Positions 1 through 46,391 of a DNA stretch of 46,391 bases are shown here, piece by piece (the stretch's first letter is position 1; each line of letters opens with the position of its first letter). Source of the DNA: Elusimicrobiota bacterium (GTDB taxonomy: Bacteria > Elusimicrobiota > Elusimicrobia > FEN-1173). The position numbers were made by a program, and so were the translations under genes. The notes beneath the pieces are model-generated. The model had not been told where the DNA came from and did not search any database. It saw nothing but the letters and a program-made list of their open reading frames with translations. Location of the stretch: positions 1-46,391 of the forward strand of contig JAKLDV010000005.1 in the NCBI GenBank assembly GCA_022703335.1. The letters are read 5' to 3'.

Positions 1-2100
1 TTGCTCAGAGCCGTTGTGTCCTTCGCCGAAACCCACGACCTGGACATAACCCCCGCGCTGGAGTTGCCCGTCCCCGCGCCCGAGAAGCTTTCCGCCTCGG
101 GTCTGCACGCCGGCCCCGCCGCTCACTGGGTTCAGCGTCTGTCGAAACTGACTTTGGCGGCGGGCCTTCCCGGCGGCCTCCCGGAACGCGTCCTTCCGCT
201 GTCCGCCCCGCAAATCCGCCCCCTCTTGAAAACCCTGGCCGAGGCCGGCGGAGACCGGGTCGTCGGGGAACTGAAAAAATTCGGCTTGGGCCTGCCGGAG
301 GTTTTCTCAGCCCTTCTCTCCCTGTGGGTTTCCCGGCACGAAATCTCCGCCGGCAACGCCGTGCCGGCGGAAATGGAAAAAATATTCCGGGAAAACGCCG
401 CCCTCCATAAAAACGCGGGTGTCAAAAACGTTACTGTCCGCGTCTTCGACGGCGCCGAACTGATCGAAGGGCCGGACAGCTTCATCCTCTCCCCCTTCTT
501 TGTGGACCGGGACGGCAACGCGGTCTTCTATATGAGCCGGCTGCTGGTGGAGGCGCTGAATCGAATGGACGGCCGGAAACGCACCGAAATCCTTGGCGCC
601 CTGGCCGAACGGGAACTGCTCCTGCAACAATACCTGCGCGGCGGAATGGATTTCGATGCGGCCCACCGGAAAATACTCGACCTCGCCCCGGCGCAGAAAG
701 AGCTCTTCGAATGGGCCTCCGCCCTCGCCCGCACGCCGTTCGTCGACATTCTCACCGCCGCTCCCGACTGGAAAATCCAACACGATTATTTGATGCAGGC
801 GGCCAAAAAATTAAACCTCTATCTGAAACTGAAATCGGAGTCGGTTTCGCTGACAGAAAAACTCTTTGCGGAAGGCGGACGGCCGCGGCTCTATCTTCAT
901 GAACTTTTGCCGCGTTTCTTTGGCGGGTATCTTTCCATGCGATCCCGAAAACTGCGCGCCCCTCTGGAATCCCATCTCCCCATCAACACAGAAAAAGAAC
1001 GCACCCATCTCGCGCGCGAACTGGAGAAGGGGCTGGGGCGGACTTCCGGCATCTCGGCGTTCTTCGAAGGGTCGAGCCAATGGAATTTCGACGCCTACCT
1101 CGACCGCGTGATCGCCGAAAAGGTCTCGAAAAACGACCTTACGCTCACCGTCAAAAGCGTTGGGAGCGCCCGGGGCGAGGAGCCCTATTCCATCGCCTTG
1201 ATGATCCTGGAAAAGTTGGAGGATTACCACAAGAACAACGCCGCCCAACTCGGGGTTTCCCTCAACAAATGGCTGGCCCGCTGGCGGGTGGACATCCAGG
1301 CCTACGACATCAACATCTCCAACCTCTACGCGACGCAGCTCGGTGTGTTCGATTCGGAACAGATGGCGTCCCTGCCGGACCGATACCGCCGCTACTTCCG
1401 CCAGGAGGGTGAAAATTTCCACGCCGACGACCGGCTGCGGAGCTGGATCCGGCCCCAGTACCTCGATTTGAACGACGCCGAGCAGACGGCCCACCTGGGC
1501 CGGTCTCCCGCGGACGGCGTATTTTGTCTGCGCACCCTCCTGCAAGTCCCGCCGGAAAATCGCGGCCGGATTGTGGACGATCTCACGGCCGCCCTTAAAC
1601 CACAAGGCCACTCCACCTATTTCGCCCTGACGGTGGGCGTCTATGAAGAATCGCTGCCTTACTTCCATTTCATCCGCGACGCCGAGGGAACCATCGTTTC
1701 CTCTCCGCTGCACAAACAACAAGCGGCTCGCCGAGACGAGATCCTTTCAACCTCGAAAGACCCGGCGGTCCTGGAACGATTCCGACTGGTCGAGCGGGCG
1801 GCCAAGCTGCTGGCCGAAGGGACGGACGCCGGGCGGCGGATTTCACCGGACGCCATTCTTCCCGTCGACGCCAAGGACGTGCCGGCGGCGATCATCACGT
1901 ATTTCGAGAACCAGCGCCGGTCGGAAGCGCTGATGGACGGCCACGTTCCGAGCACCGTTGAAATGTATTTCGTCCTCACGCACCCCAACGGGGATAAAAC
2001 GTACTTCTCCCAACAGGCAAACAGAAACACCGAGGGCGGCCCCGTCACGGAACGACTGACCCGTCTGGCGGATTGGCGCCAGGACAAGATGATCGGATAG
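1..2100 (+). CDS. CheR-type methyltransferase-like protein (5' end outside window)
   Basis: The frame is open to the left edge, so the TTG at position 1 need not be the start and the gene is probably partial. About residues 345-550 resemble the CheR/SAM-dependent methyltransferase fold. FFEGSSQWNFDAYL matches the place of the CheR FFRD helix, SARGEEPYSIAL is a clear version of the SAM-binding C-S-x-GEEPYS motif, and YDIN sits where the acidic SAM-ribose contact is expected. The usual CRNVLIYF segment is degenerate (CLRTLLQVP), so activity on glutamate residues is uncertain. The N-terminal ~340 residues are not recognised. The stop TAG is in the same reading frame as the giant gene that follows and only two codons precede its first possible start, so the two may form one unit. 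No chemotaxis genes lie nearby. Confidence 0.7.
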   Translation: MLRAVVSFAETHDLDITPALELPVPAPEKLSASGLHAGPAAHWVQRLSKLTLAAGLPGGLPERVLPLSAPQIRPLLKTLAEAGGDRVVGELKKFGLGLPEVFSALLSLWVSRHEISAGNAVPAEMEKIFRENAALHKNAGVKNVTVRVFDGAELIEGPDSFILSPFFVDRDGNAVFYMSRLLVEALNRMDGRKRTEILGALAERELLLQQYLRGGMDFDAAHRKILDLAPAQKELFEWASALARTPFVDILTAAPDWKIQHDYLMQAAKKLNLYLKLKSESVSLTEKLFAEGGRPRLYLHELLPRFFGGYLSMRSRKLRAPLESHLPINTEKERTHLARELEKGLGRTSGISAFFEGSSQWNFDAYLDRVIAEKVSKNDLTLTVKSVGSARGEEPYSIALMILEKLEDYHKNNAAQLGVSLNKWLARWRVDIQAYDINISNLYATQLGVFDSEQMASLPDRYRRYFRQEGENFHADDRLRSWIRPQYLDLNDAEQTAHLGRSPADGVFCLRTLLQVPPENRGRIVDDLTAALKPQGHSTYFALTVGVYEESLPYFHFIRDAEGTIVSSPLHKQQAARRDEILSTSKDPAVLERFRLVERAAKLLAEGTDAGRRISPDAILPVDAKDVPAAIITYFENQRRSEALMDGHVPSTVEMYFVLTHPNGDKTYFSQQANRNTEGGPVTERLTRLADWRQDKMIG

Positions 2101-2106
2101 GGCATC

Positions 2107-5100
2107 GTGCGGAACAATCTCACCGGAAACCGGGAGGAACCCCACGTCGGCTACACCCACACGGAAGAAAATCTCCGGGAAGAGGGGCTGGGAATCCGAC
2201 GGATCCGTTCCATGAACGCCATCTCTCAAAAGTTGTATGCCCTGCCCCTCGCCTCCGACACGACCAGGACTTCAGCGGCGGAGGGCGTCTGGGAAAAATT
2301 GGTCCGGCGGGGAGAGGCCCGGGTCCTCGACGCGGGAACGCACAAGAAACGCTACGTGTATTCCGTCTCCCTCCCCGCGCCGAAAGCCGAACCCGCGAAA
2401 ACAGCCGCCTCGTTCGCGGACGAGATCAACAAACTTTCGGTTTACCCGGTCACCATCTCTTCTCAAGAAGACCGCCAAAGAACCCTGAACGCCATTTCCG
2501 AACTTCTGGAGGAAATCGACCGACCCATTGTGTTCATGTTCGACATCGACCAAACGCTGATGGAAAAAAACGGCCGGCCGCTGGTTCGGAATTTCAAGGA
2601 ATTGCTCCGGGTCTTACGCCGCCGGAACCACCTCGTCGGCGTCGTCACCCATCGCGCCGCCGTCATTGAAAAATTGTCCGGCGACACTGACGGAGACGCC
2701 GCCCGGGACATCACACAAAGCGCCGAATACGCGGAACTCGAGCAACAGCTGGCCGGACTGGGCGTCCGGATAGACGACCTCGATTATCTCGCCATGGGCG
2801 GCGTCGTTCTCGATGAAAATCGCTACATCGGTTACGTACGGACGCAAAACCGGTTCGATAAAAACCGGCCGGGGCCCGCCCAAAGGATTTACCCCGTCGA
2901 CGCCCCCTGGAAAACCAGCAAGCTCTTCGCCCTGTCGCACGCGGACGATCTTCTGGCGGACCGGCTGGGCCGCGACAATTTCGACGGCGCCGACCTCGTG
3001 ACCATCGGCGACGACCTCGAAAAAGACCATTCCACCGTCCACATGCAGCCCCACATCCCAAAACACGCCGACCGGGTGGCGGATTTCTTAACTCAAATGA
3101 AGGGCTCTGCCGTGATGCAAAAAACGCTGGCCCACCTCCGGAAATTCACGGGGATCATCCCCCCCAACGTGTCCGTGCACAGCAAAAAGATTGGGTTCAC
3201 CAACGCGGCGGGGGTCAAGGATTTCTCCCTGCCCGACGACGCGGTGGAAAAGGACGCCGCCTTTTTCGCCATGGAAGAAACCATCCTCCGGCAACTCCGA
3301 ACCCTCCAGGCATCGAAAGAATCGGAGCGGGTCCTCCCTCTTCTCCCGGTGCCTCTCTCGGCCGAACCGAAAACCCCCCAGACCGCCGAAGAATTCCTGG
3401 CGCAGCGGCATGGCGCCCCGAGGCACGACGGCCTTCTGGCCCGGATCCGGTCCGTGTCCGAATGGAATGTCCTCGGCGAAACCGGGGAATTTATGACGGT
3501 TCTGGAACACCCCGACGTTGACTTCATCCTCAAAGTCCCCAACGCCGCGACCTTGCAGAACGAGGTCCAGGCGGACCGCATCCTCGAAAATTATGAACTG
3601 GGCGTGGAGCGCCTGGGCGGACTGATCCCGTTCACCGCGATCCTGCGCAACGTGACGCTCCGCACGGAAGGCAAACCGGCAGAGACCTACCCCTACGTCA
3701 TCGTGCAAAAGAAGATCCGGCCACTGCAGACCGTCGTGTTCGAGCCCGATCAACACCGGAGGACCGTCCGAGAGTTCGTCTCGCTGACCCATCGTCTCTG
3801 GGAACGCGGCGTGTTCGACAAGGACATGGGCAACGTCATGGAGAACTACGGCTACGACGACGCCGGGAACCTGGTCCTGTTCGATCTCAGCCACCTCACC
3901 GACGCGCCGGACGCGCTCCCGGTGTATATCGAAAACTGGAAATCGCTGGCGCCGCCGTTTTATCGGGCTTTCCAATTTGACGAAGTGGAACCCCATTGGA
4001 GGCGCGGCCTCGACGCGACGCGGCGCGCGGATATCCCGGCCGAAGAACCGGGCCTCCTCTCGCTTCCCAAAGCGCTCCTGCCGTTCTGGCCCCAACGATG
4101 GGTCCAGCGCCATCCCAACCGCCTGGCGACCATAGAGACGTTCCTCTTCCAGGGGCTCCTGGTGGGTGGAGTTTCCCTTGTCCTGCATGCGTGGCTGGGG
4201 TGGGACCTGAAGCCCCTCCTGGCCGCCACGGGGCTGTTCAGCTCGCTGCTTTTTACCGTTCTGCATTACGCGGTTTATTTCGACGCCCAGGCGCCGCCGG
4301 TCCGACTCGGATGGAACCCGTTCCGTCATTTCGGCGTCCGCGTGAAACTCCTGGCGCTGGCGCTGGTCCTGGGATCCGCCGTCGGGATCGGGATCCTCGT
4401 TTCGCCCGTCTGGGGCGGCCTGCTGGGACTCGGGACAGCCGTCCTGATCCATCTCTCCTATTTGAAACTCCCCGGCATCGTTTCTTTCCTCCGTCGACTG
4501 TCGGCGGAACCCCTGCACGATATCCTGTCCCCTCAAAAAACAGGGTGGGCGCGGACGCTTTCTTATATCTCGCATCCCGCCTCCGCCGGCCTCTTCGAGG
4601 CCGTCGGGCTCGTTGGCGTCGTGGCCGTGCTGAACCCCGTGACCCCTCTCTCCTGGATGTTCGTGTACGTCGGCTTTTTCTTCGCCCACCCCCGGAACAT
4701 GCGTATCTTCATCGACTCCTGGAAAAAACGGAAACTCGACAAGGAAGACGCCCTCACCGTGGCGGCGGAGGCGTTCGCGGAGGCCCTTTGGGCGGCGACG
4801 TTCTTCCGGTTCACGTCCCATTGGATCACCGTGGTGGCCGTGCTTTACTGGCTGTCCTACCCCCAAACGCTCAAAACGCTCTATGCCCTCAGCAAACGCC
4901 GCATCGGACCACGGGAACTTCTTTACAGGGGAATCCAGTTGATCGGAATTTTCGTCTGGATCGCGCCTTATTTCACCCCATGGTCCCTGTTGACCGGCGG
5001 GCTGATCAGCGGCGCGTTCCTGTTGTTCTGGGACCTGATCTTGTCCCCGCGGCTGGGCCTACCGATCCTGGCCGCCATCGGCGACGACCCGGACAAAGGC

Positions 5101-8100
5101 CTCCTGAACCGCTGGAGGGCCCGTCAAACGCCGCGCGTTTCTCCCGCCGGCGCTCGGAAACCGGACCTCCGCAGCGCCAAACGGCGCGACGTGCTCCGAT
5201 ACTTCGTCGGGCTGGGAATGGCCGGGGCCGTGGAATTGCTCAACCCGCAACAATTGTTTGGGAAAGTGGCGCAGCCGGCCGGGATGACGGCGAAACATCG
5301 GATCCTGCCCGGCGAAAAACTCTCCTCCATCGCCGAACTGTACGGCGTTGACGAAGAAACCGTCCGGCAGGCCAACCGGCTCCCCGGCAAAGCCGCCCTG
5401 AAACCCGGAACGTTCCTTAAAATCCCCGGCGTGTCGGAACTGCCGGCGCCGGACGACATGCGGGCCCTCCTGGAAGGATTCAACGTCGTTCCGACGCAGC
5501 AGGCCATCCGGCTGTGGAACGCCGCGGCGGACATCCCCTCCAAGACCTCGGCCGTGGCCCGGGCCATGGGTTGGACGACCGTGGCCTGCAAAAGTTCGGC
5601 CTACAATCCCTGGATCATCTACGAGGTGAAGTGGCAGATCGACCACGCCGTCGAGACCGGCCTGAGCCCGGAAAAACTGGCGCGCCTCAAAAAATTCTAC
5701 GAGCAGGTCAAAACGAACGCTTCCGAGGTGAGCATCCAAAAAATGACCCGGGACCTCGACAAGCCCCAGATGCCCGTCTCCGCCCACCGGGGGGACGTCT
5801 GGGAACCGCTCCTCATCGTGCGCGAAGAGAACGGGAAAGTCGTGGGGTGGGACATCAACCGCTTCGGCCACGTGGCCGTCAACCCGCGGAAAATCCCCAT
5901 CGGTTCCCTCATCCTGATTGAGATCGACGGTAAATACACGCCGGACGGGAAGACCATCGTCATCCCGGCCAAGGCCTACGACACGGGCGGTCATTTCCTG
6001 AGCGGCCGGCTGGACATCGACGTGGGCTACGTGCGCGCCCGAAAAGACACCAACCCCAAATCCGGGACCTGGAATCGGCCAGACATCGCGGATGTGGTGC
6101 GAGAAACGCCCCAACTGGCCGCAAACGACCTGGTACTGCCGGTGGACGGCCTGCAAATCTTCCTCCCCTTCGGGGCTTTTTCCTTCATCACCATCGGCTA
6201 CCACCAAGGGGAGACTCTGCGCTGGTACGCCAAAAAGGACGCCATCAAGGTCCACGTGGTGAAACGGCCGCTCGGCCTGTTCCCCTTCTGGCCGCGGGCG
6301 TGGGTGCAAAAATATCCCAAAACGCTCGCCACCGTCGAAACCGTGATCTTGGGCGGCCTCGTCGGCGGCGTCTCTCTCCTCCTCAACCACTTCCTCGGCT
6401 GGGACCTGAAATGGGTGCTGAGCGGCATCGGGCTCCTTTTCGCCCTGGTCTTCTCGCTGATGCACCCTGCGGTTTATTACGACATCCTCGCGCCGCCCCG
6501 ATCGCTGGCCGACATGACGCCCGGAGAACGGTGGCGCGCGCGAGGAGCGCTGTTCGCCCTGGGCTTGACCATGAACGCGGCGGTGGCGGCGGGCGTCCTG
6601 CTGGGACCCGTCCTGGGCGGTCTCCTCGGCTTGGCCGCCGCCGGCCTCCTGCATCTCGGATACAACCTCCGCTTCGCGCCGCGGTGGTCTCTCCCCCTGG
6701 CCATCTTCGGACGAAAAACGGTCTCCCCAGACCGACCAAAAGAGGCAACGCCGCCCGCAACGATATCGACCGTCGAGACCGCCCGGCTCCTGGCCGAACT
6801 CCTCAACGGCATCGAGCCCGACCAGCTGATCGAGTGGGCCGCGGCCGACGCCCGAACCGGCCGAGATTTCGATCGTCTCGCAAAAGACATCGCCGTCCGC
6901 GTGTTCGAAAAAGGCCCGCGCGGGGTCTCTCTCGGACAAGTCCTCGCCGCCCTGGCCGTCCTCCACGCGCGGGAGGGTCGCCCCATCGGCCACGTCGCGG
7001 CGGCGTTGGACGGAAACGAGAAAGACGCCGGCCTTTTCTTCGCCCTCTTGACGGATAAAAAACCGGAAGAATCCGCCCATTTCCTTCGATTCCTCGGTAA
7101 AACCGCCGAGGTTTTGCCGCCGCAGGACCGTCCGGCCCTGGAAAAATTGATGGAGGAATTCATCTCGGCCCAACTGAAAAAATCGGGCGACATGCTGTTG
7201 GATTTCGTCCGGCAAACCCTGGACGAAGCCCTCGCCGCGCAACGCCAAACCGGGGAACCGGCGGTGGTGGCGTTCCTTTTCACCGGCGCCGAACCGCTCT
7301 ATCGGGTCGCCCAGGCGATAAAATCGTCCGATCCGAAATACGTCTCGCTCTCCCTGAAGCCGCTGTATCTCACCAAAAAGATCATCAACGGCCACGAGAA
7401 GCCGGAGGTCTTCCGCTACCTGCAGGCACAGGGACTGTTCGATTGCCGCACGCTCATTCTGGCGGACACCGGGTTCCTCGGCAGTATCCCGCGCTACGTG
7501 CACCGCTTGGTGCGTGAAAACGGTCTCCGCGCCCCTCCCGAGATCAAAGGACGGATGCTCTGCTACAACACCGACGAGGAGGACAACCGGCACCTCGCCC
7601 AGGACCAAAGAGCGGGCTTCGACATCCAGGGATACAACACCCGCTCCCGGAAATTCCCCCGCCGGACCGAACTTGAAAATTTTGTCTGGTTCCTCGACAT
7701 GGCGCTGGCCCACACGCACAACTCCCCGGAAAAGATTGCGAAGGACCGCCCCGTCCTGTCGGAAATGCCTCTGCCCGTTCTAAGGAACCTGGGAAACCGC
7801 CTCCTCGCCCAATTCCTCGGTTCCCAACGGTCGCCCCTCGATCCAGAGGTCGTGTACGAGCCGCCGACCTTCCTCACCGATCCCGGCCGCCTCCTGATCG
7901 ACGGAGAAAAAGCCCGCTGGCTGGCCTCCGGCATGGAAAACAACATCTTCCAGCATCCCACGCAGCCCTGGGTGGTGCGGGTCCGACGCCTCAGCGGGGC
8001 CGACGACGTGAAACTGGAGGCGGCCAATTTCGCCCTGCTCGCCAAAAAGGGTCTGGCCCCCGCTCCCATCGCCAGGGGCGTCACCAACGGCCACGGCTAC

Positions 8101-11100
8101 CTGGTGGTCGAAAAAATCGAAGGGCTCTCCCTCGATCGAATCCGTCGGACGTCCCCCTCGGCCCTGGAGCCGGGGCTCTCGGCAACGCGGCAACTTCTGA
8201 CCGAACTCCTCCGGGCGAGACTCTTCCTGCAGGACTGGAAACCGGAAAACGTCATGTTCGGCCATCGGCCCGGCGAACCCTCCCGGGCCCTGGTGGTGGA
8301 CGCCCGTTATTTGGAAAAAACCCCGCAACTTCCCATCCGGGAATTGGCTCTCCGTTACCGGCAAGCGCTTTACGGTTTCGACGGCTGGAAAACGTGCGAC
8401 CCCCAAAAGAAACTGCTGGCCTTCCTCAACGACGTCATCGAAGGTCACACCATCCTGGAGGGAGAAGAAGAGATTTTCCGACGAGGCGCGGTCGCGCACG
8501 ACATTTCATCCAAAACAACCCCCGTGCCGAACGAACCGTCTGTCGTCCTGGTCGGGGCCGACAACTCCCGCGATTTCGACGCGGAAGCCCTGACGCGCTT
8601 GGAATCCGCCCGCCGGAACTCCGCCGAGGCTTTTTCGGAAAAACTCCTGGCCGAACAGTTAGCGCGGCTGGAAAAGAACCTCTCCAAGGTGAACGGTTTC
8701 TCATTCCGATGGGCGCAAGCCATCGCGGAACGTCTTCGAGCCGAGCACAGCATCAACGTGGACCTTGCGCCGACCCATTTCACGCTGGCCTCCGTCATCC
8801 AGGAATTGATCAAGAACGCTTTTGTTCATGGCAACCGGCTGGATCTCTCCCGCTCCGTGCGGATCAACTGGGCCGTAGAAAACGGCCAACTGTCCGTGAC
8901 GGTCACAGACCACGGCACGGCCCCTGTCGAGTTCACGACCCCGCCCCGCGCACTTGATGCGGAATTCGAAGCCCGTCTCAAAATCGCCTCCGTTGCCGGG
9001 ACCGGCGAAATCACCAGCAACCACCTGGGCGCCAAACTGATGCGAAAAAATGGGTATGACCTCCGCGCAATGCCGTTTGAAAACGCGGAAGGCCGACAAA
9101 TCGGCAATTCTGTTGTGGCCACGATTCCGCTGACTCAACTCTCCGGCCCCGTCGAGGATCCTGTCCTGGCCCGCTGGCAGGCTCGTCGCTCACAAGAAAC
9201 GAGCAGCCGATCCGAATCCTCCGGCAAATCGATCATTGACGCGACGCCCCACGGCCTGTTCCCCTTCTGGCCGCGGACGTGGGTGCGGAAATATCCCAAA
9301 ACGCTCGCCACCGTCGAGACCGTGATCTTGGGCGGACTGGTGGGAGGCCTGTCGGCCCTCCTCACCCATTACACCGGTTGGGATCTGAAATGGGTTCTCT
9401 CGGGCGTGGGCGCCGCAACCGCCCTTTTCTTCGCCCTTCTGCACGGAGCGGTTTACTACGACATCCACGCGCCTCCCCGCTCGCTGGCCGACATGACGCC
9501 CAGCGAGCGGTGGCGCGCGCGAGGGACGCTGTTCGGCCTGGGATTGGCCATGAACGCCGCGATGGCGGCGGGCCTCCTGATGGGTCCCGTGGTGGGCCCC
9601 CTCCTCGGCTTGGCCGCGGCGATCCTTCTCCACATCGGCTACAACCAGTGGCTCGCCCCCCGCGCGGGACTTCCCCTCGGGACGATCGGCGGTGAAAGCT
9701 GGCGTGACGACTACGAAGCCCCCCTGAGCCGGAGCTTTGAATGGTTCATCAACCAGGCGAAGGAACTCGTCCTGCCGGCCAAGACGCGGGAAAAATTCCA
9801 CGAGACCGGCAAAGCGAAAGATTTCCCGGGACTCTCCGCCGTCCTGACGTTCAAGAAGGGCTCGCCGACGCACGATCGCGTAAGGACGTTGATGGGCCAA
9901 TTGAAAGGGGATTTGGAGCGGGCCGGCGTCTCCCATTACTTTGCGTTCCTGGATGCCGCGGACTACGAGCCCCACATGACGCTCTACGACACCGCCCTCC
10001 GGCCGGACCGCCCGCTGACGGACGAATTGACCCGCAAGGTCAAGGACGCCTTCACGGGACTGGCGCAGGAAAACCTCGTCCCCGCGGAATGGTCGGCCGC
10101 CGGCTGCGCCATCTCCGCCGGAGAAGGCGGGGCCTCCATCGTCCTGCGGACCCACCCGAAACAAAAACAGGACCTGGACACCGCCCTCCGAGTCCGGGAC
10201 CGCCTGCACGCCGCCCTCCGATCCCCGGACAGAGGCGTCGGAACGGACGTCCCGTTCATCGGCCACACGACACTGGCCTACATCGTCAAGGACATCCCTC
10301 CCGCCGATTATCGAAAAGTGCAGGACATCCTCCGCCGCTACGTGTTCCAGTCCGCCGGCAACTTCCTTTTCGACCGGGTCGAGTTCAGGAAATTCAACAC
10401 CATGTTGGACTGGGACGACCCCCTGGCCGAATTGACATTGCAACCGGGCAGCGCCGTCCCGCAGAAGCCGAAGAAGAAATGGCTGATCCACGACACCGGG
10501 GCTGCCCCCATCGCGGAGATCGCCGGGTTTCTGTCCGTGACCGGATATCCCCAGCTCATCGCCAGGGAACTCACGGAAGCCATGAACCGGCGGCTCGCCG
10601 AAGGGAAGAAAGTCGCCCTGCTTTCGCCGGAGGTCGGGCGCCTGCTCATGGAGTACGGCCTGTGGACGGGAGACGCCGCCATGAATTTCTTCGGAAGGTT
10701 CGAAAAGGCGGACAAAGCGGTCATTTTCACGGCGCTCAAAAAAGCCGATATCCCGGTGCTCAAACGCTATTTCCAAAAGGACCACCCGCCGAAGCCGGAC
10801 CTGTCGCGATCCATTTTCGAAGTCCTGGCCAAAATATTGGCGCGGCGCAAAAACGACACCGTTGAAAAGGTCGCCCGGTTCCTGAACGCCGACGGCCGGC
10901 AGAAGGAGTCGGATTACAACGACCTGCCGCACATGCGGGAAGCCGTCAAACTCATCAAGGACGCCGTCAAGAAACAGGAGAAGATCGTCATCTTCGGCGA
11001 CTACGACGTGGACGGCGTCACCGCCACCGCCATCATGCTCAAGACCCTCCACCGGATTCTGAAAGCCGAGGGGATCCCGCCGGAAGACTACGGAAAATAT

Positions 11101-14100
11101 CTCGGCTATCACATCCCCAACCGCTTCACCGAGGGCTACGGCATGTCCGTCGCGGGGGTCGACGAGGTCATTGCCGAAGGGGCGAAGCTCCTCATCACCG
11201 TGGACAACGGCATCCGCTGCCGCAAACCCGTGGAACGCGCCCTCGAACTGGGGATTCGCGTCATCGTGACCGACCACCACCAGCCCGACAAAGAAAACGC
11301 GGACACCCCCGTCAACGTCCCTCTCATCCACGCCATGTACATCGAAGAACGGGATCATCCGGCCAAACACATCTCCGGCGCCGGCGTCGCCTACAAACTG
11401 GCCCAGGCGCTCATGGACGATTACGGCATCCAACGACCGGCCGACGACCTCCTCGACCTGTTCGCCTTCGGCGCGGTGGCGGACCTGGTTCCCCTGCGCG
11501 GAGACAACCGGCTCCTGGTGACACGGGGGCTTGAACTCATCAACAGCCCGCGCGTGAGTCTCGGGATCCGAAAGCTTCTGGAAGTCGCTCGGAAGAACGG
11601 GAAAATCAAGGAAGACCAACTCGTGGAAACAGGCACCATCGGCTACTACCTGGCCCCCATGATCAACGCCTCCGGTCGAATCGCCTCCGCCACGGAAGCC
11701 CTCGACCTTCTGATGACCGAGGACGCGGCGATGGCCGACGAATATGCCGGCCGACTGTATGAACTGAACATGGAACGGCGCGAGATCGAGGCTCAGATGG
11801 TGGAACTTGTCGAAACGCGGCTGAAAAAGGAATTTGACTCGCAAACCAAGGGGGCCATCGTGGTCGGCGAGGAAGGATGGAACGAAGGCGTCATCGGCAT
11901 CCTGGCCTCCCGAATCGTCGAAACGTGGGGATTGCCGGCGGCGGTGTTTTCCATCGACAGGGAAAAGGGCATCGCCAAGGGCTCCATGCGCACCATCCCC
12001 GGCGTCAGCGTCATCGACGCGCTGACGGAATGCCAGAAGCAGGGGCTCGTGCTCAAGGGCGGCGGGCACGAGGCCGCCGGCGGGTGTTCGGTCGCGCTCG
12101 ACAAGTTCGAGGAATTCAAACGCGCCTACAGCGACGCCGTCCGGCGCCAGATGGAGACGAAGAACATCGAACCGTTCATCGAACTGGACGCGCTCCTGGC
12201 CACCGAAGATATGGGAATCCCGCTCATCCAATTGCTGGAAAAACTGGCGCCGTTCGGGGTCGGCAACGCCCGGCCCGTCTTTGCCGGCCGCGGACTGCGG
12301 GTAACTTCCTACAAAATCAGCAAGGACGGGAAACACGTTCGCGGAATCCGCCTGGATTCCCCCAACCGTTCGCTTGAAGCCGTGGCCTGGCGGATGGCCA
12401 CGCCGGAAATCCTCCAACTGCTCAACGACTCGGTCCGCACCGGAAAAAAACTCGATCTTATTTTTACCCTGGAGACGAGCGACTTCGGCGGCGTGCACCC
12501 CCAGCTTGTCCTGCGGGACATCCGGCCGGCCTCCGAGACCTCTCCGGCCGAAACCGCCCGCCTCGCGAAAGCCGTCGTCGCCGGCGGCCCCCTCCGCCCC
12601 GTCACACCTCCCCGCGAACGACTGGAAAAAATATTGACCCGCGCGGGCAACGGGGACCTCCCCTCTGACGACATCGACGACATCCTCCAGGCTTGGGAAG
12701 GACTGCGGGTCTACAAATACAAGACCCTGGAAAAAGAGAGTGTCGACTTTTTCATCCGGCTCCTGGAACGTCTCAAGAAATTGCCGGACGTTCAGCGTGA
12801 AGAAATTCTCGACCGGCTTCATCCGCTTTTTGAAACAATGTTGGACGATCAATCTGAGGATTGGCGGCAGTCGTTCCTCAACCTCCGGTCCCCGAAAGAT
12901 CAACCCCGGCCCCTCTGGGCCCAACCTCTGGACTTCAACGCATTGTTCGACGACACGGACGTGCTTCTGTTCGGCGACACGCACACAATGATCTCCCAAC
13001 GGGCGTTCCTGGCGCAGCGCATGCGGGAGCTGAAAGAAGCCGGTGTCACGCATTTCGTTTACGAAGGCGTGGGGAGGCAGGTCAACAACCGGGTGAGGGA
13101 AGACAGACGGGTCACGCTGATAAAAGGCGACAACATCGCCACACAAATGCTGCGCCGGGCTGCGGAAGAAGCCGGAATACAGTTCGTTCCCATCGACATG
13201 TCGGCCCAACTGATGGATTCCATACTGCGGAAGTTGAGTTCCTTTGCAAGTGCGCGTTTGGGCAGGTCTTACGACTTTGAAACTCTGAAACAGTATCTTA
13301 CAACAGACACCGTCTACGACGAATTGGTCATGAGACGGCGAAACATTTATTTCTCGAACTTCATCAAAACGATCCTGCGGAACAACCCGAACGCCAAAAT
13401 CGCCGGAATCATGGGTGAAACTCACCTTACGTCCAAACGCGTCCGAGGCGGCGCCACGGGCGTCGTTGAACGACTTCGTTCCGCCGGCATCCATGCGAAA
13501 GGCGTGCGGCTCGAAAACGCCGAATCCGCCGAGGCCCCCCTCTTCGACGGGACACGATGGGACGCGCCCGGTCGGGGATCCACCGTCTACATCCCTCGTG
13601 ACATGACCTACTGGGGACGTTATATCCTCGATACCTTTCTTACCCCGCCGGCGACCCCTCCCGAAAAAACGCCCGCCCGCAAAGACGGCGGGTCGCTGGC
13701 CGATCGAATCTCTCGGGCGTCCTGGCGAAGGGTCTCGGAACCCTCCCTGGTCGGCCACGAGGTGGAGGTTTTCGTATCGGATGAACTGGGTCTCGTGGTC
13801 AAAGTCCCTCGTCCAAAAAACAAAAAGAAATGGAACACCGTGGTCAAACCACACGCTCAAACCGCCATTGAGAGGCTGGGCCCCGAGGCGGCGAACGCCG
13901 CGCCTCTCGCCCCCCCGACCGTTCTTCTGAAAAACATCCAATTGACTGTGGACGGGCAAACCCTCCGCTTTGACGAAGGCATCGCACAGGCGCGCGTTCC
14001 GTTGCTGGGCGAGGTCATGCACGAACTGGACAAGACCGGCGACCTGGCCGGCACGACCGCCCTTTTGAACCAGCTGATCGGACTCCTGACCGACCTGGCC

Positions 14101-17100
14101 CGACGCGGCCTCATTTATAACGACGAGTTCGTCCTTAAGAATTTCGGCGTGTGGCGCGGCAAGGACGGCCGGCTGTCTGTCGTGGTCATCGATTTCGGAG
14201 CGCTCACGCCCGGCCAGGGACTCCTGGACAAAGACCCGGACCTCATCTATTTCTACCCCGCCTACGTCGATTCCCTCAAAGATAACCTGAAGGGCTGGCA
14301 CACCCCCTACGGAAAATTCCGCTATGCGGAAAAACTCATCGCGTGCCTTGACGCGGAAAAATATTTTCTGACACTGAACCATCTACTGGGCGAACTGGGA
14401 GGATTGGCCAAACCGCTGGCGCCGCCGACGCCGAGCTCTCCTCAAAAAGCGGCCCGGCCGTTCGACGTCTCGCACAACGCAACGGCGTGGCTGGCGGGCG
14501 CGGTGGCCCTCTCCCTGGGACTCCTCCTCACCGTTTTCGGCGCCGCGTTCGTGGCCCACACCGCCGACCCCGCCGCCTTTTGGGTCAGTCTCCTCGTCCT
14601 CGGCTGGGGCCAGCTTTTCACCTGGAACGGCCAGGCCTATCTGCGACGCTATTATGCGGACTGGAAAAAAGCCAACTCGTTCCGGGCCGGCACCACAACA
14701 CGGCCGGCCCCCTCGGAAGAAACCACCCCCATCGACGAAGAGCTCTGGCAGTCCTACGTGGCGGGACTAAAGAAGATGAATCCGGACTTCCGCGCCGAAG
14801 ATCTCCGGGTGGACTGGGACGGCCAAAAAACCCGCGGCTCCCGTCTGGCCTCCACCGACGAGGATGGGAATGTCTGGCTGGACCCGTGGCTGGTGACGGA
14901 CGTGCGCCAATGGGTCACGGCCCAAAACCGGACGGCTCTGGAACAGTCGGACGTGCGCCTCCTCTTGCTCCAAAAGGAACTGCTGCCCCTCATCGTTCAA
15001 CACGAAGGACTGCGCGTCCGCTACACGCAGCATCCCCTCCTTCAAATCCCACTTCTGCAAACCCTCTGGATCTATCTCACCAAACCCGCGCCCGAACCCA
15101 TTGACGTTGCGGCGGCGTCGGCGAAAAAAGAACCGACACGTCTCGAACGGGTCCTTCAAGACATCCGGTTGTTCCGGAAAAATTTTACGCGCCTTGAATC
15201 CCTCCTTGCCGCCGATACGCAAGGGGATCCTCTTCATATCCACGGGCACGTCGCGAACGGCCTGGCCCTCCTGTCATCGCTGGACGGGGAACCCGTAACC
15301 CGGCCGGTGGAAGAATGGGAGGACCTGCGTGACCGCCTGGCGCGGACACTGAACGACATTGAGAGGCGCGTCGGAGCCTCGATGTTTCCCCGCAGCGGAC
15401 GGCCGGAGTCGGAACTGCAACAAAAACTCGAGTGGCTCAAAAACGACGCGGGCATCACGTCGGAAACCACGGCCGAGTCCCGGCGGACATACGAACGATA
15501 TTTATCGAACCGGCAATCGGATCCCCTCCAATTGGGAATCACCGGCGGCCTTTACGGCGGCAACACGCGTCTTCTGCTGGCGCGCCGGCTCGGTCTGGAA
15601 CCTTACCGAATTCCCGTAACAACGGTCGTGAGAGGCGGCGAACAACCGGAGACCCTTCTGACGGCCGCGGTGGCGGGCCGGCTGGACGCCCATCGACGGG
15701 AAAGCCAAATCACCGACGCCGACCGGGCCGCCCGGCTGGGCGCCCTCGTTTCGCGACTTCTGCGAAACCTGGTTGAATCCGGATATATGTCCGCCGCGGA
15801 CAGCCGGGATTTCGTCACCGCGGAAAAGTCCGAGAGCTGGCGGCGGAGCCTGGCGGCCGACAACCTGGATCCGGTCAAACACGCCGTCTTCATCGAAGGC
15901 GCGCTCTGGCAGAGACTCTACGGAGCGGTTCGGGACCGCGCCCCGGGAGTCTCTCTCTCCTCGGACGAATTGACCGCTGCGCTCGATACCGCGATGATGC
16001 GGTTGACCGCCAAAGACGAGAAAAAAGCCGCGACGACGGCGGCAAAACCCGTTTTGCCCACGACACCGGAAAAACCGGCCGCCCCCTCTGAACGGACGGT
16101 CGAAACGCCTTCTTTCGATCTCCGCTCCGGCGGGTTCCCCGCCCTTCTCCACGGACTCGGCGTGTGGACGCGGCTGGCCCGCGCGACCCGGCTCGTCTAT
16201 GCGGGCCTGACGCTCGGCGTTTCCCCCGTCCAACTGGCCCGCGCCGAATCCATGGCCTATGCCCTGGCGGAAACCGCCGCAAAAGCCATGTTGACCGCGA
16301 AAACCGGCATCAAGACAGAACAAAAAGCGGACGGCACTCTGGTCACCGAAATGGATAAACGCATCCAGGACCTGGCCGCGGCCGAGATCCGTCGCCGCTT
16401 CCCCCGACACACGATCTTCGCCGAAGAAGGGGCGGCCCAGCGGACCGTGAGCGAATGGATGTGGACGATTGATCCCATCAACGGCACCAAAGCCTACGCC
16501 GAAGGCGGCACGGAATATACTTTCGACATGTCGTTGTTGCACAACGGCCGGCCGGTCTTGGCGGTCAGTTTCGCGCCGGAAATGACGGCGGCGGGCCAAC
16601 CGGGAGTGCGCGCCATCGGCAGCCGATGGACCGGCACTCTATTGAACGGAAAACCGGTCCGTTTTGATCGCTCCCAAGATGGAAAACGGGACTGGGACGT
16701 GATCTCCCGCTCGAGCGTCTCCCGAAAAAAAGACGATGCGTATCTGCGGACCTGGCGGGACCTCTATGGGGAATCCCACGTCCGGCAAGTCAGCAACGGA
16801 GCACTGGCCGGCCTGCAAATCCTGACCGAACAGAACGACGCCGTGTTCTCCAACGTGGTGGCGGAACCCTGGGACCCGGTGGCCATCTCCGCTCTCCTGG
16901 AATGGGCCGGGGGAGCACCCCTCCGATACGACGGCGCCTCCTACTTCCCGCTCACTCCGGCCGATTTCGACCGCGCCGGGCAGGGATCTTCCGGTTACAT
17001 TCTGACCCGCGGCGGGATCCACGGCAAGCGCGCCGCGGAAGCGGCCTCTCTCTCCAACGGCCTTCCGGAACCCGCGAACACGCCGATCGACATCGGCGTC

Positions 17101-18294
17101 GACATTCAACTCGCCGTGCCGCCCGTTCAACGGCCGCTTTCCGAAATTAAAGATTCCGATGTTTTGGTCGCCCGCCTCCTACCTTTGGCGGGCGATTCCA
17201 GCGCCTCCAGTTCTTCCCCCTCCCTCCTGGAGGCGCTGACTCTTTCCTCCGAAAAAACGGCGGCCGGAACCGGGAACCGGCTGCCGCTGGAACGACTGTC
17301 TCCCGAGGCGGCCCGACGGCTCCTTCCTTATATGACGGATGCGGAACGACGCGCCTACGGCGCGACCCTCCGGCGAGAGGCGAAAAACATCCGGGATTCC
17401 CTGTCGGCCGGCCGCGCCGACGAAGGCGCGTTCCGGGAACTCCTGCGGAACGTCGGACGAGTCCACGGACAGGGCGGCGTCCTGTTCATGCCGGCCAACG
17501 CCGCGGACATCCCCCGACAAAAACGCCGCGAAATGGGCCATCTCGTCCGTCTCGCTTATGAGTCCGGACTGATTCCCGCCGGCGCCGTGGACGGCGTCGC
17601 GGCCCAAAAACTTCAGGGATACATGGACGTCTATAACCGCGCCCGGCATACCGCCGAAATGCGGACAAACCGGTCCGCCGTCGACCGGCTGAGGGAATCG
17701 GCCTCCTCTCTCCTCCGGAAACTCCGCGAACTCGTCCTGGGAGACGCCTCCCTGCGGGTGTTCCACATTCCCGTGTCGCGCGATGCGGCCGGAAAACTCC
17801 TCCTGCTGGACGACGCGCGCACCGGACTCTGGCTGGACCGCCTCTCCCGCACCCTATCGACGGAAGGACAAAAAGTCAGGACCGTCCTGGTGACGAACGA
17901 ATCACTTTCGTCAAATGAAAAAGGCGAACTTTGGGACCTGGTCGTCGCGGCGCTCGCCCGGCGAACGGCCTCCGCCGCGGAGGCGGCGCAGATCGCCGCC
18001 CGGTTGAAAGCTTCTCTGGCCACGGACCGACCGATCCTCTTCCGGGAAGACGTCGGTGACGAAACCCGCCCAGGCATCATCCAGGCCCGGTCCCTTTCCA
18101 AATACCTGAAAGGCGTCCCGGCCGGGGCGGCCATGGACATCTACACGCTGTGGGAGGATCAGTGGGACCTCTCCGGCCTGCGCAAAGAAGCCGTCCGGCT
18201 GCTCGTCCTTTTTTCCGGCGACATCCTCTTCAACGCCGCCGAGTCCCTGGAGAAATCCATCGCCACCATCCGCTACATCCAGATCCAGGCCTGA
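2107..18294 (+). CDS. giant 5395-residue multidomain membrane protein
   Basis: This is one uninterrupted frame of 16.2 kb. Domains in order, by approximate residue: HAD-like phosphatase 139-328; kinase-like 447-618; membrane repeat 1 at 657-788 and further hydrophobic segments to ~1010; Tat-like segment 1026-1045; LysM 1063-1108; 3D domain 1248-1312; membrane repeat 2 at 1389-1535; an unrecognised 400-residue part; kinase-like 1939-2065; HATPase 2197-2345; membrane repeat 3 at 2382-2529; 2H phosphoesterase 2537-2772; RecJ 2890-3485; Tiki/ChaN-like 3612-3811; kinase-like 3872-4038; two hydrophobic segments ~4125-4190; IMPase-like 4712-4985; unrecognised C-terminus. GTG 2107 and ATG 2212 are possible starts and neither has a clear ribosome-binding site. 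Long frames are known in Omnitrophota. The function is unknown: it could be a polyprotein, a surface giant or a membrane-bound signalling scaffold. Confidence 0.85.
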   Translation: MRNNLTGNREEPHVGYTHTEENLREEGLGIRRIRSMNAISQKLYALPLASDTTRTSAAEGVWEKLVRRGEARVLDAGTHKKRYVYSVSLPAPKAEPAKTAASFADEINKLSVYPVTISSQEDRQRTLNAISELLEEIDRPIVFMFDIDQTLMEKNGRPLVRNFKELLRVLRRRNHLVGVVTHRAAVIEKLSGDTDGDAARDITQSAEYAELEQQLAGLGVRIDDLDYLAMGGVVLDENRYIGYVRTQNRFDKNRPGPAQRIYPVDAPWKTSKLFALSHADDLLADRLGRDNFDGADLVTIGDDLEKDHSTVHMQPHIPKHADRVADFLTQMKGSAVMQKTLAHLRKFTGIIPPNVSVHSKKIGFTNAAGVKDFSLPDDAVEKDAAFFAMEETILRQLRTLQASKESERVLPLLPVPLSAEPKTPQTAEEFLAQRHGAPRHDGLLARIRSVSEWNVLGETGEFMTVLEHPDVDFILKVPNAATLQNEVQADRILENYELGVERLGGLIPFTAILRNVTLRTEGKPAETYPYVIVQKKIRPLQTVVFEPDQHRRTVREFVSLTHRLWERGVFDKDMGNVMENYGYDDAGNLVLFDLSHLTDAPDALPVYIENWKSLAPPFYRAFQFDEVEPHWRRGLDATRRADIPAEEPGLLSLPKALLPFWPQRWVQRHPNRLATIETFLFQGLLVGGVSLVLHAWLGWDLKPLLAATGLFSSLLFTVLHYAVYFDAQAPPVRLGWNPFRHFGVRVKLLALALVLGSAVGIGILVSPVWGGLLGLGTAVLIHLSYLKLPGIVSFLRRLSAEPLHDILSPQKTGWARTLSYISHPASAGLFEAVGLVGVVAVLNPVTPLSWMFVYVGFFFAHPRNMRIFIDSWKKRKLDKEDALTVAAEAFAEALWAATFFRFTSHWITVVAVLYWLSYPQTLKTLYALSKRRIGPRELLYRGIQLIGIFVWIAPYFTPWSLLTGGLISGAFLLFWDLILSPRLGLPILAAIGDDPDKGLLNRWRARQTPRVSPAGARKPDLRSAKRRDVLRYFVGLGMAGAVELLNPQQLFGKVAQPAGMTAKHRILPGEKLSSIAELYGVDEETVRQANRLPGKAALKPGTFLKIPGVSELPAPDDMRALLEGFNVVPTQQAIRLWNAAADIPSKTSAVARAMGWTTVACKSSAYNPWIIYEVKWQIDHAVETGLSPEKLARLKKFYEQVKTNASEVSIQKMTRDLDKPQMPVSAHRGDVWEPLLIVREENGKVVGWDINRFGHVAVNPRKIPIGSLILIEIDGKYTPDGKTIVIPAKAYDTGGHFLSGRLDIDVGYVRARKDTNPKSGTWNRPDIADVVRETPQLAANDLVLPVDGLQIFLPFGAFSFITIGYHQGETLRWYAKKDAIKVHVVKRPLGLFPFWPRAWVQKYPKTLATVETVILGGLVGGVSLLLNHFLGWDLKWVLSGIGLLFALVFSLMHPAVYYDILAPPRSLADMTPGERWRARGALFALGLTMNAAVAAGVLLGPVLGGLLGLAAAGLLHLGYNLRFAPRWSLPLAIFGRKTVSPDRPKEATPPATISTVETARLLAELLNGIEPDQLIEWAAADARTGRDFDRLAKDIAVRVFEKGPRGVSLGQVLAALAVLHAREGRPIGHVAAALDGNEKDAGLFFALLTDKKPEESAHFLRFLGKTAEVLPPQDRPALEKLMEEFISAQLKKSGDMLLDFVRQTLDEALAAQRQTGEPAVVAFLFTGAEPLYRVAQAIKSSDPKYVSLSLKPLYLTKKIINGHEKPEVFRYLQAQGLFDCRTLILADTGFLGSIPRYVHRLVRENGLRAPPEIKGRMLCYNTDEEDNRHLAQDQRAGFDIQGYNTRSRKFPRRTELENFVWFLDMALAHTHNSPEKIAKDRPVLSEMPLPVLRNLGNRLLAQFLGSQRSPLDPEVVYEPPTFLTDPGRLLIDGEKARWLASGMENNIFQHPTQPWVVRVRRLSGADDVKLEAANFALLAKKGLAPAPIARGVTNGHGYLVVEKIEGLSLDRIRRTSPSALEPGLSATRQLLTELLRARLFLQDWKPENVMFGHRPGEPSRALVVDARYLEKTPQLPIRELALRYRQALYGFDGWKTCDPQKKLLAFLNDVIEGHTILEGEEEIFRRGAVAHDISSKTTPVPNEPSVVLVGADNSRDFDAEALTRLESARRNSAEAFSEKLLAEQLARLEKNLSKVNGFSFRWAQAIAERLRAEHSINVDLAPTHFTLASVIQELIKNAFVHGNRLDLSRSVRINWAVENGQLSVTVTDHGTAPVEFTTPPRALDAEFEARLKIASVAGTGEITSNHLGAKLMRKNGYDLRAMPFENAEGRQIGNSVVATIPLTQLSGPVEDPVLARWQARRSQETSSRSESSGKSIIDATPHGLFPFWPRTWVRKYPKTLATVETVILGGLVGGLSALLTHYTGWDLKWVLSGVGAATALFFALLHGAVYYDIHAPPRSLADMTPSERWRARGTLFGLGLAMNAAMAAGLLMGPVVGPLLGLAAAILLHIGYNQWLAPRAGLPLGTIGGESWRDDYEAPLSRSFEWFINQAKELVLPAKTREKFHETGKAKDFPGLSAVLTFKKGSPTHDRVRTLMGQLKGDLERAGVSHYFAFLDAADYEPHMTLYDTALRPDRPLTDELTRKVKDAFTGLAQENLVPAEWSAAGCAISAGEGGASIVLRTHPKQKQDLDTALRVRDRLHAALRSPDRGVGTDVPFIGHTTLAYIVKDIPPADYRKVQDILRRYVFQSAGNFLFDRVEFRKFNTMLDWDDPLAELTLQPGSAVPQKPKKKWLIHDTGAAPIAEIAGFLSVTGYPQLIARELTEAMNRRLAEGKKVALLSPEVGRLLMEYGLWTGDAAMNFFGRFEKADKAVIFTALKKADIPVLKRYFQKDHPPKPDLSRSIFEVLAKILARRKNDTVEKVARFLNADGRQKESDYNDLPHMREAVKLIKDAVKKQEKIVIFGDYDVDGVTATAIMLKTLHRILKAEGIPPEDYGKYLGYHIPNRFTEGYGMSVAGVDEVIAEGAKLLITVDNGIRCRKPVERALELGIRVIVTDHHQPDKENADTPVNVPLIHAMYIEERDHPAKHISGAGVAYKLAQALMDDYGIQRPADDLLDLFAFGAVADLVPLRGDNRLLVTRGLELINSPRVSLGIRKLLEVARKNGKIKEDQLVETGTIGYYLAPMINASGRIASATEALDLLMTEDAAMADEYAGRLYELNMERREIEAQMVELVETRLKKEFDSQTKGAIVVGEEGWNEGVIGILASRIVETWGLPAAVFSIDREKGIAKGSMRTIPGVSVIDALTECQKQGLVLKGGGHEAAGGCSVALDKFEEFKRAYSDAVRRQMETKNIEPFIELDALLATEDMGIPLIQLLEKLAPFGVGNARPVFAGRGLRVTSYKISKDGKHVRGIRLDSPNRSLEAVAWRMATPEILQLLNDSVRTGKKLDLIFTLETSDFGGVHPQLVLRDIRPASETSPAETARLAKAVVAGGPLRPVTPPRERLEKILTRAGNGDLPSDDIDDILQAWEGLRVYKYKTLEKESVDFFIRLLERLKKLPDVQREEILDRLHPLFETMLDDQSEDWRQSFLNLRSPKDQPRPLWAQPLDFNALFDDTDVLLFGDTHTMISQRAFLAQRMRELKEAGVTHFVYEGVGRQVNNRVREDRRVTLIKGDNIATQMLRRAAEEAGIQFVPIDMSAQLMDSILRKLSSFASARLGRSYDFETLKQYLTTDTVYDELVMRRRNIYFSNFIKTILRNNPNAKIAGIMGETHLTSKRVRGGATGVVERLRSAGIHAKGVRLENAESAEAPLFDGTRWDAPGRGSTVYIPRDMTYWGRYILDTFLTPPATPPEKTPARKDGGSLADRISRASWRRVSEPSLVGHEVEVFVSDELGLVVKVPRPKNKKKWNTVVKPHAQTAIERLGPEAANAAPLAPPTVLLKNIQLTVDGQTLRFDEGIAQARVPLLGEVMHELDKTGDLAGTTALLNQLIGLLTDLARRGLIYNDEFVLKNFGVWRGKDGRLSVVVIDFGALTPGQGLLDKDPDLIYFYPAYVDSLKDNLKGWHTPYGKFRYAEKLIACLDAEKYFLTLNHLLGELGGLAKPLAPPTPSSPQKAARPFDVSHNATAWLAGAVALSLGLLLTVFGAAFVAHTADPAAFWVSLLVLGWGQLFTWNGQAYLRRYYADWKKANSFRAGTTTRPAPSEETTPIDEELWQSYVAGLKKMNPDFRAEDLRVDWDGQKTRGSRLASTDEDGNVWLDPWLVTDVRQWVTAQNRTALEQSDVRLLLLQKELLPLIVQHEGLRVRYTQHPLLQIPLLQTLWIYLTKPAPEPIDVAAASAKKEPTRLERVLQDIRLFRKNFTRLESLLAADTQGDPLHIHGHVANGLALLSSLDGEPVTRPVEEWEDLRDRLARTLNDIERRVGASMFPRSGRPESELQQKLEWLKNDAGITSETTAESRRTYERYLSNRQSDPLQLGITGGLYGGNTRLLLARRLGLEPYRIPVTTVVRGGEQPETLLTAAVAGRLDAHRRESQITDADRAARLGALVSRLLRNLVESGYMSAADSRDFVTAEKSESWRRSLAADNLDPVKHAVFIEGALWQRLYGAVRDRAPGVSLSSDELTAALDTAMMRLTAKDEKKAATTAAKPVLPTTPEKPAAPSERTVETPSFDLRSGGFPALLHGLGVWTRLARATRLVYAGLTLGVSPVQLARAESMAYALAETAAKAMLTAKTGIKTEQKADGTLVTEMDKRIQDLAAAEIRRRFPRHTIFAEEGAAQRTVSEWMWTIDPINGTKAYAEGGTEYTFDMSLLHNGRPVLAVSFAPEMTAAGQPGVRAIGSRWTGTLLNGKPVRFDRSQDGKRDWDVISRSSVSRKKDDAYLRTWRDLYGESHVRQVSNGALAGLQILTEQNDAVFSNVVAEPWDPVAISALLEWAGGAPLRYDGASYFPLTPADFDRAGQGSSGYILTRGGIHGKRAAEAASLSNGLPEPANTPIDIGVDIQLAVPPVQRPLSEIKDSDVLVARLLPLAGDSSASSSSPSLLEALTLSSEKTAAGTGNRLPLERLSPEAARRLLPYMTDAERRAYGATLRREAKNIRDSLSAGRADEGAFRELLRNVGRVHGQGGVLFMPANAADIPRQKRREMGHLVRLAYESGLIPAGAVDGVAAQKLQGYMDVYNRARHTAEMRTNRSAVDRLRESASSLLRKLRELVLGDASLRVFHIPVSRDAAGKLLLLDDARTGLWLDRLSRTLSTEGQKVRTVLVTNESLSSNEKGELWDLVVAALARRTASAAEAAQIAARLKASLATDRPILFREDVGDETRPGIIQARSLSKYLKGVPAGAAMDIYTLWEDQWDLSGLRKEAVRLLVLFSGDILFNAAESLEKSIATIRYIQIQA
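2521..3963 (+). other. HAD-like and first kinase-like domains of the giant protein
   Basis: FDIDQT (D146, D148) is the HAD motif I DxDxT, and IGDDLEKD near residues 300-306 fits motif IV, so a phosphatase-type HAD is likely. It is followed by an APH/protein-kinase-like segment. DKDMGN (D572, D574, N577) takes the place of the HxDxxxxN catalytic loop and FDLSH (D593) the place of DFG. The substrate is unknown. The kinase assignment rests only on these spaced motifs and on the preceding beta-rich LKVP segment, which may hold the ATP lysine. Confidence 0.6.
4075..4470 (+). repeat. membrane cassette, copy 1
   Basis: Begins LLPFWPQRW and contains LATIET, GWDLK and AVYFDAQAPP, the same landmarks in the same order as copies 2 and 3. 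About four hydrophobic segments are visible. It is the most diverged copy and lacks the SLADMTP block. It is followed by about six further hydrophobic segments up to ~5100 that the other copies do not have. Confidence 0.8.
5176..6045 (+). other. internal Tat-like segment, LysM and 3D domains of the giant protein
   Basis: AKRRDVLRYFVG followed by a hydrophobic run looks like a twin-arginine signal (R1027, R1028), but about 1025 residues into the chain. Next is a LysM domain: HRILPGEKLSSIAELYGV, then LKPGTFLKIP. Then comes a 3D domain: VAVNPRKIPIGS, then AYDTGGHFLSGRLDIDVGY with the conserved aspartates. LysM binds peptidoglycan glycan and 3D domains occur in lytic transglycosylase-like cell-wall enzymes, so this part is expected outside the cytoplasm. 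It looks like a formerly separate exported protein. Confidence 0.65.
6271..6711 (+). repeat. membrane cassette, copy 2
   Basis: Landmarks in order: LFPFWPRAWVQKYPKTLAT, GWDLKWVLSG, AVYYDILAPPRSLADMTP, GERWRARG and MNAAVAAG, with about four membrane segments. At DNA level it is very close to copy 3. The first ~80 bases differ at only about four positions and the block around SLADMTP is also nearly unchanged, which suggests recent duplication or gene conversion inside the gene. Confidence 0.88.
6712..9200 (+). other. unrecognised segment, second kinase-like domain and HATPase of the giant protein
   Basis: Residues ~1535-1935 are not recognised. A core with FLFTGAEPLYRVAQ and LILADTGFLGSIP faintly resembles HAD or phosphoribosyl-type proteins of surface-polysaccharide loci. 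Residues ~1939-2065 look like an APH-type kinase: QDWKPEN (D2043, N2048), with D2065 in VVDARY at the DFG position. Residues ~2197-2345 carry a GHKL/RsbW-type ATPase with N-box ELIKNAFVHGN (E2233, N2237) and VTDHG (D2268). RsbW-type ATPases are anti-sigma kinases; the partner here is unknown. Confidence 0.6.
9250..9693 (+). repeat. membrane cassette, copy 3
   Basis: Same landmark order as copy 2: LFPFWPRTWVRKYPKTLAT, GWDLKWVLSG, AVYYDIHAPPRSLADMTP, SERWRARG, MNAAMAAG. About four hydrophobic segments. It separates the HATPase from the 2H phosphoesterase and RecJ parts. Confidence 0.88.
9715..10425 (+). other. 2H phosphoesterase-like domain of the giant protein
   Basis: Two H-x-T motifs about 97 residues apart, PHMTLYD (H2623, T2625) and GHTTLAYI (H2720, T2722), are the signature of the 2H superfamily (LigT/CPDase-like). 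These enzymes open cyclic phosphodiesters or ligate or cleave 2'-5' bonds. The distance between the motifs and the surrounding beta-rich sequence fit the fold. The substrate cannot be read from the sequence. It lies directly before the RecJ part. Confidence 0.7.
10774..12560 (+). other. recJ: RecJ single-strand DNA exonuclease domain inside the giant protein
   Basis: A complete RecJ arrangement is present. DYDVDG (D2965, D2967, D2969) is DHH motif I, followed by TVDNG, VTDHH (D3056, H3057, H3058) and FGAVADLVPL. The DHHA1 half has EGVIGILASRI and GGGHEAAGG (H3321). An OB-like end, from LAPFGVGNARPVF to LEAVAWRM, closes it. RecJ degrades single-stranded DNA 5' to 3' in mismatch and recombination repair and is normally a free cytosolic protein of ~560-600 residues. 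All catalytic residues appear intact. Embedding in a 5395-residue membrane chain is unusual. Confidence 0.9.
12940..13540 (+). other. Tiki/ChaN/EreA-like domain of the giant protein
   Basis: GDTHTM (D3624, H3626) resembles the G-[ED]-x-H opening motif of the EreA/ChaN/TraB/Tiki fold. FVYEGVG follows where the second acidic motif is expected, then RRNIYF, and later GIMGETHL resembles the closing G-x-x-H motif. Members are metalloproteases, haem-binding proteins or esterases, so the activity is open. The assignment comes from motif order only. Confidence 0.5.
13720..14220 (+). other. third kinase-like domain of the giant protein
   Basis: LVVKVPRPKNKKKW may supply the ATP-binding lysine. YNDEFVLKNFG (D4006, N4012) fits a catalytic loop without the usual histidine, and VVIDFGAL has an intact DFG (D4029-G4031). 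Of the three kinase-like parts this has the most canonical magnesium motif. It may be a small-molecule or protein kinase, or a pseudokinase. Confidence 0.55.
16240..17040 (+). other. inositol-monophosphatase/CysQ-like domain of the giant protein
   Basis: FAEEGAA gives the first metal glutamate, WTIDPINGTKAY aligns with the WxxDPxDGT signature, and AEPWDPVAI carries the last metal aspartate. The second aspartate of DPxDGT is asparagine here (codon AAC at 16480-16482, N4792). That residue is a metal ligand in the family, so catalysis may be weakened or lost. The rest of the fold looks complete at ~270 residues, the usual length. Confidence 0.75.
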
Positions 18295-18338
18295 CCTTCC
18301 GCCTTCCGGCGTCACGCCGCCGGACCGCAAAAAATTCG

Positions 18339-18344
18339 TATAAT
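18339..18344 (+). promoter_or_regulatory. -10 hexamer TATAAT before the NCS2 permease
   Basis: A perfect TATAAT lies exactly 9 nt before the in-frame TTG at 18354. Transcription would start about 2-3 nt before that codon, giving a leaderless or nearly leaderless mRNA. No good -35 is visible. Confidence 0.55.
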
Positions 18345-18353
18345 ACGCGCATC

Positions 18354-19649
18354 TTGAACAGGATCTATTTCCCCGAAGAAAGAATCCCGCTCGTCAAACT
18401 CCTCCCCATGGGGATGCAGCACGTGGTAGCCATGTTCGGCGCCACGGTGCTCGCGCCCATCCTGATGGGATTCGATCCGCAGGTCGCGCTCTTCTTTTCC
18501 GGCGTGGGAACCCTCCTCTTCCTCCTCATCACCCGTTTCAAGGTCCCGAGCTACCTTGGCTCCAGTTTCGCCTTCATCGGTCCGGTGCTGGCCGTGACCT
18601 CGGGCCGGCCGGAGAACATCCCGTTCGCCCTCTTCGGCATTGCGGGAGCCGCGGTCCTCTACGCCGCCGCCGCGGGGATCACCCTCCGGTGGGGGTCCAG
18701 CTGGATCGACCGCCTCATGCCGCCGATCGTCACCGGCACGGTGGTCTCCATCATCGGGTTGAACCTCGCCTCCTCCTCGGTGGCGAACGCCCTCAACGCC
18801 GATTTTGCCATCCGCACCGGCGCCGATGCGATACGGCTGACGGTGGCCGCCGCCACGTTCCTCACCGCGGCCTTCGTCTCCATCTACATGAAGGGGTTCC
18901 TGCGGCTCCTTCCCATCCTCACCGGCGTGGTCGTCGGCTACATCGTCGCGGCCGTCGCGGGGATACTCGACCCCGCGGCGCTGCAAAACGTCCGCGAGGC
19001 GGCGTGGATCGGCCTGCCGCCGTTTCAAACACCCCGCTTCAGCGTGCAGGCCCTGCTGGTGATCGCGCCCGTCTTCGTGGTGCTCGTGGCCGAGAACAAG
19101 GGGCACATCGCGGCCATCTCCGGGTACATGGGCCGGGACCTCAACCCCCATCTGGGACGGGCCTATCTGGGCGATGCCGTGGCCAGTTTCGTCTCCGCCC
19201 TGGGCGGCGGGACGCCGCAGACCACCTACGCGGAGAACATGGGCGTGATGGCCATCACGCGCGTTTTCAGCACCTACAACTTCCTGATGGCGGCGGGGAT
19301 CGCCGTCCTCCTCGGCCTCTGTCCGAAATTCGGGGCCGTCATCCAGTCCATCCCGGCCCCCGTCCTGGGCGGCGTCACCCTCATCCTCTACGGCCTCATC
19401 GCCCTCATGGGCGTGAAGATATGGACCGACGCCAAGGTGGATTTCTGCGACCATCGGAACCTGGTGGTGGCGGGTTCCTCCCTCATCGTGGCCACGGGAT
19501 TGGGCGTCCGCGGACTCACCGTGGGCGGCGTCAACGTGGCCGGCATCGCCTTCGGCACCCTTCTGGCCCTGGCGGCGAATTTCCTCCTCAACCTCCAGAA
19601 ACCGTCCCCTCGCGCCGCCGAAGACGTGCCGGACGCCACCAGCATCTGA
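18354..19649 (+). CDS. NCS2 uracil/xanthine permease
   Basis: An integral membrane nucleobase:proton or cation symporter of 431 residues, normal for the NCS2 family. MGMQHVVAMFGATVLAP near the N-terminus and SFAFIGPVLAV are typical family segments. AENKGHIAAISGYMG and GGGTPQTTYAENMGVMAITR match the substrate-binding half-helices of UraA-like members. I chose TTG 18354 because it gives the usual ~18 residues before the LLPMGMQH helix and follows a -10 box; ATG 18408 would cut into that helix. The preference for uracil over xanthine cannot be settled here, although the UraA-like NGxT-type motif is closer to GGTPQTTYAEN. It stands alone after the giant gene, probably with its own promoter. Confidence 0.9.
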   Translation: MNRIYFPEERIPLVKLLPMGMQHVVAMFGATVLAPILMGFDPQVALFFSGVGTLLFLLITRFKVPSYLGSSFAFIGPVLAVTSGRPENIPFALFGIAGAAVLYAAAAGITLRWGSSWIDRLMPPIVTGTVVSIIGLNLASSSVANALNADFAIRTGADAIRLTVAAATFLTAAFVSIYMKGFLRLLPILTGVVVGYIVAAVAGILDPAALQNVREAAWIGLPPFQTPRFSVQALLVIAPVFVVLVAENKGHIAAISGYMGRDLNPHLGRAYLGDAVASFVSALGGGTPQTTYAENMGVMAITRVFSTYNFLMAAGIAVLLGLCPKFGAVIQSIPAPVLGGVTLILYGLIALMGVKIWTDAKVDFCDHRNLVVAGSSLIVATGLGVRGLTVGGVNVAGIAFGTLLALAANFLLNLQKPSPRAAEDVPDATSI

Positions 19650-19720
19650 GCTTTTGCCGTCTCTGGACAAAACCCGAAAAATATCACATCATCTTTTCAA
19701 GAAAGAGAGGTGATTCACAC

Positions 19721-19900
19721 ATGAAAATCAGAATGATCGCGTTGCTTGCTCTGGCGAGCCTTTCTCTCGTGGCGGGCTTTGGTTGCAAAAAAGAAGCTCC
19801 CATGGAAGAACAGCCGATGCAGGAGCAGGCGGCCGCTCCCGAAGCGGCGGCTCCCGAAGCCGCTCCCGAAGCGCCGGCGGAAGCTCCGCAAGGCAACTAA
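19721..19900 (+). CDS. small Ala/Pro/Glu-rich lipoprotein
   Basis: A 59-residue product with a clear signal peptide: MKIR, a hydrophobic run, then GFGCKK as a somewhat atypical lipobox (Phe at -2). Lipid attachment at Cys24 is expected. The mature part is short, acidic and low-complexity, built of repeated APEA units, with no recognisable domain. A good Shine-Dalgarno stretch (AGAGAGG) precedes the ATG and a strong terminator follows, so it looks like a real single-gene transcript that could be abundant. The function is unknown; it may be a spacer or envelope lipoprotein. Confidence 0.75.
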   Translation: MKIRMIALLALASLSLVAGFGCKKEAPMEEQPMQEQAAAPEAAAPEAAPEAPAEAPQGN

Positions 19901-19929
19901 GTCTTCATTCATCTGTTCTACTGTTCTAC

Positions 19930-19977
19930 AAAATCCGTCGGTCCTCCCCTCCTTGGGGGCCCGGCGGATTTTTTTAT
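19930..19977 (+). terminator. rho-independent terminator after the lipoprotein gene
   Basis: An AAATCCGTCGG arm and its near-perfect partner CCGGCGGATTT enclose a C/G-rich loop and run into a T tract. Confidence 0.85.
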
Positions 19978-20128
19978 GCCCCGTTTTTTCACGACTCGAC
20001 TTCTCCCGTCGAAATGATAAAATAGCGGCCGCTTATGCCACGTTTCCCCTCAAAAACCCTCCCGCCTCCCCTTTCGAGAAATCCGCTCGACCGCCGAGAC
20101 GCCGCGCCGCCTTCTCCGAGGAGGCCCG

Positions 20129-21640
20129 ATGCTCTTTAACTCCTTCGAATTCCTGATATTTTTCCCCGCCGTCACCCTTCTCTATTTCGCGCTCCCGCAC
20201 CGGTTCCGATGGGCGCTCCTCCTGGCGGCGAGCTGCCTCTTCTACATGGCCTTCATCCCTCAGTACATCCTCATCCTTTTCCTGACGATCGCCGTCGACT
20301 ACACGGCGGGCCTCTACATCGAGAAAAGCGAAGGGCACCGGCGGAAAATGTTCCTGGCCGTCAGCCTCGTGTGCACCGCCGCCATCCTTTTCGTCTTCAA
20401 GTACTTCAATTTTTTCAACTCCAACTTCGCCCGCATCGCGGAATTCTTCCACTGGAACTACCCCATCCAGGGGCTCTCCATCATCCTGCCCATCGGCCTT
20501 TCGTTCCACACCTTTCAAAGCATGAGCTACGTCATCGAGGTGTACCGCGGACGCCAGCGGGCGGAGAAGAACTTCGGCATCTTCGCGCTCTACGTGATGT
20601 TCTATCCCCAACTCGTCGCCGGGCCCATCGAACGGCCGCAGAACCTGCTCCACCAATTCTACGAGGAGCACCGTTTCGACTACCGGCGCGTCACCGACGG
20701 CCTCAAACTGATGGCCTGGGGCCTGTTCAAGAAGGTCGTCATCGCCGATCGCCTCGCCGTGTTCGTGAACCACGTCTATGCCGACCCGGCCTCGTTCCCG
20801 GGGATCTCCCTCCTCCTGGCGACCGTCTTCTTCGCCTTCCAGATCTACTGCGACTTTTCCGGATACTCCGACATCGCCATCGGCTCGGCGCAGGTGATGG
20901 GGTTCCGCCTCATGGACAATTTCAACCGTCCTTATTTCTCCAAGTCGGTCGCCGAGTTCTGGAAACGCTGGCACATCTCCCTCTCTTCCTGGTTCCGCGA
21001 TTATCTCTATATCCCGCTCGGCGGCAGCCGCGTCTCCGTTCCCCGTTGGTATCTGAACCTCTTCCTCACGTTCCTCATCAGCGGGCTCTGGCACGGCGCC
21101 AACTGGACCTACGTCTTCTGGGGCGCGCTCAACGGGGCCTACCTCGTCTCCGAGATCGTCACCGCCGGGCCGCGCCGGCGTTTCGTGCAGGCCGTCGGAC
21201 TGGACAGGCTCCCCCGTCTCCACAAAATCGTTCAGGTCTCCATCACCTTCTCCCTCATCTGTTTTTCGTGGATTTTCTTCCGCGCCGAAAACCTGAGGGA
21301 GGCCTTCTACATCGTCGGACACATCTTCTCCGGCGTCGGACCCTTCGTCAAGAACTTCACCCTCTATCTGCTGAACGTCAACTTCAAACTGGGCCTGACG
21401 GTGGACAGCGCCGTCCGCGACCAGCTCCTCATGGGACAGACCATGCCCGAGTTCCGGCGCGCCCTGCTGGCCATCGGGTTCATGGAAATCGTCCACCTCA
21501 TTCAGCGGCACAAGAACATCCGGCACTTCCTTTCCCAAAAACCGTTCCTCGCCCGCTGGACCGTCTATTATCTCCTGGTCATCAGCATTCTCCTCTGGGG
21601 ACTTTTCAAAGATGAAAAATTCATCTACTTCCAGTTCTGA
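20129..21640 (+). CDS. MBOAT-family membrane O-acyltransferase (AlgI/DltB-like)
   Basis: A 503-residue polytopic protein that opens MLFNSFEFLIFFP, the hallmark N-terminus of AlgI-type MBOAT proteins. It carries the conserved segments LVAGPIERP, DFSGYSDIAIG, FWKRWHISLSSWFRDYLYIPLGG and GLWHGANWTYVFWG, where H322 is the likely catalytic histidine. Such proteins pass acyl groups across the membrane to an extracytoplasmic SGNH-type partner that modifies a surface polysaccharide. That partner is encoded immediately downstream with a 29-bp overlap, supporting one functional pair. The target polymer is not identifiable from the window. Confidence 0.93.
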   Translation: MLFNSFEFLIFFPAVTLLYFALPHRFRWALLLAASCLFYMAFIPQYILILFLTIAVDYTAGLYIEKSEGHRRKMFLAVSLVCTAAILFVFKYFNFFNSNFARIAEFFHWNYPIQGLSIILPIGLSFHTFQSMSYVIEVYRGRQRAEKNFGIFALYVMFYPQLVAGPIERPQNLLHQFYEEHRFDYRRVTDGLKLMAWGLFKKVVIADRLAVFVNHVYADPASFPGISLLLATVFFAFQIYCDFSGYSDIAIGSAQVMGFRLMDNFNRPYFSKSVAEFWKRWHISLSSWFRDYLYIPLGGSRVSVPRWYLNLFLTFLISGLWHGANWTYVFWGALNGAYLVSEIVTAGPRRRFVQAVGLDRLPRLHKIVQVSITFSLICFSWIFFRAENLREAFYIVGHIFSGVGPFVKNFTLYLLNVNFKLGLTVDSAVRDQLLMGQTMPEFRRALLAIGFMEIVHLIQRHKNIRHFLSQKPFLARWTVYYLLVISILLWGLFKDEKFIYFQF

Positions 21641-22628
21641 CGTCCGCCGCCCCCTTCTCCTCTTCGCGGCCAAGCTGGCGTTGATGGCGGCGCTCGCGGC
21701 GGCCACCTGCCTGGCCACCTTCGTGCTGCCGCTGCCCTACGACCAAAACCTGGCCGTCATCATCAACAAACGGGACCGGCTCAGGAACATGCCGGGAGAG
21801 CGGCTCATCTTCGTCGGCGGGAGCGGACTCTTCGGCGGGCTGGACGTCCGCCGCCTCGAGGCGGAGCTGAAGAAACCCGTGGCCAACCTGGGCTTTTTCG
21901 CGGGGTTCGGGATCTTCCATCTCCTGGACGAAGTAACGCCTTTCCTCCGTCCGGGAGACACCGTCCTCATCGTCCCCGAGTACGGCCTCATCCGCCAGGA
22001 TTTCCAAAACAACGAACAATCGCGGAAGTGGATCCTCCGGCTCTCGCCCGGGCGCCATGCCCTTCAACTCTACCCGCCGTCAAAGGACGGGCTGGTCAAT
22101 TTCGTTCAGGATTCCGGCGCACTGCTTCTGAGCCAACTGGCCACCCTCCGCAAAGCCGTGGAAACCCTCTTCAAACGGGATACCCGTTTCTACACCCCGC
22201 GGGGATTCGTCAAATACCGGCTCATCACGGACGAAACGGGCGAACCGACCGAACATCACCGCTTCGCCGTGGTCCCGGCGGACCAAGTGGCGGGGAAAGG
22301 GGATACTTATCCGGACCTCACCGTAAAACCCGAATCGATGGCCCTCCTGAACAATTTCGGGGAGGCGGCGGCGCGCCGAGGGGCCCGCGTCCTCTTCGTC
22401 TTTGCGGCGTTTCCACGCGAGGAATACGAACTCAACAAAGCGGCCATCGACCGGCTCCACCGGCAACTGAAAAACGAACTGCGTTTCGACATCGTCGGCC
22501 AACCCGAGGATTTCATCTATCCCGGCCCCCTTTTCGCCAACTCCATCGACCACCTCAACGCGGACGGCGTGCGCGAACGAACCGACAAGCTCCTCGCGCT
22601 GCTCCGGCCCCACCTTCAAAACAAATAG
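21612..22628 (+). CDS. DltD/AlgX-like extracytoplasmic SGNH-type partner of the MBOAT protein
   Basis: 338 residues with one N-terminal membrane anchor (about residues 15-40) and the rest probably periplasmic. FVGGSGLFGGLD resembles the block I GDS/GxS serine motif of SGNH hydrolase-like acetyltransferases, and SIDHLNADGVRERT near the C-terminus fits the final D-x-x-H block. TVLIVPEYGL lies between them. It overlaps the MBOAT gene by 29 bp and is followed by a hairpin. Assignment to an exact family (AlgJ/AlgX, DltD or DUF1574) is not possible by eye. The inferred role is final transfer of acetyl groups to a cell-surface glycan. Confidence 0.7.
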   Translation: MKNSSTSSSDVRRPLLLFAAKLALMAALAAATCLATFVLPLPYDQNLAVIINKRDRLRNMPGERLIFVGGSGLFGGLDVRRLEAELKKPVANLGFFAGFGIFHLLDEVTPFLRPGDTVLIVPEYGLIRQDFQNNEQSRKWILRLSPGRHALQLYPPSKDGLVNFVQDSGALLLSQLATLRKAVETLFKRDTRFYTPRGFVKYRLITDETGEPTEHHRFAVVPADQVAGKGDTYPDLTVKPESMALLNNFGEAAARRGARVLFVFAAFPREEYELNKAAIDRLHRQLKNELRFDIVGQPEDFIYPGPLFANSIDHLNADGVRERTDKLLALLRPHLQNK

Positions 22629-22652
22629 GACGCCGGACCCCGTCGGAGGAAT

Positions 22653-22683
22653 AAAAAAAAGACCGTGACGACGTCACGGTCTT
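22653..22683 (-). terminator. terminator of nrpR
   Basis: A perfect 11-bp stem (22659-22669 with 22673-22683) has a 3-nt loop. On the minus strand it is followed by eight T residues, so it terminates nrpR. It may also act as a weak bidirectional barrier for the MBOAT operon. Confidence 0.88.
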
Positions 22684-22709
22684 CCTCCCGCCGGCCAATC
22701 CGACGGCGC

Positions 22710-23717
22710 TTATCGAAGGCGGCGCAAACGGCCGTCGAGTTCCTTATAGTGGAACAACGTGCGATAATCCACCAGGGTCGACAACGCCCGGGAATGGACA
22801 CGGATATCGTTCTCCACCAAGATGGCCACCGGATTCAGCCCGCCGATGACCACCGCGCCCGCCCGCCCCTCCCCCACCGGGATTTCCAGGAGGGGTTGCC
22901 CCGGCCAACCGACCGTCATGAACCCGCCCAGCCCCGCTTCCTCCAGTCGTTTGGCCAGTTCGATCACGCGCTCGCGGCTGTCCGCCGGGATTTCGCGAAA
23001 GCTGGCTCCGATGCGTCCGCTGCCGGTCTTCACCGCGCCGGTGTAATCGGTCATGCCGCTGCGGATGAAAATCTCCAGCGGATCCAGCGTGGTCCCCTCG
23101 TAATGGATGAGTTCCGCAAACCGGACCGGTTTTCTGTCTCGCAGCTCCAAAAGACCGCCGAAGCGGGAGGTGGTGGGGATGCCGTGCGCCAGAAGAACGC
23201 CGTTGATGGTGATGGAACAAACGGTCCCCAGCCCCACATGCCCCGGCGGAACCACGATATCGCCGATCTTCTCCCCCTGCGGGAACAGCGCCACGAGGTG
23301 CCCCATGGCGTACCCTTCCTCGAACACGCGGCTCAACAGGGGAATGTTTTCCTGCAAGCGCTTGGTTTCGATGATGCTGATGTTGATGACGACCCCGCCC
23401 GTGCGGTTATCCAGATTGAAGTTCATCCGGTAGGTCATCTGGTCGATCTTGGCCGCCAGATAGCCCACCTTCTCGATCACCCGGGCGGTCGAAAGTTCGC
23501 GGCTCCCTTTCTCCGTGATCTGCCGCCCGCGTTTTCCGAAACTTTTTGTGAGCCCCTCCTCATCCATGGCCAACAGATGGAAGCGCACGGTCCGCTCGCT
23601 GATGTCGTGTCCCATGGCCAACAGATGTTCCGTGATGGCGGAACTGCTCAGGGGCCGGACGGACTCGTGAAGGACCTTGAGTATGGCGAGAATTTTTTTC
23701 TCGGTTTTCTCACTCAT
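22710..23717 (-). CDS. nrpR: NrpR-type transcriptional regulator of nitrogen assimilation
   Basis: 335 residues. An N-terminal winged helix (about 1-75, with LSSSAITEHLLAMGHDISERTVRFHL as recognition region) is followed by one NrpR/DUF128 effector domain that fills the rest, including GGVVINIS, PGHVGLGTVCSITINGVLL and GIPTTSRFGGLLE. In methanogens NrpR represses nitrogen-assimilation genes and is released by 2-oxoglutarate. Methanogen proteins carry one or two effector domains and this one has a single domain. It is divergent from a glutamate-metabolism operon whose promoter abuts a matching palindrome, which strongly supports the role. A TATCAT box lies 9 nt before the ATG, suggesting a leaderless mRNA. 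Confidence 0.9.
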   Translation of the reverse strand: MSEKTEKKILAILKVLHESVRPLSSSAITEHLLAMGHDISERTVRFHLLAMDEEGLTKSFGKRGRQITEKGSRELSTARVIEKVGYLAAKIDQMTYRMNFNLDNRTGGVVINISIIETKRLQENIPLLSRVFEEGYAMGHLVALFPQGEKIGDIVVPPGHVGLGTVCSITINGVLLAHGIPTTSRFGGLLELRDRKPVRFAELIHYEGTTLDPLEIFIRSGMTDYTGAVKTGSGRIGASFREIPADSRERVIELAKRLEEAGLGGFMTVGWPGQPLLEIPVGEGRAGAVVIGGLNPVAILVENDIRVHSRALSTLVDYRTLFHYKELDGRLRRLR

Positions 23718-23726
23718 TGAAATTTC

Positions 23727-23732
23727 ATGATA
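23727..23732 (-). promoter_or_regulatory. -10 box of nrpR
   Basis: TATCAT on the minus strand lies exactly 9 nt before the nrpR ATG. The -35 is weak. This implies a start of transcription almost at the start codon. Confidence 0.45.
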
Positions 23733-23762
23733 CCAAATAATTGCCGGAAAACAGTATTTTTA

Positions 23763-23776
23763 TGGCAATTTTGCCG
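23763..23776. repeat. TGGC-N6-GCCG palindrome 1
   Basis: TGGCAATTTTGCCG: GGCA and TGCC arms with a 4-nt centre, 46 bp upstream of the nrpR start. It belongs to a set of three in this intergenic region and is probably an operator. Confidence 0.5.
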
Positions 23777-23856
23777 ATAATCCGCTCTTTTTTGAATAAA
23801 TAGATTCATAATTTCATAAATAATAAAAATTTCTTGCATTTTTTTCGGTAATAAAA

Positions 23857-23892
23857 TGGCGGCATTGCCAAAAGTATCTGGCATTATTGCCA
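23857..23892. repeat. TGGC-N6-GCCA palindromes 2 and 3
   Basis: TGGCGGCATTGCCA (23857-23870) and TGGCATTATTGCCA (23879-23892) are spaced 22 bp start to start, about two helix turns, so they sit on the same DNA face. They lie about 30 bp upstream of the nfnA -35, a position suited to an activator or upstream repressor site. Confidence 0.5.
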
Positions 23893-23921
23893 TATAAATT
23901 TTAATTAATGGATGAAATTTA

Positions 23922-23950
23922 TTGATATCTTATCCATATTATCCTATAAT
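23922..23950 (+). promoter_or_regulatory. promoter of the nfnA-gltA-gdhA block
   Basis: TTGATA (23922-23927), a 17-bp spacer and TATAAT (23945-23950): near-consensus vegetative promoter. Predicted start of transcription is near 23957, inside the adjoining palindrome. Confidence 0.8.
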
Positions 23951-23966
23951 TGGTATACGTTTACCA
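23951..23966. promoter_or_regulatory. probable NrpR operator
   Basis: TGGTA-N6-TACCA is a perfect palindrome starting at the base after the -10 box and covering the expected transcription start. It matches the GGTA-N6-TACC form of the NrpR operator described in Methanosarcina (GGAA-N6-TTCC in Methanococcus). Binding there would block RNA polymerase. Confidence 0.72.
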
Positions 23967-24074
23967 GATAGATCCCGCCCATACTGACCGAAACATCCGT
24001 TGTTCGCGTTTGTCATGGCATCGTCTTCCCTGGTCGCGACATCTTGATTGAGGCAAGTTTCTGCCACTAAATTT

Positions 24075-24922
24075 ATGCGCATCATCGAAAAAAACACACT
24101 GAACGACACCCAAGGAATGCGCCTCACGCGAATGCGTTTCGAGGCGCCCGCCATCGCCCGCAAGGCGTTGCCCGGCCAATTCATCCTCCTCATGGTCCAC
24201 GAGAAGGGCGAACGCATCCCCCTCACCATCGTGGAAACCGACGCCGCCGCGGGGACCCTCACCCTGATTTTTCAGGAGGTCGGGCACACCACGAAACTCC
24301 TCGGGAAGAAAAACGTCGGCGACTCCCTCTATTCCCTCGTGGGCCCGCTGGGACATCCTTCGGAAATCCCGCGGAACGAGCGCGTCATCCTGGTGGGCGG
24401 CGGCGTGGGCATCGCGGAGATCCTGCCGGTGGCCCGGGCGGTCAAGGCCGCCGGGAACCACGTCGTCTCCGTCCTGGGCGCCCGGACCAAGGACCTCCTC
24501 CTCCTGACCCGCGAAGTCGGCGAAACCTCCGACCGGCTCCTGATCTGCACCGACGACGGCAGCGCGGGCGAAAAAGGACTGGTCACGGACGTTTTGAAAA
24601 AACTTCTGGCGGAGCCGGAACCCACCCACCGGATTTTCTGCGTGGGGCCCGTCCCCATGATGAGGGCCGTTTCGGAAACGACCCGCCCGTCGGGGATCAA
24701 GACCATCGTGTGCCTGAACACCATCATGATGGACGGCACGGGCATGTGCGGCGGTTGCCGTCTCATCGAGGGAGGAAAAGCGAGGTTTTGCTGCGTGGAC
24801 GGACCGGATTTCGACGGCCACGCCGTGGACTTCGCCGACCTGGTCCAACGCCAACGCCGCTTCCGCGAAGAGGAAATGAAAAGCCTGGACCACGCCTGCC
24901 GGCTGGAAGGGACCGCCGCCCC

Positions 24923-24926
<4 letters not shown>
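24075..24926 (+). CDS. NfnA/SudB-like FAD-NAD(P)-binding [2Fe-2S] subunit
   Basis: 283 residues of the ferredoxin-NADP reductase fold. An FAD-binding barrel contains LPGQFILLM and ERIPLTI (the RxPLT-type flavin motif). A nucleotide-binding half contains ILVGGGVGIAEILP, and GTGMCGGCRL with CCVDGPDFDGH provides the 2Fe-2S ligands near the C-terminus. The size and motif set match the small subunit of NADH-dependent ferredoxin:NADP oxidoreductase and the sulfide dehydrogenase beta chain. It partners the next gene, which it overlaps by 4 bp (ATGA). A TTG at 24048 is an alternative start, but ATG 24075 fits the family N-terminus MRIIEK better. NrpR control suggests it feeds NADPH or reductant to glutamate synthesis. 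Confidence 0.88.
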
Positions 24927-27704
<2,778 letters not shown>

Positions 27705-27723
27705 CCGGCCCGCCGGAACGGAA

Positions 27724-27757
27724 AAGATTTTTCTTCGTTCGTTTTAAGAAAAATCTT
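27724..27757. repeat. 12-bp inverted repeat after gdhA
   Basis: Perfect 12-bp arms (27724-27735 and 27746-27757) enclose a 10-nt loop CGTTCGTTTT. No T run follows. The loop sequence recurs in the arm of the next hairpin, so the two could pair alternatively. Confidence 0.7.
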
Positions 27758-27783
27758 CGCCCTTTACGGGGCCGTTAAAAACG

Positions 27784-27837
27784 AAGAGCGTTCGTTTGCA
27801 TACCCCTGTGGTATGCAAACGAACGCTCTTTTTTTCG
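27784..27837 (+). terminator. very strong terminator of the gdhA operon
   Basis: A perfect 21-bp stem (27784-27804 with 27810-27830), 5-nt loop and a T tract on the plus strand. Such length is unusual for an intrinsic terminator. On the minus strand it is followed only by a short CGTTTTTAA, so it may stop incoming transcripts from that side weakly. Confidence 0.9.
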
Positions 27838-27966
27838 GAAGATCCCGGGCGCTTCAAAAATAACCGGAAGGCGAAACCGATGTTCGTTAAAAAATGCCGG
27901 GGCTTCGATGACGAAAAACGCGGGGGCTGACGTTGAGGGCGGAAGGCCGCGCCGGACCGGCGCGGG

Positions 27967-28332
27967 TCAGGCGGAGAGGAGACTCTTGATCTTCTGGATG
28001 AGCTCTTCGGGGTTGACGGGCTTGCTCATGAACCCGTCGGCCCCGACGTTCTCCGCCTGGCGGCGGTCCGCCGGGAAAGCTTTGGCGGAAAGCATGAGCA
28101 CCTTGATCTTTTTGAGGGCCTCGTTCGACTTGACCTGATGACAGATGGAAAAACCGTGGACCTCCGGCAGCATGATGTCCAGCACCACCAGGTCGGGCGG
28201 GGCGTTGGTGATCATGTTCAACGCGATCTGGCCGTCCGCGGCGGTCGTCACCTCGAAACCAGCGCTCATCACGATGTATTTGAGGAGTTCCCGGGTGCTT
28301 TCGTCGTCTTCGGCGATGAGTATCTTGGCCAT
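27967..28332 (-). CDS. single-domain response regulator (CheY-like receiver)
   Basis: 121 residues forming only a receiver domain: acidic pair in LIAEDDES (residues 8-10), phosphoacceptor in VVLDIMLPE (about D52), the Ser of LMLSAKA, and the KP pair in FMSKPVNPEEL. No output domain is attached, so it acts by protein contact, as CheY, Spo0F or DivK types do. No kinase lies next to it. The start ATG 28332 is fixed by the family N-terminus MAKILIAEDD and by a consensus promoter only 9 nt upstream, so the longer upstream frame is rejected. Confidence 0.93.
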   Translation of the reverse strand: MAKILIAEDDESTRELLKYIVMSAGFEVTTAADGQIALNMITNAPPDLVVLDIMLPEVHGFSICHQVKSNEALKKIKVLMLSAKAFPADRRQAENVGADGFMSKPVNPEELIQKIKSLLSA

Positions 28333-28341
28333 ACCGGCGTG

Positions 28342-28370
28342 ATTATAACGGTTTCCCCTCCGGCCGTCAA
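28342..28370 (-). promoter_or_regulatory. consensus promoter of the response regulator, leaderless
   Basis: On the minus strand TTGACG (28370-28365), a 17-bp spacer, then TATAAT (28347-28342), 9 nt before the ATG. Expected transcription start lies about 2-3 nt before the start codon, with no room for a ribosome-binding site. Confidence 0.75.
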
Positions 28371-28444
28371 CCACGCCCTCCGATGGAAAAACCGGGTCGA
28401 ATGTGATACCATGGACTCCGATTTTCACACGGAACCGACACCCA

Positions 28445-31243
28445 ATGATCGAACTTCCCAGCATCTATAATCCCGAACAGACCGAATCGAAGCGGTACGA
28501 CGTCTGGATGAAACACGGCCTTTTCGGGTCCCAACCGGACCCGAAGCGGTCCCCGTTCACCATCGTCATCCCCCCGCCCAACGTCACCGGCTCCCTGCAC
28601 ATGGGGCACGCCCTCAACAACACCCTTCAGGACGTTCTCATCCGCTGGCACAAGATGAAAGGGGACAACACCCTCTGGATCCCCGGCACCGACCACGGCG
28701 GCATCGCCACGCAAAACGTGGTGGAAAAGATGCTCAAGAAGGAAGGCAAGACCCGCCACGACCTCGGCCGGGAAACCTTCCTCAAGCGCATGTGGCGGTG
28801 GCGCCAGGACACCGGCGACACCATCCTCCATCAGCTCCGCAAGATCGGCTGCGCCTGCGACTGGGACCGCACCCGCTTCACCATGGACGAGGCCTCCTCC
28901 AAGGCCGTGATGACCGCCTTCGTGGAACTTTACCGGCGGCACCTCATCTACCGCGGACGGCGGCTGGTGAACTGGTGTCCCCGCTGTTTCACCGCCCTGG
29001 CCGACGTGGAGTTGGATTACGTCGAATCCGCCGGACACCTCTGGCACATCCGCTACCCCTTCGCCGACGGCAGCGGGCGCACCCTCGTGGTGGCCACCAC
29101 CCGCCCGGAGACCATGCTGGGGGACACCGCCGTGGCGGTGCATCCCGACGACAAGCGTTACGCCGACGCCCGGGGGAAAACCCTCCGCCTGCCGCTGATG
29201 GACCGGGAGATCCCCATCGTTTTCGACGCCGCGGTGGATCCGGCCTTCGGCACCGGCGCGGTGAAGGTGACGCCCTCCCACGACGCCGCCGATTTCGAGA
29301 TCGCCCGCCGGCAGAACCTGCCGCACGAGATGGTGGTGGGTTACGACGGCCGCATGACCGACCGCGCCGGGAAATACGCCGGCCTTTCCCTCAAGGAATG
29401 CCGCGAAAAAGTGCTGGCCGACCTGACCGCCGGCGATTTCCTCGAGAAGGAAGAACCCTACAAACATTCCGTCGCCACCTGCTACCGCTGCGCCACGGTC
29501 ATCGAACCGCTGGAATCCAGCCAATGGTTCATGAAGACCGGCGACCTGGCCAAACGCGCCGCCCACGCCACGGAGGTGGACCGCGTCCAGATTTTTCCGG
29601 AGTCCTGGGAGAAACCTTACATCCACTGGCTCACCAACAACCGAGACTGGTGCCTCTCGCGCCAGATCTGGTGGGGGCACCGCATCCCGGTGTGGTACTG
29701 CCTCCGGTGCAGCCGCCTGAACGAGGACCAACTGGGCCAGATCGCCCGGGACCCGACGTTCCAGCTCGAATCCACCAAAATGATCCTGCGGGAATCCGCC
29801 TCCGACCCCATCGTGCGGGAGGAGGACCCCGTGGTCTGCCCGCGCTGCGGAAAAGAGGAGATCATCCAGGACCCCGATGTGCTCGACACCTGGTTCTCCT
29901 CGGCGCTGTGGCCCATCTCCACGCTGGGCTGGCCGAAGAAAACGCAGGACCTGTCCTACTACTACCCCACCTCCGTCCTGGTGACGGGTCATGAGATACT
30001 CTATCTCTGGGTGGCGCGCATGGTGATGATGGGAGAAGAACTGGCCAGCGAGGTGCCGTTCCGCCACGTGTTCATCCACGGCATCGTGCGCGACAAACAC
30101 GGGAAGAAGATGTCCAAATCCCTCAACAACGTGATCGATCCCCTGGACATCATGAAGAAGTTCGGCACCGACGCGCTCCGTTTCGCGCTGATCTCCTCGG
30201 CCATCCCCGGCCGGGACATGCAGTTGTCCGACGACAGTTTCGTGGGAGCGCGCAACTTCGCCAACAAGATATGGAACGCCTCCCGCTTCGTGCTCACGAA
30301 CCTGTCGGACCACCGCCGGACCGGCCTCCCTCCCGATAAAATGGACCTGTCCGACCGCTGGATCCGCCGACGGTGCGTGGAGACGCTGAAGAACGTGGAC
30401 GCCTTCGTGGAAGGGTACGACCTGGCCCAGGCGGCCCGCACGCTTTACTCCTTTTTCTGGGGCGAGTTCTGCGATTGGTACATCGAACTGGCCAAGATAC
30501 GGCTCCAAGGGCTCGGGGGGCCGGCGGAGAACCCGCCGCCGAAACCGCCGACCACCGACGCCGCCCTCGCCGCCAAGGAGACGCTGGCCACGGTGCTGGA
30601 TTCCGTCCTGCGCGCCCTGCATCCCATCATGCCGTTCATCACGGAAGAACTCTGGGGCGCGCTCGGCGAAACCCTCGGCGAGAAAACGGAAGGCTGCCTG
30701 ATGGCCGCGCCCGGCCGCGTCCCGGCGCTGTTCGATTCCCCCGCCGCCTCGGAAGCCGACATGCGCGCCATGGAGGTGCTGATGGAGACCGTCACCGCCC
30801 TCCGCACCGTACGCTCGGAAATGAACGTGCCGCCGGGCAAGTCGGTCCCCTTGCTGGTGAACGCGCAAAACGCGCTCCCCTTCAACAAGGGCCTCTTGGA
30901 AACGTATGGGGATTACGTGAAGCGGCTGGGAAAGGTCTCGGAGATACGGTTCATCGGCAAGGGAGAGAAACCGGCCCAGGCGGCCGCGGCGGTGGCGTCG
31001 GACTTCGAACTTTTCATCCCACTGGAAGGACTGATCGATTTCGAAAAAGAGAAACAGCGCCTCTCGAAAGAGGTCGTGTCGCTGGACGCGGACCTGCAGA
31101 GACTCCAAGCCCGCCTGTCCAACCCGGATTTCACCGCCCGCGCGCCCCAGGAAGAAGTGACCAAAGCGAAGGACCGGCACACCGAGGTCACCGCCAAGAA
31201 ACAGCGCCTACAGACACACCTCGCCGCCCTGGCGAAAGATTAA
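28445..31243 (+). CDS. valS: valyl-tRNA synthetase
   Basis: 932 residues, in the family range. PPPNVTGSLHMGHAL is the class I HIGH motif, GTDHGGIATQ is the ValS-specific neighbour, and KHGKKMSKSLNN is KMSKS. The CP1 editing domain is present (VVATTRPETMLGDTAVAVHPDD and GTGAVKVTPSHDAADFEI), which hydrolyses Thr-tRNAVal. The anticodon-binding helical domain and the C-terminal coiled coil with heptads (about 870-930) are complete. ATG 28445 is chosen because the family begins just before the YNP segment. It is divergent from the response regulator. Its stop overlaps the stop of the converging membrane gene. Confidence 0.97.
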   Translation: MIELPSIYNPEQTESKRYDVWMKHGLFGSQPDPKRSPFTIVIPPPNVTGSLHMGHALNNTLQDVLIRWHKMKGDNTLWIPGTDHGGIATQNVVEKMLKKEGKTRHDLGRETFLKRMWRWRQDTGDTILHQLRKIGCACDWDRTRFTMDEASSKAVMTAFVELYRRHLIYRGRRLVNWCPRCFTALADVELDYVESAGHLWHIRYPFADGSGRTLVVATTRPETMLGDTAVAVHPDDKRYADARGKTLRLPLMDREIPIVFDAAVDPAFGTGAVKVTPSHDAADFEIARRQNLPHEMVVGYDGRMTDRAGKYAGLSLKECREKVLADLTAGDFLEKEEPYKHSVATCYRCATVIEPLESSQWFMKTGDLAKRAAHATEVDRVQIFPESWEKPYIHWLTNNRDWCLSRQIWWGHRIPVWYCLRCSRLNEDQLGQIARDPTFQLESTKMILRESASDPIVREEDPVVCPRCGKEEIIQDPDVLDTWFSSALWPISTLGWPKKTQDLSYYYPTSVLVTGHEILYLWVARMVMMGEELASEVPFRHVFIHGIVRDKHGKKMSKSLNNVIDPLDIMKKFGTDALRFALISSAIPGRDMQLSDDSFVGARNFANKIWNASRFVLTNLSDHRRTGLPPDKMDLSDRWIRRRCVETLKNVDAFVEGYDLAQAARTLYSFFWGEFCDWYIELAKIRLQGLGGPAENPPPKPPTTDAALAAKETLATVLDSVLRALHPIMPFITEELWGALGETLGEKTEGCLMAAPGRVPALFDSPAASEADMRAMEVLMETVTALRTVRSEMNVPPGKSVPLLVNAQNALPFNKGLLETYGDYVKRLGKVSEIRFIGKGEKPAQAAAAVASDFELFIPLEGLIDFEKEKQRLSKEVVSLDADLQRLQARLSNPDFTARAPQEEVTKAKDRHTEVTAKKQRLQTHLAALAKD

Positions 31244-32697
31244 TTCCCCGGCGCCGCCGGCGCCTTTCCAACCCGCAAGATATTATAGTCCCCGAAAACG
31301 TCCACCCGTTCGAACGACCCGCCGTCCTCCGCCAGTTCCTTCTCCGCCCTCTCGGAGGAAACGACCGCCACCCCCGCTTCGCCGCGGCCATCCCAGATCC
31401 GAACCTTCCCCCACTCCGTCTCGGTGGACGGGAGGAGGCGGAACCGTTCCGGCATTCCGGAGAACACAAGCACGTTGGGCCAGCCGCTGTCCGCGACTTC
31501 CAACAGGATGAGGGATTCCGGACGACCGAGTTTCCCCTCGGCATTCAATTCCCGAAGCCTTCTCCCCAGCCCCCGGTTGTGGTCCTCCAGGGAAAGACGG
31601 GCGGGGACCTCTTTCATGGCCCGCTCCCACGACCACCCCACGGGGCCGGCCGCGAGCAACAGCCCCAGCAACATCCCATAACGTCCGAGAGCGGACGCCG
31701 CGGCCCACACCGCCGCCCCCGCCGGCGCCATGGCCAAGAACAATACCGTGTTCATGTTCCGCTCGGTCTCCCACGAAAAGAGATAGAACCAGGAACCCGC
31801 CCACAACAGGAAGGCCTGCCCCAGAACCAAAACGGCGAACCAGCCGAGCGGCCGGAAGAACCTCTTCCCTGAAAAATGCGCCAACCCGGCGCACAGGAAC
31901 ACGTTGAACGGGAACGATTCCTTCAACAACCACGCCGGCAACCGCAGGAAACGCTGGCCGAACGACAACCATTGGTCGGCCGCGTTGGCCGTTGAGGCGC
32001 CGCGGCCGTGAACCATCAACGACGGCAATATCACATAGAGACAGACCAGCCCGGCGCCGACGAAGAACGGCCAAAAACGCGGCCGGCGCCGCCAACGCAG
32101 GAACAGAAAGATCCCCGCGAGACCGAACAATCCGAGACCGTCGGAACGGACGGAGGCCGCGTAGCCCAACAGGCAGAACGCCGCCAGGTCCGCCCAGAAA
32201 TTGGACGGCTCGTCGAGGAAGAGCCCGTAACACGCGATCCAAAACGACAGGGCCGTGAACGCCAGGGCGGTCATTTCGGTCTGCCCGGAAAAGACCAGCC
32301 GGCCGAACGACGGCACGCTCAACGCCAGGACCGCGGAAACCGTCGCCGCGCCGGGACCGGCCAGCCGCCGCACCGCGTCGAAGAGCAGCCACACCGCCAT
32401 CAATCCCAACGCGGCGTTCACCGCCCAGGCGGCATAAAAAACGTCCAACCCCATCCGCGTGGCGGCGGCGTACAGGAATCCGGCCAGGGGCACGCGCGGG
32501 AAGGACCACTTCAGCACCCCGGTGGCGTGCCACAAGGCGTTCAAAATGTGGGAACTGGAGTCGGTGTAATAATAGGAGGGGGTTCCCATGGCGGACGATA
32601 TCCGCCAGAGTCTTCCGGCGAAAACGGCCAGCACAACGACCGTCCCCCACAGCAGCGGCCACGGTTTAACGATGGGTCTGGGGAGGACGGGAGGCAC
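31240..32697 (-). CDS. multi-pass GT-C-like membrane glycosyltransferase
   Basis: 485 residues with about ten hydrophobic segments and a soluble C-terminus of ~110 residues. The first loop has YYTDSSSHILNAL, resembling the acidic catalytic loop of GT-C/PMT-type glycosyltransferases that use polyprenyl-phosphate sugars. ERNMNTVLF in a later loop carries charged residues near the membrane. No close family can be named. It is the last gene of a minus-strand run after hpnC-hpnD, 15 bp downstream of hpnD, so a link with lipid or hopanoid glycosylation is possible but unproven. The start is a GTG at 32697. Convergent stop codons with valS overlap by 2 bp. Confidence 0.65.
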   Translation of the reverse strand: MPPVLPRPIVKPWPLLWGTVVVLAVFAGRLWRISSAMGTPSYYYTDSSSHILNALWHATGVLKWSFPRVPLAGFLYAAATRMGLDVFYAAWAVNAALGLMAVWLLFDAVRRLAGPGAATVSAVLALSVPSFGRLVFSGQTEMTALAFTALSFWIACYGLFLDEPSNFWADLAAFCLLGYAASVRSDGLGLFGLAGIFLFLRWRRRPRFWPFFVGAGLVCLYVILPSLMVHGRGASTANAADQWLSFGQRFLRLPAWLLKESFPFNVFLCAGLAHFSGKRFFRPLGWFAVLVLGQAFLLWAGSWFYLFSWETERNMNTVLFLAMAPAGAAVWAAASALGRYGMLLGLLLAAGPVGWSWERAMKEVPARLSLEDHNRGLGRRLRELNAEGKLGRPESLILLEVADSGWPNVLVFSGMPERFRLLPSTETEWGKVRIWDGRGEAGVAVVSSERAEKELAEDGGSFERVDVFGDYNILRVGKAPAAPGN

Positions 32698-32712
32698 GGG
32701 CGGCGGGCCGGT

Positions 32713-33603
32713 TCAGGCGTTCCAAAAAATTCCCGGGAGAACTCTCATCTTTTGATAGGTCGACAACCGCGCACGGCCGAGAAAAACGTTGTAGCCCCGC
32801 TTTTTGATCTCCCCCAGGAGCGCCCGGTAGAGCCGGGCCATGATCAACGCCGGACGGGCGGCGCGCCGGCTGGTGTCCGGAAGCTTTTGCAGGGCGGCGG
32901 CATACGCTTCTTCCGCCCGGGAGGCCTCGAAGCGCATGAGCCGGACGAAATTGTCGTTGTATACGGATTTTTTCAGTTCCTCCTCTCCGTATCCGAACCG
33001 ATTCAAATCCTCCGCCGGAAGGTAGACATGGTCCACCGCCGCATCGGCGGGGATGTCGCGCAGGATGTTGGTCAATTGCACCGCGCGGCCGAGGGTCACG
33101 GCGAACTCCCGGTGGGACTCCTCGTCCAACCCGAAAACGGGAAGACAGGCGAGGCCCACCGTCCCCGCGACCCCATAACAGTACTCCTTCAATTCCTCGA
33201 AAGTCCCGTATCGGTTCTTCAACAGGTCCCGTTCAACGCCGTCCACCAGTCCCAACAGCGGCGCGGCGGCGGTGGGATAACGTTCCAACGTCTCGAGGAG
33301 AGCCGGCCACACCGCCGCGTCCACCTGTGCCGCCGATTGTTCCAGCGTCCCCTCTTTCCGGGATTCGACGGCGGTCCGGCCGTCGCGCAACGCGCGCAAC
33401 AATTCCCGCCAGGCGGCCAGGGTCCTTTGCGGCCCGTCCGACGGCCGTTCTCCCCGCGCCCGACGCAGCACCTCGTCGTCCACGGTATCGTCCACGGAAC
33501 GGCAAAACGCGTAGACGGCTTGGAGCGCCCGCCGGCGCGGCGCGGAAAGGAAAAAGAAGGCGGGGGCGAAGTTGCTGGATTTAAAGGAATCGAGGAGGGA
33601 CAT
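32713..33603 (-). CDS. hpnD: presqualene diphosphate synthase HpnD-like
   Basis: 296 residues of the trans-isoprenyl diphosphate head-to-head synthase family. YAFCRSVDDTVDDE is the first aspartate-rich motif and QLTNILRDIPADA the second, with VYLPAEDL after it. HpnD joins two farnesyl diphosphates to presqualene diphosphate. Its pair HpnC lies 9 bp upstream, which favours HpnD over phytoene synthase. HpnE, the flavoprotein that completes squalene, is not in the window. Confidence 0.85.
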   Translation of the reverse strand: MSLLDSFKSSNFAPAFFFLSAPRRRALQAVYAFCRSVDDTVDDEVLRRARGERPSDGPQRTLAAWRELLRALRDGRTAVESRKEGTLEQSAAQVDAAVWPALLETLERYPTAAAPLLGLVDGVERDLLKNRYGTFEELKEYCYGVAGTVGLACLPVFGLDEESHREFAVTLGRAVQLTNILRDIPADAAVDHVYLPAEDLNRFGYGEEELKKSVYNDNFVRLMRFEASRAEEAYAAALQKLPDTSRRAARPALIMARLYRALLGEIKKRGYNVFLGRARLSTYQKMRVLPGIFWNA

Positions 33604-33612
33604 CGGCGGCGC

Positions 33613-34536
33613 TCAGGAACCCCGGGGCAAGACGGCCGCCGGATTCCAAAAAAACAACCGCTGCATGAGACGCGGAAGATCGGTCTTGCCGAGGGTGGGC
33701 CGTTGGCCCCACACGTCCCCGTCCTGCGCGCCGATCTTTTCCAATATGCGGGTCCCTCCCAACCAGACCAGCCGAAGCTCCCGGCGCAGCGGGTTCGGCA
33801 CGTCGTCGCAGAGCGGGACGCCCGCGCGGAAAAAAGTCCAGGTCCTTTCGACCTGGAACGCGATCAGCCGCCGGAGCGGTTCGATGACCGGACCGCGCAG
33901 TATCTGTTCTTCGGCGAGGCCGTGCGCCTTCATGTCCTCCCGGGGCACATAGATCCTGTCCTTGGCCGCGTCCACGGTCACGTCCTGCCAAAAATTGGCC
34001 AGCTGCAGCCCGGTGCAGACGGCGTCCGACCATTTCCCCCGCTCTTCGTTCCAAAACCCGAAAACGCGAAGGACCAGTTCGCCGACCGGGTTGGCCGAGT
34101 AACGGCAATAATCCAGCACCTCGTCGAAATTCTCGTGGCGGTTCTTTGTGACGTCGCGCTCGAAAGCGGTGATCAGGCGTTCGAACGGATCGAGGGGGAG
34201 CCGGAACCGCTCGACCGCGTCGGCCACGGCCCAGAAAACGGGGTGTCGGTTGTGGGAGGAGCCGCAGGCGCGGAGCCGTCGCCGCCAATCGTCCAGCAGG
34301 GAGAGACGCTCCGGCGGAGTCCACCCCGGCTCGTCGGCGAAATCGTCGGCCACCCGGGCAAAGGCGTAGACCGCGGCGATGGGGCCCCGCTGTTCGGCGG
34401 GGATCATCCGCGACGCCACGGGAAAATTTTCGTAATGGGACCGGCAAAGGGACAGACAGGCGCCGTACGCCTCCGGCAAGGAAGCCGCGGCGAGGGCGGA
34501 CGAAGCCAATTGCGTGGACGCGGGGAGCGGGGTCAT
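33613..34536 (-). CDS. hpnC: hydroxysqualene synthase HpnC-like
   Basis: 307 residues. HYENFPVASRMIP near the N-terminus is characteristic of HpnC. YAFARVADDFADEPG and NFWQDVTVDAAKDRIYVP are the two aspartate-rich motifs. HpnC turns presqualene diphosphate into hydroxysqualene. I chose ATG 34536 over GTG 34596 because family members begin ~25 residues before HYENFP. A 25-nt hairpin ends directly before this ATG and no clear ribosome-binding site is seen, so initiation may be controlled or the longer start used. Confidence 0.87.
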   Translation of the reverse strand: MTPLPASTQLASSALAAASLPEAYGACLSLCRSHYENFPVASRMIPAEQRGPIAAVYAFARVADDFADEPGWTPPERLSLLDDWRRRLRACGSSHNRHPVFWAVADAVERFRLPLDPFERLITAFERDVTKNRHENFDEVLDYCRYSANPVGELVLRVFGFWNEERGKWSDAVCTGLQLANFWQDVTVDAAKDRIYVPREDMKAHGLAEEQILRGPVIEPLRRLIAFQVERTWTFFRAGVPLCDDVPNPLRRELRLVWLGGTRILEKIGAQDGDVWGQRPTLGKTDLPRLMQRLFFWNPAAVLPRGS

Positions 34537-34537
34537 C

Positions 34538-34562
34538 TTTATTTCTCGGTCAGAGTAATAAA
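34538..34562. repeat. hairpin at the hpnC start
   Basis: Arms 34538-34547 and 34553-34562 pair over 10 positions with one mismatch around a 5-nt loop. On the mRNA it ends 1 nt before the chosen hpnC ATG. It could be an operator or a translation-control hairpin. Confidence 0.45.
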
Positions 34563-34648
34563 CCACTTTTGGCGGGTCTCCCGCAAGTCGGCTCACGGGC
34601 GGCAGGGGGCGGCGACGCCCCGGCCTCTGGCCGGGGCCGCGGCCGCCG

Positions 34649-34691
34649 AAAAAAGTCCCGGGTCGAGCGGGTTTTCCGCGCGGCCCGGGAC
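34649..34691 (-). terminator. terminator of the SWIB gene
   Basis: On the minus strand GTCCCGGG and CCCGGGAC arms (34684-34691 with 34655-34662) enclose a G/C-rich inner hairpin and are followed by a T6 run. It separates the SWIB transcript from hpnC. Confidence 0.8.
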
Positions 34692-34724
34692 GGGCTCAAA
34701 CCAACGGTTCTTTCCTGGAGAAGC

Positions 34725-34973
34725 TTATTTCAGGTGCTTGCTCACCAGCTTGGTCATTTCGAACATGCTGACCTGCTTTTTCCCGCCGAACACTTCGCCC
34801 AAGGTGGCGTCGGCGTTGATGTTGCGCTTATTGACCTTGTCCTGCAGGCTGTTCTTCTTGATGTAGACCCAGAGTTTTTTCACCACTTCCGTCCTCGGAA
34901 GCGGAGCGGACCCCACGATTTTCGCCAGCGCTTCGTCCGGTTGCAGTTTCTTCATGAAAGCTGCGTTTGCCAT
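34725..34973 (-). CDS. SWIB/MDM2-domain small protein
   Basis: 82 residues that are nearly all one SWIB domain: FMKKLQPDEALAKIVG, LPRTEVVKKLWVYIKKN-type helices, LQDKVNKRNINAD and VSMFEMTKLVSKHL. SWIB domains are common in eukaryotic chromatin remodellers and occur in Chlamydiae and some other bacteria, often near topoisomerases or as small basic DNA-associated proteins. A strong AGGAGG lies upstream of ATG 34973, so the longer frame is rejected. Its own terminator follows. The net basic charge suggests nucleoid association, which is inference. Confidence 0.9.
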   Translation of the reverse strand: MANAAFMKKLQPDEALAKIVGSAPLPRTEVVKKLWVYIKKNSLQDKVNKRNINADATLGEVFGGKKQVSMFEMTKLVSKHLK

Positions 34974-35074
34974 GTTATTTGATCCTCCTGAAAATATGAT
35001 TTCGACTACCGGCACAAACGGTAGCAAATCCTTGCCCCGTTGTGTAGGGGGCTTCAAAAAGGGGGCGGGGCGGC

Positions 35075-35383
35075 TCAACCGCCGCCGGTTTTTCTGTTGA
35101 AGATGGACCGCATGAACCCGCCGCCGCTTTTTTCGTGGGCCGGGCGGCCGGATTCCGGATGTTTATCGTGCGGCGGTTTGGCGCCAGGCTTTTCCGACTC
35201 CGGCGGTTTCGGCGGGATCTCCGCCTTGGCGAGCTGCTTCCTCTCCGCCTCCTCGTCCTGCGGCAGATGGCATTTCTTGTATTTCTTGCCGGAACCGCAA
35301 TGACAGGGATCGTTGCGGCCCAGGGTGCCGGCCATCTCCCCTTTTGCGGGGGTCAATTTCGACAGAATTTTTCCAAACGCCAT
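35075..35383 (-). CDS. SEC-C motif protein
   Basis: 102 residues. GRNDPCHCGSGKKYKKCH is a complete SEC-C zinc motif (CxCxSGKKYKxCH), known from the SecA C-terminus where it binds zinc and SecB or ribosomes. The rest is a Pro/Lys/Glu-rich tail without structure signals, ending in FMRSIFNRK. AAGGAGAAC precedes the ATG. It is a small stand-alone protein, not a SecA fragment, since the motif lies in the middle. The role is unknown. Confidence 0.82.
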   Translation of the reverse strand: MAFGKILSKLTPAKGEMAGTLGRNDPCHCGSGKKYKKCHLPQDEEAERKQLAKAEIPPKPPESEKPGAKPPHDKHPESGRPAHEKSGGGFMRSIFNRKTGGG

Positions 35384-35405
35384 GGTGAGGTTCTCCTTTT
35401 GTTCT

Positions 35406-35819
35406 TCAGCGGTCTTCGTCCCAAAGGGGCGCGTGCCAGAGCGTCTCCATCAGCCAACGGATCTCGGAGTCGCAAAAAACGATGTCGGCGTAATCGGGTT
35501 TCCCGTCGTCGTCCAGGAACGTGATGGCGATGGTCACATCGCGGTGTTTTGCCGCCTGCTTGTTGGCCGACCACGCGGCGGAGACGCAGAGGATGCCGGC
35601 GGGGATGTCCAGATGGGCCCGCCAGTCGGCTTTTCGGCAGGGCGCGCGGCAGACCAGCCCATGGGAGCCGCCGGCCGTCTTGTTTCCCGACGGTTTGCCG
35701 CTCATCCCGGCCTCTTCACAAAGAGAAGAGAGGAAATGGTCCAGCTTTTTCCGGGTGAGCCGCGGCATCGTCCGCCGCGAATTTTTCTTGTTCTTTTTCC
35801 TTGAATCCGGGGTTTCCAT
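35406..35819 (-). CDS. hypothetical 137-residue protein
   Basis: Not recognised. The N-terminus is very basic (SRKKNKKNSRR), followed by a helix KLDHFLSSLCEEAG. Then comes a segment HGLVCRAPCRKADWRAHLDIPAGILCVSA with three cysteines and a C-terminal part alternating beta-like strands: DVTIAITFLDDDG, DYADIVFCD, then IRWLMETLWHAPLW. ATG 35819 is chosen over ATG 35867 because AGGAG sits 7 nt upstream. It lies 22 bp before the SEC-C gene on the same strand and the two may be cotranscribed. No membrane or signal segment is seen. Confidence 0.65.
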   Translation of the reverse strand: METPDSRKKNKKNSRRTMPRLTRKKLDHFLSSLCEEAGMSGKPSGNKTAGGSHGLVCRAPCRKADWRAHLDIPAGILCVSAAWSANKQAAKHRDVTIAITFLDDDGKPDYADIVFCDSEIRWLMETLWHAPLWDEDR

Positions 35820-35968
35820 CGCGGAACTCCTGAAAAACACGCTTTGACGCGGGAAGAACGGCAACATCCCCGGACCCCCCGCGTAATTTCGTTATTTTAA
35901 CATTTCATCCGCCGCCCGCAAGCCCTTCGGCCTTTTTTCCAAAAAAATAGTCGAAATTTATTTTTGAA

Positions 35969-35997
35969 TTGACAATACAAGCCATTTTTGATAAAAA
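35969..35997 (+). promoter_or_regulatory. promoter of the M23 peptidase-bactofilin genes
   Basis: TTGACA (35969-35974), 17-bp spacer, TAAAAA within TGATAAAAAT at 35992-35997, in an AT-rich patch. CGGAGG follows before the ATG at 36041. Confidence 0.65.
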
Positions 35998-36040
35998 TTA
36001 ACGTTCCGAATCAGTCTTATTTTGTTGCATCGGAGGCCTG

Positions 36041-36988
36041 ATGACGCTGTCTTTCTGGCACCGGTGGCGGAAAGAATTCGCCCGGCGCCTGACCATTATG
36101 GTGATTCCTCACGGAATTGCCCGCCCTCGCCAACTGTCCTTCTCCGTTTCCTTCCTTTTGTTCCTCTTTCTTTGCTGGACGGGCGTCACCGCCTGGGCGG
36201 GCTACATGGCCTCCCAACGGTTCGATTATTGGCGTCTGAAGGCGAACACCCACGTTTTGCGCATCAAAGTCGAGTATTTCGCCAACGAGGTCAAACGCGC
36301 CCGCGAAATGCTGGACGACGTGAAGGAGATGGAGACCCAGTTGCGGACCATGATGGGCATGGGCAGCCGCGACGCCATCATCCAAAGCGAAGAGAACCCT
36401 CTGCAGAACCAGGGCGGTCCCACGGCGGGGGACGAGATGGAACTGCAAAAACTCCTGGACGGACGCGTCTCCGAATTGACGCTGCAGGACGTTTCCCTCC
36501 AGATCCACCAGTTGCGCCAAGAGATGGACCAGCGACTTTCCAGTTTTTCCGAACTTACCGAAAAGATCGATTATGAACGCCGGCTTTTCCGCTCCCTTCC
36601 CAACATCTGGCCGACCAACGGCTATCTAACCTCCCATTTCGGCCACCGGCTCTCGCCGTTCAGCGGCCTGGACGACTGGCACAAAGGCGTGGACATCGCC
36701 GCCCCGCCCGGCAGTCCCGTACACGCCTCGGCCGACGGCGTGGTGATCCTGGCCGGCTGGGCCGGCGGTTACGGCAAGGTGGTGGTCGTCGATCACGGCT
36801 ACGGCTATTCCACCCGTTACGGCCACAACAGACAGATTTTAGTGAAACGCGGCGACCGCGTCCGCCGGGGACAGATCCTCTCCCTGGTGGGCTCCACCGG
36901 CAACGCCACCGGGCCCCACTGCCATTACGAGGTGTGGTTCCTGGGACGGCCGGTCAACCCGCGTCGATTCATGCATCTCGAAGGCTGA
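36041..36988 (+). CDS. membrane-anchored M23 (LytM-type) peptidase
   Basis: 315 residues. A cytosolic basic start and one membrane segment (about 30-50) precede a coiled-coil region (about 60-175). The C-terminal M23 domain has all zinc residues: HKGVD gives His and Asp, with GHNRQILVKRGDRV and HCHYEVW giving the second metal and catalytic histidines. M23 enzymes cut peptidoglycan crosslinks. It directly precedes a bactofilin gene, a pairing that in other bacteria shapes the cell by local wall cutting. A good CGGAGG site stands before ATG 36041. Confidence 0.93.
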   Translation: MTLSFWHRWRKEFARRLTIMVIPHGIARPRQLSFSVSFLLFLFLCWTGVTAWAGYMASQRFDYWRLKANTHVLRIKVEYFANEVKRAREMLDDVKEMETQLRTMMGMGSRDAIIQSEENPLQNQGGPTAGDEMELQKLLDGRVSELTLQDVSLQIHQLRQEMDQRLSSFSELTEKIDYERRLFRSLPNIWPTNGYLTSHFGHRLSPFSGLDDWHKGVDIAAPPGSPVHASADGVVILAGWAGGYGKVVVVDHGYGYSTRYGHNRQILVKRGDRVRRGQILSLVGSTGNATGPHCHYEVWFLGRPVNPRRFMHLEG

Positions 36989-37000
36989 TCGGGGGACATC

Positions 37001-37396
37001 ATGTTCGGAAAAATGAAGGAAGCAGACGCGCGAATGGAAACCGTTTTGGGGATGGAGACCCACTTTCAGGGGACCATCCGATCCAAAGGCTCCATCCGGG
37101 TGGATGGACGCGTGGAAGGCGGCATCTCCGCCGAAGGGGTGGTCATCGGCGAAAGCGGGCAGGTCCAGGGCGACATCACCGCCAAGAACATCGTCATCGG
37201 CGGAAAAGTCACCGGCAACCTCATCGCCTCCGCCGTGCTGGAACTGCAGGCCCACAGCCAGGTTTTCGGCGATCTCCGAACCGCCCAACTCTCCATCGCG
37301 GAAGGCGCCATTTTCGAGGGGAATTGCGTCATGACCACCGAAAAGGCGAAAGTCATCGCGATGGACGAGGTGATGGCGAAGAATTCCCGGGGCTGA
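37001..37396 (+). CDS. bactofilin cytoskeletal protein
   Basis: 131 residues with the beta-helix core of bactofilins (DUF583). Short repeated turns are rich in Gly, Val and Ile: FQGTIRSKGSIRVDGRVEG, GVVIGESGQVQGDI, NIVIGGKVTGN and SQVFGDLRTAQLSI. Bactofilins polymerise without nucleotide on the inner membrane. It begins 12 bp after the M23 gene and is followed by a terminator, so the two form a compact shape-control operon. Confidence 0.95.
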   Translation: MFGKMKEADARMETVLGMETHFQGTIRSKGSIRVDGRVEGGISAEGVVIGESGQVQGDITAKNIVIGGKVTGNLIASAVLELQAHSQVFGDLRTAQLSIAEGAIFEGNCVMTTEKAKVIAMDEVMAKNSRG

Positions 37397-37421
37397 GATT
37401 TTCCCGGCATTTTTCAAAAAC

Positions 37422-37450
37422 GGCTGGCCGACCCGTGGCCGGCCTTTTTT
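37422..37450 (+). terminator. terminator after the bactofilin gene
   Basis: GGCTGGCC and GGCCGGCC arms (8 bp with one G-U) around a 7-nt loop, followed by T6. Confidence 0.85.
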
Positions 37451-37502
37451 GTTCCGCTCGATCCGATGACCAAATTCCTCCGGCAAAGGTGAGACCTCCT
37501 CC

Positions 37503-38222
37503 ATGATGAAATGGCTGCGCAAACACCGCTACACCATCTTCCTCATCACCGTGGGCGGGTTCCTCGTGGGCTCCTTCATGGGGTTCGGCAGCTACTTCTT
37601 CACCCAGTCCCCCTACGATGCCGCCATCGTCGTCAACGGCGACAAGATCCCCTACAAACGCTATGTGACCCGCTACCACCAATACCTCAACCAGCGCCGC
37701 GACAACAACGAACCGCTCAACGAAGAGAACATCAAACGCATCAAACAAGAAACCCTTCAGGACCTGGTACGGGAGGCGGTGTTCCTCCAAGAAGCCGACA
37801 AGTACGGCCTCACGGTGACGGACAACGAGGTGGCCGCGTACATCCAACGCAGTCCGGCGTTCCAGCGGGACGGGCAGTTCGACCAGGGAGCCTATCTGCA
37901 GGTGTTGACCCAGGTCTTACGGATCCCCGCCGATGAGTTCGAAGACGACCGGCGGAGGGAGATAAAAATACAGAAACTCCAGGCCCTGATGGCCTCCGCG
38001 GTGAAAGTTTCCAACATCGAGTTCAACTGGCAGTATCAGAAAAGGATGGCCCTCGGCAACGCCGAGGAAAAGAAAACGGCGAAGGACAAGCCGAACGAAT
38101 TTCGGGAACAACTACGGCAGGAACAGGTCTCTCATGTGTTTCAGGAATGGCTGAGTCAAATCAACAGCCAGCTCAAGGTGAAGGTCTATCTGGACAAATG
38201 GGAAGGGCGCGGCGAAGGATAG
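37503..38222 (+). CDS. SurA_N/PpiD-type membrane-anchored chaperone-like protein lacking a PPIase domain
   Basis: 239 residues. MMKWLRKHRYTIFLITVGG and the next stretch form one membrane segment (about 10-35). It is followed by IVVNGDKIPYKRYVTRYHQYL and a helical part to ~175 that match the SurA_N_3 domain of PpiD-like proteins. The parvulin PPIase domain normally inserted after it is absent and only a C-terminal helix (VFQEWLSQINSQLKVKVYLD) remains. It may hold folding outer-membrane or envelope proteins as a chaperone only. It lies after the bactofilin terminator, so it probably has its own promoter. Confidence 0.8.
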   Translation: MMKWLRKHRYTIFLITVGGFLVGSFMGFGSYFFTQSPYDAAIVVNGDKIPYKRYVTRYHQYLNQRRDNNEPLNEENIKRIKQETLQDLVREAVFLQEADKYGLTVTDNEVAAYIQRSPAFQRDGQFDQGAYLQVLTQVLRIPADEFEDDRRREIKIQKLQALMASAVKVSNIEFNWQYQKRMALGNAEEKKTAKDKPNEFREQLRQEQVSHVFQEWLSQINSQLKVKVYLDKWEGRGEG

Positions 38223-38282
38223 GTCCCGCCGCGACGGTCCGCCGGAAAAACGTCCTTCCCGTGCGTCGCTCCTCGTTAAAAA

Positions 38283-38918
38283 TCAAATTCCCTTTCGAGA
38301 CCGCCCCGCCGAACGGCTCGGCGCATAACCGGCCGATCGCGCCTTGGCCAGGAGCCGCCGCAGCCCGCGCCGCGGCAGACCGACCACGTTATCGTAGTCT
38401 CCCCGCAATTTTTCCACGAACGGCGAGCCCTTTTCCTGGGCGGCGTAGGCCCCGGCCTTGTCGTGGTTCCTCTGGGACCAGTACCGCAATCTCTCCGGCG
38501 AAAGGGCCCGCATTTTGACCCGCGTGGACCAGACACATTCCCAATGCTTTCTTCCCGGCCGCGCCAGGAGCGCCAGGCCGGTGTACACCGTGTGCCACCG
38601 GCCGGCCAATTCGGCCAGCATCCGCCGGGCGGCGGCCACGGAAGAGGGTTTCCCGAAAACTCTCCCCCGACGGAAAACCAGCGTATCCGCCCCCAAAATC
38701 AATCCTTCCGAAACGGCGGCGGCCGCTGGGGCTGCCTTCAGCAGCGCCAACCGCTTGACCCAAACCGACGGACGAACGCCCCTCTTCCAACGGGGCTCCT
38801 TCACGCGGCCGGGCCGGACATGCACCGGAAAAGGGAACGTCGCCATCAGCCGGCGGCGGCGGGGCGAAGCGGAAGCCAGGACGAACGGCACGGAAAACCG
38901 AATCTTTTCTCTCCCCAT
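38283..38918 (-). CDS. maf: Maf family nucleotide pyrophosphatase
   Basis: 211 residues. FVLASASPRRRRLM is the Maf N-terminal signature. LILGADTLVFRRGRVFGKP, ARRMLAELAGRWHTVYTGLAL and the AGAYAAQEKGSPFVEKLRGDYDNVVGLP segment follow in order. Maf proteins hydrolyse non-canonical or canonical nucleoside triphosphates and affect septum formation. Start ATG 38918 is 6 residues before the core motif. The gene converges with nothing directly and runs divergent from the CapA-like gene. Confidence 0.9.
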   Translation of the reverse strand: MGREKIRFSVPFVLASASPRRRRLMATFPFPVHVRPGRVKEPRWKRGVRPSVWVKRLALLKAAPAAAAVSEGLILGADTLVFRRGRVFGKPSSVAAARRMLAELAGRWHTVYTGLALLARPGRKHWECVWSTRVKMRALSPERLRYWSQRNHDKAGAYAAQEKGSPFVEKLRGDYDNVVGLPRRGLRRLLAKARSAGYAPSRSAGRSRKGI

Positions 38919-38973
38919 CCTTCTCGGTCGACCCCTTTCTTTCGAAAATACCTTCCGGCGGCTACTCCCCCGG

Positions 38974-39978
38974 GTGGTTCTGGCCGCCGCGTTTTTCCAC
39001 ATCGCCCCGCCGTCGCTCTCGGCCTCCCAGGCGGAAATCGCCTGCGTGGGAGACGTGATGATGGCCTACCATCTCAAACCTGTGCTGAAACGGAAAGGCC
39101 CGCACTATCCGTTCGACAAGATCCGCGCCCTTCTGAAAAAAAGCGACTTCGTCTTCGGAAACCTGGAAAACCCCATCGGCACGACGGGCGAGGAGTACCC
39201 GGACAAGGAATACATCTTCCGCATGGAACCGGCCCACGCCGCCGCGCTCTGGGAAGCCGGCTTCCGCGTGATGAGCCTGGCCAACAACCACATCCTGGAT
39301 TTCGGACCGGAGGCGCTGGCGGAAACGGGCCGGCATCTCTACGATCAGGGGATCGCCTCCTGCGGCGCCGGGAAAAATATCGAAGAAGCCCGCAAACCCG
39401 CCGTGGTGATGGTCCGCGGGAAACGCATCGCTTTTCTGGCCTACTCGCTCACGTTCCCCATCGCCTTCTCGGCCGGTCCGTCGACCCCCGGGACGGCCTT
39501 TGCCGACGAAAAGCTCGTCCGCGAGGACATCGCCCACGCGAAAAAATACTGCACCTGGGTCATCGTGTCGTTCCACTGGGGAGAGGAATACACCTACCTC
39601 CCCTCCGACCTGCAGCGAAAACTCGCTCACACGGCCATCGACGCGGGGGCGGACGCGGTCATCGGCCACCATCCGCACGTGGCCCAGGGGCTGGAACGTT
39701 ACAAGAAAAAGATCATTGCCTACAGCCTTGGGAATTTCGTCTTCGGGACAAGGAACCCGAACGCCGTCGAAGGGTTGGTCCTCAAGCTGAAACTCCGGAC
39801 CGGTCATTCCCCCCGGGCGGAAATACTCCCCGTGCTCGTCCAAAACACCAAAACGGGGTTTCAAACCCGGCCCCTAAAAAAAGCGGCGCTGCGGAAATTC
39901 ATCCACCGGCTGAAACAACTCAGCGCCGAACTCGACACCTCCCTGCGGGTCAAAAAAGGACGGGTTCTCCTCCCCTAA
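38974..39978 (+). CDS. CapA/PGA_cap-type calcineurin-like protein, start uncertain
   Basis: About 334 residues from GTG 38974. IACVGDVMM is the first metal motif of the CapA metallophosphatase fold. FGNLENPIG gives Asn/Glu, MSLANNHILDFG has the N-N-H motif, FHWGEEYTYLPS follows, and VIGHHPHVAQGLERY has the paired histidines. Family members act in poly-gamma-glutamate capsule synthesis, though many have unknown roles. A hydrophobic stretch VVLAAAFFHIA before SASQAE looks like a signal peptide. Its expected basic part (FRRLLPR) lies upstream of the GTG, where no standard start codon is found before the frame runs antisense into maf. The stop overlaps that of the converging M15-like gene. Confidence 0.82.
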   Translation: MVLAAAFFHIAPPSLSASQAEIACVGDVMMAYHLKPVLKRKGPHYPFDKIRALLKKSDFVFGNLENPIGTTGEEYPDKEYIFRMEPAHAAALWEAGFRVMSLANNHILDFGPEALAETGRHLYDQGIASCGAGKNIEEARKPAVVMVRGKRIAFLAYSLTFPIAFSAGPSTPGTAFADEKLVREDIAHAKKYCTWVIVSFHWGEEYTYLPSDLQRKLAHTAIDAGADAVIGHHPHVAQGLERYKKKIIAYSLGNFVFGTRNPNAVEGLVLKLKLRTGHSPRAEILPVLVQNTKTGFQTRPLKKAALRKFIHRLKQLSAELDTSLRVKKGRVLLP

Positions 39979-40559
39979 TCCGAGGCCGGCTCCAGCGGTC
40001 GGCGCGGTACCCCAAGCAGATGGACATGGATGTACGGGTAGTCGTGCCGGTTGTCGGGGTCGCGCACCTCTTCGGCCCCATAGACGCGCGTCCACACCGT
40101 CTTCCCCGGCGAAGCCGCGGCCGTCCGCCGCAACTCTTCCGCGAACGTCCGGTATTTTGAAATGTCCCGGACCCCCTCCACATAAAAATCCGCGGCCGCG
40201 CCGGACCGATGGAGACTCCTCCGGCTGACGCCGGCGGCATCGCCGTCCCTGGCGAGGCACGCCCACGAATAGCGGTTGTGCGCCTCGCACCGGTAACCGG
40301 ACGTCAACACCAACGCCGCCCCGACGCGCGCCTGCAGCGCGTTCAGGAGGGCAAGCAGCTCCGGACGGACGCCGCCGGCCGGCAAATGACCGCCGGGGCA
40401 GTCGCGATATTCCTTCCCCTCCCAAACCATCCTCCCCGCACCATCGCCGCGGCACACAAAATCCTTTTCGGCGATCGGTTCCATGGGAAAAACCGCCGTC
40501 GCGGACAAGAGAAACGCGGAAAGCGTCATCACCCACGGGAAAAACCGGTTCTTCAACAC
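39975..40559 (-). CDS. secreted M15-like D,D-peptidase/metallopeptidase
   Basis: 194 residues. An N-terminal signal (MLKNRFFPWVMTLSAFLLSATAVF) is followed by LVLTSGYRCEAHNR, SLHRSGAAADFYV and YIHVHLL. These match the S-G-[FY]-R, H-x(2)-G-x-A-x-D and H-x-H zinc motifs of the M15/VanY and peptidase_M15_3 families. A role in trimming peptidoglycan stem peptides is inferred. An extra pair of cysteines (CRGDG and CPGGH) lies before the domain. It lies 22 bp downstream of cutA on the same strand. Confidence 0.8.
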   Translation of the reverse strand: MLKNRFFPWVMTLSAFLLSATAVFPMEPIAEKDFVCRGDGAGRMVWEGKEYRDCPGGHLPAGGVRPELLALLNALQARVGAALVLTSGYRCEAHNRYSWACLARDGDAAGVSRRSLHRSGAAADFYVEGVRDISKYRTFAEELRRTAAASPGKTVWTRVYGAEEVRDPDNRHDYPYIHVHLLGVPRRPLEPASD

Positions 40560-40581
40560 GTTTCTTTCCGGGAACGGGCCG

Positions 40582-40908
40582 TTATTTTTCGGGAACGAGC
40601 GACGCGGCGATCCAACGCAGGTAATCCGCGTGGCCGGCGAGCATGGGAAGGGCGATGATCTCGGGAACGGAATAGGAATGCAATTGGCGGACGCGGCGGA
40701 TCAATTGAGGGAGCTTCGATCGCCGTGTTTTGGCGATCAAAAGCCGTTCGGCGGAACTTTCGATCCGCCCTTTCCACCGATACACGGACCGGAGGCCGGG
40801 CACGATGTTGACGCAGGCGGCCAGTCTTTCCTTCACCAGGGCCTTCGAAAGGCGCGCGGACTCGGCGGACGAGGAAGCGGTGATGAGAACGACGATAAAA
40901 CGATCCAC
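40582..40908 (-). CDS. cutA: CutA1-type divalent-cation tolerance protein
   Basis: 108 residues, the normal size. FIVVLITASSSAESARLSKALVKERLAACVNIV-type start, then SVYRWKGRIESSAERLLIAKT and HSYSVPEIIALPM, in the CutA order. It forms a PII-like trimer and binds copper in some bacteria; the cellular role is debated. Start GTG 40908 is fixed by GGGAGGGG 4 nt upstream and by the family N-terminus. The longer upstream frame overlaps the HD-GYP gene end and is rejected. Confidence 0.94.
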   Translation of the reverse strand: MDRFIVVLITASSSAESARLSKALVKERLAACVNIVPGLRSVYRWKGRIESSAERLLIAKTRRSKLPQLIRRVRQLHSYSVPEIIALPMLAGHADYLRWIAASLVPEK

Positions 40909-40927
40909 GGATCCCCTCCCGGACGGG

Positions 40928-42604
40928 TCAGCGGGTGATTCCCTTGAACTTCCCCTTGCGATAGGCGCGGATGAACGCCTCCACGCAGGCGGGGTCGAAC
41001 TGCACGCCGGCATAAGACGCCATCTCCTTCAAAGCCACGTCGTCGGGGAGACCCTGGCGATAGGGCCGGTCGGTGGTCATGGCGTCGAACGTGTTGGCGA
41101 CCGCCAGGACGCGAGACCCCTGGGGAATATTCGAACCGCTGAGCCGGTCCGGATACCCTTTCCCGTCCCAACGTTCGTTGGCATGCCGGATGACGGGAAC
41201 GGCGCCGCGAAGCTGTTTGATGGGAGAGAGGATCTCCGCGCCGATCATCGGCACGCGCATCAGGGTGCGGTATTCCTCCTCCGTGAGGTTCTCATTCTTG
41301 TTGAGGATGCTGTCGGGCACGGCGATTTTCCCCACGTCGTGCATCAACGCGGCCAGTTCGATGTCCTTCGTCTCTTTTTCGCCCAGTTTCATCTCCTCGG
41401 CGAGCGCCACGGCCAATTTCCGTATCCGTTCCGCACGGCCGCGGGTGGTGGCGTCCTTGGCCTCGATGGCGTCCGCCAGGGCCCGGATGGTCGCCATGAA
41501 GAGTTCGCTCACGTCCTGATAGAGCTGCGCCTTTTGAATGGCCATGGCGCCGTAGGACGCCAGCGTGCTCAACATCTGGGCGTCGGTCTCGTTGAACTCG
41601 CTGCCGTCCTTCTTGTTGATGGCTTCCGCCACGCCGACCAGTTTCCCCTCCGTCTTGAGCGGGACCGCCAAAATGGATTTCGTCATGAACCCCGAGGCCT
41701 TGTCCGCCTTTTTGGAGAAACGCTGGTCCTTGGAAACATCGGGGATGAGCAGCACCTCGCCCCGGTCCGCGACCCACCCGGCGATCCCCTCGCCTTTTTT
41801 CAGATAGATCCGTTTCATCTCCTCCTTCTTGGCGCCCGTGGCGGCGGCAAAATAGAGCTGCCCCAACTCCTCGTCCATCAGGAGGATGCTCGCCGCCTCC
41901 GCCCCGATCAGCTGCATCCCCATGCCCATCAGATTGTCCAAAACGACGTCCAGCGCCAGGCTGGAGTTCACGATCTCCAGGGACTTCAACAGCAGGCCGA
42001 GCTGGTTCACCTGGCGGCCGGATTGTTCGCGCAGCTTGTGGGCCTCCATCACCAGCGCAATCTGGTTGGACAGGGCCACGACCAACGCCAAGTCCTCGTT
42101 GGTAAACGCCGATCCGTCCGGCTTCTTGTTGCAGAGCTCCAGGACGCCCAGCCGCCGGTCGTCGATGGTGAGCGGGACGGCGATGAGGTTTTTTATCTCG
42201 TATCTGACCAGGTCGGAGATGTCTTTTCGAAAACGGGAATTCTCCGAGACTTTGGAGAGGACCTGCGGATCGCCGGTCTTGTAGACCTGTCCGATGACCC
42301 CCTCCGTAATATCCATGCGGACGGCCTTGAAAACGTTCTCGCGGGCCGCCGCCTCCGTCGGGGAGATCCCGGCCCAGGCCGCGGCGATGAACTTGAACTC
42401 GCTGCTGCCGGAATCGGCCAGGGCGATGACGCCGGCGTCGGCGCCGGCCAGTTCCATCACCTTTTTCAGGAGCTTGTCCAACACCTGGCCGATGTCCTCG
42501 ATGCAACGGACGAACTCCGTGATCTGGGTCAGGGCGGAGGCGCGGTGCTCCAGCCCGCGGATGGCGGAGAAAAGGTATTCGCTGCTCTGATTGTTGGTCG
42601 TCAT
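40928..42604 (-). CDS. GAF-GAF-HD-GYP signalling protein
   Basis: 558 residues with two GAF domains and a C-terminal HD-GYP domain. GAF1 (about 25-175) includes VMELAGADAGVIALAD and NLIAVPLTIDDRRLGVLELCNKK. GAF2 (about 195-345) includes LIGAEAASILLMDEE and SILAVPLKTEGKLVGVAEAINKK. The HD-GYP domain (about 350-545) has HDVGKIAVPD, HANERWDGKGYP and DAMTTDRPYR. HD-GYP proteins hydrolyse cyclic di-GMP. The metal-binding residues and the GYP motif are present. No membrane segment is seen, so it should sense an internal ligand in the cytosol. ATG 42604 gives MTTNNQSSEY; the longer frame overlaps the next gene and is rejected. Confidence 0.9.
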   Translation of the reverse strand: MTTNNQSSEYLFSAIRGLEHRASALTQITEFVRCIEDIGQVLDKLLKKVMELAGADAGVIALADSGSSEFKFIAAAWAGISPTEAAARENVFKAVRMDITEGVIGQVYKTGDPQVLSKVSENSRFRKDISDLVRYEIKNLIAVPLTIDDRRLGVLELCNKKPDGSAFTNEDLALVVALSNQIALVMEAHKLREQSGRQVNQLGLLLKSLEIVNSSLALDVVLDNLMGMGMQLIGAEAASILLMDEELGQLYFAAATGAKKEEMKRIYLKKGEGIAGWVADRGEVLLIPDVSKDQRFSKKADKASGFMTKSILAVPLKTEGKLVGVAEAINKKDGSEFNETDAQMLSTLASYGAMAIQKAQLYQDVSELFMATIRALADAIEAKDATTRGRAERIRKLAVALAEEMKLGEKETKDIELAALMHDVGKIAVPDSILNKNENLTEEEYRTLMRVPMIGAEILSPIKQLRGAVPVIRHANERWDGKGYPDRLSGSNIPQGSRVLAVANTFDAMTTDRPYRQGLPDDVALKEMASYAGVQFDPACVEAFIRAYRKGKFKGITR

Positions 42605-42611
42605 AAATTTT

Positions 42612-43343
42612 TCATCGGGCCGGGCGGCCGGTAGCGCACCGGAGCCGGAGCGGGCACCCGGCGCAGCGCGGCGCGGCGCGGCAATAGTTTTTCCCCAACT
42701 CCACCAAAAGCGCGTGGTATTCGCGATAATACGCCGCCGCGGGCCGCGTCCGTTCTGCGAAAAACCCCTGAACGGTCTGGTAATCGTCGGTCCGGAAAAA
42801 ACCGAACCGGCGGCCGAACCGGCGCGTATACGCATCCACCACGAACACCGGGTGGCGGCCGGCGTAAAGCAAAATGGAATCGGCGGTCTCCGGCCCCACG
42901 CCCTTGAGCCCCAAAAGTTCCCGACGCACGATCGCCGTCGGACGATCCAAGAACCGGTCCAGGCGGTCTCCCCAGCACACGGCCAGGAAACGGCAGAAAT
43001 CCCTCAGACGCCTCGATTTCTGCCGGAAATAGCCGGACGAACGGATCGCGCGGTAAAGTTTCGCCAACGGCGCGCGCCGGAGGGCCCGGGAGGACAAAAG
43101 CCCCGCGCGGCCCAATTCCACCAGCGCTTTCTCCACGTTCGTCCAAGCCGTGTTCTGGGTCAGAATCGTTCCGACGGCCACTTCGAACTGTTGCGGCGCC
43201 GTGAGCCGGCCCGTCGTGTTCTTTTTCGCGTAAAGGGGACGGCCCCCCCCCGGCGGCGTCACCGGCCACCATCCGCGCGGGCCGAACCTTTTCAAAAGAA
43301 CCCGATAGACCCAGGCCACCGTCCCCGCGGTCGGTCTTTTCAA
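42612..43343 (-). CDS. endonuclease III-related DNA glycosylase
   Basis: 243 residues of the HhH-GPD superfamily. VGTILTQNTAWTNVEKAL is the family core, LKGVGPETADSILLYA is the helix-hairpin-helix, and VVDAYTRR holds the catalytic aspartate. C-x6-C-x2-C-x5-C at the C-terminus (CRAAPRCAGCPLRLRC) binds 4Fe-4S. At the place of the Nth lysine (GxGxKT) it has glutamate, so a monofunctional glycosylase without lyase activity is likely. This fits the 'endonuclease III-related' group seen in several thermophiles and uncultured phyla. It ends 7 bp before the HD-GYP gene. Confidence 0.88.
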   Translation of the reverse strand: MKRPTAGTVAWVYRVLLKRFGPRGWWPVTPPGGGRPLYAKKNTTGRLTAPQQFEVAVGTILTQNTAWTNVEKALVELGRAGLLSSRALRRAPLAKLYRAIRSSGYFRQKSRRLRDFCRFLAVCWGDRLDRFLDRPTAIVRRELLGLKGVGPETADSILLYAGRHPVFVVDAYTRRFGRRFGFFRTDDYQTVQGFFAERTRPAAAYYREYHALLVELGKNYCRAAPRCAGCPLRLRCATGRPAR

Positions 43344-43368
43344 CGCGGCACTCCGTCGTCCGAACGAT

Positions 43369-44427
43369 TCAAAGCAGCGGCGAGACCAGCCGGGCCTTCA
43401 TGTCCACCGAGTGCCCGGCCCGACAGCGGGCCGAGCAGAGGGACATCCCCCCCTCCGCTACTCCGCGCCGGTAGGCCTGCATTTTTTCATTATTCCAAAC
43501 ATCCAAAAAGCCGTCCACTCCTATGTTGCCGACGGGCGTGGTGCACCAACAATCCGGAAAAATGTCCCCGCGGTGGTCCACACAGACGAAAAGGCTTTTC
43601 CAGGGCAGCGGACAGAAAAACGCCTCCTTCCGCCCCTCCGCGGCCGGAACATCGACGGTCGAAACGGGCCCGGTCCGGGCCGGCAACAACCATTTCAGGG
43701 CGACCGGCGTGCCCTTGAACTGCTCTTCCAGGCTCGCGCGGGCCGCGGCGAGCTCCTTGTCGACGTCCGCATCGGCGCGCAAAAAAATATTTTCCTCGTC
43801 CTCGAACTGCATCACCGGCGAAACGACCAGTTCCTGAAACCCGTATTCCTTCGCGAAATCCCCGAACCCGGCGAGACATCGGTAGTTGGACCGCATGACG
43901 ACCGCGCCGAGTGTCCTCCGGAGGGTCCGGCCGAGACGCTTCTCCCGGCCCACCAGCAGCTCCAGCTTCCGAATCAGCGTTTCAAAACGCCCGCCGCGGC
44001 GGATGCGCTCGTACACGGAAGCCGTCGGCGCGTCGATGGAAAAAAACAGTTCCGTCTTCAATCGAAAAAAAAGTTCGATCCAGTCCGGGTCCAACAGCAG
44101 GCCGTTCGTCGTGATATGGTGCTTGATCTGAGAGAACGGCTGCAGCCCGGTGAAGAATTCCTTCACGTGTTCCAGCTGAAAAAACTCGCCCCCCTGCCAC
44201 TCGATGGACTGCAAATACGGGAGCAATTCCATTATCTTGGCCAGTTCCTGCCGCGAGAGCGTCCGCGAGTTGCTGTGGCGGAGCTTTCCGCACATGATGC
44301 AGTTCAAATTGCACCAGTTGGTCAGGATCAGGCCGAGGAGCAGCGGTTTGGAATCCAGCCGGATCTTCCGTTCGCGCATTTCGCGATCGTTGATCTCTAT
44401 GTTCTTCAGAAACGCTTCGTTCGACAT
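43369..44427 (-). CDS. radical SAM protein with SPASM-like C-terminal cysteines
   Basis: 352 residues. WCNLNCIMC (Cys39, 43, 46) is the radical SAM 4Fe-4S motif, and EWQGGEFFQL and FFSIDA fit the later strands of the barrel. The C-terminus has CPLPWKSLFVCVDHRGDIFPDCWCTTPVGNIG and CSARCRAG, cysteines spaced as in SPASM auxiliary cluster domains. Such proteins modify peptides, or heads and tails of sugars and cofactors. No precursor peptide gene is seen nearby, so the substrate is unknown. It lies 25 bp upstream of the endonuclease gene and may be in one transcript. Confidence 0.87.
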   Translation of the reverse strand: MSNEAFLKNIEINDREMRERKIRLDSKPLLLGLILTNWCNLNCIMCGKLRHSNSRTLSRQELAKIMELLPYLQSIEWQGGEFFQLEHVKEFFTGLQPFSQIKHHITTNGLLLDPDWIELFFRLKTELFFSIDAPTASVYERIRRGGRFETLIRKLELLVGREKRLGRTLRRTLGAVVMRSNYRCLAGFGDFAKEYGFQELVVSPVMQFEDEENIFLRADADVDKELAAARASLEEQFKGTPVALKWLLPARTGPVSTVDVPAAEGRKEAFFCPLPWKSLFVCVDHRGDIFPDCWCTTPVGNIGVDGFLDVWNNEKMQAYRRGVAEGGMSLCSARCRAGHSVDMKARLVSPLL

Positions 44428-44508
44428 TCCCCGTTGCCCGATTCCTTCTTCTGGAAAAAAGACGGCCCAGAAAAGATTTTTAAAGAACAGTGAAACCCGC
44501 GAAAATTC

Positions 44509-45018
44509 TTACGGCCGGGCCGCGTATCGCTTGATGTTCTCGACGTAGAGGGCGGCGTTCTCATGGATGCGCCGCACCTCCTCCCGCTCGAGGGGCCGGA
44601 TCACCTTGGCCGGAACGCCGACCGCCAGGTGCCCCTGGGGCACGCGGAGACCGGGCGGAAGCAGGGCCCCGGCCGCCACCATGGAATCCTCCTCTACCAC
44701 GCAGCCGTTCAGGAGGACGGCCCCCATGCCGATGAGACAGTTGTCCTTCACGCGGCATCCGTGCAAAATGGCCCCGTGGCCCACCGTGATGCCGCTGCCG
44801 AGGGTGGTCGGGTAACCGCGGTCCGTGTGGAGCACCGCGCCGTCCTGGATGTTGGTCCGGTCCCCCACCACGATCTCCTCCAGGTCCCCCCGCAGCACCG
44901 CGCAGGGCCACACGGAAGAATCCGCCCCGAGCCGGACCCGGCCGACGAGGACAGCCGCCTCGTGGACGAACGCCGCGTCATGAATTTCCGGCCGGACACC
45001 GTCCAGGTCGCGGATCAT
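44509..45018 (-). CDS. gamma-carbonic anhydrase-like hexapeptide-repeat protein
   Basis: 169 residues. A left-handed beta-helix of hexapeptide repeats (SSVWPCAVLRGDLEEIVVG, NIQDGAVLHTD, ITVGHGAILHGC, CLIGMGAVLLNGC) carries the three metal histidines in HTD and GHGAILHG. A C-terminal helix follows. The family contains active gamma carbonic anhydrases and CaiE/YrdA-like proteins of unclear role. It is probably cytosolic, with no signal sequence. Confidence 0.92.
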   Translation of the reverse strand: MIRDLDGVRPEIHDAAFVHEAAVLVGRVRLGADSSVWPCAVLRGDLEEIVVGDRTNIQDGAVLHTDRGYPTTLGSGITVGHGAILHGCRVKDNCLIGMGAVLLNGCVVEEDSMVAAGALLPPGLRVPQGHLAVGVPAKVIRPLEREEVRRIHENAALYVENIKRYAARP

Positions 45019-45107
45019 ACGGTCCTTCGCGGGCGACGGCGATCCCTCGTCGGGACTTCTCCTCGGGACAAATTAAACTCGATGCCGGGATGCGACATCC
45101 GTTTGAT

Positions 45108-46037
45108 TTATTTCTTCAAATACTGGAGCAGAACGGCCTTCTGCACGTGCAGGCGGTTTTCCGCCTGGTCGAACACGACGGAGCGGGGGCCGTCCATGAC
45201 GCCGTCGGTGATCTCCTCGCCCCGATGCGCCGGCAGACAATGCATCACCACCGCGTTTTTCCCGGCGTTCTGCAAAAGCGTCTCGTTCACCTGATAGGAG
45301 CTGAACACCTGCTTGCGCCGGTCATGTTCCTCGTCCTTCCCCATGGACGCCCACACGTCGGTGTAGATCACCGCCGCCCCCGCCACCGCTGTTTTCGGGT
45401 CCTTCTCATAGAGGACCTTCCCGCCCGATTTTCCGCACACGGCGGACGCCCGGGCGATGAATTCTTTTTCCGGCAGATACCCTTCCGGCGAGCAAACCAC
45501 CAATTCCATCCCGAGCAGCCCGGCGGCCAGCATCCACGACTGGGCCACGTTGTTGCCGTCGCCGACGTAGGCCACCCGATAATTCTTCAATTGGCGGGGG
45601 TCCTTCAATTTAAAGACCTCCAGGATGGTGAACAGATCGCCCAGCACCTGGCAAGGATGTTCCTTGTCGGTGAGTCCGTTGATGACGGGGAGGGTCGCGT
45701 GTTTGGCCAGCTCCTCCACCTCGGAATGCTTGTTGGCGCGTATCATGATGCCCGACAGGTAGCGCGACAGGGTCTTGGCGGTGTCGCCCAGAGATTCACC
45801 CCTCTTCAACTGCAGGTCCTGGGCGTTCAAGAAGAGCGGCAGGCCGCCCAGCTCGTACATGGCCACGGCGAACGACACCGCGGTGCGGGTGGACGGTTTC
45901 TGGAAAATCATCCCCAGGGATTTCCCCTGCAGGTCCCGGACCGGGCCGCGCTGCGCCTTGAGGGCGCGGGTGGACTCCAGCAGGGAAACGATTTCAACTT
46001 GAGTCAGATCCTCGATGGACAATAAATCCTTTTTCAC
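45108..46037 (-). CDS. argF: ornithine carbamoyltransferase
   Basis: 309 residues, the normal size. KPSTRTAVSF is the carbamoyl-phosphate motif STRT, with HPCQVLGD next. DGNNVAQSW starts the ornithine domain, and HCLPAHRGEEIT holds the catalytic Cys region (HCLP). It makes citrulline from ornithine and carbamoyl phosphate in arginine synthesis. The start is GTG 46037, preceded by GAGGAGG. It follows thrC on the same strand by 24 bp, so they are probably cotranscribed. Confidence 0.96.
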   Translation of the reverse strand: MKKDLLSIEDLTQVEIVSLLESTRALKAQRGPVRDLQGKSLGMIFQKPSTRTAVSFAVAMYELGGLPLFLNAQDLQLKRGESLGDTAKTLSRYLSGIMIRANKHSEVEELAKHATLPVINGLTDKEHPCQVLGDLFTILEVFKLKDPRQLKNYRVAYVGDGNNVAQSWMLAAGLLGMELVVCSPEGYLPEKEFIARASAVCGKSGGKVLYEKDPKTAVAGAAVIYTDVWASMGKDEEHDRRKQVFSSYQVNETLLQNAGKNAVVMHCLPAHRGEEITDGVMDGPRSVVFDQAENRLHVQKAVLLQYLKK

Positions 46038-46061
46038 GACAACCTCCTCAAAAAACCGAAT

Positions 46062-46288
46062 TTACTCGATGACGGCGGTATCCCGCTTTTGCGAGAGAGC
46101 GCCCAGCACTTCCTGGACCGCTTCCCAGCGCGGCTCGACACGCGGCGGCTCGCCCAATCGTTCCAAAACCGACTGGACGTCCTTCAGTCCGTTCCCGGTG
46201 ACGAGGCAGACGACGCGTTCCTTGTTCGCGACAAGACCTTGTTTTTTCAGGGCCACCAGCCCGGCCAGGGCCGCCGCGGCGCTCGCCG
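46062..46288 (-). CDS. thrC: threonine synthase, C-terminal fragment
   Basis: Only the last ~75 residues are present. ASAAAALAGLVALKKQG matches the family EPASAAxLAG segment that contacts PLP and substrate, and VVCLVTGNGLKD is the signature near the end. Reading upstream, similarity stops at the EPA position, and the sequence beyond ~46289 encodes something else. The break is thus not a normal gene end but the edge of a misjoin or a foreign insertion. The enzyme makes threonine from phosphohomoserine. Confidence 0.82.
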
Positions 46289-46391
46289 ATCTGCGCGCGG
46301 CCCAAGCCGACGCGCAGCGCGTGATGCACGAAGGGATCGTCGAGCTCGCCAAGGAGCTTCCTGCCGCCGAGCGCGCACGGTTGGTGCACGC
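46289..46391 (+). other. terminal segment unlike thrC, possibly from another gene or organism
   Basis: On the plus strand the frame reads ALADLRAAQADAQRVMHEG, then IVELAKELPAAERARLVHA: an amphipathic helix rich in Ala, Arg and Glu, open to the window edge. It resembles the helical core of Spy/CnrR-like periplasmic metal-sensor proteins of Proteobacteria, but the segment is too short to be sure. On the minus strand it does not continue threonine synthase. A short microhomology (GCGCTCGCCG) sits at the junction. Confidence 0.5.

Follow-up and report, generated by a model that had tools for sequence, protein, structure and literature searches.

The window analysed here is the entire 46,391-nt contig JAKLDV010000005.1, which belongs to a fragmented metagenome-assembled genome (2.66 Mb in 268 contigs) of an Elusimicrobiota bacterium. 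A preliminary description of this DNA reported one uninterrupted frame of 5,395 residues, and that frame is open throughout 2107–18294 with uniform coding periodicity (GC2 lowest, GC3 0.67–0.84). Its proposed start and extent did not stand, however, as the same reading frame continues upstream to nt 1 with the same codon periodicity, uniform over 18 kb, and a TAG at 2098–2100 is the sole break between the two parts. The frame is delimited by the following features (G005 and G002 being related genomes):

1..2097, plus strand: upstream part in the same reading frame (frame 1), 699 codons, open at the contig edge
1966..2373, plus strand: domain lying across the TAG and the proposed start GTG 2107, 28–31% identical to continuous stretches in two relatives
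2098..2100, plus strand: in-frame TAG breaking an otherwise continuous domain, whose homologue is stop-free in G005 C33 and G002 C280
2107..18294, plus strand: open frame as first described, 5,395 codons, stop TGA

Since the frame fills nt 1–2097 and the window is the whole contig, the gene runs off the contig edge: 2107–18294 is most of the gene but not all of it, and the 5′ end lies beyond the contig. This missing end could not be joined from another contig. The open frame measures 16.2 kb, or no less than 18.3 kb when the upstream part is counted, its 5′ end being off the contig, while the criterion for Omnitrophota giants is >20 kb. The domain spanning the TAG was matched to stop-free homologues in G005 C33 (E = 1e−17 and 1.3e−16 in two comparisons) and G002 C280 (E = 5e−20 and 3e−23), which makes GTG 2107 an improbable natural start. 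The TAG itself may be a mutation or an error; a readthrough site is less likely, and reassignment of the codon is disfavoured because four other mechanically called open frames in the window, one of them with a SurA_N match, end in TAG.

A minus-strand open frame of 1,730 aa (9190–14382) lies within the giant gene and was taken as a by-product of GC-rich sequence; open frame length by itself is thus poor evidence in this DNA. Homologues and domains were found for the giant frame only, and not for the spurious long frames. An Rfam search gave no match, internal promoters did not exceed the chance level, and terminator-like sites, at 51 versus 25.8 in shuffled sequence, lay mostly on the minus strand and gave no evidence of function. 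Several downstream open frames (20209–23720 and 38463–46025) had no Pfam match at E 0.01.

At least ten unrelated modules had been proposed along the chain. Many unrelated modules are indeed present, but they do not stand on an equal footing, Pfam support being uneven:

about 361–727, plus strand: recurrent module, also present in three other giants
about 1084–1611, plus strand: CheR-like methyltransferase (PF01739, 64.4 bits)
2404..3126, plus strand: HAD-like phosphatase-type module (PF08282, E 0.043, below cut-off; motifs FDIDQT and GDDLEKD)
3394..4053, plus strand: kinase-like module 1, AceK-like (PF06315, E 1.1e−4, below cut-off)
4576..5043, plus strand: further hydrophobic segments, from hydropathy
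5179..5256, plus strand: Tat-signal-like segment KRRDVLRYFVGLGMAGAVELL (P0001 1025–1050), from a pattern scan, a resemblance only
5296..5427, plus strand: LysM (PF01476, over cut-off)
5872..6030, plus strand: 3D-like domain (PF06725, E 0.012, below cut-off; motif AYDTG...DIDV)
7921..8343, plus strand: APH-type kinase module 2 (PF01636, E 2.3e−7, over cut-off)
8785..8958, plus strand: GHKL ATPase module (PF13581, HATPase_c_2, just over cut-off; N box ELIKNAFVH)
9955..10386, plus strand: 2H phosphoesterase-like module (PF13563, E 1.2e−4, below cut-off; two HxT motifs)
10816..12519, plus strand: complete RecJ exonuclease module (TIGR00644, 456.9 bits against a cut-off of 396.9; DHH/DHHA1 motifs)
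12610..13626, plus strand: Tiki/ChaN-like module (GDTH and GETH motifs; weak PF22079)
13654..14376, plus strand: kinase-like module 3 (motif VIDFG only; no Pfam match)
14500..14556, plus strand: single hydrophobic segment, from hydropathy
14590..15129, plus strand: HEGLR-motif module recurrent in giants (identity as high as 49% to G005 C66 and as high as 69% to G005 C23)
16249..16950, plus strand: IMPase-family module (PF00459, Inositol_P, 98.6 bits; motif DPINGT)
17287..18291, plus strand: C-terminal module homologous to the G005 C1 C-terminus, its last 70 residues forming the family tail (RYIQIQA)

The RecJ, LysM, APH kinase, GHKL and IMPase-like assignments were borne out by curated cut-offs, with DHH, DHHA1 and RecJ_OB all passing theirs in the RecJ module. 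The phosphatase, the first kinase, 3D and 2H retained their motifs or weak Pfam matches below the curated cut-off, and the third kinase is left with its VIDFG motif. The Tiki-like module gave no significant Pfam match, but a homologue lies at 8450–8782 of the G005 C1 giant (38–45% identity). Counterparts in other giants were also found for kinase-like module 1 (41–45% identity to G000 C235, the second giant of the same genome, G000 being the genome of the window), for the APH-type kinase (a related stretch in G002 C277) and for RecJ (about 45–62% identity to the RecJ fused in G005 C1). The Inositol_P family motif is DP[LI]DGT; DPINGT takes its place here, which makes the activity of the IMPase-like module doubtful. 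Sequence searches of the PDB with the HAD, 2H, Tiki-like and kinase-3 regions, the N-terminal module and the cassette alignment described below returned nothing useful. The Tat-signal-like segment sits mid-chain, ahead of LysM and 3D, and a similar one occurs at 6228 of a giant in the related genome G017 (C16).

The G005 genome (deposited as Elusimicrobia bacterium RA.bin80) is an order-level relative, and its C1 giant, of 10,270 codons, answers the earlier suggestion to look for the same domain order in related genomes: it carries a membrane cassette followed by RecJ and the Tiki-like module, as in the window, and the two chains share a homologous C-terminus. Their C-terminal modules are 34% identical over 375 columns, with the last 330 residues homologous and the same final residue. 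The preliminary description had also held that orthologues always present as separate genes would speak against a fusion, a test that holds in neither direction, RecJ being separate in other families and fused in G005. Over the cut-off, G000 and G005 possess the fused copy only. In other families RecJ either stands as its own gene or escaped detection; it was undetected in most relatives searched across the class, nearly complete genomes included.

These comparisons bear on the reading that the locus is decaying or mis-assembled, the TAG marking a pseudogene or a sequencing or assembly error and the long frame a chance fusion. The TAG does fall inside a conserved domain, the IMPase motif is altered to DPINGT, and the assembly is in many pieces. 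At the same time, the remaining frame is unbroken with a uniform coding signal, RecJ is intact, and both module order and C-terminal end recur in an independent genome; we therefore regard this reading as very improbable.

The membrane cassettes described between the modules are confirmed, with three in the frame (P0001 650–790, 1384–1535 and 2379–2530):

4054..4476, plus strand: CPBP-like cassette 1 (E677, F716xxxH720, H782; Leu786 in place of the HxxxN Asn)
6256..6711, plus strand: CPBP-like cassette 2 (E1411, F1449xxxH1453, H1516xxxN1520)
9241..9696, plus strand: CPBP-like cassette 3 (E2404, F2442xxxH2446, H2509xxxN2513; PF02517, E 0.069, below cut-off)

Cassettes 2 and 3 are about 70–79% identical and contain both FxxxH and HxxxN; cassette 1 reads HxxxL. 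A fourth cassette lies on another contig of the same genome, in its second giant (L007, G000 C235, 3–12044, minus strand). That contig is one open frame of 4,014 codons end to end; its cassette is 69–80% identical to cassettes 2 and 3, and it also has TPR repeats. Across ten cassettes from three genomes, at 40–70% identity, the Glu, FxxxH and His are invariant and the Asn is present in nine. Where CPBP proteases have EExxxR, the window cassettes read E-T-x-x-x-[QG], keeping the first Glu and lacking the EExxxR motif as such.

Aligned with hhalign to canonical CPBP sequences of relatives, the cassettes reached a probability of 88–94% (E = 1.2e−7 to 3.4e−6) with the motifs in register. One earlier shuffled control had scored 133, which was put down to gappy columns; a trimmed control with 60 block shuffles was hence used, and without gappy columns the true alignments scored 29–35 (probability 53–81%) against a maximum of 18 among the shuffles. 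A CPBP model further detected EE-type modules within giant frames, together with intermediates that match both the CPBP and the cassette models, and Pfam placed Rce1-like domains over the cut-off within giant frames of relatives. Two of these lie in one frame of 13,760 codons (G007:C13 in the related genome G007; L077, L092), and both are canonical, with EExxxR intact.

AlphaFold2 models of two cassettes showed four long helices (pLDDT 88 and pTM 0.80 for cassette 3). Foldseek searches of these two models against the PDB gave nothing significant, whether Rce1-like or of another kind, one model likewise had no significant match among viral structures, and viral contigs searched for the cassette contained no relative. 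Support for reading the membrane cassettes as divergent CPBP/Rce1-type modules therefore comes from sequence profiles. The residues critical in MmRce1 are E140, H173, H227 and N231 (PMC6832836), and mutation of E141 impairs the enzyme (PMC10811503). The window cassettes keep equivalents of the former four, save the Asn in cassette 1, and have lost that of E141; predicted protease activity is therefore possible, and the window cassettes may be proteolytically active. Thr for the second Glu, Gln or Gly for the Arg and the lack of Asn in cassette 1 all count against predicted cutting.

The same features bear on the main rival to a self-cut chain, an uncut scaffold or surface giant. Here the cassettes would serve as anchors without catalytic activity and the chain would act as a single protein, in line with the roles in adhesion or predation proposed for other Omnitrophota giants. 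The degenerate EExxxR and the missing structural match to Rce1 are what dead anchors would lead one to expect, P/T/A-rich linkers suit an arrangement of beads on a string, and published Omnitrophota giants have been discussed as surface or adhesion proteins (PMC10066038). However, the invariance of E, H and H and the near-invariance of N in otherwise divergent cassettes are hard to explain for pure anchors, EE-motif CPBP modules occur within other giants, and cytosolic-type enzymes such as RecJ would be odd on a surface. On balance, we consider the uncut chain unlikely, if still a serious competitor.

The preliminary description had noted that Omnitrophota carry giant genes, and similar giant architectures do recur in related genomes. 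Relatives have at least seven such genes each, the complete ones spanning 4,562–10,906 codons (4,562 to 10,270 in G005), and members of the family reach 32.7 kb or more. The N-terminal module was found in 20 of 235 genomes of the class, with at least seven matches in each. Across the phylum, 62 of 341 genomes had it at E ≤ 1e−30, in frames of up to 11,689 codons. By their deposited labels, two of the relatives are Elusimicrobia and the more distant carriers of this module are Omnitrophota.

The N- and C-termini are common to the family. Giants that retain their start open with a hydrophobic, signal-like N-terminus (by inspection), followed by W-x-x-R-R in most of those retrieved; in complete giants, the signal-peptide-like sequence and W-x-x-R-R precede a Tiki-like domain, and the chain closes with a conserved tail (...IQA-stop). 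This tail, comprising the last 70 residues, is present in the window gene (...RYIQIQA). A model of the tail, derived from 12 giants, recovered ten further ends, the stop following directly after -QA in nine and after -NA in one. The G017 C16 giant (L124–L125) has the family N-terminus but ends in SRQQ instead of the -QA tail; its frame may be broken or its tail lost. From the signal-like sequences, we infer that the giants are probably exported.

Between these ends the content varies, and modules seen in other giants include M20, M3, M48, PP2C, GNAT, LOG-type, dCMP deaminase, PPDK_N, kinase and transporter domains. One giant (L119, G005 C55) contains four Peptidase_M3 and two dCMP deaminase stretches, an instance of intra-protein duplication. 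In relatives, the whole behaves as one conserved coding frame: a giant shared by the related genomes G017 and G008 is 85% identical over 4,933 aligned codons, with dN/dS of 0.27 overall and 0.18–0.41 per window, and values below 0.42 in every window imply purifying selection along the whole aligned length in that pair, the window gene's own relatives being too distant for such an estimate.

This disparate content could also be read as a string of effectors delivered from cell to cell, analogous to polyvalent proteins, with nuclease, kinase, phosphatase, peptidase and deaminase activities carried into a prey or host and cut there. Besides the assortment of activities in one chain and the export-type N-termini, the IMPase and PPDK-type modules fit such a role, being divergent extra copies beside free-standing ones, and polyvalent proteins with processing peptidases offer a precedent (PMC5512222). 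Against this, the RecJ of the window is the only one found in the genome, which suits a role at home, and PADLOC returned one weak kinase match and no other. We judge delivery into other cells improbable.

Of the options left by the preliminary description (a polyprotein cut into enzymes, a membrane-bound scaffold or a surface giant), the predicted CPBP identity, together with N-termini of export type, points to an exported membrane chain that may cut itself. The window frame would then represent the greater part of a single member in a large family of giants, probably Sec-exported, membrane-threaded and multi-enzyme. Each member would run from an export signal through W-x-x-R-R and a Tiki-like domain into a variable enzyme string and the conserved tail (...IQA), its enzyme modules joined by linkers and CPBP/Rce1-type membrane modules. 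The latter would anchor the chain in the membrane, and those with the catalytic E, H, H and N would probably cut the chain or its neighbours, freeing the enzymes separately. An exported, membrane-threaded multi-enzyme chain, with CPBP modules that anchor it and are predicted to cut it, is as a whole our best explanation, and we hold it to be about evenly poised between right and wrong. For proteolytic cutting of the chain taken separately, our confidence is tentative and leans towards doubt. A broader version, in which exported polyproteins throughout the phylum have constant ends, are self-cut by built-in glutamic intramembrane proteases and exchange their middle by recombination, appears to us rather unlikely, and it is conjecture that the giants equip the cell with an arsenal or tool kit for its contacts with others.

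Topology complicates the exported-chain reading. LysM and 3D fit the periplasm, RecJ fits the cytoplasm, the N-termini have an exported appearance, and the charges of the cassettes suggest an N-in/C-in orientation under the positive-inside rule. Such cassettes do not go readily with an exported N-terminus, which counts against our best explanation, as does the lack of a Foldseek match for either cassette model. The conflicting signs call for either several more membrane crossings or a cut chain.

Giant genes in Omnitrophota are also reportedly the subject of a 2023 preprint by West-Roberts et al., and Ca. Velamenicoccus archaeovorus is said to encode a protein of 39,678 aa. Giant open reading frames of Omnitrophota are known and have been called poorly understood (PMC10066038; PMC11573180; PMC12057145). 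Those of Seymour et al. 2023 (PMC10066038) resemble the present ones in their many transmembrane segments, few recognised domains and same or neighbouring lineage; in contrast, the family described here is defined by shared ends, CPBP-type modules and a middle of cytosolic-type enzymes. No description of shared ends, CPBP modules or an enzyme string was found in the literature examined, and we provisionally regard as new the common termini, the CPBP modules within the chain and an enzyme middle that can be interchanged. Reports of Omnitrophota giants have so far offered no common architecture or mechanism; with these features in hand, it becomes testable whether the giants are cut, where their enzymes reside and what purpose the C-terminal tail serves, and the shared ends offer a practical handle for finding and completing giant genes in fragmented genomes.

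With the CPBP or type II CAAX proteases (Rce1, Abi, myxosortase), the cassettes share a predicted four-helix core, the Glu, FxxxH, HxxxN and profile similarity; they differ in being embedded repeatedly in giant chains and in having Thr for the second Glu and Gln or Gly for the Arg, and the fold of the window cassettes was not confirmed by Foldseek. Polyvalent proteins of phages and conjugative elements (PMC5512222) likewise string unrelated enzymes into a chain, with peptidase domains proposed as processors, whereas the giants are chromosomal, phylum-wide paralogous and far longer, with membrane modules and export-type N-termini. Viral polyproteins are similar as long chains of different enzymes with embedded modules, here protease-like, but the present case is a cellular gene known from sequence, for which cleavage is only a prediction. 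To our knowledge, viruses are the only established source of polyprotein systems, the polyvalent proteins of phages and plasmids being a further, proposed case; if the chains described here are indeed self-processed, they would constitute a cellular polyprotein system.
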